A program made the position numbers and the translations under genes. A stretch of 64,000 nucleotides of DNA from Streptomonospora mangrovi (GTDB taxonomy: Bacteria > Actinomycetota > Actinomycetes > Streptosporangiales > Streptosporangiaceae), in contig NZ_JAJAQC010000009.1 in the NCBI RefSeq assembly GCF_027604915.1, forward strand, positions 1 to 64,000, written 5' to 3'. This document shows positions 1 through 64,000 of the stretch, piece by piece; the first letter of the stretch is position 1, and each line of letters begins with the position of its first letter. Under the pieces are notes generated by a model, which worked only from the letters and a program-made list of their open reading frames with translations, searched no databases and was not told the origin of the DNA.

Positions 1-29
1 GGCCGCGCCCCGGGATGGGGGGCGCGGCC
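1..29 (-). terminator. GC-rich hairpin downstream of the CitE-like gene
   Basis: An 11-bp perfect stem, GGCCGCGCCCC pairing with GGGGCGCGGCC, closes over a 7-base loop only 9 bases after the stop of the leftward lyase gene. It has no U tract, which is usual for actinobacterial terminators. It could also serve a gene entering from the left. Confidence 0.55.
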
Positions 30-37
30 CGCCGCCG

Positions 38-952
38 TCAGTGGGGGCGGGCGCCCAGGTGCTCGGCGAGCGCGATCGTGCGCAGCGCCGACTCCACGAT
101 CGGGGCGTCGATGAACCGCCCGTCGGGCAGCGCGATGGCGCCGGTGCCGTCGGCGGCGCCCCGCTCGGCGGCCGCGGCGACCTCGCGGGCGCGCGCCACC
201 TCCTCCGCGTCGGGGGTGAAGGCGCGCCGGATCACCTCGACCTGGCGCGGGTGGATGGCGGTGCGGCCGAACATGCCCAGGTCGCGGCCAGCCCGGCAGG
301 AGGCGTACAGGCCCTCGGTGTCGGCGACGTCGGTGTAGGCCGCCATCGCGGGCGCCGGCAGCCCGGTCGCGGCGCAGGCCAGCACCACCTGCGCGCGCAG
401 CCAGGTGTAGGCGGCGTCGCCGCGCAGGCGCATCTGCGCGGCGAGGTCGGCCTCGCCCAGGGCCAGCGCCCGCACCGCCGGGTGGGCGGCGATGGCGGCC
501 GCGTTGTGCACCCCCAGAGCCGACTCCAGCAGGCAGTGCACCTCGGTGCCGGCGGGCAGCCGCTCGGCGACCGGGTCCACATCGGCCGGGCCCTCGACCT
601 TGGGCACCCGCACCGCGTCGGGCGCGGCGGCGGCGCCCAGGGCGCCGAGGGCGTCGAGGTCGCGGGCGCCGTGCTCCCCGCGCGGCGGGTTGATCCGCAC
701 GTGGACCCGCGGGCGGCGGGCAGCGTCGGCGGGGTCCAGACCGGCCAGGAAGCCGGCCACGTTGCGCCGCGCGGCGTCCTTGGCGGGCGCCAGCACGGCG
801 TCCTCCAGGTCGAGGATGACCGCGTCGGCGCCGCCGGCCATGGCCTTGGCGAACCGGTCGGGGCGGTCGCCGGGCACATACAGCCAGGCCACCAGGGGCG
901 GGCGGGCGGCGGCGGGCGCGCCGGGCGCGTCGGAGGCGGGCCGGGAGGTCAC
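38..952 (-). CDS. HpcH/HpaI (CitE-like) CoA-ester lyase
   Basis: This 304-residue protein belongs to the citrate lyase beta / malyl-CoA lyase-like TIM-barrel family, which cleaves or forms C-C bonds of 3-hydroxyacyl-CoA esters with Mg2+. Visible marks are VPGDRP near residue 27, the DLED motif at 48-51, the RIN substrate-binding segment at 86-88, a metal-binding Glu at 143 in LLESALG, and GEADL at 166-170. Its length is typical of the stand-alone CitE-like group. The start overlaps the stop of the upstream CoA-transferase by 4 bases, so the two are translationally coupled. The pairing with a family III CoA-transferase resembles dicarboxylate routes in which an acid is activated, hydrated and cleaved (for example itaconate/citramalate degradation), but the hydratase is not in view and the substrate cannot be named. 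Confidence 0.85.
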   Translation of the reverse strand: MTSRPASDAPGAPAAARPPLVAWLYVPGDRPDRFAKAMAGGADAVILDLEDAVLAPAKDAARRNVAGFLAGLDPADAARRPRVHVRINPPRGEHGARDLDALGALGAAAAPDAVRVPKVEGPADVDPVAERLPAGTEVHCLLESALGVHNAAAIAAHPAVRALALGEADLAAQMRLRGDAAYTWLRAQVVLACAATGLPAPAMAAYTDVADTEGLYASCRAGRDLGMFGRTAIHPRQVEVIRRAFTPDAEEVARAREVAAAAERGAADGTGAIALPDGRFIDAPIVESALRTIALAEHLGARPH

Positions 953-2136
953 GCCACCACCCCCGCCTCGCGCAGCCGCGCGATGTCGTCGGCGCCGTAG
1001 CCCAGCGCGCCCAGGACCTCATCGGAGTGCGCGCCCTTGGGCGGGCCCGCCCAGCGGATCCCGCCGGGGGTCTCCGACAGCCGGAACACCACGTTCTGCA
1101 ACGCGACCGAGCCCAGCTCCTCGTCGGGCACGTGCACGATCGACTCCAGCGCGGCGTACTGCGGGTCGTGGGCGATGTCGCGCACGTCGTAGATCGGCGC
1201 GACCGCCGCCTGGGCCTCCTCGAAGGCCGCGATCACCTCGTCGGCGTCGCGTTCGGCGATCCACCCGCCCACCGCCGCGTCGAGTTCGTCGGCGTGCTCG
1301 GCGCGGGTGCGGCCCGAGGCGAACCACGGCTGCTCCACGAGGTCGGGCCGCCCGACCAGGCGCACCACCCGCTCGGCGATGTTCTGGGCGCTGGTGGAGA
1401 TGGCCAGCCAGCGGCCGTCGCGCGTGCGGTAGGTGTTGCGCGGCGCGTTGCTGGAGGAGCGGTTGCCGGTGCGCGCGGGCACGGTGCCCAGGGCGTGGTA
1501 GGCGGTGATCTGGGGGCCCAGGACGGTGAGGATGGGCTCGATGATCGCCAGGTCCACCACCTGGCCGCGCCCGGTTTGCTCGCGCGCGTTGAGCGCGACC
1601 ATCACCCCGTAGGCCACGGCCAGCGCGGCGATGCCGTCGGCCAGGGCCAGCGGGGGCAGGGTGGGCGGGCCGTCGGGCTCGCCGGTGATGGCGGCGAACC
1701 CGCTCATGGCCTCGGCCAGCGTGCCGAACCCGGGGCGGTGGGCCATCGGCCCCTTCTGCCCGAACCCGGTGACGCGGGCGATGACCAGGCGCGGGTTGAC
1801 CTCCCACAGCCGCTCGGGCGCGAGGTTCCAGCGCTCCAGCGTGCCGGGGCGGAAGTTCTCGATCAGGACGTCGGCGTCGGCGAGCAGGCGCAGCGCGACC
1901 TCCTGGCCCTCGGGGACCGAGAAGTCGACGGCGGTGACGCGCTTGTTGCGCGAGAGGAGCTTCCACCACAGCCCGACGCCGTCCTTGGCCTGGCCGTGCC
2001 CGCGCGAGGGGTCGCCGCGGCGGGGGTGCTCGACCTTGATCACGTCGGCGCCGAAGTCGCCGAGATAGGTGGCCGCCATCGGACCGGCGAAGAGGGTCGC
2101 CGCGTCGATGACCCGGATGTTTCCCAGGGGTTGCAT
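949..2136 (-). CDS. CaiB/BaiF family III CoA-transferase
   Basis: This 395-residue protein moves CoA between carboxylic acids. It begins with the family pattern of a small-residue FAGP loop (residues 16-19) followed by DFGADVIKVEHP (28-39), then LIENFRPGTL (91-100) and GFGQKGP (124-130). I start it at the ATG at 2136 because the family N-terminus begins there; the open frame continues about 190 bases upstream through non-family sequence. The position that normally holds the catalytic Asp (PGxD) reads PGFG at 135-138, so the nucleophile is apparently replaced by Gly. It is coupled to the downstream lyase by a 4-base overlap and is divergent from the GntR regulator. Confidence 0.85.
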   Translation of the reverse strand: MQPLGNIRVIDAATLFAGPMAATYLGDFGADVIKVEHPRRGDPSRGHGQAKDGVGLWWKLLSRNKRVTAVDFSVPEGQEVALRLLADADVLIENFRPGTLERWNLAPERLWEVNPRLVIARVTGFGQKGPMAHRPGFGTLAEAMSGFAAITGEPDGPPTLPPLALADGIAALAVAYGVMVALNAREQTGRGQVVDLAIIEPILTVLGPQITAYHALGTVPARTGNRSSSNAPRNTYRTRDGRWLAISTSAQNIAERVVRLVGRPDLVEQPWFASGRTRAEHADELDAAVGGWIAERDADEVIAAFEEAQAAVAPIYDVRDIAHDPQYAALESIVHVPDEELGSVALQNVVFRLSETPGGIRWAGPPKGAHSDEVLGALGYGADDIARLREAGVVA

Positions 2137-2251
2137 GAGGATGCATCTTATAAAATATGGGATATAGGTCAACCCCCTGTGTGGCCCGGGTCGCACCGCG
2201 CCTCCCACTAGACTGGGCGCGACCGGTTTCGCGCAGGGAGGAGACGCCCCA
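2137..2251. promoter_or_regulatory. Divergent promoter region, CoA-transferase / GntR regulator
   Basis: This short divergent gap contains an AT-rich island at 2145-2170 that stands out sharply from the surrounding GC. It includes TATAAAATAT and a small dyad ATATGGGATAT, plausible as a -10 region and an operator for the adjacent GntR protein. No footprint-level consensus can be assigned by eye. Confidence 0.45.
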
Positions 2252-2986
2252 GTGGCTCGCGCCAGGACCCGCGGCTCTGCGGGGGCGACCACTCCCGCCG
2301 CGCCGGCCCGCCGCCCCCCGGGCAGCAAGGCCGACTACGTCCACGAGGTCCTGCGCCACGAGATCCTCAACGGCGAACTCCCACCGGGCGCGGCCATCGG
2401 GCAGGAGGAGATCGCCGCCCGCCTCGGGGTCTCGATCACCCCGGTGCGCGAGGCGCTGCGCCGCCTGGAGAGCGACGGCCTGATCTCCTACCGCGCCCAC
2501 CACGGCGCCACGGTGTCCGAACTCGGGTCGGGCGCCGCCGAGGAGCTGTACCTGCTGCGCGCGGCGGTCGAGGGGCTCACCGCCCGGCTGGCGGCCGCCC
2601 GCATCACCGACGACGGCCTGGCCCAGTTGCGCCGCATCCACGAGCGCATGCGCGGCGCCGACGCCCACCAGGCGGCCCAGGACAGCCGGCTGTTCCACCA
2701 GACCGTCGCCGACATCGGCGGCCCGGCGTTCCTGGCCGCCCACGTGCGCTCCATCCGGCAGAACAACCCGGTGCCGCCGTCGGTGTCGCTGTGGAACGAC
2801 CCCGACAACGCCCGCCTGTTCCTCGACGCCCACGAGCGCCTGCTGGAGGCGCTGGAGCGCCGCGACGCCGAGGCCGCCGAGCGGATCATGGCCGAGCACA
2901 TCCAGGCCAGCGCGGTCGCGCGGACGGCCGCCAACAGCGCCGAGCGCGCGGCCCAGGCGCCGCCCGACGGGGGCGACCAGCAGTAG
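2252..2986 (+). CDS. GntR/FadR-family transcriptional regulator (FCD domain)
   Basis: This 244-residue regulator has a basic Ala/Pro-rich N-terminus, a winged helix at about 27-90 (key residues IAARLGVSITPVREALRRLE), and a helical FCD ligand domain at about 95-225. The FCD domain carries the usual metal-binding His residues in LFHQTVADIGG, LDAHERLLEAL and MAEHIQAS. It starts at GTG after a GGAGGAG-type Shine-Dalgarno sequence. Divergent orientation to the CoA-transferase/lyase pair suggests that it senses an organic acid and controls that pair and itself. The ligand is inferred from family habit only. Confidence 0.88.
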   Translation: MARARTRGSAGATTPAAPARRPPGSKADYVHEVLRHEILNGELPPGAAIGQEEIAARLGVSITPVREALRRLESDGLISYRAHHGATVSELGSGAAEELYLLRAAVEGLTARLAAARITDDGLAQLRRIHERMRGADAHQAAQDSRLFHQTVADIGGPAFLAAHVRSIRQNNPVPPSVSLWNDPDNARLFLDAHERLLEALERRDAEAAERIMAEHIQASAVARTAANSAERAAQAPPDGGDQQ

Positions 2987-3264
2987 GACCGGGCGCCGGC
3001 CGCCGGGGACCCGGCCGGACGGGAGCGGGACCGGCCGGGGGACAGGTGCGCGCCGCGCGCCCGCCCGGCTCAGCCCGGGGCGGGCCGCGCCGGGCGCGCC
3101 GATCCACGTGGACCGGGTGGCCAGGTGGCACCCGCGTCGGCCGTCTCCCGGCGCTCGCCGCCCCGCCTGTGGTAACCAGAGGTAACCGCAGGTCCGCGAG
3201 CCCGCCGCCCGCCTCGCGGCCGGCCACCGCGCCGCCGCGCCGCCGATCGACACCGAGGGGTCCC

Positions 3265-3813
3265 ATGCCCAACGCCGACATCATGGTCGAACTCGTCGAC
3301 CCCGAGGGCACCGCCGTCGCCGTCTCGGAGAAGCTCGCCGCCCACCAGCCGCCGGGCGCCCTGCACCGCGCGTTCTCCGTGTTCCTGTTCTCCGCCGACG
3401 GCCGGATGCTGCTCCAGCGCCGGGCGCACGAGAAGTACCACTCGCCCGGGGTGTGGTCCAACACCTGCTGCGGCCACCCCTACCCCGGCGAGCCCCCGTT
3501 CCTGGCCGCCGCCCGCCGCACCGTCGAGGAGCTGGGCGCCGCCCCCACCCTCCTCACCGAGGCCGGCACGGTCACCTACGACCTCCCCGACCCAGCCTCC
3601 GGCCTGGTCGAGAAGGAGTACAACCACCTCTTCGTGGGCCGCCTGGGCGCCCCCCTCAACCCCGACCCCCTGGAGGTCGCCGAGACCACCCTCGCCACCC
3701 CCGAGGCCCTGGCCGACCTCCTCGCCGAGGCCCCGTTCTCGGTCTGGTTCCCCACCGTCCTCACCGCCGCCCGCCCCGCCATCCGCACCGCCTTCCCCGG
3801 CGCCGGCTGGTAG
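3265..3813 (+). CDS. idi: Isopentenyl-diphosphate delta-isomerase, type I
   Basis: This 182-residue enzyme interconverts IPP and DMAPP, the isoprenoid building blocks, in the cytoplasm. It is a NUDIX-fold protein with the family marks HRAFSVFLF near residue 33, the active-site Cys segment SNTCCGHP near 66-73, and the metal/acid segment EKEYNHLFVG near 115-124. I chose the ATG at 3265 since it gives the normal family length; the open frame upstream has no family similarity. It lies alone between the GntR gene and a convergent gene, separated from the latter by a strong hairpin, so it is probably monocistronic. Actinobacteria with only the MEP pathway often keep idi as a non-essential balancing enzyme. 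Confidence 0.95.
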   Translation: MPNADIMVELVDPEGTAVAVSEKLAAHQPPGALHRAFSVFLFSADGRMLLQRRAHEKYHSPGVWSNTCCGHPYPGEPPFLAAARRTVEELGAAPTLLTEAGTVTYDLPDPASGLVEKEYNHLFVGRLGAPLNPDPLEVAETTLATPEALADLLAEAPFSVWFPTVLTAARPAIRTAFPGAGW

Positions 3814-3849
3814 CCCCGGCGCCGCACCCGGACGCGGTGCCCAGCGCGT

Positions 3850-3892
3850 CTCCCTTCCGGTGCCGCCGCCGTGGGCCGACACCGGAAGGGAG
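3850..3892. terminator. Bidirectional terminator between idi and the GIY-YIG-like gene
   Basis: A 13-bp perfect inverted repeat, CTCCCTTCCGGTG with CACCGGAAGGGAG, has a 17-base loop. It lies between two convergent genes and ends 7 bases before the stop of the leftward gene. Confidence 0.8.
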
Positions 3893-3898
3893 GGTGCC

Positions 3899-5566
3899 TC
3901 AGTCGGCGGCTATGGCCGCGGGAGTTGATTCTCCGCCGGACTCGGCGACGCTCTGCCTGTACTCGGCGGCCTCCGACGTCTCGGTGTACTGGAGCAGATC
4001 GCCGGCGACGCTTTCGAGGAGTTCGCGGACCTCGGCCGGTGTGGCGTAGAAGAACTCCCGTCGCTGGTTGACCCGGTTGACCCGCTTGTCGGCGAGCCTG
4101 CGGTGGAGTTCGGCCTCGACCCCCACCGCGTCGTTGGAGAAGTGCAGGGCGTGCACGTCGAAGTTGAACGGGACCGAGGCGTCACTCAGCTCCCGCACCC
4201 GGTCGAGCGGGTCGAGGCGGCGGGTCATCCCCACCTTCACCATGCGCTCGCCGAAGGAACCGAGGTTGGAGATGACGTAGACGTATCCGGCGCGGACGTT
4301 CGCGGCCCGCTCCTCCACGTCGTCCATGGCCTTGGCGATGTCGTCGATCTGCCCCTGCAGGCGCTGGGCGCCGCCCTCGTCGCCCTTCGCGCGGAGGGCT
4401 GCTAGCGCGTTCTCGTAGTGGCGGCGCTCCTTCTCCAATCGCGCCTTCTCCCGCTCCAGTTCAGCCTGCGCCAAACGCTCCTCGCGCAGACGCGCCTTCT
4501 CTTCGCGTTCGCGCTCTTTCTCCTCGGCGAGTTTGTTCAGGTGGTCGGCGGTCAGTTCCAGTTCGCGGAGGCGAAGTTGGTGGTAATTGTGGGATATGCG
4601 GATGTCCATGGACCGGCCGAGCTTCTCGACGGTGGAACGTGTCTTGCCGAGCCGCTCCCTGGCCGTCGCGAGCTTGTAGGGCTTCATACCGCGCACCAGG
4701 TTGTCAGCCTCGTTGTTGTAGGCGCGCAACAGCAGTTTGGAGAACTCGCCCACCATGCGGCGCCCTTCGGCGAGTGAGTCGTTCAACGTGAAGTTCGTGG
4801 TGGCCTGGACCGCTCCGCCGTCCTTGCGGTTCATGGCCTTGATCTCGTCCTTGAGCACGGCGAGTTCCGCCTTGTAGGCGACGGAGTCGTCCAGCGGATG
4901 CGCGTATTCATAGACGCCGGCCTCCTGCAGGGCCGCGATGTCCTCGGTCACGACGATCTGGCGCTGCAGTTCGCCGATGCGCGCCCAGAGTCGCTCGGAC
5001 TCGGCCACGGCGCGCGCGACCTCCGCCTGGTGGGCGGCTTCCACCTGGCGGTGGGCCTGCTGCGCCTGCTCGAACTCCCGGGTGTGGCGCTGCTGCAGTT
5101 CGGCGATGTCGTCGCCCAGCCGCCGCTTGACCTCCTCCAGTTCGGCGGCGTCCAGCACGCCGAGACGCTCCAGTTCGGCTCGCAGGTGGGCGTTCTCCTC
5201 AGCGAGGCGGTTGACCTTGTTCGCCAGTTCGCGGGCCTTGGATCGGGCGCCGAAAAGTCCGATCTCGGTGTCGACCAGGGGGGTGGCCGTCGGCTGGGTG
5301 GAGGGTTGCGGCTGCCCCGGCCCTCCTGCCGGCGGCGGAGCGGCCGCCGGTTGCGGCGGTATGGACGGGGAAGCGACGGGGACCCAGAACTGCCATCCCG
5401 CAGGCGCGGGACCCCACGCGGCGTTGGGATGCCAGCCCGGAGGCGGCACCCAGCCGGGCGGCGGCGCGGGCCAGTTCGGAGGGGAGTTATAGCGGTACCC
5501 CTCGAACGAGGTTCCCGGATAGGGCGAGGCGGGGCCGCCGGAGGGATCGCGGCTCTCCTGTCGCAT
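3899..5566 (-). CDS. DUF4041 coiled-coil protein with C-terminal T5orf172/GIY-YIG-type domain
   Basis: This 555-residue cytosolic protein has four visible parts. Residues about 1-95 are Pro/Trp/Gly-rich with repeated PPGW/PAGW motifs. Residues about 105-215 form a coiled coil. Residues about 215-330 match the DUF4041 pattern (ALQEAGVYEYAHPLDDS, NRLV-type helices). A charged coiled coil follows at 330-420. The C-terminus, about 425-535, is a GIY-YIG-like T5orf172 (MUG113) domain (YVYVISNLGSFGERMVKVGMT, then EAELHRRLADKRVN and REFFYATPAEV). Such proteins occur widely in actinobacteria and phages; a role in DNA processing or defence is assumed but unproven. It is a single gene, with the terminator shared with idi at its 3' end. 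Confidence 0.8.
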   Translation of the reverse strand: MRQESRDPSGGPASPYPGTSFEGYRYNSPPNWPAPPPGWVPPPGWHPNAAWGPAPAGWQFWVPVASPSIPPQPAAAPPPAGGPGQPQPSTQPTATPLVDTEIGLFGARSKARELANKVNRLAEENAHLRAELERLGVLDAAELEEVKRRLGDDIAELQQRHTREFEQAQQAHRQVEAAHQAEVARAVAESERLWARIGELQRQIVVTEDIAALQEAGVYEYAHPLDDSVAYKAELAVLKDEIKAMNRKDGGAVQATTNFTLNDSLAEGRRMVGEFSKLLLRAYNNEADNLVRGMKPYKLATARERLGKTRSTVEKLGRSMDIRISHNYHQLRLRELELTADHLNKLAEEKEREREEKARLREERLAQAELEREKARLEKERRHYENALAALRAKGDEGGAQRLQGQIDDIAKAMDDVEERAANVRAGYVYVISNLGSFGERMVKVGMTRRLDPLDRVRELSDASVPFNFDVHALHFSNDAVGVEAELHRRLADKRVNRVNQRREFFYATPAEVRELLESVAGDLLQYTETSEAAEYRQSVAESGGESTPAAIAAD

Positions 5567-5858
5567 AGATCTCCCATGGAAATGGCGACCGAGCGGGGGA
5601 CGCGGCAGACAAAAAGGACCGACAGCGTCGGTATTGGGCGAAATGCTACGACGTGGAGCAGGAACGTGGGCCGGTTTCTCACCGGGAAGGCCAGAAAATC
5701 AGAAGACGGCAGGCCATGCCGCCAAGGCGATCATCGGCGGTCCCGGTATTCCACAGGCGCCGCGCTCGACTGGCGTCCCGTGGCCGGGGCGCGGGAGCAT
5801 GGGGTGTGCGGTCGGGTGTGCGGATCCCGGCACAGGTCGGGAAGGGGTGGTGAGGGCT

Positions 5859-6473
5859 ATGGGTGCTGAGCCGATCGTGTTCCGGGAGGCCGGGCCGGGG
5901 GATCAGGCGGCCCTCGACGCGCTCGACGACTCCTTCACCACCGACGCGGTGTACCAGGTCGCCGCCGACGACCACGGGTTCACGCTCCGCGTGGTGCCCG
6001 TCGACCCCCCGCTGGTCAAGGTGTTCCCCGACGATGACGATGACGACGACGGCGACGACGGCGGTGACGGCGATCCCCAGGGCCGCGGCGCGTCCGCCGA
6101 CCGCCGCGTCGAGGTCGCCGTGGCCGGCGGCACCCTGTGCGGCTTCGCCGAGGTCGGGCTGGAGCGCTGGAACCGCAGGCTGGTCGTCCACCGGATCACG
6201 GTGGCGCCCGCCTACCGCGGGCGCGGTGTCGGCTCGGCCCTGATGCGGCGGGTCTGCGCCTACGGGCGGCGGCACGGCGCGCGCACGGCGTGGCTGGAGA
6301 CCTCCAACCTCAACGTCCCCGCCGTCCGGGCCTACCTGCGGATGGGCTTCTCCCTGTGCGGCCTCGACACCAGCCTCTACCGGGGCACGCCGAGCGAGGG
6401 CGAGGTCGCCCTGTTCCTCAGCCGGGACCTCGACCCCGGCGGCCGGCCGCCCTCCGGCCGGCCCGGCGCCGGC
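5859..6473 (+). CDS. GNAT-family N-acetyltransferase, 3' end unresolved
   Basis: This is an acetyl-CoA-dependent transferase of unknown acceptor. The GNAT core is clear: VVHRITVAPAYRGRGVGSAL (beta4 and the acetyl-CoA pyrophosphate loop RGRGVG), then ARTAWLETSNLNVPAVRAYLRMGF (alpha4). An unusual Asp/Gly run (about 15 residues, mostly Asp) near residue 55 sits between beta strands. I use the ATG at 5859; GTG codons at 5847 and 5850 are possible. Oddly, none of the three forward frames has a stop before the convergent NUDIX gene, and this frame stays open to 8183. The end given here is therefore only the point where family similarity and non-overlap end. A local sequence error or a lost stop is likely. 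Confidence 0.65.
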
Positions 6474-6983
6474 TCACCCGAGCGGGCCGGGGCCGGCGGT
6501 GGCCAGCGCCAGCACGGCGATCCGGGCGTCGATGGGGCTCATGCCCGGCAGCCCGGTGCCCGGGGACCACAGGCGCACCGCGGCGATCTCGGGGGTGGGG
6601 GCGAACCTCTCGGGGGCGAACACGCAGGTGCCGCGGAACACCGCGCCGCGTTCGCGGCGGCCCTCGGCCAGGGCGAACTCCGCCGTCCCCGCCCACCGCA
6701 CGCTTTCGGCGCGCTGCGCGGTCTCCTCGGCGAACTCCCGGCGGGCGGCCCGCTCCGGCTCCTCGCCCGGCTCTATTCCGCCGCCCGGCAGCTCCCACTG
6801 GGCGCGGTAGGTGTCGAACACCACCACCACGCCGCCGCGCGCGGCGGCCACCAGCAGCGCCAGCGGCATCGGCGGCGCGCCGGGGTCGGGGTCGGGTGGC
6901 GCGGGGCCGAACCCGAGCAGGGCGTTGCCGCGTGCGTCGCGCACGGGGAAACCCGCGCCGGCCGGTCCGCCAGGGGGTGTCAC
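6474..6983 (-). CDS. NUDIX hydrolase
   Basis: This 169-residue protein has a full NUDIX box at about 66-89 (GGGIEPGEEPERAARREFAEE followed by TA), the Mg2+-binding helix that hydrolyses a nucleoside diphosphate linked to some moiety. The preceding VVVFDTYRAQWELPGG is the normal beta-strand lead-in. The substrate is not predictable. It lies 48 bases downstream of the sirtuin gene on the same strand; both relate to nucleotide/NAD chemistry, which hints at a shared transcript. It converges with the GNAT gene, whose frame runs into it. Confidence 0.87.
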   Translation of the reverse strand: MTPPGGPAGAGFPVRDARGNALLGFGPAPPDPDPGAPPMPLALLVAAARGGVVVVFDTYRAQWELPGGGIEPGEEPERAARREFAEETAQRAESVRWAGTAEFALAEGRRERGAVFRGTCVFAPERFAPTPEIAAVRLWSPGTGLPGMSPIDARIAVLALATAGPGPLG

Positions 6984-7031
6984 AGCCTTCGTCCTACCCG
7001 CGAACGCCGCCGCCCACGGCTCGGGCGCGGT

Positions 7032-7916
7032 TCACCGGGTGTAGCAGTCCGCCAGGGCGCGCAGCACCGGCGAACACCCCTCCTCCACCTTGAGCGCGGC
7101 CAGCGCGTCGCCGCGCGTGGGCCCGCGGTTGACGATCACCACGGGCTTGCCCTGCTCGGCGGCGCGCTTGACGAACCTGCGGCCCGACAGCACCGTCAGC
7201 GACGACCCCGCCACCAGCACCGCCGACGCCGCGTCCACCAGGGCGTAGGCCTCGTGCACCCGCGCCTTGGGCACGTTCTCGCCGAAGTACACGATGTCGG
7301 GCTTGAGCACCCCGCCGCACGCCGCGCAGTCGGCCACCCGGAACCCCTCGGTCGAGGCCAGCACCGCGTCGGCGTCGGGCGCGGTCTCGACGTCCTCGAC
7401 CCCGTCGGTGAAATCGGGGTTGAGCGCGGTCAGCCGCTCGGCCAGGGCCGCGCGGGTGGTCACCTCGGCGCACGACAGGCACACCACGCGGTCGTAGCGG
7501 CCGTGCAGGTCGATGACCCGCCGACTGCCGGCCGCGTCGTGCAGGGTGTCGACATTCTGGGTGATCACGCCCGACACCACCCCGGCGGCCTCCAGGTCGG
7601 CCAGCGCGCGGTGGCCGTCGTTGGGCCGGGTGCGGTGCACGTGGCGCCATCCCACGTGGTTGCGCGCCCAGTAGTGGCGGCGGAACCCGGGGTCGCCCAC
7701 GAACTGCTGGTAGGTCATCGGGGTGCGGGGCGGGGAGTCCGGCCCCCGGTAGTCCGGGATCCCGGAATCGGTCGAGACCCCCGCGCCGGTGAGCGCGACC
7801 ACCGGTCCGTCGCCGAGGACCGCGCGGACCGCCTCGGCCGTGGCCGCGATGCCGGTCGGGGTGGGGGTGCTGGTCACCGAGTTGGTCACCTTATGAGGGT
7901 ATGCGCTCGCCGCCAC
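7032..7916 (-). CDS. Sir2-family NAD-dependent protein deacylase
   Basis: This 294-residue sirtuin removes acyl groups from lysine using NAD+. The Rossmann-fold NAD motif ALTGAGVSTDSGIPDYRGP is near residues 41-59. TQNVDTLHDAAG and the catalytic His in DLHGRYD follow. The zinc site is formed by CLSC and, further on, CAACGG. VLVAGSSLTVLSG closes the NAD pocket. The first in-frame GTG at 7916 is used; another GTG at 7889 would give a shorter, equally plausible protein. The extended segment between the zinc Cys pairs is typical of actinobacterial class II sirtuins. The NUDIX gene follows on the same strand. Confidence 0.9.
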   Translation of the reverse strand: MAASAYPHKVTNSVTSTPTPTGIAATAEAVRAVLGDGPVVALTGAGVSTDSGIPDYRGPDSPPRTPMTYQQFVGDPGFRRHYWARNHVGWRHVHRTRPNDGHRALADLEAAGVVSGVITQNVDTLHDAAGSRRVIDLHGRYDRVVCLSCAEVTTRAALAERLTALNPDFTDGVEDVETAPDADAVLASTEGFRVADCAACGGVLKPDIVYFGENVPKARVHEAYALVDAASAVLVAGSSLTVLSGRRFVKRAAEQGKPVVIVNRGPTRGDALAALKVEEGCSPVLRALADCYTR

Positions 7917-8184
7917 CCGGCCCGGACCTGCGCCTCGCCCTCACCCTGCGCCCGCCTTGGGACCGGCGCCGCGCCCTCTGATGTGGCTCTTTGTGACGCG
8001 CCCTTGACGCCCGGTAGGTCGCGGGCGACTCTGGCAGTGGAGTCCTGTCTCGCGGGGCACTCCCGACGACACGGGTCCGGGCCCGTCCCACCCCATGGCG
8101 GGCTCTCCGCTCGCGGCGGCCGGCGCGCGCCGCGCCGGCGGTGCGGCTCCCCACGGCGACCGCGGCTCACCCGGCTCGCATGAA

Positions 8185-8198
8185 TGGGAGCGCTCCCG
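8185..8198. promoter_or_regulatory. CelR/CebR-type cellulose-utilisation operator
   Basis: TGGGAGCGCTCCCG matches the 14-bp operator TGGGAGCGCTCCCA of CelR (Thermobifida) and CebR (Streptomyces) at 13 of 14 positions, with a perfect 12-bp core palindrome. It lies 74 bases upstream of the ATG of the GH12 gene. The known regulators are LacI-family repressors released by cellobiose. No LacI gene is in this window. Confidence 0.88.
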
Positions 8199-8271
8199 GT
8201 GCGGCTGCCGGCCCGAACGCGCGAACCGCCGGCCCCCAACGGCGGCGGACAGGCAGAAAGGAACCCCAGCC

Positions 8272-9123
8272 ATGCTGCTCCCCCCCCATCCCCCAGCGGC
8301 CGGGCCGCGCCGGCGTCCGCGCCGGCCGCACCCCCCGCGCCGGCCGCCGCACCTGGGCGGCGGCGGGTGCGGCCGCCCTGGCAGCCGCCGCGCTCCTCAC
8401 CGGCGGCGTCCCCTCCGCCGCGGCCGACACCGGCGCTCCGTCGGTGGCCGCGCGCGAGACGCTGTGCGACAAGTACGCCTCCACCCGCGTCGACGGCGGG
8501 CGCTACATCGTGCAGAACAACGTCTGGGGCGCCGACACCCGGCAGTGCGTCGAGGTCAACGGCACGTCCTTCCGCGTCACCACCGCCGACCACAACAACT
8601 CCACCAGCGGCGCCCCCGCCGGTTACCCCTCCATCTACGTCGGCTGCCACTACCGCAACTGCACCATCGGCAGCGGCCTGCCGGTGCAGGTCAGCCGCAT
8701 GAACACCGTCACCAGCAGTTGGCAGACCAGTTCGCCCTCCACCGGCGTCTACAACGTCGCCTACGACCTGTGGTACGACGCCGACCCCAACGCCCCCGCG
8801 CAGAACGACGCCGAGCTGATGATCTGGCTGAAGTACCAGGGCGGCGTCCAGCCCATCGGTCAGCGGGTGGCCACCGGGGTTTCGGTCGCCGGTGCCACCT
8901 GGGACATCTGGCAGGGCAACATCGGCTGGAACGTCATCAGCTTCATCCGCACCACCCCCACCGACTCCGTCTCGGGGCTGGACCTCACCGCCTTCACCGA
9001 CGTCGCCGTGGCCCGCGGCGCGGTCCGCCCGGAGTGGTACCTCACCAGCATCCAGGCCGGTTCGAGCCCTGGCGGGGCGGCGCCGGACTCGCCACGCACT
9101 CCTTCTCGACCACCGTCCGCTGA
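8272..9123 (+). pseudogene. GH12 endo-beta-1,4-glucanase, two frameshifts
   Basis: The mature domain is a clear secreted GH12 cellulase: NNVWGADTRQCVEVNG, AYDLWYDADP, then AELMIWLKYQGG with the catalytic nucleophile Glu, and WYLTSIQAG near the end. The natural start is the ATG at 8272 after AGAAAGGAA, but that frame is lost in a run of eight C (8280-8287). Removing one C restores a twin-Arg-like, Ala-rich signal peptide ending PSAAADT. A second shift lies near 9060: adding one T converts QAGSSPGG into QAGFEPWRGGAGL and reaches the TGA at 9121. That segment holds the acid/base Glu. As written the gene cannot give an active exported enzyme. Sequencing error in homopolymers is likely, true decay possible. 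The CelR/CebR operator precedes it. Confidence 0.85.
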
Positions 9124-9258
9124 CCCCCGGCGGCCGGTCGCCTGGGTTTCTCCTGGTCACCGCTTGGTTAAGGCTCTGGACTTCCCCGCCTCCACCCATC
9201 AGGATCAACCACGTCACATAGTCATTAACCACGTATTTCGGGCGAGGGGAGTCTGCGG

Positions 9259-10518
9259 GTGCAAGAGCCGAAAACCGAGCAGCGCAACACCAGTTGGAAG
9301 CTGATCGGTCCCGGGATCGTGGCTGCCGCGACCGGTGTGGGGTCCGGTGACCTGGTCGCCACCCTGGTGGCGGGCGAGAACTACGGCTACGCCCTGCTGT
9401 GGGCGGTGATCGTGGGCTGCATCGTCAAGATCTCCCTGGCCGAGGCGACCGGCCGCTGGCACCTGGCCACCGGCACCACCATCTTCGACGGCTGGCGCAG
9501 CCTGGGGCTGTGGACGTTCGTCTTCTTCGCGCCCTACATCGTGATCTGGGGCTTCGTCTACGGCGCCACCGCCATGTCGGCCACCGCGCTGCCGCTGGCG
9601 GCGATGTTCCCGGCGGTGCCGCTGCCGGTGTTCGCGATCATCGCGGGCATCTCGGGGCTGGTGTTCGTGTGGTTCAACCAGTACCCGGTCTTTGAGAAGG
9701 TCATGACCGTCCTAGTCGGCGTCATGTTCGTGACCGTGGTGGGGCTGGCCGTGTACCTGGTCCCCAACCTCGGCGGCATGGCCACCGGGCTCGTCCCCAC
9801 CGTCCCCGAGGGCTCCCTCTTCAACACCCTCGGCCTCATCGGCGGCGTGGGCGGCACCATCACCATGGCGGCCTACGGCTTCTGGGTGAACGCCAAGGGC
9901 TGGCGCGACTCCACGTGGATCAAGATGATGCGCATGGACAACCGGGTGGCCTACATCACCACCGGTGTGTTCGTGCTGGCGATGCTGGTGGTCGGCGCCG
10001 AACTGCTGCGCCCGATGCAGGTGGCGCTGGCCGACGGCGACCAGGGCCTGATCACCCTGGCCGAGGTCCTCCGCGAGGAGTTCGGCCCGGTGGTCTCCAT
10101 CCTGTTCCTCATCGGGTTCTTCGCCGCCGCCTACACCTCGCTGATCGGCGTGTGGCACGGCGTCAGCCTGATGTTCGCCGACTTCGTGCGCAAACTGCGC
10201 GGGAAGCCCTCGATCCCGGTGGAGGAGCGCGAGACCAGCAAGGAGTTCCGCGCCTACCTGATCTGGCTGACCTTCCCGCCGATGCTGCTGCTCATCCTGG
10301 ACGAGCCGATCCAGCTCATCATCGCCTACGGCGTGCTCGGCTCGGCGTTCATGCCGTTCCTCGCGTTCACCCTCATGTGGCTGCTCAACACCCGCCACAC
10401 CCCCAAGGAATGGCGCAACGGAATCGTGAGCAACGTCGGCCTGGCCATCGCCGGCGGCCTGTTCCTGGTGCTGTGCGTCAACGACATCTACGGCCGGATC
10501 ACCGGCGCCGGAGGCTGA
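9259..10518 (+). CDS. Nramp-family-like divalent metal transporter, non-canonical motif
   Basis: This 419-residue integral membrane protein has about 11 hydrophobic helices and the Nramp organisation starting LIGPGIVAAATGVGSGDLVA. Classical Nramp transporters carry DPGN in helix 1 and an MPH-type motif in helix 6; here helix 1 reads GVGSGD and the helix 6 region reads ITMAAYGFW. It therefore belongs to the divergent Nramp-related group, where Mn2+/Fe2+ selectivity cannot be assumed and Mg2+ or another ion is possible. It starts at GTG 9259 after GAGGGGAG. It is monocistronic, with a long structured inverted repeat just downstream. Confidence 0.82.
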   Translation: MQEPKTEQRNTSWKLIGPGIVAAATGVGSGDLVATLVAGENYGYALLWAVIVGCIVKISLAEATGRWHLATGTTIFDGWRSLGLWTFVFFAPYIVIWGFVYGATAMSATALPLAAMFPAVPLPVFAIIAGISGLVFVWFNQYPVFEKVMTVLVGVMFVTVVGLAVYLVPNLGGMATGLVPTVPEGSLFNTLGLIGGVGGTITMAAYGFWVNAKGWRDSTWIKMMRMDNRVAYITTGVFVLAMLVVGAELLRPMQVALADGDQGLITLAEVLREEFGPVVSILFLIGFFAAAYTSLIGVWHGVSLMFADFVRKLRGKPSIPVEERETSKEFRAYLIWLTFPPMLLLILDEPIQLIIAYGVLGSAFMPFLAFTLMWLLNTRHTPKEWRNGIVSNVGLAIAGGLFLVLCVNDIYGRITGAGG

Positions 10519-10546
10519 CCCCCGGCCCGGGTTCGCCCCCGGCGCC

Positions 10547-10647
10547 AAGCGCCCGAGCGCGGAGGTGCACCGGTGCCACTTTGGGAAAAGGAATCCCCTT
10601 CTTCCGGAGTGGCCCTCCGGTGTCACCACCTCCGCGCTCGGGCGCTT
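10547..10647 (+). terminator. Long structured inverted repeat after the Nramp-like gene
   Basis: Perfect 21-bp arms (10547-10567, starting AAGCGCCCGAG, and 10627-10647, ending CGGGCGCTT) run into TTT. The enclosed 59 bases fold further: GCCACT with AGTGGC, and CCGGAG with CTCCGG over a 5-base loop. The outer stem acts as a convincing terminator. The inner branching is more than a terminator needs, so a small RNA or a miniature mobile element is an alternative. Confidence 0.7.
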
Positions 10648-10898
10648 TTTCACGTGCATCCGAACATGCGGCGGACCGTGCATTTTCCGGGGAAATGCGC
10701 GGAATCCTCGAAGTGGCCATTGTGATTCACGAGGATGATCTTCTGCTTCGCGCTCAGACAATACCCCCACCTCGATAAATCCGCCACATAACCGCAGCTT
10801 GGAGCCGCTGTTTTACTTGCGGATAAAAGATCTTGCGCGCGCGTCTGGATAGCGCGCAATTTCGGTGTGACCATAGGCCACAGGAGGGGTGGTGGTCG
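10648..10898. promoter_or_regulatory. Upstream region of the AfsR-like regulator
   Basis: About 250 bases without a gene, noticeably richer in A/T than its surroundings. It holds several short dyads, for example GCATTT with AAATGC around 10679-10697, and CCTCG with CGAGG around 10707-10735. AGGAGGGG precedes the GTG start at 10899. It is probably the promoter and 5' leader of the regulator; no specific operator is recognised. Confidence 0.4.
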
Positions 10899-13800
10899 GT
10901 GGAGATTCGGCTGCTCGGGCCTTCGGTGCGCATCATGGTCGACGGCGAATCCGTGGACGCCGGGACCCCGAAGGAGCGTTCGATTTTGGCGAACCTCGCT
11001 CTCGAACCCGGCAAGGTGGTGCCCACCCAGCTCATCATCGACCGCGTGTGGGGCGACGCCCCCACCCCGCGGGTGCGCTCCAGCCTCTACGCCTACATCA
11101 CCCGCCTGCGCGGCCGCCTCGCCGCCGCCGGTGGGGGCTCGGGGGTCGGCCTGCGCTCCCGCTCGCAGGGCTACCTGCTGGAGATCGCCAAGGAGGCGGT
11201 CGACTGGCACCGCGCCGAACTCCTGCGCGTGCGCGCCCGCGCCCTGGCGGAGTCCGGCGACCACCGCGCCGCCGTGGTCCTGCTGTCGGAGGCCCTGGAC
11301 CTGTGGGAGGGCCACCCCCTCGCCGAGATCTCCGGCACCTGGGCCGAGGGCGTGCGCACGAACATGCTGAAGTCGTGGTCGCTGCTGGTCCAGCGCTGGG
11401 CGGAGTCGTCCATGCGCATCGGCCACTTCGACGACGTGGTCACCCGCGTATCCGAGGCGGCCGCCGCCGACCCCGTCAACGAGCGCCTGGCCGCCGTCCT
11501 CATGGAGGCCCTGGCGGGAAGCGGCCGCCACGCCGAGGCTCTGGAAATCCACGCCCGCCTGCGCGCCGAGCTAGCGGACCGCTACGGAGCCGACCCGGGC
11601 CCCGCCACCCAGGCCGTCTTCGAGCGCATCCTGGCGGGCGGCGGGAACGGGGCGAGGACTGCCCGGCAGCGGGCCGGCGCGGTCAGCCTCCCGGTGGCCG
11701 GGGCCGAAGTGGACCCGCCCCCGCCCGAGCCCGGTGCCGTATCCCGGGGCGCCGGGGACGAGTCGACGTCTCCGCGAGCCTCGAACGAACGCGCTCCGGA
11801 ACTCCCGGTCTTCGACAACCTGCCGCGCGACATCGACGACTTCACCGCGCGCGAGGCCGAACTGGCCGACATCGTGGCCCGGGCGCGCGGCCGTCCGGAC
11901 GCCACGACCGTGGTGGTGGTCCACGGCATGGCGGGCCGCGGCAAGACGGCTCTGGCGGTGAGGGCGGCGCACACGGTCCGCCCCGAGTTCCACACCCGGC
12001 TGCACCTGGACATGCGCGGCCACACCGAAGGGCAGCCGCCCCTGGCGCCCGAGCACGGTTTGTACCGGCTCCTGCGGGCGGTGGGCGTGCCCGCCGACGA
12101 GATCCCGAGCGAGCCCGAGGCGCGTGCGGCACTGTGGTCGAGTCGCCTGACGGGTCGGCGCACGCTCATCCTCCTGGACGACGCGATCGCCCACCAGGTC
12201 GGGCCGCTGATCCCCGGAATCCCCGGCTGCACGGTACTGGTCACCAGTCGGCGCCGCCTCACCGAACTCCACGGCGTCCAGCATCTGGAGTTGGCGGCCC
12301 TCGACCCGGCGGAGTCCGCCGCGATGTTCCTGCGGGCGGCCGGCCGTGACCCCGACGCCGAGACCGATCCCGCGACGCGGACGGCCGTCGAGCGCATCAC
12401 CGCCGACTGCGAAGGGCTGCCGCTCGCCCTGCGGGTGGCGGGCGCCCGGCTCCTCCACCGGCCCGCGTGGACGCCGCAGCACCTCGCGGACCGGATCGCG
12501 CGCAACGGGCTGGCTGAAATGCGCTCGACAAGCCACGACGTCGCCGGCGTCTTCGCCACCTCGTTCCACGCCCTCAGCTCTTCGGCGCGGTCCGGCTTCC
12601 TGCGCGTGAGCCTGCACCCCTCCGACCGGTTCTCCCTGCCGGCGGCCGCCGCCGCGATCGGGGACGAGGACGAGGGGTTCGCGGCGGCCGAGGCCGTCAT
12701 CGAGGAACTGCTCGACGCGCACCTCATCGAGGAGACCGGGCCGGAGTCCTACCGGATGCACGCGCTGCTCCGGGAGTTCGCCCGGGGCCGCGCGGCCGAG
12801 GAGACGCGGGCGGAGGAGCGGCGGAGCGTCCTGCTGCGGATCATCGACTTCTACTGGGCCGCCGCCGACGCCGCCGACCGGACCGTCCACCCCGGGCGGC
12901 CGCGACCCGAGCCCCGCCCTTCTTACCGGGGCGGCCTGCCCGAACTCGACTCGCCCCTGGCGGCCCGCCGCTGGTACGAGGCGGAGTACGCCGCGCTGGA
13001 GGCCGCGATGGCCTGCGCCCGCGACGGCGAGTTCGCCCCCGACCCCGATTTCCGCGCCCGCGCGGCCTACCTGCCGCTGTCCCTGGGCGGCCTGTACGAC
13101 AGCGACGGCCCGTGGGGGAGCGCCGAAGAGCAGTTGCGGGCAGCCTTGGACCTGCTACGGGAGCGCGACGACGCGGAGGGCACCGCCTTCGCGGCCTACG
13201 AACTGAGCCGAGTACAGCGCCGCCTTGGGCGTACTGCCCTGGCCGAGGCCAACTCCCGACTCGCACTGGACATGTGGCGGGGCCGCGAAGAAGGGCGGGG
13301 GGAAGCCTATGCGAGGAACCAGTTGGGTCTTGTCCTTGGCGAGACCGGGAAGAACACAGAGGCCCTCATTGAACACCGCGTGGCGCTGAAGTTGCTCCGC
13401 GCTTCGGGTGACAAACGCGGATGTGTGCAGGCGTTGGACAATATTGGCACTTGCGCGGCGTCCATGGGTGATTTCTCGGTGGCTGAGAGCGCTTTCGGTG
13501 AGGCGCTCGAATTGTTGTCTGATATGGAAGAGCCATCTATCGAGGCATCAGTTCTGAACAACCATGCGGCCATACTTCACCATCGCGGATACCACCGAGA
13601 AGCAACTCTGATGTGTGATCGCGCGACATCCGCGTTTGAAAAACTTGGGAACCGCCTGGCGGTAGCCTCTAGCCTCTCGAACGGTGCCGAGGTTCTGGCT
13701 TACATCGGACAGCACGAATCGGCCCTGTCTCGATTCCGCCGAGCGCGGGATCATCTGATTGAGATGGGCGACGTTGTCGCCGCGGTGAAGGCCATTCAAG

Positions 13801-14201
13801 GTATCGGGAGCGCTCTCCTGGCCTTGGGGCGAGCCCAGGAGGCGCTGAGGGCGCTGGAGGAAGGACTGCGACTGGCTGGATCCTGCCCGGCCCCTGCTGC
13901 CGAAGCGCCTCTCCTGCTTGCGTGCGGAGACGTGGCTCGGGCCTTGAGGCGTACGGACGACGCCCGGAGGCACTACGAGGCCGCCCTTGAGCTTGCCCGA
14001 CATGGTGTGTCGGCATTGGACGAGCTCGTCGCCTACGACCGTATCGGCGACCTGTGCGCCGCAGAAGGGCTCATGAACGAGGCGGTCTCCCACTGGAGGA
14101 GCGCCCACGGCCTGGCAGCGAGAATGGGAACCCACCATTCACAATCAACGGGTATCAAAATCTCCGTAATGGGACAATACGACTCGGGTGGGCAGTGCTG
14201 A
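10899..14201 (+). CDS. AfsR/SARP-family regulator with NB-ARC ATPase and TPR domains
   Basis: This is a 1,100-residue signalling regulator. An OmpR-like winged helix fills about 1-90 (IRLLGPSVRIMVDGE, then VVPTQLIIDRVWGD). A BTAD helical domain follows at about 95-245, with a low-complexity linker. An NB-ARC/STAND ATPase covers about 320-600, with Walker A VHGMAGRGKTALA, Walker B RTLILLDDA and GLPLAL. TPR repeats run from about 700 to the end. The GTG at 10899 after AGGAGGGG is chosen over an earlier TTG in the same frame. Family members activate secondary-metabolite or developmental genes, binding direct repeats through the winged helix with ATP/ADP switching. The last 600 bases are less GC-biased than the rest. 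The target is unknown; the next two genes on the same strand are candidates. Confidence 0.92.
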   Translation: MEIRLLGPSVRIMVDGESVDAGTPKERSILANLALEPGKVVPTQLIIDRVWGDAPTPRVRSSLYAYITRLRGRLAAAGGGSGVGLRSRSQGYLLEIAKEAVDWHRAELLRVRARALAESGDHRAAVVLLSEALDLWEGHPLAEISGTWAEGVRTNMLKSWSLLVQRWAESSMRIGHFDDVVTRVSEAAAADPVNERLAAVLMEALAGSGRHAEALEIHARLRAELADRYGADPGPATQAVFERILAGGGNGARTARQRAGAVSLPVAGAEVDPPPPEPGAVSRGAGDESTSPRASNERAPELPVFDNLPRDIDDFTAREAELADIVARARGRPDATTVVVVHGMAGRGKTALAVRAAHTVRPEFHTRLHLDMRGHTEGQPPLAPEHGLYRLLRAVGVPADEIPSEPEARAALWSSRLTGRRTLILLDDAIAHQVGPLIPGIPGCTVLVTSRRRLTELHGVQHLELAALDPAESAAMFLRAAGRDPDAETDPATRTAVERITADCEGLPLALRVAGARLLHRPAWTPQHLADRIARNGLAEMRSTSHDVAGVFATSFHALSSSARSGFLRVSLHPSDRFSLPAAAAAIGDEDEGFAAAEAVIEELLDAHLIEETGPESYRMHALLREFARGRAAEETRAEERRSVLLRIIDFYWAAADAADRTVHPGRPRPEPRPSYRGGLPELDSPLAARRWYEAEYAALEAAMACARDGEFAPDPDFRARAAYLPLSLGGLYDSDGPWGSAEEQLRAALDLLRERDDAEGTAFAAYELSRVQRRLGRTALAEANSRLALDMWRGREEGRGEAYARNQLGLVLGETGKNTEALIEHRVALKLLRASGDKRGCVQALDNIGTCAASMGDFSVAESAFGEALELLSDMEEPSIEASVLNNHAAILHHRGYHREATLMCDRATSAFEKLGNRLAVASSLSNGAEVLAYIGQHESALSRFRRARDHLIEMGDVVAAVKAIQGIGSALLALGRAQEALRALEEGLRLAGSCPAPAAEAPLLLACGDVARALRRTDDARRHYEAALELARHGVSALDELVAYDRIGDLCAAEGLMNEAVSHWRSAHGLAARMGTHHSQSTGIKISVMGQYDSGGQC

Positions 14202-14645
14202 GTTGTCCAACCGTTACTGAGTCTGAGGTCTCAGACGGGTCTGCGCGCCTGGTGTGCGTTAGTATCTCCGGTGTTGATGTTTTCTCAACTCAATCGGCAT
14301 CTTCTATGCCGATTTGATCCTCCCTGCTTTATTCAACATTCGGAGTAGCTCGTTGTTGGCTAGTGTCGCCATTATGGCGATCCATCTCATTTGTCTGTGC
14401 GATGCCTTTCGGGTGGCCGGGGTTGAGGTTTGTCTCTTTTCCTGGGAACTGGTGGTAAAGGCATGGATATGGATCAAATGAAGAGTGTTTCTGGCTGGCG
14501 ATCGCCCCCGGGGGTGGTAGGTGCATTGCCGTGAGGTGGGCTGCAAGGTTCGTGCAAACCCTCCCTGGCAATGTTGCAAGAAGGATCGACAGTACCGCCG
14601 TTCATCCTCAGCCTGTGAGGTTGTCTCCGATGCGAAGGAGGAACG
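14202..14645. other. 444-bp gap without a gene, with a short dyad
   Basis: The gap contains GTCTGAGGTCTCAGAC (7-bp arms, 14221-14236) just after the AfsR-like stop, possibly a weak terminator. The rest is comparatively A/T-rich with no credible coding frame. A strong AAGGAGG lies just before the GTG of the next gene. Confidence 0.5.
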
Positions 14646-15905
14646 GTGGTCGAAGAGGTCCACGGCGCAGTACGAGGGTGGGAGAGAACGGGTCCGCTCG
14701 CGCCTCTCACCTGGCCGGCGGCCCGCACGCTATTGGGCGTCGTGCATCATTGGGGAGCAGGGGATCGTCTTGCGGACGTGATTCCGCCCTTGCTTGAGAA
14801 ATCGCCCACCAACCAGCTCGTCTACTCCGTCCCTCCGGGGTCGAGGTTCGCGTCCTCGGGAACGGAGTTCGTCCGCAGGCTCGGTGCCGCCGTCCTCCCC
14901 TGGGAGGAAGTCCGGCACCATGGCTTCGATCTCGCCGTGGCGGCGAACCTAGGGCTGCTGGACGAAGTGCGTGCGCCCACCCTGCTGCTTCCCCACGGTG
15001 TGGGCTACTCCAAGCTCGTGCCGCGCAACCCCGGATACGGGCCGCCCGTGCGGCGGCCGCTCGGCGGCGCGATCGCCGACGGGCTTCTCCGCTACGGGCG
15101 CGTGGTGCCCGCCGCGATCGGTGTTCCGCACGAACGCCAACTCGACCAGATCGCCGAGCATGTACCCGACGCCCTCCAGGTGTGCCACGTCGTCGGTGAC
15201 CCCTGCTACGACCGCATGGTCGCCGGCCTGCGGCTCCGCAAGATGTACAGGCAAGCGCTCGGTGTCAATGACGCGCAACGTCTGGTGCTCGTCTCCAGCA
15301 CCTGGGGGCCGCACAGCGTCGCGGGCGCCCGATCCGGCCTGCTGAACCGCTTGCCGACCGAGTTGGCGGGCGGCTATGTCACGGCGGCGGTCCTTCACCC
15401 CGGCATTTGGTGGGTCCACGGGCGACGTCAGGTCCGCGCGTGGCTGGAGCCCGCTCTGCGGGCCGGGCTGCGGCTGCTGGCTCCCGAAGCGGCGTGGCAG
15501 GCCGCTCTCGTCGCCGCGGACGCCGTGTTGGGAGACCAGGGCAGTCTTACCATGTACGCGGCTAGCTTGGGCCGCCCCGTGCTCCTTGCCGCCGGGCGTC
15601 TCACCGAGGTGGCCCCCGGTTCCCAGGTGGCGGAGCTGTACCGCCGCGCCCGCGCGTTCGACGCCGACGCGCCCGCCCGCCCGCAGATCGAGGCGGCGAT
15701 CGACGCCTACGATCCCGAGCAGGGAGCGGCCATGGCCGCGCTGCTCACCTCCGCCCCCGGGTGCGCCGCCGAACGGCTGCGCGGCCTCATGTACTCTCTC
15801 ATGGGGTGCCAGGAGCCGACGGATCCGCCGCCCCCGCATCCCCTTCCCGCACCGACACTGGTCGGCGCGGATGATCGCGGCTACGCCGAGCCCCACGTGT
15901 CATGA
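14646..15905 (+). CDS. Putative GT-B-fold transferase, CDP-glycerol transferase-like
   Basis: This 419-residue protein has no signal peptide. Its second half resembles the nucleotide-binding half of GT-B enzymes of the CDP-glycerol glycerophosphotransferase / UDP-GlcNAc epimerase-like type: LVLVSSTWGPHSVAG near residue 217, HPGIWWVHGRRQVRAW near 252, then AADAVLGDQGSLTMYAASLGRPVLLA near 293-318, where the D-x-GS and the small-residue helix bind the phosphate. The N-terminal half has LLLPHGVGYSKL, also usual in this fold. The donor and acceptor are unknown. It starts at GTG 14646 behind AAGGAGG and overlaps the next gene by 4 bases. I recognise the fold, not a characterised enzyme. Confidence 0.6.
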   Translation: MVEEVHGAVRGWERTGPLAPLTWPAARTLLGVVHHWGAGDRLADVIPPLLEKSPTNQLVYSVPPGSRFASSGTEFVRRLGAAVLPWEEVRHHGFDLAVAANLGLLDEVRAPTLLLPHGVGYSKLVPRNPGYGPPVRRPLGGAIADGLLRYGRVVPAAIGVPHERQLDQIAEHVPDALQVCHVVGDPCYDRMVAGLRLRKMYRQALGVNDAQRLVLVSSTWGPHSVAGARSGLLNRLPTELAGGYVTAAVLHPGIWWVHGRRQVRAWLEPALRAGLRLLAPEAAWQAALVAADAVLGDQGSLTMYAASLGRPVLLAAGRLTEVAPGSQVAELYRRARAFDADAPARPQIEAAIDAYDPEQGAAMAALLTSAPGCAAERLRGLMYSLMGCQEPTDPPPPHPLPAPTLVGADDRGYAEPHVS

Positions 15906-16429
15906 CGCCGCTCGGAGGAGACAGCCGGCCGCCGACCGCCCGGGTGCGCTGCAAGCTGCTGGTGGAAGACGGAGCCGGCGCGGTCGTCCGCCAGGTCACC
16001 GACGACCAGGTGTGGGCGGAGCACCGGCGTGCCGACCCGGCGTGGCTCCGCATCGCCGACGTGATCGTGTGCGACGGCGACGCGGCCGCCGCCCTGCGCG
16101 ACTGCCCGGCCTGCCGCGTCGTGGTGGTGCGGCGCCCGCCGCCGGCCGGCGCCGCGGTGGTGCAAGCGGTGCGGCGTGACGCCGTGCCCTCCTCGGCGGA
16201 GCCCGGCGGTGTGCTTCGCCTGCCCGCCCGCTCCGGCTGGGACGCCCGTCTGCTCGGCGCTGTCGCCCACGCCTGGGTCACCGTGGGTGGCGCCCCGGCC
16301 GACCTCGCGCGGGCATGGCCGGACCGCCGCCTCAGCGCTCTCTCGGTGGCGGCAGGTCGGCGATCCGCTGACGTATCGCTTCGGCTTGGGGGGCGCCGAG
16401 TGCGCTGTAGATGGACAATGCGGTGCTGA
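15902..16429 (+). CDS. Small protein of unknown function, coupled to the GT-like gene
   Basis: This 175-residue protein has no recognised domain. It has alternating hydrophobic strands (VRCKLLVED, ADVIVCDGD, CRVVVVRRP), suggesting an alpha/beta fold of Rossmann type, and an Arg/Cys-rich tail. Its ATG overlaps the stop of the GT-like gene (ATGA), implying coupled translation and shared work. Its last 98 bases overlap the convergent STAND ATPase gene, an unusually long tail-to-tail overlap. Either the true product ends earlier or the overlap is real. Confidence 0.6.
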   Translation: MTPLGGDSRPPTARVRCKLLVEDGAGAVVRQVTDDQVWAEHRRADPAWLRIADVIVCDGDAAAALRDCPACRVVVVRRPPPAGAAVVQAVRRDAVPSSAEPGGVLRLPARSGWDARLLGAVAHAWVTVGGAPADLARAWPDRRLSALSVAAGRRSADVSLRLGGRRVRCRWTMRC

Positions 16430-18509
16430 GGTGCGTCCAGACGGCCTCGGCGGAGCCTAGGACCGAGGCGGTGTCGGCCCACAGCACGTGGATCCGGGCC
16501 GCCTCGGCTCGGGCGCCGATCCGTTCGCTGATGCCCAGCGCCTCGTCAAGCGCCTGTTCGGCGGCGGACGTCTCACCGTCGGCGACGAGGCAGGGCACCA
16601 GTTCGACCAGGGAGCGGATCCGCAGGTAGGGCTCGGTGTCCTCGCCGAAGTAGTCCAACGCGTGTCGGAAATGCGCCTTGGCGGCGGCGTGGTCGCCCTG
16701 GTCGCGTGCGGCCTCGCCGAGACGGCGGCGCATCGAGGCGATGCCGCGCTCGCGGCCGAGCCGGCGGTGGACCTCCAGCGCGCGGCTGAAATACCCCGCG
16801 GCGGAATCGGGGTTTCCCAACGCCATTTCGGATATCCCCAGATCCTCCAGAGTCGAGGCGCGCCCCAAGGCGTGGCCGGCCCGTTCCCATAGGTCGAGGG
16901 CGGAACGCTGGTGCTCGCGCGCGGATCTCGCATCACCGAGCTGCGTCTGTAAAACCCCTAAATTGCTCAGTACCAACGCCTCTGCCGCTGCATCCCCGAG
17001 AATCCGTGCGGAGGCGAGGGCCGTTCTGTGCGTGGCATCCCACGCGTCGTAGTGCTTTCGCACATTGAACAGCGTCCTGAGCGCCTCGCAGAGCTGCCAG
17101 CACGTCTCGTGGTCGCCGGTCTCGTGGCAGTCCGCGATCCAGGCCCGCAGGTTGGGCAGTTCGGCCTCAAGCCATGCCACGGCGGCCGTGCGGTCGGCGA
17201 AGCTCTCGCCGTCGCGCTCCTCCTCGAACCGGGGGCCCAGGTGCCATCGGCCGGGGTTGAGGGCCAGGTCGGCGTTGACGGCCGAATCCAGGAAGTAGCG
17301 GCCCAGGCGGCGGCGCGCCTCCTCGCGGGCTTCCGGCCCTTCGTCTGCGGCCAGCCGCTCCCGCGCGTGCAGCCGGGCCAGGTCGTGCTGGCGGTAGCGG
17401 CCGGGGGCGTGCTCCTCCAGCAGGCTGGCCGCGAGCAGGTCGTCCACGGCGTCCTCGGCCCGCTCCTCGCCGGCGCCGAGCAGGGCGGCGGCCGCGGTGA
17501 CCGTCGTGTCGGGGCCGGAGGGCAGGCCCAGCAGGCGGTACAGGCGCCGCGCCGTCGGGTCCAGGTGGGCGTAGGAGCTGTCGAAGACGGCCTGCACGGA
17601 GGACTCCTCGGGTTCCTGGTGCCGGCTGAGCCGGGCGATGCGGCCGTGCTCGGTGTCGAGTTGGGCGACCAGCCGGCCGACCGACTGGTGCGGGCGCAGC
17701 GCGAGCCGGCTCGCCGCCGCGCACAGCGCCAGGGGGAGCCCGCCGCACAGGCGGGTCAGGCGGTTCACCGCCTCGGTCTCCCGCCGGGGGCGGTCGTCGC
17801 CCAGCACCCGGGCCACCAGGTGCGCCGCCGCGTCGCCCGGCAGCGGCCCCACCTGGAGGAACGTCGCGCCCTCCGGCGCCAGTCCGGTCAGCCGCAACCG
17901 CGTCGTGACGACCACCAGGTGCGCGCCGCCGCCCGGCAGCAGCAGCCGCACCTGCGCGGCCGAGGCCGCGTTGTCCAGCAGGACCGCCAGGGAGCGCCCG
18001 GCGGTGCGGGAGCGGAACTGCGCCGCGCGGGCCGCCGGGTCGGCGGGGATGGCGCCGGCCTCGGTGTTGAGCGAGCGCAGGAAGCCGTCGAGGACGGCGC
18101 CGGGGTCGAGCGGCGCCGCCCCGGGCGCGAATCCGCGGAGGTCGGCGTGGAGCAGGCCGTCAGGGAAGGAGTCGGCGGCCGTGTGGAGGAATCGGGCCGC
18201 CAAGGCGGTTTTCCCCACACCGCCCGGACCGCTCACGACCACAATGCGCGGAAGGCCGTCGCGCTGCGCGGCGAGGGCGGCGCCGTCCAGAATTCCCTGC
18301 TCCCGCTCGCGGTCGGTGAAATGGCGCGGGGCCAGCGGCACCTGCCGCGGCGGATCGCCCCGGTCGCCGGTGTGGATGTGGACGCCACCGTGCACGGCTC
18401 CCGCCTGCACGACCGCGTCGACCCTGCCGCCGGGTACGGCGAACTCGTTGCGCGCGGGCGCCGCGCCGTCCGGCCGCTGGGAGTCGTCGAAGTCACTGGG
18501 GGAGCGCAT
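16332..18509 (-). CDS. STAND (NB-ARC) ATPase with TPR repeats and N-terminal amyloid-like motif
   Basis: This 725-residue NLR-like protein has an N-terminal stretch with VVQAGAVHGGVHIHTG (about 33-48), resembling the short amyloid signalling (RHIM-like) motifs described in bacterial NLR proteins. The ATPase follows: FTDREREQGIL, Walker A VVSGPGGVGKTALA near 91, Walker B RSLAVLLDNA, sensor VVVTTRLRL, and GLPLAL. A winged-helix segment and about six TPRs (380-700) complete it. The ATG at 18509 is preferred; a GTG at 18545 would add 12 residues. STAND ATPases oligomerise on sensing a ligand and recruit an effector. No effector domain is fused here and none bearing the same motif is adjacent. Confidence 0.88.
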   Translation of the reverse strand: MRSPSDFDDSQRPDGAAPARNEFAVPGGRVDAVVQAGAVHGGVHIHTGDRGDPPRQVPLAPRHFTDREREQGILDGAALAAQRDGLPRIVVVSGPGGVGKTALAARFLHTAADSFPDGLLHADLRGFAPGAAPLDPGAVLDGFLRSLNTEAGAIPADPAARAAQFRSRTAGRSLAVLLDNAASAAQVRLLLPGGGAHLVVVTTRLRLTGLAPEGATFLQVGPLPGDAAAHLVARVLGDDRPRRETEAVNRLTRLCGGLPLALCAAASRLALRPHQSVGRLVAQLDTEHGRIARLSRHQEPEESSVQAVFDSSYAHLDPTARRLYRLLGLPSGPDTTVTAAAALLGAGEERAEDAVDDLLAASLLEEHAPGRYRQHDLARLHARERLAADEGPEAREEARRRLGRYFLDSAVNADLALNPGRWHLGPRFEEERDGESFADRTAAVAWLEAELPNLRAWIADCHETGDHETCWQLCEALRTLFNVRKHYDAWDATHRTALASARILGDAAAEALVLSNLGVLQTQLGDARSAREHQRSALDLWERAGHALGRASTLEDLGISEMALGNPDSAAGYFSRALEVHRRLGRERGIASMRRRLGEAARDQGDHAAAKAHFRHALDYFGEDTEPYLRIRSLVELVPCLVADGETSAAEQALDEALGISERIGARAEAARIHVLWADTASVLGSAEAVWTHLSTALSIYSALGAPQAEAIRQRIADLPPPRER

Positions 18510-18647
18510 GCCTTCGCTTTCTCTGGTGAAAAGCGATGGTAACACTCCACTTGCCGATCAATGGTGGTGCGCGGGTTTCCACTGAGGGCGGTGAGGTTAA
18601 AGGGAAGCCATACCGGAAAAAGGAACTTGTTCACCGGCCGGAATAAA
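18510..18647 (-). promoter_or_regulatory. Gap upstream of the STAND gene and downstream of cydB
   Basis: A moderately A/T-rich 138-bp gap holding AATAAACTAGGAATTATT at 18641-18658 over the cydB stop. It presumably contains the STAND promoter on the minus strand. No strong hairpin separates it from cydB. Confidence 0.35.
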
Positions 18648-19703
18648 CTAGGAATTATTCTCCGCCCTCGGGAAAGCCCCCGCGTCCCCGCTTTCACCCT
18701 CCCCCTGACCGTCCCCCCGCTGGAAGGTCGCGTAGAGCCACACCAGCGACGGCACCAGCAGCACGGCCCCCACCGCCAGCGCACCCAGGGTCGCGGCCAG
18801 GACCGCGTCCGTGGCCGCCGCCTCCCGCAGCGTGACCCCGGGCAGCAGGCGGGGGTACTGCCCCACCCCCCACCCCCACAGCAGGCCCACCACCGCCAGC
18901 GCCGCCGTCACCCGCACCGCGAGGAACGCGCGGGTCCAAGCCAGCAGCGCCAGCGACACCACCCCGGCCGCCACCGACAGCGCCAGCAGCGGCAGCGCCG
19001 CGCCCGTGGTCAACCGGTCGAACAGGCGCGGCGCGTCGGCCCGCAGCACCACCAAACCCACGGCCGACAACCCGCCCACCACCACCCCGGCGGCCAGCGC
19101 GCGGCGGCGGAAGGCCGCGGCCAGACCCGCGTCGCCGGCGCGCTGGGCGTCGCGCGTGAGGTAGACCGCCGCCAGATAGGCGGCCGTGCCCACCGCCAGC
19201 GCCCCGCTGACCAGCGACGTCGGGTTGAGCCAACTGGCCGCCAGGTCGCCCTCGGCGATCCCCGGCGGCACCCGGCCCGAGGCGATCGCCCCGGCGACCG
19301 TGCCCAGGAAGAAGGGCGTGACCACCGACGAGAACGCGAACGCGGCGCCGAACAGCCGCCGCTGCCACAGCAGCGTGCTCGCCTTGCGGAACGCGAACGC
19401 CGACCCGCGCGCGATGATGCCCAGCGCCGTCAGCGTCAGCGGGATGTAGAGCGTGGAGGCCACCGCGGCGAACACCGAGGGCACCCCCGTCCACGCCAGC
19501 ACGATCACGAAGATCAGCCACACGTGATTGGCCTCCCACACCGGACCGATCGCGTGCTCCACCAGCGCCCGCTGCCGCGCGCCGCGCTCGGCGCCCCCGG
19601 CGAGCAGGTCCCACACCCCGCCCCCGAAGTCGGCCCCGCCGAACAGCACGTAGGCGGTGACCCCGATCCACAGCAGCCCCAGCAGGATCTCCGGCAGCGG
19701 CAT
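18648..19703 (-). CDS. cydB: Cytochrome bd ubiquinol/menaquinol oxidase subunit II
   Basis: This 351-residue membrane protein has about eight to nine hydrophobic helices. The N-terminal marks of CydB are clear: WIGVTAYVLFGGADFGGGVWDL (residues 12-33) and IGPVWEANHVWLIFVIV (52-68). With CydA it forms the high-affinity terminal oxidase that reduces O2 to water without proton pumping. It follows cydA by 25 bases on the same strand, so it is an operon. The C-terminus (after about 330) is short and charged. Confidence 0.96.
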   Translation of the reverse strand: MPLPEILLGLLWIGVTAYVLFGGADFGGGVWDLLAGGAERGARQRALVEHAIGPVWEANHVWLIFVIVLAWTGVPSVFAAVASTLYIPLTLTALGIIARGSAFAFRKASTLLWQRRLFGAAFAFSSVVTPFFLGTVAGAIASGRVPPGIAEGDLAASWLNPTSLVSGALAVGTAAYLAAVYLTRDAQRAGDAGLAAAFRRRALAAGVVVGGLSAVGLVVLRADAPRLFDRLTTGAALPLLALSVAAGVVSLALLAWTRAFLAVRVTAALAVVGLLWGWGVGQYPRLLPGVTLREAAATDAVLAATLGALAVGAVLLVPSLVWLYATFQRGDGQGEGESGDAGAFPRAENNS

Positions 19704-19728
19704 GGCGCACCCCCTCCACAGCCTGGCG

Positions 19729-21093
19729 CTAGACGACCTTGTAGTCGCTGACGTCGCGCTCCTGCGGCGCCACCGGCACGGGCTTCTCCCGCGCCATCCG
19801 CCGCAGGACGTACACGGTGGCCACGGTCAGCACCGCGTACACCGCGGCCACCCCCGCGAACCCGTAGACCAGGCCCGGCGCGGGGTTGACGGCCTCGGAG
19901 GTGCGCATCACCCCGTAGACGAGCCAGGGCTGGCGGCCGACCTCGGTGACCGTCCACCCCGCCTCCAGCGCCACCACCGCCGCCGCGCCCGCCAGCGCGG
20001 CGGCGCGCAGGAACCACGGCGAGCGCGGCAGGTCGCGGCGCCGCCACCACGCCCACCACTGCCACGCCACCAGCGCCAGCAGGGCGAACCCGAGGCCCAC
20101 CATGACCTGGAACGCCCAGTGCACGACGTTGACGGGCGGGTGCTCGGCCGTCGGCACCTCGTTCAGGCCGGCGATCTCGGCGTTGGGGTCCCAGTGCGCC
20201 AGCAGGGACAGGCCGTAGGGGATCTCCAGTGCGTAGCGCAGCTCGCCGTCGACCGCCACCCCGCCCAGGTGCAGCGGCACACCCCGCTCCGTCTCGAAGA
20301 CCCCCTCCATGGCCGCGAGCTTCACCGGCTGGTTCTCGGCGACGAAGTGCGCCGCCCAGTCGCCCACCCCGATCTGCACGGGGGTGATCACGGCGGCCAC
20401 GGTGAAGGGGATGAGGAACCCGACGCGGTGGTAGCGGTCGCGGCGGCCGCGCAGCATGGCCACCGCGTAGACGGCGGCCATCGAGAACCCGGCCACCATG
20501 AACGCCGCCAGGATCATGTGCACCGTCTGCGGCGGGGTGGCGGGGTTGAACATCGCGGCCCAGGGCTCCACGGCCGTCACCCGCCCCTCGCGGGTGTCGA
20601 AGCCGGTGGGCTGCTGCATCCAGGCGTTGGCGGTCACCACGAAGAACGCGCTGGCCACGCCCGCGATCACGATGGGGATCCCGGACAGCAGGTGCGGCAC
20701 GGGCGGCAGCCGGTCCCAGGCGTAGAGGTAGATGCCCAGGAAGATCGCCTCGATGAAGAACGCGATGCCCTCCAGCGCGAACGGCAGGCCGATCACCTCG
20801 CCGTAGGTGCCCATGAGGCCCGGCCACAGCAGGCCCATCTCAAAGGACAGGATGGTGCCCGACACCGCGCCCACCGCGAACAGCACGCCCATGGCCTTGG
20901 CCCAGCGCCGGGCGAGCAGTTGGACGTGGGGGTCGCCGGTGCGGTGGCCGCGCCACTCGGCGATCAGGGTGATGGCGGGCATGCCCACCCCCAGGCAGGC
21001 GACGATGATGTGCCAGCCCAGCGACAGCGCCATCTGGAGGCGCGCCGCCATGAGGTTGTGCGGGTTCACCGCGTCGGCGACCAGGACGTCCAC
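19729..21093 (-). CDS. cydA: Cytochrome bd oxidase subunit I
   Basis: This 454-residue haem-bearing subunit has RLQMALSLGWHIIVACLGVG near the start, containing the His ligand of haem b595, and the family signature TEVGRQPWLVYGVMRT near residue 380. The quinol-binding Q loop between these is of the short type. I start at GTG 21093, giving VDVLVADAVNPHNL behind GGAGGTGGGCG; the frame stays open upstream through the homopolymer tract, which cannot be coding. It is first in the cydAB operon, usually induced at low oxygen in actinobacteria. Its upstream region holds the 33-base C run. Confidence 0.95.
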   Translation of the reverse strand: MDVLVADAVNPHNLMAARLQMALSLGWHIIVACLGVGMPAITLIAEWRGHRTGDPHVQLLARRWAKAMGVLFAVGAVSGTILSFEMGLLWPGLMGTYGEVIGLPFALEGIAFFIEAIFLGIYLYAWDRLPPVPHLLSGIPIVIAGVASAFFVVTANAWMQQPTGFDTREGRVTAVEPWAAMFNPATPPQTVHMILAAFMVAGFSMAAVYAVAMLRGRRDRYHRVGFLIPFTVAAVITPVQIGVGDWAAHFVAENQPVKLAAMEGVFETERGVPLHLGGVAVDGELRYALEIPYGLSLLAHWDPNAEIAGLNEVPTAEHPPVNVVHWAFQVMVGLGFALLALVAWQWWAWWRRRDLPRSPWFLRAAALAGAAAVVALEAGWTVTEVGRQPWLVYGVMRTSEAVNPAPGLVYGFAGVAAVYAVLTVATVYVLRRMAREKPVPVAPQERDVSDYKVV

Positions 21094-21119
21094 CGCCCAC
21101 CTCCGCCCTCTCCCGGGCC

Positions 21120-21177
<58 letters not shown>

Positions 21178-21215
21178 CCGGCGCCGCTCGCGCGCGCCGG
21201 CCGCCGGCCCCGCCG

Positions 21216-22391
21216 TCAGGCCGCCTGCGGGTGGAGAACCGCCCGCACGCACCCGTCCCTCTTGTGCTTGAACAGCTCATAGCCCCGCGCGCCCTCGCTC
21301 AGCGGCAGCGGGTGCGTGGTCAGGTGCGCGGTGGGGATCTCGCCGGCCGCCATCCGCTCCAGCAGTTCGGGGATGTAGCGCTGGCCGTGCTGCTGGGCGC
21401 TGCGCAGGGTGAGGCCCTTGTTGACCACGGCGCCCATGGGGAACTTGTCCACGAAGCTGCCGAAGACACCCACGACCGAGACCACGCCGCCCTTGCCGCA
21501 CGCCAGGATCGCCTCGCGCAGGGCCACGGCCCGCTCGGCCAGGCGAGGGAGCTGCTTGGCGCGGTCGTAGGCGTACTGCGGGCCGAACCCGTGCGCCTCC
21601 ATGCCGACCGCCTCGATACAGGCGTCGGGGCCGCGCCCGGCGGTGATGTCGCGCAGCGCCTCGACCACGTCGACCTCCCCGTAGTCCAGGGTGTCCAGGC
21701 CGAGGTGGCGGTGGACCTGCTCCAGGCGCTCGGGGAAGCGGTCGATGACCACGACCCGCTCGGCGCCCATCAGCCGGGCCGCGAGGGCGGCCATCTGCCC
21801 CACGCCGCCCGCGCCCCACACGGCGACGACGTCGCCGGGGCGGATGTCGCAGAAGTCGGCGGCCATCCAGCCGGTGGGCACGGCGTCGGAGGCGTAGACG
21901 GCGGAGTCGTCGTCGAGGGCGCCGGGCACCGGGAAGGAGCCGACGTCGGCGAAGGGCACCCGCACGTACTCGGCGTGGCTGCCGGCGTAGCCGCCGACCA
22001 GGTGGGAGTAGCCGAAGATCCCGCCGCCCGCGTAGCCGTACAGGTCCTCGAAGGCGGCCGGCTGGGCATTGCCGTTGTCGCACAGGGAGAACCGGCCCTC
22101 GCGGCAGTAGCGGCAGTGGCCGCAGGAGATGATCGAGCACACCACGACGCGGTCGCCGACGCGGCGCTCGCGCACGCCCGGGCCGACCTCCACGATCTCG
22201 CCGATGAACTCGTGGCCCAGGATGTCGCCGCGCCGCATGGCGGGGATGTAGCCGTCGATGAGGTGCAGGTCGGAGCCGCAGACGGCGCTGGCCGTGATGC
22301 GCACGATCGCGTCGCCGTCGTTGAGCAGGCGGGGCTCGGGGACGTCCTTGACGGCCAGGTCGTTGACGCCCATCCAGCACAGGGCCTTCAT
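21216..22391 (-). CDS. Zinc-dependent alcohol dehydrogenase (MDR superfamily)
   Basis: This 391-residue enzyme is of the glutathione-independent formaldehyde dehydrogenase-like type. It shows the catalytic zinc segment SAVCGSDLHLIDG with GHEFIGEIVEVGPG, the structural zinc Cys set CGHCRYCREGRFSLC, and the NAD-binding AVWGAGGVGQMAALAA. The insertion between GGIFGYSHLVGGYAG and the Rossmann domain is typical of this subgroup. The start ATG at 22391 overlaps the stop of the upstream anchored protein by 4 bases, so they are co-translated. The substrate is not fixed by sequence. The downstream cydA gene is on the same strand but separated by the homopolymer gap. Confidence 0.9.
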   Translation of the reverse strand: MKALCWMGVNDLAVKDVPEPRLLNDGDAIVRITASAVCGSDLHLIDGYIPAMRRGDILGHEFIGEIVEVGPGVRERRVGDRVVVCSIISCGHCRYCREGRFSLCDNGNAQPAAFEDLYGYAGGGIFGYSHLVGGYAGSHAEYVRVPFADVGSFPVPGALDDDSAVYASDAVPTGWMAADFCDIRPGDVVAVWGAGGVGQMAALAARLMGAERVVVIDRFPERLEQVHRHLGLDTLDYGEVDVVEALRDITAGRGPDACIEAVGMEAHGFGPQYAYDRAKQLPRLAERAVALREAILACGKGGVVSVVGVFGSFVDKFPMGAVVNKGLTLRSAQQHGQRYIPELLERMAAGEIPTAHLTTHPLPLSEGARGYELFKHKRDGCVRAVLHPQAA

Positions 22392-22873
22392 CCGCGGCCT
22401 CCCTTGGTCAGCGCGGAGTTGACGCGCTTCTGCACGGCCCGCTGCGCGCGGCCGCGGCCGGAGGGCTGGCCCTTGACGGTCACGGCCTCGCCGCACTCCA
22501 GGACGGACTTCAGTGCCCGCAGGTCGGCGCGCAGCCGCCCGTCGTGGTCGGCGGCGGAGGGGCCGGTGGCCATCACGCGGACCTCGGTGCCGCGGTCGTG
22601 CGGGGCGGGGGTGAGGGTGACCAGCAGGCGCAGGCCGCGCGCGCGGGGCACGCGCTCGGGCTCGCCGCCCTCGGCGGACTGGGGGGTGACGCGGGCGAAC
22701 AGGCCGGGGAGGCGGTCGGGCTGCTGCCAGGCGGCGGCGACCTCGCCGGGCGAGGACACGACGGTGGCGACGTGCTCGACGTGGCGGCGCTGCCGCGCCC
22801 GGCGCCGGGCGAGCGCGGCGGCCACCCCGACGGTGGCCACGGCCCCGCCGACGACGGCGGCGTTCCTGATCAT
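22388..22873 (-). CDS. Membrane-anchored SRPBCC (cyclase/dehydrase-like) protein
   Basis: This 161-residue protein has one N-terminal hydrophobic helix (AAVVGGAVATVGVAAALA) followed by Arg-rich sequence, then a domain with VEHVATVVSSPGEVAAAW and LRLLVTLTPAPHDRGTEVRV. That is the helix-grip style usually annotated as polyketide cyclase/SRPBCC in actinobacteria. In related genomes such proteins precede a zinc alcohol dehydrogenase, as here, with a 4-base overlap. It probably binds a small hydrophobic ligand at the membrane; the function is unknown. Confidence 0.7.
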   Translation of the reverse strand: MIRNAAVVGGAVATVGVAAALARRRARQRRHVEHVATVVSSPGEVAAAWQQPDRLPGLFARVTPQSAEGGEPERVPRARGLRLLVTLTPAPHDRGTEVRVMATGPSAADHDGRLRADLRALKSVLECGEAVTVKGQPSGRGRAQRAVQKRVNSALTKGGRG

Positions 22874-23420
22874 CGGATTCCTCCTGTGCTGGTCGGGTGA
22901 CCCGGCCGGGGCATGGAGCCTCCGTTCCTCGGGACCCTTCGCCCACTGCCCCGCCCCCGCGCGTTGAATCGCGGGGGAGGGCGACTCGCGGCCGGACCCC
23001 GACCGCGATCGGAAACCGGGTGCGGATCGCCGCCGTTGCGGTCACCGGAGCCACCGCGGAAAGAGGACCGCCGTATTGCCTGTGTCGACGCGTTTTCGCG
23101 AATCCAACCGACCACCGCCGGCATCGTGCCGAAGCCGCCGGGGAACACCGACCCGCTCACTCGCGTTGTCATGGTTGAGCTGCCAAGGACCGACAGGGCG
23201 AATTCCGCGCCCGCGGCGCCTCCTTCAGCACACCTGACCCAGGCGGTTCACTTTTCCGGGTTCTCCTGGAACGGAGGACGTTCAGTACGCCACGGCCGTG
23301 CCTCCACGGACCGGCCGCCATCCGTCCCGAACAGGAGTGACACTTCCAAATGTGCGATGCCACCGTAATCGGCCCGGACGCGCGGACGCCGCGGGCGCCC
23401 GTGGGTTGGAAGCAGGCGAC
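22874..23420. other. 547-bp divergent gap, no gene seen
   Basis: This gap lies between the leftward SRPBCC-ADH operon and the rightward desaturase and should hold both promoters. The stretch 23040-23350 is less GC-rich. An open frame in phase with the desaturase covers part of it but lacks family similarity and a ribosome site. No RNA gene or strong hairpin was recognised. Confidence 0.5.
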
Positions 23421-24512
23421 ATGTCCGTAGAGACCTCGGCTTCCCACGAGGAGCCCCGCCCCGGCGGCCCCGGCCGCGGGCAACCGGATCCGCCCCGCCG
23501 GGGTAGCGACTACGCCGTGCTCTCGCGGGAGGTCCAGGCGGCGGGGCTGCTGAAGCGGCGGCCCCTGTCCTACGCGGTCCGGATCGGCGTCAACCTGGTG
23601 TTGCTGGCCGCGGGATGGATCGCCTTCGCGCTGATCGGCCCGTCGTGGTGGCAGTTGCTGGTCGCCGCCTACTTCGCGGTGGCCTTCACTCAGAGCGCGT
23701 TCATCGGGCACGACGCCGGGCACCAACAAGTTTCGAACTCCAAGCGGGTCAATGATCTGATCGGGCGGCTGTACGGCAACCTGCTGACCGGAATCGACTA
23801 CGGCTGGTGGGTCTCCAAGCACAACCGCCACCACGCCCACCCCAACCACGTGGATCGCGATCCCGACATCGACGGCAACGCGATCGCCTTCACCCGCGAG
23901 CAGGCCCAGGCCCGGCGGGGCGTGGGGGTGCTGCTGGCGCGCAGCCAGGCGTGGCTGTTCTTCCCGATGCTCCTTCTGGAGGGGCTGCACCTGCACTACG
24001 CGAGCGTGCGGTCGCTGTTCGACCGGACGGGCTCGGCGCGCGGCGGCGCCCGCCTGCTCCACGGGGCGCTGCTCCTCACCCACTTCGTCGGCTACCTGGG
24101 CGCCGTGCTCCTGGTGCTCACTCCGCTACAGGCGGTATGCTTCATCGCGGTGCACCAGGGGCTGTTCGGCCTGTACATGGGATGCGCGTTCGCGCCGAAC
24201 CACAAGGGAATGCCGATCATCGCCAAGGGCGACAAGGTCGACTTCCTCCGCCGCCAGGTCCTGACCTCGCGCAACATCCGGGGCGGGCGCTTCACCGACA
24301 TCCTCCTCGGCGGGCTCAACTACCAGGTCGAACACCACCTGTTCCCGTCCATGCCGCGTTCGGCCCTGCCCCGGGTCCAGCCCCTGGTCCGGGCGTTCTG
24401 CGCGCAGCACGGGATCGCCTACCACGAGACCAGCCTGCTCGACTCCTACGCCCAGGTCCTCCGCCACCTCCACACGGTGGGCGGCCCGCTGCGGCCCGAA
24501 CTGGAGTACTGA
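23421..24512 (+). CDS. Membrane fatty-acid desaturase (acyl-lipid/acyl-CoA type)
   Basis: This 363-residue di-iron membrane desaturase shows all three His boxes: HDAGH (about 99-103), HNRHHAHPNH (about 133-142) and QVEHHLFP (about 304-311). Hydrophobic segments near 50-85 and 190-260 form the membrane core. The order and spacing match the delta-6/acyl-lipid desaturase group rather than the soluble acyl-ACP type. The ATG at 23421 follows GGAAGCAGG. The protein introduces a double bond in membrane acyl chains with O2 and an electron donor, commonly for fluidity control. No partner reductase is adjacent. Confidence 0.92.
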   Translation: MSVETSASHEEPRPGGPGRGQPDPPRRGSDYAVLSREVQAAGLLKRRPLSYAVRIGVNLVLLAAGWIAFALIGPSWWQLLVAAYFAVAFTQSAFIGHDAGHQQVSNSKRVNDLIGRLYGNLLTGIDYGWWVSKHNRHHAHPNHVDRDPDIDGNAIAFTREQAQARRGVGVLLARSQAWLFFPMLLLEGLHLHYASVRSLFDRTGSARGGARLLHGALLLTHFVGYLGAVLLVLTPLQAVCFIAVHQGLFGLYMGCAFAPNHKGMPIIAKGDKVDFLRRQVLTSRNIRGGRFTDILLGGLNYQVEHHLFPSMPRSALPRVQPLVRAFCAQHGIAYHETSLLDSYAQVLRHLHTVGGPLRPELEY

Positions 24513-24856
24513 GGAGCCGCCCCGGCCACCCGCCGGAGGCCGCGGCTCCAGGGCGGCGCGGGAGCCGGGGTTCGGGGTCTGCCGGGGTGTCTGCGTCTGC
24601 CGGGGTGTCGGGACCACCGGTTCACCCACCAGGTGCCCACCCCATCCCCGCCCCTGCCCACCCTCCGGGCGCCCGAGGCTCGGGAGGACCGGGGGGACCG
24701 CCGGGTGACCGGAGGAACCGGGTGCGTCGGCCGCCGGGCTGGCCCAAGTTGGCGAAACACCCGCGGTAGGCACCCCACCTGCGGTTAATCACGGGTAACG
24801 TGTTCCAGGGAGGCCGGTAGCGACCGATTTGGTGGAGCGCGCGTGCTAACGAGGCG
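24513..24856. other. Gap after the desaturase with small direct repeats
   Basis: No coding frame is convincing. A short direct repeat, TCTGCCGGGGTGTC, occurs twice around 24578-24609. The right part drops in GC toward the hairpin at 24857. Confidence 0.4.
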
Positions 24857-24888
24857 CAACTACGAATGTCCGTAGTTGTTATTATTTT
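24857..24888 (+). terminator. Hairpin followed by T-rich tract
   Basis: CAACTACG pairs with CGTAGTTG over a 6-base loop, followed by TTATTATTTT. This is the only classical intrinsic terminator shape in the window. It may end a small untranslated transcript or long readthrough from the desaturase; it could also be an operator. Confidence 0.5.
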
Positions 24889-25083
24889 GCCCGGTGATGG
24901 GTGACATCTACCGAATACCCTAGAATGTCATCGCAGCCCAGGCCCCGCCCCGGCACAGCCCACCACGCTGACCACAGGCGGCCGCCCCCGTGGCCCACCC
25001 CGCACCACCCCCGGCCCCCCGTCCGCGAACCCGCAGGTCACAATGACCTCACCGGCCCCCGGGCCCGGCGACAATTGAATCGA

Positions 25084-25156
25084 GCACCTGTAGCTCAGTG
25101 GATAGAGCATCGGACTTCTAATCCGACGGTCGCAGGTTCGAATCCTGCCAGGTGCG
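25084..25156 (+). tRNA. tRNA-Arg (anticodon TCT)
   Basis: The cloverleaf is complete. The acceptor stem is GCACCTG/CAGGTGC. The D-arm starts TAGCTCAGTGGAT. The anticodon stem TCGGA/TCCGA has loop CTTCTAA, giving anticodon TCT (AGA codons, rare in this genome style). The T-arm is GCAGG-TTCGAAT-CCTGC. CCA is not encoded; GCC follows the acceptor stem. tRNA genes are frequent integration sites, and the region to its right is gene-poor and then CRISPR. Confidence 0.97.
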
Positions 25157-26048
25157 CCTTGTTTCCGCAGGTCAGCGCGCTGTGGGTCCTCGCTCGCGCC
25201 TCGCTTCGGCCTCGATGGTGCTCCGCAGGTGCTCTTAAGTTCGGACTCAGTCGTTTCCGCAGGTCAGGGTACCGACACCAAAGAGCCCGACACGCAGCCC
25301 AGCGGCCACGATGTGACGGTGCGGCCGTGACCGCTTGCTCCCAGCCTGCACGGAACTGGGCGGGGTTGAGGGCGAAGAAGGGCCGCTGCCCGACCATCGT
25401 GGGAACGGTCATGTACCCGAGCTTGCCGACTGGCACGGTGTTGAGGCCGCTCCTGGGTCTGGGCGCGTTCCGGATTGGAATTGACGACGCGGCCGCGCTG
25501 CCCCACCTCAAGACCGGCGAGCTGGTGCGCCGCCCGCCACGGCGCCGGGGGGCCACGTCTCATCCTCCGGGGCGCTGGGCGTCTGCCGGCATGTACGACG
25601 ACGGTTTCCGACTCTCGGGTGAGTGCCTCGATGCTGTAGCCGGCGGGAAGCAGTTGCCCGATGGTCGAGCCGGTGGTTGCGAGCGGGAGGGCCACGGTGA
25701 TGTGGTCGATCACGCCCGTCCGAATATGCGGCTTCGCTTTGGAGCGGCCGCTGCGGAAGAGGACGGTGCGCGCACCACCGGCGAACACCGCTCGAATTGC
25801 TGCTTCCGGCAACGCCTTCGCAACGTGGACGGCCCGCTGTGGTTATGCTCGGCGAGGTAGCGCCCGCAGGCAGGCGGGAGCCTTTCGGTGCTTGCACTGA
25901 TCACTGGAGGAATGCGCTGTTCCTCACCTCTCTGCGGACCTGCCCTTGGCAGCCCGGCCCTGTGGCTGTCAGAGGCTGGTGGCACTGCGGTACTGCGCTG
26001 AGAATCGACCGAATGGACGCTCCGAATGGATATCTGCACAAAGAGTTA
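25157..26048. other. 0.9-kb gene-poor stretch between tRNA-Arg and the first CRISPR leader
   Basis: No frame shows a recognisable family. On the minus strand two frames (about 25812-25560 and 25556-25300) look protein-like in composition (for example IRTGVIDHITVALPLA and GKLGYMTVPTMVGQRPFF) and would join by a frame change near 25560, so a decayed gene is possible. GTTTCCGCAGGTCAG is present twice, at 25161-25175 and 25253-25267. The stretch may be a worn remnant of a mobile element at the tRNA. Confidence 0.35.
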
Positions 26049-26091
26049 CCCGAACGGTATTCGGGTCGGATAAACCCGCAGGTCAATAAGT
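26049..26091 (+). promoter_or_regulatory. CRISPR leader of array 1 (repeat-proximal part)
   Basis: A dyad CCCGAA-CGGTA-TTCGGG (26049-26065) is centred 35 bp before the first repeat. It is followed by a TAAACCCGCAGGTCAATA block that is nearly identical in the leader of array 4. Leader on the left, with repeats in the E. coli-like polarity, means transcription of pre-crRNA to the right and new spacers entering here. Confidence 0.8.
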
Positions 26092-29000
26092 GTGCTCTCC
26101 ACGCACGTGGAGGTGAACCTACAAGCCCGTGTTGGTGTCGCCGTCCACGGTCGTGCTCTCCACGCACGTGGAGGTGAACCGCCCATGTTGACGCGGGGCT
26201 CGGGTCCGTCGGGGTGCTCTCCACGCACGTGGAGGTGAACCGAGTTCGCCGACGTAGTTCGGCAGGGTGTAGGTGTGCTCTCCACGCACGTGGAGGTGAA
26301 CCGGCCCCGACTCGGGCAGGTGGGAGCCGTCCATGGTGCTCTCCACGCACGTGGAGGTGAACCGATCCGCGGGCTGGAGCCGCCGTTCTTGGGGTCGTGC
26401 TCTCCACGCACGTGGAGGTGAACCGACGCTGGTCAGAGAAGCGCAAGGGGGGCGTAGGTGCTCTCCACGCACGTGGAGGTGAACCGAGTCTGATTCCCGC
26501 TCTCGATGAGGCGGGGATGTGCTCTCCACGCACGTGGAGGTGAACCGTCGCCCCGACCGCGCTCCCCGCGTCGTCGGCGGTGCTCTCCACGCACGTGGAG
26601 GTGAACCGGCCCTCACCGCCCGAAACTTGGCCTGGTGGGAGTGCTCTCCACGCACGTGGAGGTGAACCGGCCCTCACCGCCCGAAACTTGGCCTGGTGGG
26701 AGTGCTCTCCACGCACGTGGAGGTGAACCTCGATCCGGCCCTGTGCGCGGGTGATGTCGTAGGTGCTCTCCACGCACGTGGAGGTGAACCGACCGTGCGC
26801 CGGCACCGCCCGGCCCGCCCGGGGTGCTCTCCACGCACGTGGAGGTGAACCTGCGAGGGATGCGTCGTCGCAGATTTTGTACCGGTGCTCTCCACGCACG
26901 TGGAGGTGAACCGGCGCAACGCCAACGCCGGTTCCGCGCCGCGTAGTGCTCTCCACGCACGTGGAGGTGAACCGGGGACGACCTCATCCGCCGGCCGCTG
27001 GACGAGGTGCTCTCCACGCACGTGGAGGTGAACCGAACGGTGACCGCTGATGGCGACGTTGACCGTGGTGCTCTCCACGCACGTGGAGGTGAACCGCGGG
27101 CAAAACAGGCGTCCATGTGTACGTGTGCGTGCTCTCCACGCACGTGGAGGTGAACCGACCGATGAGACAGGACGTGCCGATGACCTCTAGTGCTCTCCAC
27201 GCACGTGGAGGTGAACCGCCCCCATCGGCAGCTTCGCCCCGGGCGACGACGTGCTCTCCACGCACGTGGAGGTGAACCGCCCTTTTCAGTTACGGAACTG
27301 TGGGCAAATGAGTGCTCTCCACGCACGTGGAGGTGAACCGCCGTTCGGTCGCCCGACCGACCGAACGCGGCGGTGCTCTCCACGCACGTGGAGGTGAACC
27401 GGAAGCGGTCCGCCGGATGCTGAGCGGCAAGGTGTGCTCTCCACGCACGTGGAGGTGAACCGGTTTTCGACGCCCCTGATTGCGCCGTGGCGCTGTGCTC
27501 TCCACGCACGTGGAGGTGAACCGTCGGCGGGCGTGGCCTTCGCGAGGGCGGCGCAGTGCTCTCCACGCACGTGGAGGTGAACCGGTCGGGGAGTCGGTGA
27601 TCGGCCGCACCCAGCAGTGCTCTCCACGCACGTGGAGGTGAACCGCAGGCGTCATCTTCTTGCCGTCGGCCACCAGGGTGCTCTCCACGCACGTGGAGGT
27701 GAACCGTGCGGTAGTCGGCCGACGTCGGCCGGATGGGCGTGCTCTCCACGCACGTGGAGGTGAACCGACGATGCACAGGCGGCACCGCACCCGCCCGGCG
27801 TGCTCTCCACGCACGTGGAGGTGAACCGATGTCCGCGCCGTCGACTCTGCGGTGCGCCGGTGCTCTCCACGCACGTGGAGGTGAACCGAGCTGGAGGTCG
27901 ACCCGCTCGGGTCCCTTCCAGTGCTCTCCACGCACGTGGAGGTGAACCGAGGCGTATCGCGGGTGGCCACTGGATCGTGTGGTGCTCTCCACGCACGTGG
28001 AGGTGAACCGGTCCCCGGTGAGGTGGAGGAGGTCACCGTGGCGTGCTCTCCACGCACGTGGAGGTGAACCGCAGCCGTTGAGCATGGTGGCGGGCCCGCG
28101 GCCGTGCTCTCCACGCACGTGGAGGTGAACCGGACACCGCCCCCGGAGCCCACCCCGTGGAGACGTGCTCTCCACGCACGTGGAGGTGAACCGCCGCGTC
28201 GGTGGCGCTGGCCGAGCCCTCGGGCGTGCTCTCCACGCACGTGGAGGTGAACCGGCCGGGGACGTGCGGGTGCAGCTGGCCCGCTGGTGCTCTCCACGCA
28301 CGTGGAGGTGAACCGGTGTCCTCGCTGTTCTCGTCCCTGGATTCGGAGTGCTCTCCACGCACGTGGAGGTGAACCGGGCCTTGATGTGCTCCCCTCGGAG
28401 GCGGAGCTGTGCTCTCCACGCACGTGGAGGTGAACCGACAATGTTCCAGGTGAAGACGCCGATCCGCTCGTGCTCTCCACGCACGTGGAGGTGAACCGCC
28501 CGACGGCTTCGCCCGCACCTCGGCCCTGGTGTGCTCTCCACGCACGTGGAGGTGAACCGGTCGCCCCGTGCTCCAGGGCGCCCATGACCAGGTGCTCTCC
28601 ACGCACGTGGAGGTGAACCGTGCGACGCGTGCGGTCCGTGCGCCCAGTGCTAGTGCTCTCCACGCACGTGGAGGTGAACCGGCGCCCGGCCGCTGGGCGC
28701 CCGAGACCAAGGTGTGCTCTCCACGCACGTGGAGGTGAACCGCCGCTATGAGAATCGCCGCCCGTCTCGGCGCCGTGCTCTCCACGCACGTGGAGGTGAA
28801 CCGAGGTGCTGCACGCGCTGTGGTCGGCCACCGCCGTGCTCTCCACGCACGTGGAGGTGAACCGGACGGTGGACTGCTCGATCCCGGCGCGCTTGGGTGC
28901 TCTCCACGCACGTGGAGGTGAACCGCCCACGACGCCGCGACCGCCCACGCCAACACCGTGCTCTCCACGCACGTGGAGGTGAACCCTGTACCGGGGCGAC

Positions 29001-29901
29001 GACGACGCCTGGGGCCCCGTGCTCTCCACGCACGTGGAGGTGAACCGTTTCGAGGTGTGCGCTTATCTTTGAGTCCTCGGTGCTCTCCACGCACGTGGAG
29101 GTGAACCGGGGACGTGCCCCAGACGGGTGTAGCGGTCGTGGTGCTCTCCACGCACGTGGAGGTGAACCGAGGTGCTGCACGCGCTGTGGTCGGCCACCGC
29201 CGTGCTCTCCACGCACGTGAAGGTGAACCGGGCCGCAGCGCCGCCAGGATGGCCTGGTAGTGGTGCTCTCCACGCACGTGGAGGTGAACCGGATGTCCGC
29301 GGCGTGGGGCCAGACGGGTGCCTGTGCTCTCCACGCACGTGGAGGTGAACCGCCGTTCGAGGGCGCGCAGACACTGGCGGGACTGTGCTCTCCACGCATG
29401 TGGAGGTGAACCGAACGCCTGCTGGACGCTCTCGCGCAGGCCCAGGTGCTCTCCACGCACGTGGAGGTGAACCGCCGGACATGTCCATGCCGGGGCCGTC
29501 GGGATTGTGCTCTCCACGCACGTGGAGGTGAACCGGCGTGGCTCGCGATCCGGTCCCAGGCCGACAGGTGCTCTCCACGCACGTGGAGGTGAACCGCCCT
29601 TGACGCCGATAGGGTCCGCGTGGACCTGGTGCTCTCCACGCACGTGGAGGTGAACCGTCGGCGGGCTCCACGCCCAGCGCGGTGACCTCGTGCTCTCCAC
29701 GCACGTGGAGGTGAACCGTCGGCCACGTCGTAGCCGGCGGCCAGGTGGTCGTGCTCTCCACGCACGTGGAGGTGAACCGGCGTACCGGCTCCACCGCACC
29801 CGCACCGGGTGGTGCTCTCCACGCACGTGGAGGTGAACCGATCGGCAGCAGGGTGAGCAGGGCGGCGGTGCCGTGCTCTCCACGCACGTGGAGGTGAACC
29901 G
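26092..29901 (+). CRISPR. Type I-E CRISPR array 1: 63 repeats, 62 spacers
   Basis: The 29-bp repeats begin GTGCTCTCCACGCACG and end GGAGGTGAACCG; the central CTCCACG/CGTGGAG arms form the crRNA hairpin cut by Cas6e. The period is 61 bp with 32-base spacers, except one 31-base spacer after the repeat at 27800. Two internal repeats have single changes (starting at 29202 and 29385). The last repeat base varies at 26120, 26730, 26852 and 28986. Spacer duplications: 26609-26640 equals 26670-26701, and the spacer after the repeat at 28775 equals that after 29141. The final repeat (29873) is intact, unlike those of the other arrays. Confidence 0.98.
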
Positions 29902-29995
29902 GGGTGGCACTGGTGCCTCGCCTGTGGTCGCGACCGCGCACGCCTGCTCGACGTCGCGGTGGCGCACCAGTTTCCTGAAACGATCGCGAAGGCTT
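29902..29995. other. Junction between array 1 and the inserted segment
   Basis: The first bases after the last repeat may be a residual spacer. An inverted repeat ACTGGTGC (29909-29916) / GCACCAGT (29964-29971) encloses a second small dyad, GGTCGCGACC. It may be the terminator of the leftward NUDIX gene or one end of the inserted segment. Confidence 0.4.
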
Positions 29996-30550
29996 TCAGG
30001 GTGCCGGGTGAGCCGATGGGCCGCGGCCGTTGTGGAGGTACACGGGTGTCCTGGTGCTGAGGGCGGCGAGTGCTGCGCGGGTGCGGCGCCACACGTCGGC
30101 GCGCAGCCGCTGCTCGGCCTCGCCACGTCCGCAGAACTCGGCGCGTCTCAGTTCCTCGTCGGCTGGAGCCAGTGCGGCCGCTTGGGCGGGGCCGAGCACG
30201 CCGCCGTCGAATACGAACATCAGGAGGTCGTCCCAGGGGCCGTGCGGGGCGACCCAGTCCACACACAGCAGCCCGCCCAGCTCGATGTCGAGGCCGAGTT
30301 CTTCCCGAAGTTCGCGCCAGGCCGTCTGCGCGGGGGGTTCATTGGCCTCGGCCATGCCGCCGGGGATGTCCCAGGGGGGCTTGTAGGAGGGGTCGACCAG
30401 CAGGATCCGGCCGCCGGTGTCGTGGATGACCACCTCGGCCGCCACGCGCTTGCGCGGCTGGACCCTGTTGCCCTCCGCAAGGTGGGCCTGCCAGGCGTGG
30501 GGATCGCGCTGGTAGAGGGGGGCGTCGTCGGGGTGGTCGGGGGTGCTCAT
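29996..30550 (-). CDS. NUDIX hydrolase paired with XRE/TPR regulator
   Basis: This 184-residue protein has a NUDIX box starting GGMAEANEPPAQTAWRELRE and followed by ELGLD (about 66-90), preceded by GRILLVDPSYKPPWDIPGG, the usual lead-in. The N-terminal 40 residues (RDPHAWQAHLAEGN) are typical of the actinobacterial group encoded next to XRE-TPR regulators. The start ATG overlaps the regulator stop by 4 bases. The substrate is unknown; in Streptomyces-like genomes such pairs recur in chromosomes and integrative elements. It lies inside the segment that separates CRISPR arrays 1 and 2. Confidence 0.87.
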   Translation of the reverse strand: MSTPDHPDDAPLYQRDPHAWQAHLAEGNRVQPRKRVAAEVVIHDTGGRILLVDPSYKPPWDIPGGMAEANEPPAQTAWRELREELGLDIELGGLLCVDWVAPHGPWDDLLMFVFDGGVLGPAQAAALAPADEELRRAEFCGRGEAEQRLRADVWRRTRAALAALSTRTPVYLHNGRGPSAHPAP

Positions 30551-31857
30551 CGCGGTCCGTCCTGCTGTTCGCCGGCCAGCCAGTGGTACATGCCGTTGTG
30601 CTGGGCCACTGTTCCTCGAAGCCGCGGCAGAGCCGCGTCGACGCTGCGGGTGCCGGTGAAGGGGATCAGCGCCTGGGTGAGCGTGTGGACCTCCTCGGCG
30701 ACCACTTGGGAGCTGACGGCGCCGAGGCTGTGGCCGGCAGCGACCGCCACGGCGCATGCCTGCTCCACCTCGCCCTGGCCAAGCAGTGCGCGCGCCCGCA
30801 AGAGGGAAGCCAAGGTGCGTGCGCGCAGGCGGTCGGGTTCGCGCAGTTCCAAGGCTCGGTGGGTGTAGGCGGCTGCGGAGGCGTAGTCTCCCAGGTCGCA
30901 CATGGCGCGCGCCGCCTCGCTGGCAAGGGATCCTTCATCGAAGGGACTGGTCCAATCGAAGCCGATTGGCGCGGGCCGGGCGGTGAGAAGGCGCTTGGCC
31001 TCATGGAGGGCCGCCAGGCTCTGCGCGGTTTCGCCTGCCGCCGCTCGGGCGCGCGCTTTCATGGCCAGCAGTCGCCCCCGCAGGGCTGCGTCCTCGCTGC
31101 CGTCCAGTTCCGCCCAGCCGTGCTCGGCCGCTGAGAGCGCGGCCCGGTGGTCGCCGTGGTGCAGCGCGAGGTGGCTGCGGCTGGCCCACACCTGGGCCGT
31201 GAGCGTGGCGGCCCCGGCGGCCCGCGCCAACGTCAGGGCGCGGTGGAAGTGGCGGGCCGCGGTGTGGGCTCTCCCGGCGTCGTAGGCCATCCATCCGGCC
31301 ATCTCGGTCAGACCGGCGGCGGAGACGAAGGCCGCGTCGGAGTCGGACGCGGCGACGAGTTCGGGCCCCACCCGGGTGGTGAGGTAGTGCATGACGGCGG
31401 TGTAGAGGTGTCCCCCGCCCACCCGGCGGTCCGCCAGCCGGAAGGCGTGCACGGCTTCGGCGTCGGAGCCTAGGACGTTCTCCGGAGGCGCTCCACGGCT
31501 ACCGACCGCAGAGTCAAAGGGCGGCGGACCGGATGCCGCATTGAGCTCGGCGTGGACATGACGCCCGTTCCCAAGGTCGCTGACGCCTGGAGCACCGAGC
31601 CCGCGCAGTGCGACACGGACTTTACCCAGGTCGTGGGCGGGGCGGCCGGTCTCCAGGCGGGAGACGGTGCTCTGGGACAGTCCGGCGCGCAGAGCGATCG
31701 CTTCCTGGGTGAGATTGGTGTGGGCGCGCAGCAGGCGGACGACCGTCGACAGGTCGAGGTCGGCCACGGCCCCGGTCACGTCGGCGCGTTTCCAGAACGC
31801 GGTGGGCACGCACCCGCAGGTGTCCCGGCGGCGGCCGCACACGGCGCATGGTCCCAT
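30547..31857 (-). CDS. XRE-family HTH regulator with TPR-like repeats
   Basis: This 436-residue protein begins with a possible zinc knuckle (Cys at 4, 7, 14 and 16). A lambda-repressor-type helix-turn-helix follows at about 36-75 (ALRAGLSQSTVSRLETGRP). An all-alpha, Ala-rich C-terminal half of tetratricopeptide type runs from about 150 to 410. The ATG at 31857 follows AAGGACG. It is coupled with the NUDIX gene, forming a two-gene leftward operon. The family senses peptides or small molecules through the TPRs; the specific signal is unknown. Confidence 0.85.
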   Translation of the reverse strand: MGPCAVCGRRRDTCGCVPTAFWKRADVTGAVADLDLSTVVRLLRAHTNLTQEAIALRAGLSQSTVSRLETGRPAHDLGKVRVALRGLGAPGVSDLGNGRHVHAELNAASGPPPFDSAVGSRGAPPENVLGSDAEAVHAFRLADRRVGGGHLYTAVMHYLTTRVGPELVAASDSDAAFVSAAGLTEMAGWMAYDAGRAHTAARHFHRALTLARAAGAATLTAQVWASRSHLALHHGDHRAALSAAEHGWAELDGSEDAALRGRLLAMKARARAAAGETAQSLAALHEAKRLLTARPAPIGFDWTSPFDEGSLASEAARAMCDLGDYASAAAYTHRALELREPDRLRARTLASLLRARALLGQGEVEQACAVAVAAGHSLGAVSSQVVAEEVHTLTQALIPFTGTRSVDAALPRLRGTVAQHNGMYHWLAGEQQDGPR

Positions 31858-32310
31858 GGGTGTTCGTCCTTCGGCCCGGTGTCGTGGGGCCTAGCTTGCC
31901 CGCGCCCCGGCCGGACGTCCAGCCGATCGTGAAAGACGCCGACGGGCATCCTTGGCTTGGTTAGCAGAAGGCGCACTACTTCGCACCATCACGCGTCCGG
32001 TGTGCATTGCGACCTACACCGCGCGTGGATGCGCATGACCCCCGGTGGCAGCAGCAGTCCCCGCAGCAGTACGCCCCTCAGCGACAGCCGCGTACCACGA
32101 ATGGCCGGTTCGCTCCCAAGCTCGGCGGGTGCGGTGATTGAGCGGCAGCGTGGCGTGGGGGGTACGGCGAACAGCGTTCACTTGGTGCTGACCGTGTTCA
32201 CGTGTGAGGCGTGGTTGTTCGTGTGGGTGCCGTGGTGACTGTTCCGGACACGCGTAAACGCATCACTCGGCACTACTACTAATCAGGCAACTCGGCGCCC
32301 AGCGGGACGG
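31858..32310. other. 453-bp gap in the inserted segment, no convincing gene
   Basis: A 93-codon rightward frame at 31957-32238 has no family similarity and no good ribosome site. The A/T content rises at 32220-32290. It probably contains the promoter of the XRE-NUDIX operon near 31860-31920. Confidence 0.45.
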
Positions 32311-32568
32311 TCACGGGTTCAGACGCGGGTTCGCGCACTCCTCCACGGTCTGACCCGAGGCCAGGCACGCTCTCATGTCCCGATTGCGCTGCTGCTCTTC
32401 CGCAGTGGGGGGCTCACCAGTGGGATTGTCGAGCATGTAGCCGACGATCAAGAACAGGGTGACGAGCACACCGATGATGGACATGCCAACGACGTTCGAG
32501 GTCTTGGAGAAGAACCCGGCCGGTGGGTCGTCGGCGGCGGGCTGCTCGGGTGTGTCGGGGAATCCCAT
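32311..32568 (-). CDS. Small single-pass membrane protein, unknown
   Basis: This 85-residue protein has an acidic Pro/Ala N-terminus, one transmembrane helix (MSIIGVLVTLFLIVGYML, about 28-45) and a hydrophilic C-terminal tail with two Cys (RACLASGQTVEECANP) that would lie outside under the positive-inside rule. The ATG at 32568 with GAGGACG upstream is preferred; GTG at 32574 is possible. It shares its strand with the truncated gene to its right. I do not recognise the family. Confidence 0.6.
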   Translation of the reverse strand: MGFPDTPEQPAADDPPAGFFSKTSNVVGMSIIGVLVTLFLIVGYMLDNPTGEPPTAEEQQRNRDMRACLASGQTVEECANPRLNP

Positions 32569-32629
32569 GGGCACGTCCTCGCGTAGGGGCTGGAGAGTAT
32601 GACGACCATTGCGCCGCGGCGGGTTCCCG

Positions 32630-32836
32630 TCAGAGTGTGAGGAGCCCGAAGACGACCGCGGCAGCGAGACTGATCACGGCAATAACATGGGAGAACCACT
32701 TGTGGCGGCGCTGCTTCTTCGCGTCTTCCTGAGCCGCTTTTCGGTCGTCTTCTTCCTTGCGGGTGCGTTCTTCCGCTAGCTGGAGCTGCCGCCCCGACGT
32801 CTCGTTCTGCTTCACCAGCTCCGCATTCTCGCGGGA
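32630..32836 (-). pseudogene. 3' fragment of a coiled-coil membrane protein cut off by array 2
   Basis: The last 68 codons encode a charged coiled coil (LQLAEERTRKEEDDRKAAQE) followed by a C-terminal membrane anchor (FSHVIAVISLAAAVVFGLLTL in outline) and a stop. Upstream, the frame runs straight into the first CRISPR repeat of array 2 at 32837, so the gene has lost its own 5' part. This marks the right end of the segment inserted between arrays 1 and 2. The repeats continue the reading frame only because their minus strand has no stops. Confidence 0.6.
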
Positions 32837-33841
32837 GTGCTCTCCACGCACGTGGAGGTGAACCGGTGGGGTCGAGTTCTTCGCGCCGCTCGGGTTTGTG
32901 CTCTCCACGCACGTGGAGGTGAACCGGGCCGGCTCATCGTGCCGCGCGCCTTCCTGGAGTGCTCTCCACGCACGTGGAGGTGAACCGGGCCGGCTCATCG
33001 TGCCGCGCGCCTTCCTGGAGTGCTCTCCACGCACGTGGAGGTGAACCGCAGGCCGAGCTACAGGCCCGATCCCAAGAGCAGTGCTCTCCACGCACGTGGA
33101 GGTGAACCGGATTCCGCGCCGAATCCGCCGACCAACGCGGGGTGCTCTCCACGCACGTGGAGGTGAACCGAGCTTGGCGGCCTCGTCGCAGACGATGACC
33201 AGGTGCTCTCCAGGCACGTGGAGGTGAACCGGCGCTGCCGGTGCTGACCGGGCGCACCACCGCGTGCTATCCACGCACGTGGAGGTGAACCGTCGAAGCG
33301 GACCTTCCGGCTGCCGCCGACCGTGTGCTCTCCACGCACGTGGAGGTGAACCGTCCAGAACGACGAACGGGCCGTCCATCCCCGCGTGCTCTCCACGCAC
33401 GTGGAGGTGAACCGACGCCATGCCCGAGGACTGCCTGGCCGAGATGGTGCTCTCCACGCACGTGGAGGTGAACCGCCGTTCTTGGTCTTGACCTGGCCGA
33501 TGCGCCCGTGCTCTCCACGCACGTGGAGGTGAACCACTGGGGCTGCCGCTGACGGCGCGGCTGGGGGAGTGCTCTCCACGCACGTGGAGGTGAACCGTAG
33601 ACCAGGCTGTCCAGGTCGGCGGGGCCGTAGTGCTCTCCACGCACGTGGAGGTGAACCGCAGGACCACCCCCTCGCCGACGCGCCGTGGCCGCGCTCTCCA
33701 CGCACGTGGAGGTGAACCGACGCCGGCGGCCACCCGGCGCGGGCTGAGCCGGTGCTCTGCACGCACGTGGAGGTGAACCGCGCCCCTCTTCCTCGGCGCG
33801 GTGGTGCACGAGGCGCTCTCGACCCACGTTGACTTGAAAGA
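32837..33841 (+). CRISPR. Type I-E CRISPR array 2: 17 repeats, 16 spacers, no leader
   Basis: The repeat type (GTGCTC start) and the 61-bp period match array 1. Repeats decay to the right: changes at 33203 (CCAGGCACG), 33264 (GCTATCC), 33691 (GCGCTC) and 33752 (CTCTGC). The last (33813-33841) keeps only about two thirds of the sequence, marking the distal, oldest end. The left end abuts a truncated gene with no leader dyad. The spacers after the repeats at 32898 and 32959 are identical. Confidence 0.96.
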
Positions 33842-33965
33842 ATCAACCGGACACGTAGCGTTCACTTTCCTGTTCCTATGAGTGAATTGGTTGGCTGATC
33901 AAGCTGCCTCTGTTTTGTCTCTATGGCTCGCTAGCCTCACCCCTGAGTACTGAGGAAGGGGAGTC
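33842..33965 (+). promoter_or_regulatory. Promoter and leader of the cas operon
   Basis: A/T-richer 124-bp gap between the worn end of array 2 and cas3. GAGGAAGGGG lies just before the ATG at 33966. It does not contain the CGGTA dyad of the array leaders. It probably carries the cas promoter, but no consensus is certain. Confidence 0.5.
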
Positions 33966-36755
33966 ATGGGCGCCACTCGGAATACCGGCCAGTCGGCTGT
34001 CGATCTCCGCATATGGGGGAAGGCCCGTGGGCTGGGGGACGACCGGTATCCCGTTGTGTGCCATTTACTCGATGCCGCGGCAGTCATGCGTGTTTTGTGG
34101 CGGGATTCGGTTTCGCCCGGTTTGCGGGCCGCTGTTTCCGCCGATCTTGGGGTTTCCGAACCCGAGGCGGGGCGGCTGCTGGAGTTGTGGGCGGGGCTGC
34201 ACGACATCGGTAAGATCACGCCCTCCTTCCAGCAGCAGGTCGCCGTTCCCGCCGGGTACCCCCTCACCAATGTCGACCAAGGGTTGCCCCACGACGTCGC
34301 CGGCGGCCGTTGGCTGGCCAGCGCGCTGCGCGAGGCCGGTTATCCCGATGAGCGGCGCAAACGGGTCGCCAAGTTGGTTGCCCAGGTCGTGGGTGGTCAC
34401 CACGGCTGCTTCCACGAACCCCATCCAGCAGCGGTCCATGCCGAGAACCGCGCGGGGTTAGGGCTTGGGGAGGGGCCGTGGGACGAGCAGCGCGAGGCGG
34501 CCTTCGCCGCGCTGCGGGTGATCGTGGAGGCGCCCGATCCGCCCCCGGCGATGAGCCCCCACACGGCGGCCGTGGTCTGCGGCCTGGTGATCCTCGCCGA
34601 CTGGCTGGTCAGCCAGATCCCTTACATCAAGCAGCGCCTCCCTGACGTCCCCGCGAGCGGCGACATCCCCCGCCTGCGGACGTTCTTCGAGGGCTCCCTC
34701 CTCCAGGCCCCCGGGCTGCTCGCCGACGCCGGTCTGGGGCGGTTGCGCCTGCGTCCCGGCGGCTTTTCCGAGGAGTTCCCGTTCGCCCCCAACGCGTTGC
34801 AGTCCTCGGTCACCGAGCGCCTGCCCTCCCTGGCCACCGGCCCCGGTTTGCTGATGATCGCCGCGCCCATGGGCATGGGCAAGACCGAGACCGCCTTCCA
34901 CGCCGCGCGCGTCATGGGCGAGGCCGCCGGTACCTCGGGCACGTTCGTCGCGCTTCCGACCACGGCCACCGCCGACCAGATGTACTCGCGCTTCGCCGAC
35001 TACCTGGCCCGCCGCAGCGACCACCCCGCCCCGCTCACCCTCCTGCACTCCATGGCGTGGCTCAGCCCGGTCTACACCCTGCTCGACGGGTCCACGGGCA
35101 CCGGCGGCGAGAGCACCGACGACATCGCCAGCCACGACCTCGCCGCCCGCGTGGCGGCGACGGAGTGGCTGCGCGGCGCCAAGCGGGGCCTGCTCGCGCA
35201 GGCGGCCGTGGGCACCGTCGACCAGGCGCTCCTGGCCGTCCTTCCGCTGCGCCACAACACCGTGCGCATGTCGGCCCTGGCCCAGAAGACCGTGGTGATC
35301 GACGAGGTGCACGCCTTCGATCCCTACATGCGCGACCTCCTGTGCGTCCTGCTGCGCTGGCTGGGCCGGTTGGGCGCGCCCGTCGTGCTCCTCTCGGCGA
35401 CCCTGCCCCGCCACGTCGCGCGCGAGTTGTGCGCGGCCTACCTCGGCGGCGGCGCCGACGCCCTCGGCCGCGCCTCCGAACTGGAACTGCCCTACCCGGG
35501 TTGGGCCTACGTCCAGCGGGACATGGCCGCCTCAGTCACCACCTCGGTTCCCGTGGCTGATCGCGAGCGGCGGTCCCTGGCCGTCACCCTGGCCCCGGTC
35601 GCCATCGCCAAGGGTGGCGAGGTCGACCGCATGCCGCGTCTCCAGGCCGAACTCGCTGCCCTGCTCTCCCACGGCGGGTGCGCGGCGGTCATCTGCACCA
35701 CGGTCGACCACGCCCAGGCCACCTACCGGGCGCTGCGCGACTGGTTCGCCCAGGAGCGCGCACACGGCCGGCCCGCGCCGGAGCTGCGCCTGCTGCACTC
35801 GCGCTTCCCCGCTCGCCAGCGCGAGCGCATCACCGAGGAGGTCATCGCCGCCTACGGCAAGGGAGGGGACCGCTCGACCCCTTCGGTGCTGGTGGCCACG
35901 CAGGTCATCGAGCAGAGCCTGGACGTTGACTTCGACCTGATAATCACGGATCTGGCGCCGTTTGAACTACTGCTCCAGCGCGCCGGGCGCGGCCACCGGC
36001 ATCCCGTCAACGACGCCGCGCGCCCCGCCTGGGCGCGGACGCCGCGGATGGTCGTGCTGACGGCACCCGGCGGCGACACGCCGCGCGTCCCCCAGGTGTG
36101 GCGCTACGTCTACCCGCACGCGGCGCTGGTCCGCGCGCAACGCCTGCTGGAGCGGCGCGGGCAGGAGCCGATCGTCATCCCCGACGACGTGCAGGGCCTG
36201 GTCGACGCCGCCAACCCGGGCGAGCGGCTCGGGGCAGCAGACCCGCTCCTGGAGGGGTATGAGACGGCGGAGTTGGAAAGTCTCGCGGCCGTCATGGTCA
36301 AGCGGCAGTCCGCGAACCTCGCCGCCATCGACACCCCCGAGAAGCTGAAGCGCCTCCACAGGCTGACCGCGCGGGACCTGTCGGAGGACGTTGCCGGGAC
36401 CCGCTTCGACGCCGACTCCCAGCGCGTGCTGCCGTGCTTCGTCGATGCCGAGGGCACCTACCGGCTGGGCGGCTTCGACGGCGAGGAGTTGCCCCGGCCC
36501 ACCGGAGAGGGGCGGCTGACCCGCGACCAGCGCGCCGCCGTCATGCACCACACGGTTCCCGTGCGGGGGAGCCTGCTCACCGACCGTTCCCCGGCCCTCG
36601 ACCCGCCCGAGGAGTGGAGCACCGACCCGCTGCTGGGCCGCCTGGTGCTGCTGCCGCACACGGCCGGTGCCGACGGCGGTGTCCGGGGGCCGGCCATCGG
36701 CGACCGGCTCTTCACCCTCGATCCAGAAGAGGGACTTTTGATCCGCAGACGCTGA
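33966..36755 (+). CDS. cas3: Cas3 nuclease-helicase, type I-E
   Basis: This 929-residue protein is the DNA-shredding effector recruited by Cascade. The HD nuclease domain (about 15-260) shows CHLLDAAAV and GLHDIGK (His79-Asp80) and a later VGGHHG. The SF2 helicase follows, with Walker A APMGMGKTET near 299, the DExH box VIDEVHAFD near 441, SATLPR (motif III), and QVIEQSLDVDFD with QRAGRGHRH (motifs V-VI). The C-terminal domain closes it. The length is normal for HD-helicase Cas3. It is first in the cas cluster, 213 bases upstream of cse1, with a hairpin in the gap that may tune the ratio to Cascade. Confidence 0.97.
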   Translation: MGATRNTGQSAVDLRIWGKARGLGDDRYPVVCHLLDAAAVMRVLWRDSVSPGLRAAVSADLGVSEPEAGRLLELWAGLHDIGKITPSFQQQVAVPAGYPLTNVDQGLPHDVAGGRWLASALREAGYPDERRKRVAKLVAQVVGGHHGCFHEPHPAAVHAENRAGLGLGEGPWDEQREAAFAALRVIVEAPDPPPAMSPHTAAVVCGLVILADWLVSQIPYIKQRLPDVPASGDIPRLRTFFEGSLLQAPGLLADAGLGRLRLRPGGFSEEFPFAPNALQSSVTERLPSLATGPGLLMIAAPMGMGKTETAFHAARVMGEAAGTSGTFVALPTTATADQMYSRFADYLARRSDHPAPLTLLHSMAWLSPVYTLLDGSTGTGGESTDDIASHDLAARVAATEWLRGAKRGLLAQAAVGTVDQALLAVLPLRHNTVRMSALAQKTVVIDEVHAFDPYMRDLLCVLLRWLGRLGAPVVLLSATLPRHVARELCAAYLGGGADALGRASELELPYPGWAYVQRDMAASVTTSVPVADRERRSLAVTLAPVAIAKGGEVDRMPRLQAELAALLSHGGCAAVICTTVDHAQATYRALRDWFAQERAHGRPAPELRLLHSRFPARQRERITEEVIAAYGKGGDRSTPSVLVATQVIEQSLDVDFDLIITDLAPFELLLQRAGRGHRHPVNDAARPAWARTPRMVVLTAPGGDTPRVPQVWRYVYPHAALVRAQRLLERRGQEPIVIPDDVQGLVDAANPGERLGAADPLLEGYETAELESLAAVMVKRQSANLAAIDTPEKLKRLHRLTARDLSEDVAGTRFDADSQRVLPCFVDAEGTYRLGGFDGEELPRPTGEGRLTRDQRAAVMHHTVPVRGSLLTDRSPALDPPEEWSTDPLLGRLVLLPHTAGADGGVRGPAIGDRLFTLDPEEGLLIRRR

Positions 36756-36786
36756 GGCGCACCACGGCAGTTCGCCGTGCGGCGCC
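36756..36786 (+). terminator. Hairpin between cas3 and cse1 (attenuator-like)
   Basis: GGCGC/GCGCC and CACGGC/GCCGTG form a nested stem of 11 paired bases with a 2-base bulge and a 5-base loop, directly after the cas3 TGA. It could reduce or insulate transcription into the Cascade genes; the remaining 180 bases to cse1 could hold a second promoter. Confidence 0.5.
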
Positions 36787-36967
36787 ATCACCCAGATCGA
36801 GGAGGACGCCTGCGGCTCGACACCGGTTTACCGAAATCGCAGGCGATCAACGCATCGGCCGCATCCAGCCAACCTGCCCCGTTTTCCGTACATGCGTACC
36901 CCTCGTGCGCCACGCTTGTCCCGTCGGCCCCGCCCGGCGCCACCACCTCCCCTTCCGGAGACCGCTT

Positions 36968-38527
36968 ATGCCTCCTCCCGCCTTCGACCTGGTGTCCCAG
37001 CCGTGGATCCCCGTGCGCTGGCATGCCGAGTCCGCCGCCGACCAGCGCCCCCGGGCCGTGGGGCTGGCCGAGTTGTTCTCGCGCGCCCACGAGATCGCCG
37101 GCATCGACCTGCCGCTGCCTCCGGCCGAGTCCGGGCTGATGCGCCTGCTGTACGCCATGACCGCGCAGATCACCGGCCTGATCGACATCGCCGACCACGA
37201 CGACTTCCACGACGCGCGCGAGGAACTGCTGGAGACCGGGGCCTTGCCCGCCGACGCCGTCGCCGCCTACTTCGCCGCCACCCACCGCTGCTTCGACCTG
37301 TTCGACGCCCGCCGCCCGTTCCTCCAGGACCCCCGCCTGGTCGAGGAGTGCCGCGACAGCAAGGGCGCCCCGGTCACCTCCGGTGTCAACAAGCTGGTGT
37401 GGGGGCGCGTGGCCGGCAACACCCAGATGTGGCTGTCCCACGACAGCGACGCCCGGCCGCGCCCGGTGCCCGCCGCCGAAGCCGCCTGGCACCTCATCGC
37501 CTGGTTGTACTACGGCCCCTCGGGCATGAGCACACCCCGCGTGGTCGGCGACACCTCGGCCCGCAACACCACCGCCGGCCCGCTGCGCAGCACCATCTCC
37601 TACCACCCGATGGGCGACACCCTCCTGGAGACGCTGCTGCTGGGCGTGCCCGTCTGCGACGACGGCCCCGGCGGCCCCGCCCCCTGGGAGCGCACCGACC
37701 TGCCCGACCCCCTGGGCCTGCCCGAGGCGCCCACGGGCCTGATGCGCCTGCTGTGCGGGCGGTTCCGCCACGCCCTCCTCCTCACCCCCTCGGCCGACGG
37801 CAGCGAGGTGATCGACGCCCGCATCACCTGGGCCTGGCGCCAGCCCCACGCCCCCGCCGAGGACCCCTACCTCATCTACCAGCACAGCAAGAAGGGCGAC
37901 CGCTACGCCCGCCGCGCCGACGCCGACCGCGCCATCTGGCGCGACGTCGACGCGATGCTGCGCGAGAAACCCGGACACAACGGCGAGCGCCGCCCCGTCG
38001 TCATCGACAACCTCGCCGAACTCGCCGAAAGCACCGCCTTCGGCGAACGCCTCGACCGCATCCGGGTGCGCGCCCTGGGCTTCGACCAGGAGGGCCAGGC
38101 CCGCGACCGCCAGTACGTCGCGGCCGCCACCCCCCGTGTCCTCTGCTTCCTCAAGGAGCGCCAACACGACCGGTTCACCCGCATCGGCGCGCTGGTCTCC
38201 AACGCCGAAGAGGTCGGCGCCAACCTGAGGAAGGCCCTCACCCGCGCCTGGCGCGACATCGTCAAGAGTTCGGACGCCCCGGTGCCGTGGCTGGCCACCG
38301 GCCTGGCCCGCTACTGGAGCCAGGCCGAACGCCGCTTCTGGGAGGCCGCCCGCGCCGAGCAGCCCCCGGCCCACCCGCGCAACCTGTTCATCCGCACCGC
38401 CCTGGCGGCCTACGCCCAGGCCACCGACGCCTACACCCGCGACCCCCGCCACGTCGAGGCCATCGAACGGGCGCGCACGCTCGTCCTGCTCGGCTGGCGG
38501 CGCGAAGACGACCGCCCCGACCAGTGA
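36968..38527 (+). CDS. casA: Cascade large subunit Cse1/Cas8e
   Basis: This 519-residue subunit recognises the PAM and starts target unwinding. The family start FDLVSQPWIPVRW is present; the open frame upstream is not family-like, so the ATG at 36968 (after GGAGACC) is used. Further marks are GLAELFSRAHEI, AVAAYFAATHRCFDLF, RPFLQDP, a PAM-sensing-loop region near GVNKLVWGRVAGNTQMW, and the C-terminal four-helix bundle. It is followed after 11 bases by cse2. Its length agrees with the family. Confidence 0.96.
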   Translation: MPPPAFDLVSQPWIPVRWHAESAADQRPRAVGLAELFSRAHEIAGIDLPLPPAESGLMRLLYAMTAQITGLIDIADHDDFHDAREELLETGALPADAVAAYFAATHRCFDLFDARRPFLQDPRLVEECRDSKGAPVTSGVNKLVWGRVAGNTQMWLSHDSDARPRPVPAAEAAWHLIAWLYYGPSGMSTPRVVGDTSARNTTAGPLRSTISYHPMGDTLLETLLLGVPVCDDGPGGPAPWERTDLPDPLGLPEAPTGLMRLLCGRFRHALLLTPSADGSEVIDARITWAWRQPHAPAEDPYLIYQHSKKGDRYARRADADRAIWRDVDAMLREKPGHNGERRPVVIDNLAELAESTAFGERLDRIRVRALGFDQEGQARDRQYVAAATPRVLCFLKERQHDRFTRIGALVSNAEEVGANLRKALTRAWRDIVKSSDAPVPWLATGLARYWSQAERRFWEAARAEQPPAHPRNLFIRTALAAYAQATDAYTRDPRHVEAIERARTLVLLGWRREDDRPDQ

Positions 38528-38538
38528 AGGAAGAGCCC

Positions 38539-39189
38539 ATGAGCCCTCCCTCGGCCACCCGCGAGGACGTGCGCACACGCGCCGGCGCCCTCGTCTCCGC
38601 GATCCGCGACCTCCTGGACAAGCCCGGAGACCGGGCCCAGGTCCGCCGCGCCGTGGGCATGGACCCCGCCGATCCCCGCTGCTGGGACGCCTACGCCCAC
38701 GTCGAGAAGCACCTGCCGGCCAAGCGCGACGAGGCCACCGAGCGCGCGTTCCTCGCCGTGGCGGCCCTCATCGCCGACCAGCCGCCCACCGCCCGCGCCA
38801 ACGACCTGGGCCGCGGACCGGGCGATGTCGACGCCACCACCGTGCCGGGCGAACCCGGCTCCCCTTTCACCGGCAACCTCGGGGTCACCCTCGCCCACGC
38901 CGTCGAACGCAAAGCCGTAGGCGACAAGGCCGCCAAGGAACGCCTGCACCTGCTGTGCCGGCAGAACCTGCACGGCGCCCACCGCCAACTCCCGCGCCTG
39001 ATCGCCTACCTGCGCAACCAGAACCTGCGCGTGGACTGGGTGCAGCTCGCCTGCGACCTGGCCGACTGGCAGCGCGACCACGACCGCGTCGTCAAGAACT
39101 GGCTCCAGGGCTACCACCGCACCCGCCACCTCCTCGAGGCCCAGCGCAAGAAGAACGCCCAGACCGACCGAACGGACGAAACCCCATGA
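38539..39189 (+). CDS. casB: Cascade small subunit Cse2/Cas11e
   Basis: This 216-residue helical protein is present as a dimer in Cascade and stabilises the crRNA and the displaced strand. Family marks are LRRAVGMDP-like VRRAVGMDPADPRCWDAY, LFAL-type helices AFLAVAALIADQ, and NLGVTLAHAVER with RLHLLCRQNLHGAHRQLPRL, the basic surface. The last ATGA overlaps the cas7 start. The spacing is typical of type I-E operons. Confidence 0.95.
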   Translation: MSPPSATREDVRTRAGALVSAIRDLLDKPGDRAQVRRAVGMDPADPRCWDAYAHVEKHLPAKRDEATERAFLAVAALIADQPPTARANDLGRGPGDVDATTVPGEPGSPFTGNLGVTLAHAVERKAVGDKAAKERLHLLCRQNLHGAHRQLPRLIAYLRNQNLRVDWVQLACDLADWQRDHDRVVKNWLQGYHRTRHLLEAQRKKNAQTDRTDETP

Positions 39190-40331
39190 GCGACCCCCGG
39201 TACATCGACATCCACGCGCTGCAAACCGTCCCCTACTCCAACCTCAACCGCGACGACCAGGGCGCACCCAAGACCGTGGTCTTCGGCGGGGCCGAACGCA
39301 CCCGCATCTCCAGCCAGAGCTGGAAGCGCGTGATCCGCCGCAGCGTGGAGGAGGCCGTGGGTGACCCGGCCGTGCGCACCCGCCGCGTGGTGCGCGGTGT
39401 GGCCGAACGCCTCCAGGCGCGGGGGTGGCCCCAGGAGGAGGCCGAGGCCGCCGGGCGCCAGGTCGCCCGCTCGGCCGGCAACGGCATCAAGCTGGAGCGC
39501 AGCAAGGACGAGCGCGACACCGAGGTGCTGACCACCTCGGTCCTGCTGTACCTGCCCGAGGCCGGCCTGGAAAACCTGACCGCCATCGCCGAGGCCCACC
39601 GCGAGGCCGTGGTCGCCGAGGAGGCCAAGCCCGAGGCCAAGCGCAAGGGCGTCCTGCCCTCAGAAGAGATCGCCGAGGTGCTGGGGCGGCGCAGCGCCGC
39701 CATCAACCTGTTCGGGCGCATGCTCGCCGAACTCCCCGGCGCCAACGTCGACGGCGCGGTGCAGTTCGCCCACGCCTTCACCACCCACGCCACCAGCATC
39801 GAGTACGACTTCTTCGCCGCCGTGGACGACGTGGAGGAGCAACTGAGCATCCCCGGCAGCGGCCACATCAACACCGCCATGTTCAGCGCCGGCACCTTCT
39901 ACCGCTACGCCAACGTCGACCTGCGCGGGCTGGCCGCCAACCTCGGCGCCGACACCACCACCGCCCGCGACCTGGTCACCGCGTTCCTGCACGCGTTCAT
40001 CCTCACCCTGCCCACCGGCAAGACCACCTCCACCGCACCGGCCACCCTGCCCGACCTCGTCCACATCGCCGTCCGCGACGACCGGCCGGTCTCCCTGGCC
40101 GCCGCCTTCGAGGCGCCCGTGGGCGCCACCGAGGGCCACCTCGCCCCCTCCCAGGGGCGCCTGGACTCCTACGCCGCCGAACTCACCACCCTGCTGGGCG
40201 CCGACCACCGGCTGTGGGCCGGGCACACCGCCACCCTCGCCAAGGCCGACCATCTCGGCGCCAAGCACCCCTCCTTCGACCGCCTGGTCGCCGACGCCGT
40301 GGAGGCCGCCTACCCCCGGGCCGCGGCGTGA
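39186..40331 (+). CDS. cas7e: Cascade backbone subunit Cas7e (Cse4)
   Basis: This 381-residue RAMP-like protein polymerises along the crRNA spacer. It starts YIDIHALQTVPYSNLNRDD, the usual Cas7e N-terminus, followed by KTVVFGGAERTRISSQSWKR. FGRMLAE and GAVQFAHAFTTHATS are further signatures. The start overlaps cse2 by 4 bases, and the stop overlaps the cas5 GTG by 4 bases, so subunit synthesis is coupled. No loss or insertion was seen. Confidence 0.97.
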   Translation: MSDPRYIDIHALQTVPYSNLNRDDQGAPKTVVFGGAERTRISSQSWKRVIRRSVEEAVGDPAVRTRRVVRGVAERLQARGWPQEEAEAAGRQVARSAGNGIKLERSKDERDTEVLTTSVLLYLPEAGLENLTAIAEAHREAVVAEEAKPEAKRKGVLPSEEIAEVLGRRSAAINLFGRMLAELPGANVDGAVQFAHAFTTHATSIEYDFFAAVDDVEEQLSIPGSGHINTAMFSAGTFYRYANVDLRGLAANLGADTTTARDLVTAFLHAFILTLPTGKTTSTAPATLPDLVHIAVRDDRPVSLAAAFEAPVGATEGHLAPSQGRLDSYAAELTTLLGADHRLWAGHTATLAKADHLGAKHPSFDRLVADAVEAAYPRAAA

Positions 40332-41080
40332 GCGGGCTGCTGCTGCGCCTGGCCGCCCCCTTGCAGAGCTGGGGGGAGCACAGCGCCTTCGGCGAGCGCG
40401 ACACCGCCCCCCACCCCACCCGGTCGGGGCTGCTGGGCATGCTGGCCGCCGCGCACGGCATCGCCCGCGGCCAGGACCTGGGCGGCCTGCACCAGCTCGC
40501 CTTCACAGTGCGGGTGGACCGCCCCGGCGTGCGCACGGTCGACTTCCACACCGTGGGCGGCGGCTACCCGCGCACCCGCACGGTGCTCACAGCCGAGGGC
40601 AAGCGGCAGAGCGCGGCCACCGCCACCATCGTCACCCGCCGCCACTACCTGGCCGACGCCGTCTTCACCGTTGCCGTCACCGGACCGGAGGAGACCATCG
40701 AGCGCGCCCGCGCGGCCCTGCGCGCCCCGCACTGGCAGCCCTACCTGGGGCGGCGCTCCTGCGTGCCCGAGCAGCCGCTGCTGCTGGAGGCGCTGGTGGC
40801 CGACCCCGTCGCCGAGCTGGCCCGGGTGCCCGTGGCCCGCGCCGCCCCCCGCGGCGCCGACCACCTCGACCTGCCCCTCATCAGCGACGGCGCCCATGAC
40901 GACGCCCGCCAGATCAGCGAGCTCTACGACAACCCCACGGTGTTCACGCGCCACGACCGCCGCTACGGTCTGCGCTCGGTCAGCGAGACCACCGTCGCCG
41001 TGGCCGCCGAGGACTGCCACTTCCGCCCCGACGACTTCCGCCGCGCCCTGGCGAAATACCTGCACGAGGCACACCGATGA
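40328..41080 (+). CDS. cas5e: Cascade subunit Cas5e
   Basis: This 250-residue RAMP protein caps the 5' handle of the crRNA. It starts at a GTG within the cas7 stop (GTGA), giving VSGLLLRLAAPLQSWGEHSAF, the standard Cas5e beginning. PTRSGLLGMLAAAHGI, the DRPG region and YLGRRSCVPEQPLL follow. The C-terminal part is well preserved to YLHEAHR. Its ATGA end overlaps the cas6e start. Confidence 0.96.
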   Translation: MSGLLLRLAAPLQSWGEHSAFGERDTAPHPTRSGLLGMLAAAHGIARGQDLGGLHQLAFTVRVDRPGVRTVDFHTVGGGYPRTRTVLTAEGKRQSAATATIVTRRHYLADAVFTVAVTGPEETIERARAALRAPHWQPYLGRRSCVPEQPLLLEALVADPVAELARVPVARAAPRGADHLDLPLISDGAHDDARQISELYDNPTVFTRHDRRYGLRSVSETTVAVAAEDCHFRPDDFRRALAKYLHEAHR

Positions 41081-41724
41081 AGGCATGGCTCACCCGCATC
41101 GCGCTCAACCACCGCCACCCGGGCGTGCACGCCCTGGTCGGCGACGCCAACCTGCTCCACCGCGAACTGATGCGGCTGGCCCCCGACGACCTGGGCGAGC
41201 ACCCCCGCCAGGCCGCCGGCCTGCTCTACCGCCTGGAGACCGGCCCCAGTGGCGTCCACATCCTCGCCCAGACCACCCTGGAGCCCCGCACCGACCGGCT
41301 CACTGGCGGGCTGGCCGCCTCGGTGGCCGTCCGCGAGCTGACCCCGCTGCTGGACGCCCTGACCGCCGGGGCGCGGGTGCGCTACCGCATCACCGCCAAC
41401 CCCACCCAGCGCGTGGGCAACTCCACCGACAACCCCGCCCGCAAGGGCAAACTCACCGTGGTCTTCGGGCAGCGCGGCGAACTGTGGTGGCTTGAGCGCG
41501 CCACCGGCCTCGGCCTGCACCCCCTCAGCGTCGACCAGACCCGCCTGGCCGACATCCGCGTCGGCGCGGTGCGCCACGCCGCCACCCGTTTCGAGGGCAC
41601 CGGAGTGGTCACCGACCCCCAGGCGCTGCGCGGCGCCGTCATCGAGGGCATCGGGCGCGCCAAGTCCTACGGCTGCGGCCTGCTCAGCCTGGGCCTTGAC
41701 CGCACGGCGGGGGGCACCCCCTGA
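41077..41724 (+). CDS. cas6e: crRNA endonuclease Cas6e (Cse3)
   Basis: This 215-residue RAMP endonuclease cuts pre-crRNA at the base of the repeat hairpin and stays bound. The N-terminus WLTRIALNHRHPGVHALVGD contains the region of the active-site Tyr/His in homologues, here rich in His (residues 12, 14 and 18), and LLHRELM follows. The C-terminal Gly-rich RNA loop GIGRAKSYGCGLLSLG is intact. It overlaps cas5 by 4 bases and cas1 by 1 base. It must process both repeat variants in the window, which differ only at repeat position 3. Confidence 0.95.
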   Translation: MKAWLTRIALNHRHPGVHALVGDANLLHRELMRLAPDDLGEHPRQAAGLLYRLETGPSGVHILAQTTLEPRTDRLTGGLAASVAVRELTPLLDALTAGARVRYRITANPTQRVGNSTDNPARKGKLTVVFGQRGELWWLERATGLGLHPLSVDQTRLADIRVGAVRHAATRFEGTGVVTDPQALRGAVIEGIGRAKSYGCGLLSLGLDRTAGGTP

Positions 41725-42704
41725 TGGCGGGCTACTACACCAGCGCCCGCCGCGCCCTGTCGGCGCCAACGCTGGCGATGCTGCCGCGCATCGCCGACTC
41801 GCTGTCATTCCTGTACCTGGAGAACGTGCGCGTGGTCCAGGACGACACCGGCGTGTGCGCCCAGGTCGTCAAGGCCGACGGCACAGTTGACCGCGTCCAC
41901 ATCCCGGTGGCCGCGCTGTCGTGCGTCCTCATGGGCACCGGAACCTCGGCCACCCAGCCGGCCATGGCGACCATGGCCCGCCACGGCGCCACCGTGCTGT
42001 GGACCGGCGCGGGCGGGGTGCGGCTGTATGCGGCGGCCCAGTCCAGCGAACTCACCACCCACTGGCTGGAGCGCCAGGCCCGCGCCTGGGCCGACGACAC
42101 CGCCCGCCTGGCCGTGGCGACACGCATGTACGCGCTGCGGTTCGCCACCGAGGTGCCTCCGGGCACCACGCTGGCGCAGTTGCGCGGGTTGGAGGGCCAG
42201 CGCATGAAGGTGTTGTACCAGATGCTGGCCGAACGGCACCGGCTGCGCGGGTTCAAACGCAACTACGACCCCCACAACTGGGACGAGCAGAATCCCGTCA
42301 ACCAGGCGCTTTCGGCCGCGAACACGGCACTGTACGGCGTCGTCCACGCCGCGATCCTGGCGCTGGGATGCTCGCCGGCGCTGGGGTTCGTGCACAGCGG
42401 AAAGCAGCACGCCTTCGTCTACGACGTCGCCGACCTCTACAAGGCCGAGCACACGGTGCCGCTGGCCTTCGCGCTGCACAAGTCAGCGCGCCCGGAGCGG
42501 GACGCGCGGTGGCGGCTGCGTGAGCAGTTCCGGCTCTACCGGCTGATGCCCACGATCGTCGCCGACATCCAGCGCCTGCTGGCGCCCGAGTTGGAGGTGG
42601 AGGCGGATGAGGGCGCGGAGAACCCCGAACTCGTCCACCTGTGGGATCCCGACCTGGGGGAAGTGGCGGCCGGGGTCAACCACGCCACCGAGCCGGACTG
42701 GTAG
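41724..42704 (+). CDS. cas1: Cas1e integrase
   Basis: This 326-residue adaptation integrase has the conserved metal ligands: Glu in LRGLEGQRMK (near 155), His in GFVHSGKQHAFVYD (near 222) and the Asp pair in VYDVADLYK (near 232-235). It begins LPRIADSLSFLYLEN, as Cas1e does. The 1-base overlap TGATG couples it with cas6e. The C-terminus extends about 20 residues past the usual end with an acidic tail. Four arrays with intact leaders in this window suggest that it is or recently was functional. Confidence 0.97.
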   Translation: MAGYYTSARRALSAPTLAMLPRIADSLSFLYLENVRVVQDDTGVCAQVVKADGTVDRVHIPVAALSCVLMGTGTSATQPAMATMARHGATVLWTGAGGVRLYAAAQSSELTTHWLERQARAWADDTARLAVATRMYALRFATEVPPGTTLAQLRGLEGQRMKVLYQMLAERHRLRGFKRNYDPHNWDEQNPVNQALSAANTALYGVVHAAILALGCSPALGFVHSGKQHAFVYDVADLYKAEHTVPLAFALHKSARPERDARWRLREQFRLYRLMPTIVADIQRLLAPELEVEADEGAENPELVHLWDPDLGEVAAGVNHATEPDW

Positions 42705-42713
42705 GCGGACGCG

Positions 42714-43022
42714 ATGCCCAACCTGGTCGTCATCTCCACCACCGCCGTCCCCGACCACGTCCGCGGGGCCTTGACACGCTGGCTGACCGAACCGGCGGCC
42801 GGTCTGTATGTGGGCACTGTGTCGGCCAAGGTCCGCGACCGCCTCTGGGACGCGGTCAGCGCGTCGGTGGGGGAGGGAGCGGCGGTGTGCGTGCACCCGG
42901 CCGACAACGAGCAGCGCTACACGATCAAAACGGCCGGCGAGAGCCGGCGCCGCATCCTCGACTTCGAGGGCTTGCAGTTGATCGCATTCGAAGGGGAAAA
43001 CGGCGATCAGCCGGAGTCATGA
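42714..43022 (+). CDS. cas2: Cas2e, CRISPR adaptation partner of Cas1
   Basis: This 102-residue protein has the Cas2e pattern VVISTTAVPDHVRGALTRWL, then AGLYVGTVSAKVRDRLWDAV and a C-terminal arm that binds Cas1. Cas2e lacks some of the acidic residues of nuclease-type Cas2 and serves as a structural bridge for prespacers. It starts 9 bases after cas1 and ends about 110 bases before array 3, so its 3' end borders that leader. Confidence 0.95.
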   Translation: MPNLVVISTTAVPDHVRGALTRWLTEPAAGLYVGTVSAKVRDRLWDAVSASVGEGAAVCVHPADNEQRYTIKTAGESRRRILDFEGLQLIAFEGENGDQPES

Positions 43023-43069
43023 CACTGCGGGTCCGCGTTCGCGACCGACCGGATAGAACAATCCGAACG

Positions 43070-43132
43070 GATTACTTAACAGTAAGTAATCAGAACGGTA
43101 TTCTAGTCGCCTAAAATCCCAGTTCAGGAAGT
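43070..43132 (+). promoter_or_regulatory. CRISPR leader of array 3
   Basis: Two dyads are present. GATTACTT / AAGTAATC (43070-43091) has a 6-base loop. Directly after it comes AGAA-CGGTA-TTCT, centred at 43098, exactly 35 bp before the first repeat, as in the other leaders. The TAAAATCCCAGTTCAG block downstream is a diverged form of the sequence in leaders 1 and 4. Confidence 0.75.
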
Positions 43133-45237
43133 GTCCTCTCCACGCACGTGGAGGTGAACCGCCAGCTTCGCGGGCGCCGCTGAGGACCTGGTGGTCCTCT
43201 CCACGCACGTGGAGGTGAACCGTCACGGTCCCCTGTGGCCGCGCGGAGGACTACGTCCTCTCCACGCACGTGGAGGTGAACCGGCGCGCACCGTCGGTTT
43301 CTAGGAATGGAGTCCGTCCTCTCCACGCACGTGGAGGTGAACCGGAGCCATCGATGAGTGACCACACCGCCCCCGTGTCCTCTCCACGCACGTGGAGGTG
43401 AACCGCTTGGCGGTCTCGCGGTCCCACCAGCCGATGCGTCCTCTCCACGCACGTGGAGGTGAACCGAGAGCAGCCCGTAGATGCGGCCGCGCGCGAGCGT
43501 CCTCTCCACGCACGTGGAGGTGAACCGACGATGGCGAAAACCAGGGCGGGCATGATGCGGTCCTCTCCACGCACGTGGAGGTGAACCGTCGGGGCTGCTG
43601 AAGGCGGTCCGGACGGCGGTGTCCTCTCCACGCACGTGGAGGTGAACCGCCCCCTACGAGCGTCTGGAGGCTCCCGTGGAGGTCCTCTCCACGCACGTGG
43701 AGGTGAACCGCTCCAGCAGATCGGCATGCCGTTCGAGTGGCTGTCCTCTCCACGCACGTGGAGGTGAACCGTCGAACGTCGGCACGTGTGCGAGCGGGTC
43801 ACCGTCCTCTCCACGCACGTGGAGGTGAACCGACCGCCGACAACCAACCTGAGTAGCTGAGCCAGTCCTCTCCACGCACGTGGAGGTGAACCACGGTGGG
43901 GGCCTTTTTCATGGACTGGGGTGGGGTCCTCTCCACGCACGTGGAGGTGAACCGATGTGCGCCGTCAGGTAAACGTCGCCCGGTGGGTCCTCTCCACGCA
44001 CGTGGAGGTGAACCGCACTCACAACCGCAACTTCCGGCCAGAGCTTGGTCCTCTCCACGCACGTGGAGGTGAACCGCACATGGCCAACCCCGACGAGCAG
44101 TGGGACGAGTCCTCTCCACGCACGTGGAGGTGAACCAGACGAGAGCCCCCGGCGGCCTTGACCGCCGGGGGTCCTCTCCACGCACGTGGAGGTGAACCGA
44201 AGAACGAGAGCCTGTGGCGGGTCCACTGCGCGTCCTCTCCACGCACGTGGAGGTGAACCGGGGAGGTCTACCTCATCCCCGTGCTCACCTCCGTCCTCTC
44301 CACGCACGTGGAGGTGAACCGAAACCGCGAACGCGGTCATGCAATTCCAGTCCGTCCTCTCCACGCACGTGGAGGTGAACCGCGGCACGGCGCATTCTCA
44401 CACGCATGATGCTGGTCCTCTCCACGCACGTGGAGGTGAACCGGTACCGGAGGTGGCGGACGCGCTCCGGCTCCCGTCCTCTCCACGCACGTGGAGGTGA
44501 ACCGGGTGCGCCCGGCGGACACCAGCGCGATGCCGTGTCCTCTCCACGCACGTGGAGGTGAACCGTTCCGCGCCGACCTCACCAAGAGCCTGGAGCGGTC
44601 CTCTCCACGCACGTGGAGGTGAACCGGCGTCCCACTTCGGGGTGGGCATGTCGGGGTCGTCCTCTCCACGCACGTGGAGGTGAACCGCCCAATGCGCCGG
44701 CGCAGGCCAGCACGACGGCGTCCTCTCCACGCACGTGGAGGTGAACCGCCCAATGCGCCGGCGCAGGCCAGCACGACGGCGTCCTCTCCACGCACGTGGA
44801 GGTGAACCGCCATGCGTCGGCCGACGCAATCACCTGGTTTAGTCCTCTCCACGCACGTGGAGGTGAACCGCACGAAAAACGCCCCGCCCCACTTCGGTGG
44901 GGGTCCTCTCCACGCACGTGGAGGTGAACCGCACCACCGGCACACCGGTGATCGTGCCCCGGGGTCCTCTCCACGCACGTGGAGGTGAACCACCTCGCCG
45001 ACGCCGCCCGCCGCGTGGAGTTCCGGTCCTCTCCACGCACGTGGAGGTGAACCGAATCCGCCGCCCCCATCGCCCCCTGGCCGCGCGTCCTCTCCACGCA
45101 CGTGGAGGTGAACCGGCGCGGATGGTGGGGCACGGCCAGTCGGTATCGTCCTCTCCACGCACGTGGAGGTGAACCGCGGTCGCCGAGGTCGGCGATACCC
45201 GCAAGCGCGTCCTCTCCACGCACGTGGAGGTGAGTCG
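43133..45237 (+). CRISPR. Type I-E CRISPR array 3: 35 repeats, 34 spacers
   Basis: The repeat is identical to that of array 1 except for C instead of G at position 3 (GTCCTCTCC), uniformly across the array. Spacers are 32 bases except two of 33 (after the repeats at 44109 and 44964); both of those repeats end in A instead of G. Another A-ending repeat starts at 43865. The spacers after 44659 and 44720 are identical. The last repeat (45209) ends GAGTCG, the worn distal end. It lies directly downstream of cas2. Confidence 0.98.
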
Positions 45238-45463
45238 CGCAACGCCAACGAGACCACCCGCACCCGCGCCGTCGACGTCCTGTCCGGCGCCACTCCGTCG
45301 GCTTGCGGTCCGCCGGGGCCGCTGAGGTGGGTCACCTTCGTCCTGGCCATCGCGATGGTCGGCTTGCCTGGGTGTAGGCGAGGGACGTCCGGTACGGCGC
45401 TACCGTCGGCATCCTGCTGCCCGTGACCCTGGTGGCGTTTGTGGTGTCGTTCGATGGGCGCCG
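45238..45463. other. Trailer region after array 3
   Basis: No gene supported. A short frame encodes a hydrophobic stretch (VTFVLAIAMVGLPGC) but lacks a start with a ribosome site. The first bases resemble a last partial spacer. Confidence 0.4.
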
Positions 45464-45730
45464 GTGACTGGCGACGTGCAGGTGATCGTCGCCGAGGCCG
45501 CCGCCCAAGTCGGCATGCGCCCCGTCACCGTCTACCGGTGGGTTACCGCAGGGGTCCTCACCCCCATCCCTGCCACAGGCCCATACCGGTTTTGGCTCGG
45601 CGACGTGTTCGCCGCCGAAGCGAGGCGCGAGAGGCAGATGCGGCGCACCCCAACCCGGGTACATTCACCGCGCAGAACGATCTTGCGCGGTTCATTGCGC
45701 CCAGAAGCACCTCAGGCCCGGTTCGCGTAA
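45464..45730 (+). CDS. Small MerR/excisionase-like helix-turn-helix protein
   Basis: This 88-residue protein contains AEAAAQVGMRPVTVYRWVTAGVL (about 10-32 in outline), the helix-turn-helix and wing pattern of MerR-type excisionases, followed by PYRFWLGDVFAAE. The C-terminal third is basic and disordered-looking. GTG start at 45464; the ribosome site is weak. It stands alone at the distal end of array 3. Excisionase-like proteins often come from mobile elements, and no integrase is nearby. Confidence 0.55.
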   Translation: MTGDVQVIVAEAAAQVGMRPVTVYRWVTAGVLTPIPATGPYRFWLGDVFAAEARRERQMRRTPTRVHSPRRTILRGSLRPEAPQARFA

Positions 45731-45899
45731 CGCTCACCGTACCTTCGTGGTGTCTGGCAGCCCCAGCCCTCCCGCTGAAGCGACCATCCCCTGCCGGCCA
45801 CCCCATCGTCCTGGCCAGGCTCTGCACTCGTTGGGTGGTGCGTTGAGCCGACCGGGACCCCGGCTTTTAGTTCGGGGGAGGCGGTTGAGCGGGGCCTAT

Positions 45900-45930
45900 G
45901 GGCCGCCCGGCGTGGAAACCCGGGCGGCCC
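45900..45930 (-). terminator. Terminator of the small secreted protein gene
   Basis: GGGCCGCCCGG pairs perfectly with CCGGGCGGCCC over a 9-base loop, 16 bases beyond the stop of the leftward gene. Confidence 0.75.
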
Positions 45931-45946
45931 ACCGCCGCAACGGGCG

Positions 45947-46234
45947 TCAGTCACGCACGTCAATGCTGTGGTCTTTTGCGATCTGGCCAGAGGCACACCA
46001 AGCCTTGGAAATGCTTTCCGGCTGTGCCCAACCCCCGAAGTACCAGTTCCCGTCAGAACACTGCACCGCAGCCCTGTGCGCCCGTTCGAGGCAATTGGTT
46101 TCGGCCCTCGTCGGGTAAGCGAGCACAACGCAATCCGGCGGGATGACTGAAGCCGCCGTCGCCGGGACGGTCGCCGCTGCCATGGTTCCGCTGATGATCG
46201 CCGCTGCCAGCAGTGCCTTCGTGGATTTCCGCAC
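45947..46234 (-). CDS. Small secreted four-cysteine protein
   Basis: This 95-residue precursor starts at GTG 46234 with GGAGAG upstream. VRKSTKALLAAAIISGTMAA and VPATAA make a Sec signal peptide, with cleavage likely after AxA near residue 31. The mature part of about 64 residues has four Cys (DCVV, NCLE, QCSD, WCAS) that could make two disulfides, and several Trp/Tyr. I do not recognise the family. It is monocistronic, with its own terminator. Confidence 0.65.
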   Translation of the reverse strand: MRKSTKALLAAAIISGTMAAATVPATAASVIPPDCVVLAYPTRAETNCLERAHRAAVQCSDGNWYFGGWAQPESISKAWCASGQIAKDHSIDVRD

Positions 46235-46443
46235 GTTCTCTCCTGGTCCAAAGGGGCTCTTCACAATGAGTATTCCCTCGTGCGCGTCTAGTAGTGGGAT
46301 GTCTCGATTGGCCGCCTCCGGACTTCGGCATTCCCCAAGGTCAGGCGCCCTGGCCGCATTCGGCCACCCAAAACCCCTGGCGCGGGCCATTCCTCCGAGG
46401 CCATGGACCGGCCCGGCCAGGGCATGTCCACCAAGGAGTTCCG

Positions 46444-46587
46444 ATGGCCGAAATCGCCACCGCCGTCACCCACACCATCACCCCCACCACCGACGAGTTG
46501 AAGTCTCTGCGCGTCGGTATGAAGACCGCGCTCGACACCGGCCACGGCACCGAAATCGAACGGAAGCCTGTAGCTGCTTCCCCGTGA
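46444..46587 (+). CDS. 47-residue protein, unknown
   Basis: The ATG at 46444 stands behind AAGGAG at good spacing, and the protein MAEIATAV...TPTTDELKSLRVGMKTALD has normal composition and no hydrophobic run. It is divergent from the secreted protein gene. The stop overlaps a GTG of a following frame (GTGA). The small size limits certainty. Confidence 0.45.
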   Translation: MAEIATAVTHTITPTTDELKSLRVGMKTALDTGHGTEIERKPVAASP

Positions 46588-46735
46588 GGAGAACCGGCGC
46601 GACGATCACTCTGGTGCTCGCCTGGATCGCGGCGGCCATCGCTGTGCTGTCGCTGGTGATCACCTGGCGAAACCCGCGGAGGGCAGCACGCTTCCCAAGC
46701 AGCGCTGGCAAACGGAGGCGGGAGCCTTTGCGGCG
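46584..46735 (+). other. Possible remnant of a small membrane protein
   Basis: From the GTG at 46584 (overlapping the previous stop by 4 bases) the frame encodes a convincing membrane helix, ITLVLAWIAAAIAVLSLVIT, followed by a basic segment. It then runs on without a stop into the response-regulator gene on the other strand, so the gene is either frameshifted or truncated. Confidence 0.3.
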
Positions 46736-47383
46736 TCAGATGCGGCCGGTCTCGTGCGCCCACATGGCGACCTCGACGCGGTTTCGGGCGCCGAGCTTTC
46801 GCATGAGGCTGGCGAGGTGGGCTTTGACGGTGCTTGGGGTGATATGGAGCTCGCCGGCGATCTCATTGTTGGTGCGGCCTTGCGCTACAGGCACGAGGAC
46901 TTCCTCCTCGCGGGCGGTGAGCGGTTCTACCGGCTGCCTCGGTGGTGGGGTCTGTGCGTGGGCGAACGCTGCGAGCAGTCGGACAGTCACGCTGGGTGCG
47001 ATGAGTGCGTCTCCGTCGGCGGCGGCGTGGATGGCCTGGGTCAGCAGGGCGGGTCCGGCGTCCTTGAGCAGGAACCCGCGGGCGCCGGCTTTGAGCGCCC
47101 CGTGGACATACTCGTCGAGGTCGAAGGTGGTGATGACCACGATCGGCAGGGGATCGGTGACGTCGGGGCCGGCGAGGCGTCGGGTGGCTTCGATACCGTC
47201 CATCAGCGGCATCCGGATGTCGAACAGGCCGACGTCGGGGCGCAGCCGGAGCGCCAGGCGGACTGCCTCGCGCCCGTCGGCGGCCGCGCCGACCACTTCG
47301 ATGTCGGGTTGGGCGTCGAGCAGCATGGTCAGCCCGGTGCGCACGATGGGCTGGTCGTCGGCGACGAGGACCCTGATGCTCAT
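46736..47383 (-). CDS. NarL/LuxR-family response regulator
   Basis: This 215-residue regulator has a receiver domain 1-120 (VLVADDQP, acceptor Asp in GLFDIRMPLMDG near 55, Thr in VVITTFD, Lys in LLKDAG) and a LuxR helix-turn-helix at about 148-205 (LTAREEEVLVPVAQGRTNNE, then TVKAHLASLMRKLG). It is coupled with the histidine kinase gene by a 4-base overlap. The probable target is the divergent DUF6326-like gene, judged by position alone. Confidence 0.93.
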   Translation of the reverse strand: MSIRVLVADDQPIVRTGLTMLLDAQPDIEVVGAAADGREAVRLALRLRPDVGLFDIRMPLMDGIEATRRLAGPDVTDPLPIVVITTFDLDEYVHGALKAGARGFLLKDAGPALLTQAIHAAADGDALIAPSVTVRLLAAFAHAQTPPPRQPVEPLTAREEEVLVPVAQGRTNNEIAGELHITPSTVKAHLASLMRKLGARNRVEVAMWAHETGRI

Positions 47384-48531
47384 CGTGCTGTCCCGGTTCG
47401 AGGCAGGACCGCCTCTACCCGCCAGCCCCGCTCGGCGGCGGGGCCTGCGTGGAAGGTGCCGCCGAGCAGTGAGACGCGTTCCCGCATGCCCACCAGGCCG
47501 TAGCCCGCTGGGGCGCGGCCGCCAGCGGCGGAGCCGTCGTCGTCGATGGTCAGCCGTACCTGGTCGGCGTTGCCTGTGACGGCGACGGTGACCTGGGTCG
47601 CGTGACGGGCGTGCCGTCGAGCGTTGGTGATGGACTCCTGGGCTAGGCGGTAGATCGCGGCCCCGACCGCCGGGCTGAGGTCGTCGAACTCGCCGAATAG
47701 CGTCACCTCGACGCAGGGACGCGTCCGGCTGTCGGTGGCGAGCCGCTCGACCTCGGCCACGCCGGGCTGCGGCGCGAACTCGGTGTCCTGTGTGGCACGG
47801 AGCACGCCGACGATGGCGCGCAGCTCGGTGAGGGTGCGGGTCGCTGCGTCCTCGATGACGGCCAGGGCCTCGACGGCACGCTCGGGGTGGGAGGCCGCGA
47901 TGGCACGTCCCGCTTGGGCCTGGATGGCGATGCCCGAGACGTGGTGGGCGACGGTGTCGTGGAGTTCACGAGCGAGCTGTTCGCGTTCGCGGGCCTTGGC
48001 TTGGTCGATGTCGCGGATCCGGATCTTCGTGCGATAGCGGATCGCGGCGCCGAGCGCGGCGGCGAACAGGAAGAACGCGTATCCCGCGGCCACCTCCGCC
48101 AGGCTGGTGGGGTCGGCACCGAGGGTGGTGATGACAGCCGGCCAGAGCAGGATGACGCCGAGGCCGCTGCCGGCTTCCCGACCGGAGCCCCACCGGAACA
48201 GGGCGTAGACCAGGATCAGCACCGCAATGCTGCTGTTCAGCAGGGCGCCTTGCGATTCGGTGAGGATTCTGACGATGTCGACGATCGTCAACGTGCCGAC
48301 GGAGACCACAACCGCGACGAGCGGGTGCGTACGTCGCCACAGCAGGGGGCCGAGGACCGCGAGCACCGCGAGTACCAGCAGCGGGCGTGGCGCCAGGTCC
48401 TGGCGAAGCACCACTTCCACCACCGACCAGCAGATCACTACTGCGACCAAGGCCCAGTCCCGCGGCCCAAGGTCCGGGGCACTTGTGGGTCGAGGTTCGG
48501 CCCATAGCGAGCGGAGCGCGTTGGTGGCCAT
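47380..48531 (-). CDS. Sensor histidine kinase (HisKA_3 type)
   Basis: This 383-residue membrane kinase has about five hydrophobic segments in residues 25-165. The dimerisation box ARELHDTVAHHVSGIAIQA carries the phospho-His near residue 192. The HATPase_c domain is at about 285-375 (AQESITNARRHARHATQV, then GYGLVGMRERVSLLGG). No large extracellular domain is present, so it may sense the membrane or an intramembrane ligand. It forms a standard two-component unit with the following LuxR-type regulator. Confidence 0.92.
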   Translation of the reverse strand: MATNALRSLWAEPRPTSAPDLGPRDWALVAVVICWSVVEVVLRQDLAPRPLLVLAVLAVLGPLLWRRTHPLVAVVVSVGTLTIVDIVRILTESQGALLNSSIAVLILVYALFRWGSGREAGSGLGVILLWPAVITTLGADPTSLAEVAAGYAFFLFAAALGAAIRYRTKIRIRDIDQAKAREREQLARELHDTVAHHVSGIAIQAQAGRAIAASHPERAVEALAVIEDAATRTLTELRAIVGVLRATQDTEFAPQPGVAEVERLATDSRTRPCVEVTLFGEFDDLSPAVGAAIYRLAQESITNARRHARHATQVTVAVTGNADQVRLTIDDDGSAAGGRAPAGYGLVGMRERVSLLGGTFHAGPAAERGWRVEAVLPRTGTAR

Positions 48532-48692
48532 CTGATCAGCCTAGGCAGCCCGCGCGCTCGGTGTATCCGCCGAAGGTACAAGAGCCCGGCTGTGCCAACG
48601 GCCAGGTCGAACCAGGCTCCGCGGCTGATGTGCCCGCCGCCGGCATCCGTGAAGGTGAAAGCACCCACACAATCAGGCCAGGGAGCATTGTG

Positions 48693-49217
48693 ATGAGAAC
48701 GCCTCAATCCCACACCGCACCAGAGAATCCGCCGTCCCAGAGCACGCTGGAAGATCTGCGCCTGCCCGTGCAGGCCAAACTCGCGGCAGCATGGACCAGC
48801 TTCATGTTCCTCTACATCTACGTCGACTACCTCGCTCTGTACAAGCCCGGCTTCCTCGACGACCTCCTGGCCGGCATCGTCCACGAGTTCGACACCGGTC
48901 CAACCTTCGTCGCCATCGCGCTCACGCTCATGGCCATCCCGATCCTCATGATCCTGCTCTCCGCGACACTGCCCGCCCGTGTCAACCGCACCCTCAACCT
49001 CGTCGTCGCAACGCTCTACATCCCCGTCTCGATGTTCAACGCGGTAGGAGAGTCTTGGACCTACTCCTACTTCTACGGCCTCTCCATCGGACTCGAGGTG
49101 CTGCTCCTGGCCTTCATCCTGCGCTCCTCCTGGACCTGGCCCCGCCGCACCGCAGCACCGGCGACCCTGGCAGCCAGCTTCGACAGCGAGCCACTCCGCA
49201 GGCCGGATCAGGCGTGA
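48693..49217 (+). CDS. Four-helix membrane protein, DUF6326-like
   Basis: This 174-residue protein has LRLPVQAKLAAAWTSFMFLY at the start and three further hydrophobic helices (VAIALTLMAIPILMILLSA, LNLVVATLYIPVSMFNAV, LSIGLEVLLLAFILRSSW). The arrangement, with YVDYLALYKPGFLDDLL in the first loop, matches the DUF6326 family. The ATG at 48693 is used. It is divergent from the two-component system, the common position for a target gene. The function is unknown. Confidence 0.7.
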   Translation: MRTPQSHTAPENPPSQSTLEDLRLPVQAKLAAAWTSFMFLYIYVDYLALYKPGFLDDLLAGIVHEFDTGPTFVAIALTLMAIPILMILLSATLPARVNRTLNLVVATLYIPVSMFNAVGESWTYSYFYGLSIGLEVLLLAFILRSSWTWPRRTAAPATLAASFDSEPLRRPDQA

Positions 49218-49250
49218 CTGCCCCGCCCCGCGCCCGACCATCCTTCGCTC

Positions 49251-49508
49251 GCGCCACCCGAGGCACGGTCCATCCCACGCCTCCTCGGCGCGGGCACGGG
49301 CGATGACCAGCCGCCACAACCGGTCGGCCTTGCGGTGGTCGACCTCGGGTTGCAGCAGCCACGCCCGCGCCTGGCGCACGTCCATGGCCACGGGCGGAAC
49401 CAGCTCGGACTCCTCAGGCCGCTTGGGGGCACGGGGTTCCAGCCACAGCCGGTCGGCCAAGGCGTCGAAGGCGCGTTCGGCGGCGCGCAGCGGCACGGGT
49501 GCGGCCAC
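49251..49508 (-). pseudogene. Fragment of a conserved actinobacterial protein
   Basis: From the GTG at 49508 about 86 codons have protein-like composition (RAAERAFDALADRLWLEP, AMDVRQARAWLLQPEVDHRK, RLWRLVIARARAEEAWD) and end in non-family sequence that overlaps the DUF6326-like gene tail to tail. I suspect the 5' part of a decayed gene. I do not recognise the family. Confidence 0.35.
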
Positions 49509-49558
49509 CGGTGATTATCCGGTTTGTGGCGAAGAAGTAGGGCAGAGCGATCTGCCAC

Positions 49559-49590
49559 GGGCGCCCCCCGTGCAGTGCAGGGGGGCGCCC
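49559..49590 (-). terminator. Terminator of the TetR-SDR operon
   Basis: GGGCGCCCCCC pairs with GGGGGGCGCCC over a 10-base loop, 19 bases past the SDR stop. Confidence 0.75.
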
Positions 49591-49608
49591 ATGTGGGCGG
49601 GGTCCGGA

Positions 49609-50352
49609 TCAGAGTTGGGAGCCGCCGCCGTCAACGGGGAGTTCTGCGCCAGTGGTGAAGGTGGCCTCGAAGGCGAGGAAGGCCATCGTCCGGGCCACCT
49701 CCTCCGGGGTGCCCATCCGCCGCATCGGGTTCTCGGCGGCCATCTGTGCCTTGGTCTGCTCGGCGGCCTCCTTCGGCATCGACTTCTCCAGGATTCCGGA
49801 ATCGATCGGGCCGGGGCTCACCGCGTTGACGCGGATCCCGCGCGGCAGCAGTTCCCGGGCCAGGCTGCGGGTCATCGAGCGCAGCGCGGCCTTGCTTGCC
49901 CCGTATGCGCTCAGCGCGGGGATGCCCAGCACGTTGGCGACCGAGGTGGTGAGTACCACTCCTGCCCCATCGGCCAGCAGCGGAACGAGCTTCTGTACCG
50001 TGAAGTAGGGGCCTTTGGCGTTGACCTTCAGCAGTTGATCGAAGAGCTCCTCGCCAGTCTCCTCGAACGGCGCGAAGCCGTTGACGCCCGCGTTGGCGAA
50101 AAGGGCGTGGACGGTGCCGAACTCGGCCTTGACCCGGTCGGCCAGCGCCTCGATGTCGACCAGTGAGGAGGCGTCGCTGCGCACCGCGAGGTGGTCGGCA
50201 CCGAGGTGCTCGCGGGCGGCATTCAGGGCGGTCTGGTCCCGGCCGGTGATCAGCACCCGGGCGCCCTCGTGTGCCAGGAGCTTGGCGGCGGCCAGGCCGA
50301 AGCCGCTGCTGCCGCCCGTGATGACGACGTTCTTGCCCGTGTACTTGCCCAT
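49609..50352 (-). CDS. Short-chain dehydrogenase/reductase
   Basis: This 247-residue classical SDR has the cofactor motif VVITGGSSGFGLAAA (8-22), LFANAGVNG (NAG motif), catalytic Ser in LTTSVANV and YGASK (Tyr-x-x-x-Lys near 152-156), then VNAVSPGPIDSGI. Arg in ITGRDQ after beta2 suggests NADP(H). The substrate is unknown. It lies 72 bases downstream of a TetR gene on the same strand; a 20-base motif upstream of each suggests common repression by that TetR protein, perhaps against a toxic carbonyl compound. Confidence 0.92.
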   Translation of the reverse strand: MGKYTGKNVVITGGSSGFGLAAAKLLAHEGARVLITGRDQTALNAAREHLGADHLAVRSDASSLVDIEALADRVKAEFGTVHALFANAGVNGFAPFEETGEELFDQLLKVNAKGPYFTVQKLVPLLADGAGVVLTTSVANVLGIPALSAYGASKAALRSMTRSLARELLPRGIRVNAVSPGPIDSGILEKSMPKEAAEQTKAQMAAENPMRRMGTPEEVARTMAFLAFEATFTTGAELPVDGGGSQL

Positions 50353-50361
50353 GCTCTACTC

Positions 50362-50381
50362 CAATTCTTGAACTTCAGGTA
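50362..50381 (-). promoter_or_regulatory. Putative TetR operator upstream of the SDR gene
   Basis: On the minus strand TACCTGAAGTTCAAGAATTG matches the element upstream of the TetR gene at 14 of 20 positions, and both sit just before a start codon. Confidence 0.45.
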
Positions 50382-50424
50382 CAAAATTGCGGCATGCAGA
50401 CCCCGGCGGTGCCAGGGGGTTGGA

Positions 50425-51003
50425 TCAGAGGGAGTCGACCGTCGCGTCGATCACCCGGGCGAGTCGGTCCGGCCCCTGGGCGATGCGGGACACCAGGCGC
50501 ATCCCCACGACGGTGTTCATCAGCATGCTCCCGAGTGCGACGGGGTCCCGCCCCGGGTCAATCTCTCCCGCCCGCTGCCCCTCCGCCACCAGGGCCTGGA
50601 ATGCCTCCTCGGTGCGGTCGAGCATCCGGCGCAGCACCTCGGCTGCCTCCTGGTCGATGCCGGCCCGTTCGGCCGCGGTGTTCACTGCCAGGCAGCCACG
50701 GTGATCCGGGTCGGCCAGGTCCATCTCGGCCAGCGCTGTGAGTGCCACGCGCAGCCGCTGCTTCACGGGGCCCGGCTGCTCCAGTGTCTCGACCAGTGCC
50801 TCGGTCTGGCTGTCCCGGTACCGACGCAGTGCTCGCAGGAAGAGTGCTTGCTTGCTGCCGAACGCGTTGTACAGGCTGCCCTTTCCGATGCCGAGCGCGT
50901 CCACCAGGTCCTGGGGGGTGGTGGCGGCGTACCCCTTCCTCCAGAACACCTCCATCGCCCGGTCGACGGCGATCTCCGGATCGAACTCCTTCGGTCTTGC
51001 CAT
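50425..51003 (-). CDS. TetR-family repressor
   Basis: This 192-residue regulator has an N-terminal helix-turn-helix (about 10-55: RAMEVFWRKGYAATTPQDLV, then GIGKGSLYNAFGSKQALF) and a helical ligand domain of the AcrR/YcdC-like type with GCLAVNTAAERAG. The ATG at 51003 is used. It precedes the SDR gene in the same direction and likely represses both, with shared motifs at 51018-51037 and 50362-50381. The inducer is unknown. Confidence 0.92.
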   Translation of the reverse strand: MARPKEFDPEIAVDRAMEVFWRKGYAATTPQDLVDALGIGKGSLYNAFGSKQALFLRALRRYRDSQTEALVETLEQPGPVKQRLRVALTALAEMDLADPDHRGCLAVNTAAERAGIDQEAAEVLRRMLDRTEEAFQALVAEGQRAGEIDPGRDPVALGSMLMNTVVGMRLVSRIAQGPDRLARVIDATVDSL

Positions 51004-51017
51004 GTCCCAATCCTAAG

Positions 51018-51037
51018 CAATTCTGGACCTGTAAGTC
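51018..51037 (-). promoter_or_regulatory. Putative TetR operator upstream of the tetR gene
   Basis: On the minus strand GACTTACAGGTCCAGAATTG contains an imperfect dyad GAC...GTC and shares AGAATTG and the AC-T-A-G-TC pattern with the element before the SDR gene. Confidence 0.45.
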
Positions 51038-51281
51038 AAAAATCCCCTCCATGAGGTTCTCGAAGGACCAACACCCCAGGTAGATCGTGCTCTTGCCGCA
51101 GCGGTTCCAGAACGGGTTGGCCGCGTGCGGGAGGCGCCCGCGCGGGCAGCTCGGGCAGTCCGTCGGGGCGCCCACGCGGTGCTCGGGACCGCGCACCCAG
51201 CGCAGTGCCGCCTATGCCCAGGTATCCAGTGCCATTGCCGTCGCGGCGCCCGGGCCGCCACGGCAACACCCGCGCCCGGCG

Positions 51282-51324
51282 CCAGAACGGTATTCTGGTC
51301 GGCTAAACCCGCAAGTCAATACGT
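51282..51324 (+). promoter_or_regulatory. CRISPR leader of array 4
   Basis: The dyad CCAGAA-CGGTA-TTCTGG (51282-51298) is again centred 35 bp before the first repeat. It is followed by TAAACCCGCAAGTCAATA, nearly the same as in leader 1. The 200 bases further upstream look unlike the other leaders. Confidence 0.78.
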
Positions 51325-51475
51325 GTGCTCTCCACGCACGTGGAGGTGAACCGGCCCTGTCGGCGACGATGCGGGCGTAGTAGCCGTGCTCTCCACGCAC
51401 GTGGAGGTGAACCGTCGAGCCCAACGGCCGGCCGGGGGCCGGGGATGTGCTCTCCGCGTGCGTGGAGGTGGTAAG
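51325..51475 (+). CRISPR. Type I-E CRISPR array 4: 3 repeats, 2 spacers
   Basis: Two perfect GTGCTC-type repeats (51325 and 51386) and one degenerate terminal repeat (51447-51475, CCGCGTGCG core and GGTAAG end) have 32-base spacers. The leader is intact, so this minimal array may still acquire spacers. It lies 8.5 kb from cas2. Confidence 0.93.
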
Positions 51476-52092
51476 AGCCTCGGTGTGCCCCTTGGGGTGG
51501 GGGTTCTTTGCTTTGGGTGGGCGCTGGTGTGCGATTTCAGGTAGCCGAAAAGTAGCATCCGGATATTGGAGGCGGTTTTTTCGGCTCCAGCCTCGTGTGC
51601 TTCGGGTGTCGGAAGAAATGCTTCTGTGACGCGCTCTGCTGGGCGCTCCGGTTGGCCGCTTCGCGTTCTTTCTATGGCTCGGGCGGCGGGTGGCGGGATG
51701 CAGGTGGTTCCCGGCGTCACGGTGTCAATCTGTTGGATGTCGGAAGGGTGTTTTCCGTGTAGGGGAAACCATGGAAACCGGCCGGTTTTGTGCATCCAGC
51801 GCGTCCGTGTCAGGGGGTTTTCATTGGTTTGATGCCGTGTGTGCCACGTCTGGCCTGCGGATTCAAGCCTGCGCAGGATTTTTCAGACTCTTGGTTTTTG
51901 ATGCGGTGTCATTCGGGATCAATGGTTCATAAGAGGTTTATTCGGGCGGACTTGTCCTTGCTTCTCCTTTTGCTGGATATGGGGATCTCGGCGGGGGAGA
52001 TTCGGTGCCGTGTGAAAATGATCGCCGCTAGCCGTACCATCGCGCCGAGCGATCAACTAGCATTTCACCGAAAGCAACGAGGAGATTGAATT
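51476..52092. other. 617-bp A/T-richer gap between array 4 and the deazapurine-type cluster
   Basis: No convincing gene: short frames have odd composition. GC is clearly lower than elsewhere. The right end (about 51950-52080) should hold the promoter of the cluster; GAGGAGATT precedes the first GTG. Confidence 0.5.
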
Positions 52093-52854
52093 GTGTCAGC
52101 GATTGGCGCATGGGGCGACCCCGGGATAGCGCGAGCGTATGCGTCGTGGGAGCGGCCCGCCTACTGGCTATTGGGATACCCCTTCCTCTTCCGCTCCCTG
52201 GGGCTTGACGATCCGGCGGCGGACGACGGCCCTGTGGTCGACCTGGGGTGCGGGCACGGCGCGGTGGCCGCTCACGTGGCCCAGCGCTTCGGTTGCCCGG
52301 TCGTGGCGGCCGACCCCTCGCCCGCCATGGTGGAGATCGCCCGCCGCGAGTACGCCCATCCCCGGGTGGAGTACCAGTTGATGGCCGACCAGCGCCTCGA
52401 CCTCCCCGGCTCCGTCGCACGTGCCGCCTACAGCGCCTTCGTCTTCGCGGCCGTGCCGACGCGCGCCGCGCTCGGTGCTCTGGCCGATGAGGCCGCCCGC
52501 GTGCTGCGCCCCGGCGCGCGGTTCTGCGTCCTCGACATGAATCCCGCGAGTGCCGGTACGGCCACTCCACGGAGCCGCATCGGCACTCCAGGGCGCGTCT
52601 ACGCCGAGGGCGAGCCCCTCGTCGCCGTCCTGCGCCCCAAGGAAGGTCCGGAACTGCACCTGAACGCCTACCACTGGCCCGCCCGCGTCTACACCGAGGT
52701 CCTGGGCGGGGCCGGGTTCACCGACCTGCGCACCGAGCGGCCCACCCTCGCCGACGCGCCCGGTGTGGCCGACCCCGACCTGCTCGCCTCCCACCGCCTG
52801 CCCCTGGACCCCTCGGCCTCCCCTTTCATCGTCGTCACAGGGACCCGCGCCTAG
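52093..52854 (+). CDS. Class I SAM-dependent methyltransferase, paralog 1
   Basis: This 253-residue methyltransferase has motif I VVDLGCGHG (48-56), the acidic end of beta2 in VVAADPSPAMVEIARREY, MADQRLDLPGS (motif II region) and VLRPGARFCVLDMNP (motif III). The start is GTG 52093 with GGAG upstream. It shares most of its sequence with the next gene, a tandem duplication. Downstream QueC, QueD and FolE suggest that the acceptor is a deazapurine or pterin; this is inference from context only. Confidence 0.85.
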   Translation: MSAIGAWGDPGIARAYASWERPAYWLLGYPFLFRSLGLDDPAADDGPVVDLGCGHGAVAAHVAQRFGCPVVAADPSPAMVEIARREYAHPRVEYQLMADQRLDLPGSVARAAYSAFVFAAVPTRAALGALADEAARVLRPGARFCVLDMNPASAGTATPRSRIGTPGRVYAEGEPLVAVLRPKEGPELHLNAYHWPARVYTEVLGGAGFTDLRTERPTLADAPGVADPDLLASHRLPLDPSASPFIVVTGTRA

Positions 52855-52905
52855 CGCACCACGGTCCGGGCGGTCCGCGCCCGGACCCCGACAGATCGGA
52901 CGGTC

Positions 52906-53664
52906 ATGGCCCTCACCGGATCGTGGAGCGACCCCCGGGTGGCGTCCGCCTACGCCTCCTACGACCGCGCCCTGGGCTGGGCCCTGGGCTTTCCGTTCGT
53001 CTTCCGCGCCCTCGGGCTGAACGGAGTGGCCGACGACGCCCCGGTGGTCGACGTCGGCTGCGGCCACGGCGCGGTCGCCCGGCGCACGGCCGAACTCTTC
53101 GGCTGCCCGGTCGTGGCGGCCGACCCCTCGCCCGCCATGCTGGAGATCGCCCGCCGCGACTACGCCCATCCCCGGGTGGAGTACCGCCTGATGGCCGACC
53201 AGCGCCTCGACCTCCCCGGCTCCGTCGCCCGCGCCGCCTACAGCGCCTTCGTCTTCGTCAACCTGCCCACCCGCGCCGCGCTGGTGGAACTGGCGGGGGA
53301 GGCCGCCCGCGTGCTGCGCCCCGGCGCGCGGTTCTGCGTCCTGGACGTGAACCCCGCCAACGCCGGTGCGCGCGCGGGCAGGGGCCGCTTCGGCGACCCC
53401 GGACGCTCCTACTCCGAGGGCGAGCCCCTGACCTCCGTCCTGCACACACCCGACGGCACCACCCTCGAACTGGCCAACTACCACTGGCCCGCCCACGTCT
53501 ACACCGAGGTCCTGGGCGAGGCCGGCTTCACCGACATACGGGCCGAAACCCCCACGCTCGCCGACGCGCGCGGCGTGGCCCACTCCGAACCACTCGACTC
53601 CAAGAACTGGCCCCTGGGCCCCGACACGGCCCCCTTCATCGTCGTCAGCGGCACGCGCCCCTGA
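52906..53664 (+). CDS. Class I SAM-dependent methyltransferase, paralog 2
   Basis: This 252-residue copy repeats the architecture of the preceding gene: SWSDPRVASAYASYDRALGW, motif I VVDVGCGHG, then stretches identical to paralog 1 (for example AHPRVEY and LMADQRLDLPGSVARAAYSA). Differences concentrate in the N-terminal substrate lid and in the segment after motif III (NAGARAGRGRFGDPG), as expected for methylation at two different positions. The start is ATG 52906, 51 bases after paralog 1. Confidence 0.85.
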   Translation: MALTGSWSDPRVASAYASYDRALGWALGFPFVFRALGLNGVADDAPVVDVGCGHGAVARRTAELFGCPVVAADPSPAMLEIARRDYAHPRVEYRLMADQRLDLPGSVARAAYSAFVFVNLPTRAALVELAGEAARVLRPGARFCVLDVNPANAGARAGRGRFGDPGRSYSEGEPLTSVLHTPDGTTLELANYHWPAHVYTEVLGEAGFTDIRAETPTLADARGVAHSEPLDSKNWPLGPDTAPFIVVSGTRP

Positions 53665-53725
53665 CCGCCGCGGCCGCCCCCGCGGTCGCGACGGTCCTCC
53701 CGGTCCCCTCGGAGAGGAACTCCTG

Positions 53726-55114
53726 GTGAACGTCATCGGAGCGGTATCCCGGCCCCCGGACTCCGCGGCGTGGGACGAACTGCGCGCGAGCGTCGCGGGG
53801 CGGGTGCTGGTGCCGGGCGACCCCGACTACGACGACGCCCGAAGCCTGGCCGACCCCCGCTTCCGGCTCGTCCGGCCCAGCGCCGTCGTGCGCTGCGCCG
53901 GCACCGACGACGTGCGCGCCGCGCTCGCCTTCGCCCGGCGGCACCGGCTCACCCCGCGCCCGCGTTCGGGCGGCCACAGCTACGCCGGCTACTCCACCGG
54001 CCCCGGCCTGGTCGTCGACGTCTCCCTGATGGACGCCGTCGAGGTCGAGGGCGAGACCGCCCGCGTGGCCGCCGGGGCGCGCAGCGGAGCGGTCGCCCGG
54101 GTGTTGCAGGACCACGGTCGGCTGCTTCCCCTGGGCACCTGCCCCGGAGTGGGCATCGCGGGGCTGGCGCTCGGCGGCGGCATGGGGACGGTCGGCCGCC
54201 GCTACGGGCTGACCCTCGACCACGTGCGCGCGGCCCGGATCGTCCTGGCCGACGGCCGGGTGCTCGACTGCACCCCCGACTCCCACGCCGACCTGCTGTG
54301 GGCGCTGCGCGGTGCCGGGGCGGGCAACTTCGGGGTGGTCACCCGGTTCACCTTCCGCACCCGGACCGCGCCGACCGTCCACAGCTTCCTGCTCGAATGG
54401 CCGTGGCGGCACGCGGCCGCGGTGCTGGAAGCCTGGCAGGGGTGGGCACCGGACCTCCCCGACTGCATGTCCACCCAGGCCGCCCTGCGCGTGGCCCAGG
54501 CGCGGGTCACCGTCACCGGCGCGTGGCTGGGCGGCGCGGACGGGTCCGCCGCGTACCTCGACCAATTCGTGGGGGCGGTGGGACACGAACCCCACCGCAC
54601 CGCGCGCGGCTCCTCCACCTACCCCGAGTCGATCGACTTCCTGTGGGAGGGCCTGGCCGTGGGCTCCTCCGGCCCCCCGCCCCGCGCCTTCCACCGCGAC
54701 GACCTCCTCACCCGCCCGCTGCCGTCCCGCGCGGTGGCGGACCTCCTCGGCCGGCTCGGCGCCGACCGCCCCGCGGGCCAGGAACGCTACTGCGTGCTGG
54801 ACCTGATGGGCGGCGCCTACGGACACGACCCCGACACCGCGTGGTCGCACCGCTCCTGCCTGTTCGACGTCCGTTACCGCGCCGCGGTCCCGGCCGGTGC
54901 GGACCTGGCCGACGCGCTCGCCGCCCGCGCGTGGGCCGACTCCTTCGCGCGCGCGTTGGCGCCCTGGGCCTGCGGCCAGTCCTACCAGAACCACATCAGC
55001 GCGGCCCGGCCCGACTGGGCCCGCGCCTACTACGGCGACCACCTCGACCGGCTGCGCCACGTCAAGGCCGCCTACGATCCCGACCGCCTCTTCCGCTACC
55101 CGCAGGGGATCTGA
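53726..55114 (+). CDS. FAD-linked oxidase, berberine-bridge type, bicovalent flavin predicted
   Basis: This 462-residue oxidoreductase has the PCMH/FAD_binding_4 fold. His84 in RSGGHSYAGY and Cys139 in LGTCPGVGIAGLALGGG are at the places that bind FAD through 8-alpha-His and 6-S-Cys in the bicovalent subgroup. The C-terminal BBE motif YQNHISAARP...YYGDHLDRLRHVK is present. No signal peptide is seen, so it acts in the cytoplasm. Such oxidases use O2 for two- or four-electron oxidation of secondary metabolites. It starts at GTG 53726 behind GGAGAGGA and lies 4 bases before the amidohydrolase gene, in the same operon. Confidence 0.88.
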   Translation: MNVIGAVSRPPDSAAWDELRASVAGRVLVPGDPDYDDARSLADPRFRLVRPSAVVRCAGTDDVRAALAFARRHRLTPRPRSGGHSYAGYSTGPGLVVDVSLMDAVEVEGETARVAAGARSGAVARVLQDHGRLLPLGTCPGVGIAGLALGGGMGTVGRRYGLTLDHVRAARIVLADGRVLDCTPDSHADLLWALRGAGAGNFGVVTRFTFRTRTAPTVHSFLLEWPWRHAAAVLEAWQGWAPDLPDCMSTQAALRVAQARVTVTGAWLGGADGSAAYLDQFVGAVGHEPHRTARGSSTYPESIDFLWEGLAVGSSGPPPRAFHRDDLLTRPLPSRAVADLLGRLGADRPAGQERYCVLDLMGGAYGHDPDTAWSHRSCLFDVRYRAAVPAGADLADALAARAWADSFARALAPWACGQSYQNHISAARPDWARAYYGDHLDRLRHVKAAYDPDRLFRYPQGI

Positions 55115-55118
55115 GCAC

Positions 55119-56639
55119 ATGTCCGACCGGTCCGCCCGCGCACCGGGGCGCGTCAGCCACCGGGGTATCGTCCTGCACTTCACCGGGGATCCCGACGACC
55201 CCGAACACGGCGCCGAGCACACCCACCTCTACGAGGACGGCGTCCTCGTGGTCGAGGACGGCCGCGTCGTCCACGCCGGGCGCTGGCACGACCGGCCGCG
55301 CGTTCCCGGTGCGCCCGAGAGGGTCGAGGACCACCGCGGCGACCTCATCCTGCCGGGGTTCGTCGACACCCACGTCCACGCCGCGCAGATCGACGTGATG
55401 GGCACCCCCGGCGCGCAGTTGCTGCCCTGGCTGACCCAGCGGGTCTACCCCGCCGAACTGCGGTTCCGCGACCCCGCCTATGCCGCGGCCGCCGCGCGCG
55501 ACCTGCTGGGCATGCTCCTGGCCGCGGGCACCACCACCGCCGTGGTCTCCACCTCCACCCACCCCGACGCCGCCGAGGCGTTCTTCGCCGAGGCGCTCGC
55601 CCTGGACCTGCGCGTGGTGGCGGGCAAGGAGCTGATGGACGCCTGCGGCACCTCCTCGGGCGGGCCGGTGCCCGACGCGCTCCTCGACCCCACCTGGGAG
55701 AAGGGGCACGAGGCGACGGTGGACCTCGCCCGGCGCTTCCACGGCCGCAGGGGCGCCCCTCACGACCCCTACGGCTCCAGCCGGATCGGCTACTGCGTCA
55801 GCCCGCGCACCGCCGCGACCTCCACCCTGCCCGCGCTGGAGGCCGCCGGCGCCCTGTACCGGGAGTCGGCGGCCGCGGGCGAGCCGCTGTGGGCGCAGGG
55901 ACACCTGATGGAGAACCGGTACGAGGCCGACCGCGTGCTCGGCCTGCTCTGCGGCCGAGGCGTGCACGCCCGCTCCTACCTGGACGTGTTCGACCGCTGC
56001 GGACTCGTCGGCCCCCGCAGCGTGTGGGCGCACTGCGTGTGGCTCGGCGAGGACTACCCCACCACCCCCGCCTCCTGCCCCCACCGCCCCGCCGGCGGAG
56101 CCGACCTCGACCGCGAACTCCTGCGCGAACGCGGCGCGGGCGTCGCCTTCTGCCCGACGTCCAACCTGTACCTTGGCAGCGGCTTCTTCCCCCTGCACCG
56201 CCTGCGCGGCGACGGCGTCCCGGTCGGCCTGGGCACCGACATCGGGGCGGGCACCGGCTTCTCCCCGCTGCGCGCCCTGCACGACGCCTACACCGCGACC
56301 GTCCTGGGCAACGGCTTTCCCGCCGAGCGCCCCACCGGCCCGCGGCGCTCGCTCTCGGCCCTGCGCGGCCTGTACCTGGCCACCCGTGGCGGAGCCGAAG
56401 CGCTCGGCCTCCAGGGCGTCATCGGCGGCTTCTCCCCGGGCTGCGAGGCCGACTTCACCGTCCTGGACCTGGGTGCCACCCCGGCCCTGCGGCGCCGCAT
56501 GGACACCGCGCACGACGTGCACGACATGCTCTTCGCCCTCATGGTCCTGGGCGACGAACGCAGTGTGCGCACCACCTACGTGACAGGGCGGCCGCTCTAC
56601 CGGCGCGGCGCCGACCCCTACACCCCGTACCCGACCTGA
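55119..56639 (+). CDS. Amidohydrolase of the guanine deaminase family
   Basis: This 506-residue metal-dependent deaminase has the zinc motif ILPGFVDTHVHAAQ (79-90 around DTHVH), then HLMEN (His plus the catalytic Glu of guanine deaminases), a further His in WAHCVWLGEDY and the metal Asp in GLGTDIGAGTGFSPL. The family converts guanine to xanthine. It is longer than common GuaD and has an extra charged insertion near 320-345. In this cluster it could act on preQ0 or another 7-deazaguanine, giving a 7-deazaxanthine, or simply on guanine. The neighbours favour the former, but sequence alone cannot decide. Confidence 0.83.
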   Translation: MSDRSARAPGRVSHRGIVLHFTGDPDDPEHGAEHTHLYEDGVLVVEDGRVVHAGRWHDRPRVPGAPERVEDHRGDLILPGFVDTHVHAAQIDVMGTPGAQLLPWLTQRVYPAELRFRDPAYAAAAARDLLGMLLAAGTTTAVVSTSTHPDAAEAFFAEALALDLRVVAGKELMDACGTSSGGPVPDALLDPTWEKGHEATVDLARRFHGRRGAPHDPYGSSRIGYCVSPRTAATSTLPALEAAGALYRESAAAGEPLWAQGHLMENRYEADRVLGLLCGRGVHARSYLDVFDRCGLVGPRSVWAHCVWLGEDYPTTPASCPHRPAGGADLDRELLRERGAGVAFCPTSNLYLGSGFFPLHRLRGDGVPVGLGTDIGAGTGFSPLRALHDAYTATVLGNGFPAERPTGPRRSLSALRGLYLATRGGAEALGLQGVIGGFSPGCEADFTVLDLGATPALRRRMDTAHDVHDMLFALMVLGDERSVRTTYVTGRPLYRRGADPYTPYPT

Positions 56640-56649
56640 GGAGCAGCCG

Positions 56650-57459
56650 ATGCCCGCTTCCCCGCCCCGCCGACCGGCCGACGCGTGCGGTGGAACCGAC
56701 TCCCGCGCCCGCCGGGAGGACCCCGTGACGCCGCGCGAGCACGAGAAGCCGTTGGCGGTGGTGGTCTTCTCCGGTGGCCTGGACTCCACGGTCCTGGCCA
56801 CCCACTACCGCGCCACCCACACCCTGCTCCTGCTGTCGTTCGACTACGGCCAGCGGCACCGCGGGGGAGAGTTGCGGGCGGCACGGGAGATCGCCGCCCA
56901 CCTCGGAGCCGAGCACCACGTCATCGGCATGCGCGGCCTGGGAGCCCTGCTCACCGGGTGCAGCCTCACCGATCCGTCCCACGACGTCCCCGAGGCGCTT
57001 AACGCCGACGCGGTGCGGGCGATCACGATCCCCAACCGCAACGCCCTGATCACCGACGCCGCGGCGGGCGTGGCCATGGCGCGCGGAGCCGAACTCGTGG
57101 CCCTGGGGGTGCACCGGGTCCCCGTCGGCGACCCCTACCCCCTGCCGGACGCCTCCCCGCGGTTCTTCGCCGCCTACCGCGGCATGATCCGCGTGGCCGC
57201 CGGCGAGTTCCCGGTCCCGCGGGTGGAAACCCCCTTCATCGGCATGGCCAAGAAGGACATCGTCGCCCACGGCCACGCGCTGTCCGCCCCGCTGGGCAGG
57301 AGCTGGACCTGCTACCTCGACGGCCCCGCGCAGTGCGGCCGGTGCTTCGCCTGCCTGACCCGGCGCCGTGCCTTCGCCGACGCCGGGGTACCGGATCCGA
57401 CCGCGTACGAGAAGGAGAGCGTGCATGACGCACCGCATTCGAGTCCGGCACAACTTTGA
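56650..57459 (+). CDS. queC: QueC, 7-cyano-7-deazaguanine (preQ0) synthase
   Basis: This 269-residue ATP-dependent enzyme turns 7-carboxy-7-deazaguanine and ammonia into preQ0. It shows the PP-loop VVFSGGLDSTVLA (38-50), SFDYGQRHRGGE, and the zinc site CGRCFACLTRRRAF near the end, with the preceding Cys in SWTCYLDG. The ATG at 56650 follows GAGGAG; the GTG at 56725 behind GGGAGGA would give a start closer to other QueC proteins. The 3' end overlaps queD by 35 bases. Confidence 0.93.
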   Translation: MPASPPRRPADACGGTDSRARREDPVTPREHEKPLAVVVFSGGLDSTVLATHYRATHTLLLLSFDYGQRHRGGELRAAREIAAHLGAEHHVIGMRGLGALLTGCSLTDPSHDVPEALNADAVRAITIPNRNALITDAAAGVAMARGAELVALGVHRVPVGDPYPLPDASPRFFAAYRGMIRVAAGEFPVPRVETPFIGMAKKDIVAHGHALSAPLGRSWTCYLDGPAQCGRCFACLTRRRAFADAGVPDPTAYEKESVHDAPHSSPAQL

Positions 57460-57949
57460 GACCGCCCACCGGCTGCCCCATCTGGGTGGGAAGTGCGTGA
57501 ACCTGCACGGCCACTCCTGGTGGGCCGAGGTCAGCGTGAGCGCGCCGGCCCTGGCGGGCGACGGCACCGTCGTCGAGTTCGGCGCCTTCAAGAAGGCGCT
57601 GCGTGCCTTCGTCGACACCCATCTCGACCACGGGGCCATGCTCGGCGCCGACGACCCCCTGGCCGCGTTCCTGCTGGAGCAGGGCAGCAAGGTCTACCGG
57701 TTCGGGGAATCCGCTCCCGCCGAGGCCGAGCGCTACGCCCGCGACCTGCCCCACCCCACCGTCGAGGCCGTCGCCGTGATGCTGGGCCGGGTCGCCGAGG
57801 ACCTGCTCGGTCGGCAGGAGCGTGCGGCGGGCGCCCGCGTGACCGCTGTCGAGGTCACCGAGACCCACGTCAACACGGCGGAGTACCGCCCCGCGACCTC
57901 CCCCGCCGCCCGCGAGCGCTCCGTCGAGCGCGTCCTGGCCGCCGACTGA
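57425..57949 (+). CDS. queD: QueD, 6-carboxy-5,6,7,8-tetrahydropterin synthase
   Basis: This 174-residue PTPS-fold enzyme uses dihydroneopterin triphosphate. The QueD-specific CxxxHGH appears as CVNLHGH (about 24-30), with the earlier zinc His in HNFETAHRLP. The later HLDHGAML carries the catalytic His/Asp region, and VEVTETHVNTAEY the pterin-binding Glu. The ATG at 57425 lies inside the queC reading frame with AAGGAGAG upstream. Together with FolE it covers the first two committed steps of deazaguanine synthesis. Confidence 0.93.
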   Translation: MTHRIRVRHNFETAHRLPHLGGKCVNLHGHSWWAEVSVSAPALAGDGTVVEFGAFKKALRAFVDTHLDHGAMLGADDPLAAFLLEQGSKVYRFGESAPAEAERYARDLPHPTVEAVAVMLGRVAEDLLGRQERAAGARVTAVEVTETHVNTAEYRPATSPAARERSVERVLAAD

Positions 57950-57968
57950 CTCCCAGGAAGGAAAGCCC

Positions 57969-58574
57969 ATGACCCTTGACAGGCTGAGCGACGTCTCCGC
58001 CCTCATCGACGCCGAGGACACCGAGGCCCAGGAGCACGCCCGCCGCATGATGGCCGCCCTCGGCCTGCCGGTGACCGAGTCCGGCATGGCCGACACCCCC
58101 CGGCGCCTGGTCCGGGCGCTGCGGGAGTTCACCGCCGGGATGCACGAGGACCCCGCGCGCCACCTGCGGGTGACGTTCCCGCCTGAGGCCGAGGAACCGG
58201 GCATCATCGCGGTCACCGCGGTCCCGTTCGTCTCGGTGTGCGAGCACCACCTGCTGCCGTTCACCGGCCGCGCGAACGTCGCCTACGTGCCCGCCCTCAA
58301 GGCGCCCATCGTCGGGCTGTCCAAGCTCGCCAGGCTGGTGCGCGGGTACGCGGCCCGCCCCCAAGTGCAGGAGCGTCTGGGGGAGCAGGTCGTCGAGGCG
58401 CTGTGCACCCGGCTGGACAGCGTGGGAGCGGCGTGCCGGATCTCCGCCGAGCACTCCTGCATGACCCTGCGCGGAGCCAGGGCCGAGGGGGCGCAGATGG
58501 CGACCCTGCACCTGCGAGGGGTGTTCCAGACCGATCCGGTGATGCGGGACGCCTTCCTCGGCCTGGACCGGTGA
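57969..58574 (+). CDS. folE: GTP cyclohydrolase I
   Basis: This 201-residue enzyme forms dihydroneopterin triphosphate from GTP. Zinc ligands are in VCEHHLLPF and SAEHSCMTLRG; VGLSKLARLVRGYAARPQVQERL is the signature helix. The N-terminus is normal for family length. It ends the operon 19 bases after queD. The cell must also make folate, so a second folE elsewhere would show that this copy is dedicated to the cluster. GTP feeds both routes. Confidence 0.95.
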   Translation: MTLDRLSDVSALIDAEDTEAQEHARRMMAALGLPVTESGMADTPRRLVRALREFTAGMHEDPARHLRVTFPPEAEEPGIIAVTAVPFVSVCEHHLLPFTGRANVAYVPALKAPIVGLSKLARLVRGYAARPQVQERLGEQVVEALCTRLDSVGAACRISAEHSCMTLRGARAEGAQMATLHLRGVFQTDPVMRDAFLGLDR

Positions 58575-58761
58575 GAAGGGGGCGCGTCCGCCCGCCAAGC
58601 CCCTGCGCACCCATGGAGGACGAGCGTGACCGGTCTCAGGTAGGAGGACGATACGGAGTCCGAGGACGCCGACCGGAGCAGGCGGCGAGCGGTCCGTCCC
58701 CGTGCGGCCGGTCCCGCCGAGGCGGTGCGGGTGGCGGCGCCCGCGTGCCCGGGGGTGTCGG

Positions 58762-59703
58762 TCAGGGGCGGCGCAGGCGGTTGAGGGCGCCGCGGACTCC
58801 GGAGGCGGGCTTGATCGCGTCCAGGCGTGCCACCTGGTCGGCGGAGAGTTCGACCGAGCCGGCGGCAATGTTCTGCTCCAGGTGGGTGATCGAGGCCGTG
58901 CCCGGGATGAGCAGGACGTTGGGCGCGTGGTGCAGCAGCCAGGCCAGGCCGACCTGCGCGGGGCTCGCCCCGACCTCGCGGGCGACCCGCTGGACGACCG
59001 GCTCGTGGGTCACCTTCGCCGCGCCCGGGAAGGCGCCGCCGAGCGGGAAGTAGGGCGCCCACGAGATGCCCTCGGCGCGGGCGATGTCCAACACGGGCTC
59101 GTGTCCGCGGGCGGTCAGGCTGTACCGGTTCTGCACGGTCGCGATCCCGGCCGGCAGGGCCGCGCGCAGTTCGGCGGCGCTGACCGTGCTCAGGCCGATG
59201 TGGCCGATCAGCCCCTCGTCGCGCAGGGCGACCATCTCGGCGATCTGGTCGTCGAACCGCACCATCTGGGAGGGGAGCAGCGGAAAGGAGCCGGGCGCGA
59301 TGCGGCGCATGTTGACCACGTCCAGGCGTTCGACCTTGAGGCTGCGCAGGTTGGCGTGGACCTGCGCCCGCAGTTGCTCGGGCCGCTGGGCGGGGATCAT
59401 CGGCAGCGGGCCCCGCTCGGCGGGCCGGGCGCCGACCTTGGTCACGACCACCACGTCGTCCTCGGAGCCCAGGGCTTCGGCGAGGCAGCGGTTGGCGGTG
59501 CCGCCGCCGTAGAAGTCGGCGGTGTCGAAGTGGTTCACCCCCAGTTCACAGGCGCGGCGCAGCAGCCTGCGGGCCGCGTCGGGAGCGCTCACGCGCGGCA
59601 GTTGCATCGTGCCGTAGCCGACCCGGGCGACCTCGCGGCCGGCCAGGGTGAAGGAGCCGCCGGGGCGGGCGGGGACGGCGGAGCCGGGGGTGGAGTCGGT
59701 CAT
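58762..59703 (-). CDS. Aldo/keto reductase
   Basis: This 313-residue NADPH-dependent reductase has the TIM-barrel marks VGYGTMQLPRV, GVNHFDTADFYG (Asp and Tyr of the tetrad), VVVTKVGARP (Lys), IGHIGLSTV, and the NADP pocket LLIPGTASITHLEQN. The ATG at 59703 is used because the family N-terminus starts shortly after; GAGAGAG precedes it. It is divergent from a TetR gene across two palindromes, a common detoxification arrangement. It converges with folE, so it is probably not part of the deazapurine operon. Confidence 0.93.
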   Translation of the reverse strand: MTDSTPGSAVPARPGGSFTLAGREVARVGYGTMQLPRVSAPDAARRLLRRACELGVNHFDTADFYGGGTANRCLAEALGSEDDVVVVTKVGARPAERGPLPMIPAQRPEQLRAQVHANLRSLKVERLDVVNMRRIAPGSFPLLPSQMVRFDDQIAEMVALRDEGLIGHIGLSTVSAAELRAALPAGIATVQNRYSLTARGHEPVLDIARAEGISWAPYFPLGGAFPGAAKVTHEPVVQRVAREVGASPAQVGLAWLLHHAPNVLLIPGTASITHLEQNIAAGSVELSADQVARLDAIKPASGVRGALNRLRRP

Positions 59704-59739
59704 CGCGCGGGCTCTCTCTCGTGAGATCATGGAGCATGA

Positions 59740-59792
59740 ACCGGAGGATCCTCCGGTAAGCCCAGAATGCCACAACCGGAGGGTCCTCCGCT
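59740..59792. promoter_or_regulatory. Two palindromic TetR operators between the reductase and its repressor
   Basis: ACCGGAGGATCCTCCGGT (59740-59757) is a perfect 18-bp palindrome. ACCGGAGGGTCCTCCGCT (59775-59792) is a second copy with two changes that ends just before the TetR ATG. The copies are offset by 35 bp. The position suits control of both divergent genes. Confidence 0.85.
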
Positions 59793-60389
59793 ATGGGTGA
59801 TGTGCAGCAGCCCCGTGAGTCGTCCGCCCCCGCCCCGCGCCGGCGCCGCGCGGACGCCGAGCGCAACCGCCGGGCCCTGCTCGACGCCGCCCGCGCCGCC
59901 CTGGCTGAGGGCGAGGGCTCCTTCTCCCTTGAGGCCGTCGCCCGGGTGGCCGGGGTCGGGATCGGCACCCTTTACCGGCACTTCCCCACGCGGGAGGCCC
60001 TGGTGACCGCGGCCTACGACGCCGAGGTGGAGGACCTGCTCGCCCAGGCCGGGCGCCTGCTGGAGGCGCTGCCTCCGCGCGAGGCGCTGCGGGCGTGGCT
60101 GGACCAGTTCGCGCGGTTCGCGGCGACCAAGCGCGGCATGCTCGACGCGCTGCGCCTGGACGTGCTCGACTCCGCCCGGCGGCCGGACGTGGCCGGGATG
60201 CGCGAGCGCATGGCGGCCGCCATCACCCCGGTCCTGGCGGCCGGTGCCGGCGACGGCTCCCTGCGCGCGGACGTGCGGGCCGTCGACGTCGTGCTGCTGG
60301 CCGCGGGCGCGCTGATGCCCATCCGCGTCGACGCCGCCCAGACCGATCGGCTGCTCCGCCTGGTCATGGACGCGCTGCGCCCGACCTGA
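59793..60389 (+). CDS. TetR-family repressor, divergent from the aldo/keto reductase
   Basis: This 198-residue regulator has a basic N-terminus (RRRRADAERNRRALLDAARAA) and a helix-turn-helix at about 43-65 (VARVAGVGIGTLYRHFPTRE). The ligand domain is helical with TKRGMLDALRLD and a C-terminal ALMPIRVDAAQTDRLL, the pattern of the TetR_C_33/SbtR-like group. The second operator copy abuts its start codon, so it should repress itself as well as the reductase gene. Confidence 0.93.
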   Translation: MGDVQQPRESSAPAPRRRRADAERNRRALLDAARAALAEGEGSFSLEAVARVAGVGIGTLYRHFPTREALVTAAYDAEVEDLLAQAGRLLEALPPREALRAWLDQFARFAATKRGMLDALRLDVLDSARRPDVAGMRERMAAAITPVLAAGAGDGSLRADVRAVDVVLLAAGALMPIRVDAAQTDRLLRLVMDALRPT

Positions 60390-60601
60390 GCGGGCGCGGC
60401 GCGCACTCCCCAGGGGAAGGCGGGCAGGCGCGGGCGCGCCTCGACCGGGACCCGGCCGCCGGGATGCCCGGCGCGCCCCGCCCAGCCGTCCGTCCTCGGG
60501 CGCGCGGCCGGGCTGCCGCGGCGGCCCTGGTCAGGTCAAAGGGCCGGGCCGCGAACCCGGGGGAGCGGCTTCAGCGGCACCCGGTGATCCCGGGGCCGGT
60601 C

Positions 60602-61246
60602 TCACTCCTCGGCGTCGCGTACCAGCAGGGCGATCTGGACCCGGTTGGCCGCGCCGAGCTTGGCCAGGGACCGGCTGACGTGGGCTTTGACCGTGGTCTC
60701 GGTCATCGCCAGTTCCCGGGCGATCTCCGCGTTGGCCAGCCCCCGGGCCACGCCGTCGGCGACGTCCCTCTCTCGTGGCGTGAGCCGAGCCAGCCGTTCG
60801 CGGGCGGCGCGGGCCGCGGCGGGGCGGCGCTCGGCGACGGCGTCGACCAGTCGCCGGGTCACGGCGGGGGCCAGGATCGAGCTGCCGTCGGCGGCCGCGC
60901 GGACGGCGGCGACCAGTTCCCGGGGGCCGCTGCCCTTGAGCAGGAAGCCGGCCGCCCGCGCGCGCAGGGCGCCGTGGACGTACTCGTCCAGGTCGAAGGT
61001 CGTCAGCATGACGACCTTGGGCGGGTCGGGTTCGCGGTTGATCGCCTTGAGCGCCGCCACCCCGTTCATCCGCGGCATGCGGACGTCCATCAGGACCACG
61101 TCCGGCCGCAGGTCGCGGACGGCGGCGACGGCCTCCGCGCCGTCCGCTGCCTCTCCCGCGACCTCCAGGTCGTCGGCCGCCTCCAGGATCATCCGCAGGC
61201 CGGTGCGGACCAGGGCCTCGTCGTCGGCGATGAGGACGCGGATCAC
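60602..61246 (-). CDS. NarL/LuxR-family response regulator
   Basis: This 214-residue regulator starts at GTG 61246 (VIRVLIADDEALVRTG). The acceptor Asp is in VVLMDVRMPRMNG near 54, with Thr in VVMLTTFD and Lys in LLKGSG. The DNA-binding helix-turn-helix runs about 150-205 (LTPRERDVADGVARGLANAE, then TVKAHVSRSLAKLG). The start overlaps the kinase gene by 4 bases. Target genes are not evident; the upstream membrane protein is one candidate. Confidence 0.93.
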   Translation of the reverse strand: MIRVLIADDEALVRTGLRMILEAADDLEVAGEAADGAEAVAAVRDLRPDVVLMDVRMPRMNGVAALKAINREPDPPKVVMLTTFDLDEYVHGALRARAAGFLLKGSGPRELVAAVRAAADGSSILAPAVTRRLVDAVAERRPAAARAARERLARLTPRERDVADGVARGLANAEIARELAMTETTVKAHVSRSLAKLGAANRVQIALLVRDAEE

Positions 61247-62439
61247 GTCGGCAGCCTCGCCCACACCCGGAACCCGCCGCTCCCGGTCGGCCCCGCGTGG
61301 AACTCGCCGCCCAGCGCCTCGACGCGTTCCCGCAGGCCGATGAGCCCGACCCCGGTACCGGCCAGGTCCAGCGGCGTCCGGTCGGGCGGGGAGTTCTCCA
61401 CGGCGACCTCGACGGCCCCGGGCGCGCGGTGCACCGTGACGCGGGTGGCGGCGGCGCCCGCGTGCTTGTGCACGTTGGTCAGGGCCTCCTGCACGACCCG
61501 GTAGGCGGCGTGCTCCTCGGCCGTGTCGGCCGTGTCCGCGCCGTGCCCGGCGGTGCCCTCCAACTCCACCGGGACGCCCGCCGACCGCGACCGGGCGACG
61601 AGGTCGGGGACATCGGCGAGCGTGGGCGGCGGCCGCAGCGCCTCCGGGGCCTCGGCCGCCGCGTCCCCGGCCGCGCCCGGCTCGGGGTCCCCGGTTCGGC
61701 GGAGCACCCCCAGCACGTGGCGCAGTTGCAGCAGGGCGTCCTGCCCGGTCCGGCGGATCAGTTCGGCCTCGGCCGCGGTGGCCTCGTCGGCCGCGCCGAC
61801 CTCCAGCGCACCCGCGCGCAGCACGATGAGGGAGACCCGGTGGGCGACGACGTCGTGCATGTCCCGGGCGATACGGGTCCGCTCCTCGGCGCGGGCCCGC
61901 GCCGCCAGGGCCGCCCGCTCGCTTTCGAGCCGGTCGGCCCGCTCCCGCAGCCCGGCCAGGACCTGGGCCCGGGCTGCGGTCCACGCCCCCAGGGCCAGTG
62001 GCAGCCACACGAACAGCGCCGCGCTCCCCAGGGCCGAGTCCCACCCCACTCCGGGCCGGGGCAGGGCGCTCAGGACGGTCATCACCGCCCCGGCGGCGAG
62101 GGCGGGTCGCCGCCCCCGGGCCGCCACGAGGTAGAGAGCGAGCGCGGTCACCGGCCCGGTGGCGCGCAGCACGGCGTCGGCGGCGGCCAGCGCCACCAGC
62201 GGCCACAGCGAGCGCCGCGCCCCCCAGGCGGCGGCCGCCGCCGCGGCCCCCACCAGCGCCGCCCCTGCCGCGCCGGGCACGGCGGCGAAACCGGACAGCA
62301 GCGCGGCGTGGGACGGTGGCAGCAGCAGGGGGTAGAAGGAGCCGCAGAAGGCCGCCAGGGAAAGGGCGAAAGGGGCGGCCCGGCCGCGTGCCCGGCCCGC
62401 GTGTCGGGGCCCAGGCCGGGGGCCGCGCTCGCTGCTCAC
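61243..62439 (-). CDS. Sensor histidine kinase (HisKA_3 type)
   Basis: This kinase of about 398 residues has an N-terminal membrane region of about five Ala-rich helices (APFALSLAAFCGSFYPLLL onward), the box RIARDMHDVVAHRVSLIVL with the phospho-His, and HATPase_c (VVQEALTNVHKHAGAAATRV, then GVGLIGLRERVEALGG). The start is uncertain: GTG at 62439 has AGGGTGAG upstream, and GTG at 62448 or an earlier codon is possible. It is the partner of the following response regulator by a 4-base overlap. Confidence 0.9.
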   Translation of the reverse strand: MSSERGPRPGPRHAGRARGRAAPFALSLAAFCGSFYPLLLPPSHAALLSGFAAVPGAAGAALVGAAAAAAAWGARRSLWPLVALAAADAVLRATGPVTALALYLVAARGRRPALAAGAVMTVLSALPRPGVGWDSALGSAALFVWLPLALGAWTAARAQVLAGLRERADRLESERAALAARARAEERTRIARDMHDVVAHRVSLIVLRAGALEVGAADEATAAEAELIRRTGQDALLQLRHVLGVLRRTGDPEPGAAGDAAAEAPEALRPPPTLADVPDLVARSRSAGVPVELEGTAGHGADTADTAEEHAAYRVVQEALTNVHKHAGAAATRVTVHRAPGAVEVAVENSPPDRTPLDLAGTGVGLIGLRERVEALGGEFHAGPTGSGGFRVWARLPT

Positions 62440-62482
62440 GCGTCTCACCCTAGCCGGGGACCCGCCGCCCGGACCTGCGCGG

Positions 62483-63277
62483 TCACCAGCTGACAAGGCG
62501 CGATCCCGCCGTGGCCGGAGCCTCGCCGGGGCGCACCGCGCGGCCGGGCGCCCTCCCTCGCAGGATCCGCGCCCCCAGCGGCGCGAACACCAGCGCGGCC
62601 GCGGCCGCCGCGACGGCGCAGTCCACCAGCGTCGCCTCCTTCAGCACCCCGCACCACAGCGCGCCCCACAGCAGCAGCAGGGCGGTGCGGCCCGTACTCA
62701 GCACCCCCGAGCGGTGCGCGCCCACCGCCAGCAGCAGCACGCCGGCGTACTGGCCGAAGTAGGCGGTCACCGGGACCCGCCACGGGCCGTAGGCGAGGTC
62801 GGTGTAGGTGGCGTTCACGGTCGCCGTCGCCGGGCCGAGCCCGAGGTCGTCCACCAGGGCGAAGGCGGCCGCGTCGACGCCCGCCGCGTACATGCGGCCC
62901 AGCAGTCCGAGCACGACCAGCAGGGCGCCCGCCGCGGCCAGGCGCGGGTACCGGGGGGCCACCACGCGCGCGAGCGCGGCGAACGCGGGGACCAGCAGCA
63001 TCGCCCCGGCGGCGAACAGGGCGTGGGCGGCCGTGGCCATGAGGGGGGACTGCTCGTAGGCGGCGAGTTGGGCGTCCGCCATGAACGGTTGGGCCTCGAA
63101 CGCGCGCAGTTGGGCGTCGGTGAACGCCCCGCCGCGCAGCGCGAGGTAGCGCAGGACGAGGCCGGCGCACCACAGGAGAGGCGCGGCGACGAGTGCCGTG
63201 CCGCCGATGCGGCGGCCGGGGAACCCGGCGAGGTCGGGCACCCGGTCGGAGCCGGGGAGGCCGTGGAGGGAGGTCAT
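62483..63277 (-). CDS. Multi-pass membrane protein, unknown
   Basis: This 264-residue protein has about seven hydrophobic helices (for example GTALVAAPLLWCAGLVLRYL, AAHALFAAGAMLLVPAFAAL, VLLLAVGAHRSGVLSTG). A hydrophilic loop near residue 60-80 reads AFEAQPFMADAQLAAYEQSP. The ATG at 63277 with AGGGTGAAG upstream is chosen over an earlier in-frame start. It lies just upstream of the two-component genes on the same strand and may be the sensed or regulated partner. I recognise no characterised family. Confidence 0.75.
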   Translation of the reverse strand: MTSLHGLPGSDRVPDLAGFPGRRIGGTALVAAPLLWCAGLVLRYLALRGGAFTDAQLRAFEAQPFMADAQLAAYEQSPLMATAAHALFAAGAMLLVPAFAALARVVAPRYPRLAAAGALLVVLGLLGRMYAAGVDAAAFALVDDLGLGPATATVNATYTDLAYGPWRVPVTAYFGQYAGVLLLAVGAHRSGVLSTGRTALLLLWGALWCGVLKEATLVDCAVAAAAAALVFAPLGARILRGRAPGRAVRPGEAPATAGSRLVSW

Positions 63278-63403
63278 GTGCTTCACCCTGGTCGGCGGCG
63301 GGGCGGGCCGCATTCCCCCTTCGCCACGTACGCCGTCTCTTTGGTAGCGGGTCGGGGGGATCGCCGGAGGTTCCCGGTGGGGTCCGCGGCTTCGGGCGGC
63401 GGT

Positions 63404-63453
63404 GACCGGTGATGGGCGGGCCTGCCCGGGGGCACGGCCCGCCCGTGCCGGTC
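63404..63453 (-). terminator. Hairpin at the 3' end of the NTF2-like gene
   Basis: Nested arms GACCGG/CCGGTC and GGGCGGGC/GCCCGCCC form a 14-pair stem that starts within the stop codon of the leftward gene. Confidence 0.7.
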
Positions 63454-63826
63454 AGGCGTCCTGGGCGGCGGGGATGAAGTTGGCGTACTCCTCGATGCGG
63501 GTGATCTCCCCGGCGTCGTTGAAGCCGAAGTAGACGGCGGCGTGGACCTCGCCGCGCACCCCCTCGGCGGTGGCGACGTGTACCACGTGCTGCTGGAGGA
63601 CCTCGCCGGGCTGGGAGAGTTGGCGGAGGATCTCGTAGCGCATCGACTCGATGGAGTCGATCTGGGCCTCCATCCCCGCGACGTTCTCCTCGATGGACTG
63701 CTCGCCCTTGCCGTCGTTGTGCCACACCGTGGCGGTGTCGGCGCACAGCGCGCGGGCGGCCGTCCAGTCGCGCGACTCCAGGGCGCGCAGGTAGGCGACG
63801 GCGGTGTCCTTGATGTCCTGGCTCAT
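63452..63826 (-). CDS. NTF2-like / SnoaL-fold protein
   Basis: This 124-residue protein has the cone-shaped NTF2 fold pattern: AVAYLRALESRDWTAARALC, ATVWHNDGKG, then EVHAAVYFGFNDAGEITRIE, where the Asp/Glu near the end lines the pocket. Members are small hydrolases, isomerases or ligand binders; the reaction cannot be predicted. It lies 28 bases downstream of the partial gene at the window end on the same strand, so the two probably work together. Confidence 0.85.
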   Translation of the reverse strand: MSQDIKDTAVAYLRALESRDWTAARALCADTATVWHNDGKGEQSIEENVAGMEAQIDSIESMRYEILRQLSQPGEVLQQHVVHVATAEGVRGEVHAAVYFGFNDAGEITRIEEYANFIPAAQDA

Positions 63827-63854
63827 GCCTTCTTCTTTCTGTGCCGGGCTGACT

Positions 63855-64000
63855 GTCAGTCGCGGGCCGGGGCGGTGTGGATGAGGGCGCGCTCGCCGGC
63901 TTCCACGCGCAGGGGCAGGTGGTTGCCGGGCGGCGAGAGGGGGCAGACGAAGACGTCCGGGTTCAGGTGGTGGTGCGAGAGCGTGGCCTGGTTGAAGTCC
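63855..64000 (-). CDS. 3' end of a gene cut by the window edge
   Basis: The last 47 codons read out as FNQATLSHHHLNPDVFVCPL and, later, LRVEAGERALIHTAPARD before TGA. The composition is that of a real protein, and it precedes the NTF2-like gene closely. The HHHLNPD segment might bind metal. The family cannot be named from this fragment. Confidence 0.55.

Follow-up and report, generated by a model that had tools for sequence, protein, structure and literature searches.

The closest described counterparts of the locus considered here are the toyocamycin/sangivamycin and tubercidin clusters, which start with FolE and QueD and, in the excerpts of PMC6112128, include a radical-SAM homologue of QueE (ToyC, TubB); the toyocamycin cluster also has a QueC (ToyM), which serves as nitrile synthase. 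The window, that is, the whole stretch of 64,000 nucleotides from Streptomonospora mangrovi that was analysed, contains an operon with the same FolE and QueD start and with a QueC of its own, but no QueE homologue was found in the window or in the S. mangrovi genome, and its QueC, unlike those of the toyocamycin type, has lost the substrate motif. FolE, QueD and QueC are naturally taken as a preQ0 set; here another product is probable, and because the same three genes probably yield something else, naming the cluster from its genes would mislabel it. We propose, with a probability of roughly 0.6, that the operon encodes a QueE-free pteridine pathway, in which the QueC-like enzyme acts on a pterin 6-carboxylate.

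The operon of seven genes was confirmed at 52093-58574, tightly packed and entirely on the + strand (table 1); every one of the seven co-directional genes listed by a first-pass annotation of this DNA was recovered in its place. The Pfam domains, in gene order, are Methyltransf_25/11 twice, FAD_binding_4+BBE, Amidohydro_1, QueC, PTPS and GTP_cyclohydroI. All seven frames are open and co-directional and have a high third-position GC, and the QueC and QueD reading frames overlap by 35 bases. The FolE of the operon is an extra copy, another FolE being located on contig C56 of the window's own genome (G000, a draft of 121 contigs).

Table 1. Genes of the operon, their positions in the window and the domains or motifs on which the assignments are based.
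Feature	Position	Strand	Domain, family or motif
MT1, class I SAM methyltransferase, 253 aa	52093..52854	+	PF13649/PF08241
MT2, class I SAM methyltransferase, 252 aa, paralogue of MT1	52906..53664	+	PF13649/PF08241
FAD-dependent oxidase, BBE type	53726..55114	+	PF01565+PF08031; GGHS, GTCPGVG motifs
Guanine-deaminase-like amidohydrolase, proposed pterin deaminase	55119..56639	+	Amidohydro_1, NF006679
QueC-like ATP-dependent amide/nitrile synthase (predicted)	56650..57459	+	PF06508
QueD-type 6-carboxytetrahydropterin synthase	57425..57949	+	PF01242, CxxxHGH
FolE, GTP cyclohydrolase I	57969..58574	+	PF01227

The first-pass annotation had pointed out that QueE is missing from the window and had suggested a genome search for it; this absence holds, and it extends to the draft genome as far as that can be searched. 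In G000 neither the TIGR04508 profile nor a canonical Kitasatospora QueE gave a match, and a 13-row QueE profile matched only the MoaA gene (E 5e-4). The 13 Radical_SAM matches in this genome represent 12 proteins, 11 of which fall in other families: MoaA, MiaB, HemW, RimO, TIGR03960, CofGH/FbiC, AmmeMemoRadiSam, LipA, RlmN and Rv2578c are present, one further protein is KamA-like, below the family cut-off, and one protein of 612 amino acids carries no family name. Related clusters were found in three other genomes (G006, Nonomuraea; G007, [Actinomadura] parvosata; and G505), where the 13-row profile found no match better than E 5.9e-8; in G440, G471, G003, G373 and G370 the same profile gave matches of E 3.5e-47 or better. 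The weak match in G007, the only one of the three to be assigned by a family scan, is PflA. These searches scored 150 first-look candidates per genome, out of 177 (G006), 192 (G007) and 191 (G505); G006 and G007 were also fully scored with the Kitasatospora QueE, G505 being covered by the 13-row profile alone. The assemblies range from about 640 contigs for Nonomuraea to a single contig for G505, and a gap in the 121-contig G000 could hide a QueE. Thus QueE was not found in any of the four cluster-bearing genomes, and at QueC loci elsewhere in the family it lies within the same stretch in 13 of 13 cases. Local absence alone proves nothing, because loci L152, L156 and L159 have no local QueE and yet possess one elsewhere in their genomes (L168 was left out of this count).

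The QueC-like protein scores below the NCBIfam TIGR00364 cut-off (134.1 vs 150.3 bits). Together with its counterparts in G006 and G007 it was compared with 93 other QueCs, 30 of whose loci show no QueE in the local stretch, a count that covers the stretch and not the genome. All three QueE-free QueCs keep SGGxDS, YGQRH, PxRN, Lys201, Tyr222 and the four zinc Cys residues (221, 229, 232 and 235 in the window protein). Tyr222 corresponds to E. coli Y189, which is essential in the two-step QueC (excerpts of PMC13329287). Thr125, Tyr165 and Cys168, constant in 93/93 of the others and likewise kept in two solved QueCs, are replaced in all three by Ile, Leu/Met and Ala/Gly, and the YPDC motif reads LPDA in the window and MPDG in both relatives. 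In the same excerpts, E. coli QueC Y131A, a change within YPDC, is inactive and the Tyr is essential for preQ0 formation (PMC13329287). A Tyr and an Asp are described as holding 7-deazaguanine in excerpts of PMC12424860. The conserved Tyr163, two residues before the lost Tyr, might take over its job. Seventeen positions are altered in all three proteins; nine of these also vary in the QueE-associated QueC of locus L160, and the two solved QueCs show similar changes at 105, 220 and 234, so that only Thr125, Tyr165, Cys168 and Thr218 are clearly distinctive. In the tree, the three QueE-free QueCs form one clade with a support of 1.0 on a long branch of 0.73. G000 also carries another QueC, on contig C50, which is degenerate and has lost the Tyr of YGQRH, that of YPDC and that of the zinc region; inspection by eye of three same-strand frames in the 372 bases to the contig end revealed no hidden QueE beside it, unlike in G003 of the same genus, where QueE abuts QueC.

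The gene order was searched in 6 genomes of the genus, in two overlapping sets of family genomes (340 genomes with 7 first-look candidates scored in each, 341 with 10) and, with QueD as query, in 394 genomes of the class (8 candidates per genome); a genome-contig search covered the best 80 of at least 577 relatives. The same seven-gene order, which the first-pass annotation had proposed to look for, was not seen at any locus examined. What recurs across loci is a core of QueD-FolE and an FAD oxidase, mostly with QueC and a methyltransferase. G006 and G007 carry QueC-QueD-FolE, and the QueC of the cluster is the sole full-length QueC match in each genome; the G007 cluster has no methyltransferase nearby and a different FAD oxidase. 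In G505 the order is QueD-FolE-ligase-oxidase-methyltransferase, an AMP-binding ligase standing in place of QueC, and this single contig gave neither a QueC nor a QueE match. Only the cluster in the window has a complete deaminase, G505 having a truncated piece. In G440 the remnant of a related QueC adjoins an intact QueD, and in L152 QueD adjoins an ORF that by eye resembles an NRPS-like adenylation domain. Two hits of the class-level search were set aside: L191, a 9-kb contig with QueD and an amidohydrolase-like ORF and no FolE match, and L192, where FolE-QueE-QueD lies within what by eye is a prophage. The 133 plasmid records with QueC-like matches were all below 60% identity.

The remaining enzymes agree with the first-pass annotation, which had described two paralogous methyltransferases, a bicovalent-type flavin oxidase and a guanine-deaminase-like enzyme. 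MT1 and MT2 are 69% identical, and the window methyltransferases are 43-44% identical to that of the G505 cluster (44% for MT1). The five best fold matches of the AlphaFold model of MT1 (pLDDT 77.7) are all ToxA, the methyltransferase of the toxoflavin pathway, with B. glumae ToxA at the top by a small margin; the TM score is 0.61 at 17% identity, other methyltransferases score nearly equally, and the sequence similarity is weak (E 1e-3). The matched ToxA structures were crystallised with toxoflavin and demethyltoxoflavin, and the toxoflavin ring resembles lumazine. The oxidase, 52% identical to that of L019 (Nonomuraea) and 53% to that of L157 (G505), carries both the His of GGHS and the Cys of GTCPGVG, which are the marks of bicovalent flavin. 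For the amidohydrolase the nearest solved structure is guanine deaminase 6ohb; it scores 417.4 with NF006679 (cut-off 351) and 371.4 with TIGR02967 (cut-off 375.4). The PRF motif, whose Phe has a role in guanine deaminase, is found in four of five aligned chains (6ohb, 2ood, 2uz9 and 6oh9) and reads PRT in the window protein; the fifth chain, 3e0l, a redesigned variant, is named guanine deaminase and also has no PRF but PGN. Pterin deaminases occur in the amidohydrolase superfamily, and the term "pterin deaminase" was absent from the literature matches listed. QueD has the PTPS domain, further motifs common to the QueDs of QueE-bearing clusters, and CxxxHGH, which tells QueD apart from 6-pyruvoyl synthases. 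It falls below the NCBIfam TIGR03367 cut-off (62.5 vs 89.25 bits), a score that an insert before PTVE may depress; the best matches among solved structures, at a weak E of 5e-7, are named 6-carboxy-5,6,7,8-tetrahydropterin synthase.

From the observed gene content, QueE searches, motif loss and shared core we infer the substrates, the order of steps and the product as follows. FolE would convert GTP to dihydroneopterin triphosphate and QueD would turn this into 6-carboxytetrahydropterin (CPH4), which, there being no QueE, would not undergo ring contraction. The QueC-like enzyme, with its ATP and zinc chemistry kept and its substrate site altered, would adenylate the pterin 6-carboxylate and convert it to the amide, probably then to the nitrile. 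The FAD oxidase would aromatise the tetrahydropterin, the guanine-deaminase-like enzyme would remove the 2-amino group, giving a lumazine from the pterin, and MT1 and MT2 would place methyls onto ring nitrogens. Our best single guess for the product is 1,3-dimethyllumazine-6-carbonitrile or its 6-carboxamide. Tentatively, these points may be joined into one wider reading: the QueC-like enzyme would be a pterin-6-carbonitrile/carboxamide synthase in an operon leading to an N-methylated lumazine-6-nitrile or -amide, the QueD-FolE cassettes of this family would be interchangeable sources of pterin 6-carboxylate, supplying QueC in some strains and an AMP-ligase in another, and QueC chemistry would have shifted, after the loss of QueE, from CDG back one step to the six-membered pterin. 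The AMP-ligase beside QueD-FolE in G505 is what would be expected if the carboxylate made by QueD becomes activated. Among the literature matches listed there was no bacterial pathway to N-methylated nitriles or amides of lumazine-6-carboxylate. Five names for cyano- or carbamoyl-pterins or -lumazines gave no literature match, and PMC4377984, on the fungal lumazine peptides, has no word formed on "biosynth" in its main text.

The reading originally given to this DNA was a methylated, oxidised 7-deazaxanthine made from preQ0; it would require that QueE lie in an assembly gap, be replaced by a non-homologous enzyme or be bypassed by import of CDG or preQ0. Three of the four preQ0 enzymes are indeed encoded; a guanine deaminase would suit 7-deazaguanine as well as a pterin; G003 of the same genus and others hold FolE-QueD-QueE-QueC sets; and the draft G000 contains the unnamed radical-SAM protein mentioned above. 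Against this, QueE was found in none of the four cluster-bearing genomes, one being a single contig, and the Tyr and Cys of YPDC are gone from all three QueE-free QueCs. Ring contraction by QueE is common to all deazapurine pathways in the excerpts of PMC6112128, and uptake of CDG or preQ0 would leave FolE and QueD purposeless in the operon. We prefer a pteridine because no QueE was found and QueC has lost a ring-gripping residue; if no QueE is hidden, this gene set points to a pteridine or lumazine with a group that derives from the 6-carboxylate. The 7-deazapurine core is probably wrong, and the 7-deazaxanthine route is quite unlikely, while the broader claim, an uncharacterised specialised-metabolite cluster whose enzymes methylate, oxidise and deaminate a heterocycle derived from GTP, is supported. 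Service to queuosine alone, in a tgt context, was rejected, as TGT was absent from all 14 genomes (controls 14/14).

A pterin route might also end differently, the QueC-like enzyme using as amine not ammonia but an amino acid or, in the manner of Cap9, a protein N-terminus, and joining the 6-carboxylate to it in an amide conjugate, for instance a lumazine peptide. The QueC-family Cap9 joins a carboxylate to a protein amine (excerpts of PMC12424860), lumazine-6-carboxylate peptides occur in fungi (excerpts of PMC4377984), and both the G505 AMP-ligase and the adenylation ORF of L152 would fit; but among the seven genes there is neither an amine partner nor a carrier protein nor a condensation enzyme, and residues essential for the two-step QueC, such as Tyr222, are kept, which makes a conjugate unlikely. 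That the genes form a decaying or chance neighbourhood and no longer a working pathway could be argued from the QueC remnant in G440, the deaminase piece in G505 and the degenerate QueC on C50, and is very improbable given seven open, co-directional genes with high third-position GC and catalytic motifs intact where checked. If the pteridine pathway is true, the short list of enzymes that form nitriles or amides (ToyM/QueC, ArtA/NitB, CalN and PesC in the excerpts of PMC13060819) gains a member acting on a new substrate, the operon offers a natural test of base recognition by QueC, and bacterial N-methylated lumazines gain a route at the gene level.

With canonical QueC (PF06508 cluster 1; excerpts of PMC13329287) the window protein shares SGGxDS, YxQxH, PxRN, Lys and the four-Cys zinc site, spaced C-x7-C-x2-C-x2-C as in actinobacterial QueCs; it differs by the lost YPDC, a one-residue insertion within YxQxHxxE and the score below the cut-off. 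QatC and Cap9, which are anti-phage proteins, are earlier examples of QueC proteins that have taken on different roles, and QatC has likewise replaced the base-holding Tyr and Asp (excerpts of PMC12424860), but the window protein has about the length of a plain QueC and its neighbours are metabolic enzymes. The NRPS-like/pteridine cluster of Photorhabdus also combines FolE with a PTPS-family enzyme; in the excerpts of PMC5384830 this enzyme is a 6-pyruvoyltetrahydropterin synthase, accompanied by NRPS-type carrier and condensation domains and by no QueC. The penilumamides and terrelumamides are fungal and peptide-linked, unlike the proposed product; their core, an N-methylated lumazine-6-carboxylate known from fungi (excerpts of PMC4377984), is the one proposed here for the product of the operon.

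The seven open genes of the cluster, all in one direction, run in the order MT1, MT2 (two sister methyltransferases), FAD oxidase, amidohydrolase, QueC-like, QueD and FolE, and its borders look like the aldo/keto reductase with the TetR regulator on the right and the TetR-like gene on the left. The first-pass annotation proposed a 7-deazapurine product; with QueE not found in the genome and the Tyr of the YPDC motif lost from the QueC-like enzyme, a pteridine core is favoured instead, at a probability of about 0.75. The FolE is a second genomic copy, a stronger FolE being located on contig C56. A CRISPR-Cas locus in the same window carries cas7-, cas6-, cas1- and cas2-like ORFs and, after them, an array whose period is 61.

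Features with coordinates in the window and at other loci
Feature	Location	Coordinates	Strand	Remark
Seven-gene cluster	window	52093-58574	+	
Aldo/keto reductase	window	58762-59775	opposite to cluster	right-hand neighbour
TetR regulator	window			past the aldo/keto reductase
TetR-like gene	window	50425-51003		left neighbour, by eye
CRISPR-Cas locus	window	38955-45237		type I-E by eye; cas-like ORFs up to 43022, array starts 43133
Second QueC	G000:C50 (L003)	373-1062		
QueC remnant	L151 (G440)	9401-10064		window type, C-terminal piece, 57%
FolE-QueE-QueD	L192 (G833)	8097-9837		within prophage, by eye
QueD (60%)	L191 (G981)	265-2312		adjoins amidohydrolase-like ORF and small PTPS-like ORF, by eye

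The absence of QueE, first noted for the window, appears to extend to the genome assembly (6.36 Mb, 121 contigs, 99.99% complete): TIGR04508 and the Kitasatospora QueE as query gave zero matches, and a 13-row profile covering both QueE types, the second assigned by eye from Cys spacing, returned the MoaA gene alone (E 5e-4). The 13 Radical_SAM matches correspond to 12 proteins (two matches on one), 11 of which fit other families, the KamA-like one under its cut-off; one protein of 612 aa received no family name at the threshold used. TGT was detected in 0 of the 14 genomes tried (control genomes 14/14 positive); therefore tRNA queuosine is not the purpose of the cluster, and a queuosine-only role in a tgt context, the objection raised in the first-pass annotation itself, is rejected.

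In a contig scan (best 80 of 577), the QueC of Nonomuraea sp. MG754425, at 63%, and that of [Actinomadura] parvosata, at 60%, are the closest relatives; the remainder of the 80 reach at most 47% identity. Both clusters have the QueC-QueD-FolE order without QueE. Among 340 genomes of the family, QueC was found at the E 1e-45 threshold in 15 places in 14 genomes; QueE is present in the stretch read at all 13 places other than these two. The QueD search of 341 family genomes gave 19 positives, S. mangrovi included. QueE lies in the stretch at 11 of the 18 other loci, counting L151, whose QueE is part of another set some 6 kb away from QueD, and none was found in the stretch at seven (L152, L153, L154, L156, L157, L159 and L168). 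Whole-genome searches, which cover six of these seven (the seventh being L168 in G556), located QueE elsewhere in G373, G471 and G370 (L152, L156, L159; E 1.6e-88 to 3.5e-47), and gave nothing better than E 5.9e-8 in Nonomuraea (L153), parvosata (L154) and G505 (L157), the best match in parvosata being PflA. The profile search scored 150 of 177, 192 and 191 candidates in these three genomes, respectively; those of Nonomuraea and parvosata were fully scored in the Kitasatospora-QueE search. In each of the latter two genomes the cluster QueC is the sole full-length QueC match, with one more partial match in parvosata (E 9.5e-6).

The accompanying genes differ among the clusters. The Nonomuraea oxidase is related to that of the window (52%), and an O-methyltransferase-type protein and an acyl-CoA-dehydrogenase-like protein are added; the parvosata cluster has a FAD_binding_4 oxidase different from that of the window, and no methyltransferase was recognised near it. 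G505 (one contig, 6% contamination) gave no QueC match. Its cluster reads QueD, FolE, AMP-binding ligase, FAD oxidase (53% identical to that of the window) and methyltransferase (43-44% identical to MT1/MT2), and therefore QueD-FolE, oxidase and methyltransferase co-occur without QueC and QueE, a different kind of carboxylate-activating enzyme standing in QueC's stead. A truncated deaminase piece adjoins it; the complete deaminase is confined to the window cluster.

The second QueC of S. mangrovi, on contig C50, is by eye the orthologue of a congeneric (G003) intact QueC in a FolE-QueD-QueE-QueC set with an NRPS-like gene near. In this copy YGQRH has become HGRGH, YPDC has become SPDC and His replaces Tyr222, and the 372 bases that remain before the contig ends show no QueE. 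It is likely what is left of a deazapurine pathway since lost; a P450-like ORF adjoins it. At L151, an intact QueD 82% identical to that of the window follows the QueC remnant, with a FolE-QueE-QueC set near. At L155, L156, L158 and L160, QueD-FolE has NRPS-like adenylation ORFs, roughly 1030-1130 aa long, in its vicinity (by eye), with a long-Cys-spacing QueE alongside in three of the four and P450-like ORFs in L156 and L158 (by eye); apparently this is another uncharacterised cluster type of the family. QueD adjoins a large NRPS-like adenylation ORF at L152, a stretch in which FolE and QueE had no match. The prophage set at L192 presumably serves DNA modification, and FolE had no match on the 9-kb contig of L191.

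For a pteridine core the following route is proposed. FolE would convert GTP to dihydroneopterin triphosphate and QueD, of the CxxxHGH type, would form 6-carboxytetrahydropterin, the carboxylate of which the QueC-like enzyme would adenylate and then amidate, possibly proceeding to the nitrile. In some order, the FAD enzyme would oxidize, the guanine-deaminase-like enzyme would remove the 2-amino group and the sister methyltransferases would N-methylate. The deaminase-like enzyme has PRT where four of five aligned chains show PRF, and the best fold matches of MT1, the one methyltransferase modelled, are to ToxA of the toxoflavin pathway by a small margin. PMC4377984 reports N-methyl lumazine-6-carboxylates as natural products of fungi. 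The QueC-like enzyme rather probably acts on a pterin or lumazine acid; a dimethyllumazine nitrile or amide is proposed as the product with low confidence.

The three QueE-free QueCs (window, Nonomuraea and parvosata) were set against a further 93; for 63 of these 93, the examined stretch also contains QueE. The three form a single clade within QueC (support 1.0, branch 0.73), and the ATP loop, YGQRH, PxRN, Lys201, Tyr222 and four zinc cysteines are intact in all three. Seventeen positions that are 94-100% constant among the 93 are altered in all three (104, 105, 116, 118, 122, 125, 127, 162, 165, 168, 218, 220, 224, 233, 234, 237 and 240). The L160 QueC, with QueE adjoining, also varies at nine (116, 118, 122, 127, 162, 224, 233, 237 and 240), and at 105, 220 and 234 solved QueCs have residues similar to those of the three. 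Because these other changes recur, the clearly distinctive ones are Thr125 to Ile, Tyr165 to Leu/Met and Cys168 to Ala/Gly (each original residue in 93/93), Thr218 to Ser, and one residue inserted in YxQxHxxE in the alignment rows. Tyr163, two positions before the lost Tyr and common to all three, could stand in for it.

According to PMC13329287, a 2026 study of the QueC family, E. coli QueC needs Tyr131 of YPDC to form preQ0 (Y131A has no activity, Y131F retains part of it); Tyr35, Arg99 and Tyr189 are likewise required. The window enzyme has equivalents of the latter three, whereas that of Tyr131 is gone. In the structural study PMC12424860, the 7-deazaguanine base is stacked on and read by a Tyr and an Asp, both of which are replaced in QatC; the window enzyme retains the Asp of YPDC and has lost the Tyr.
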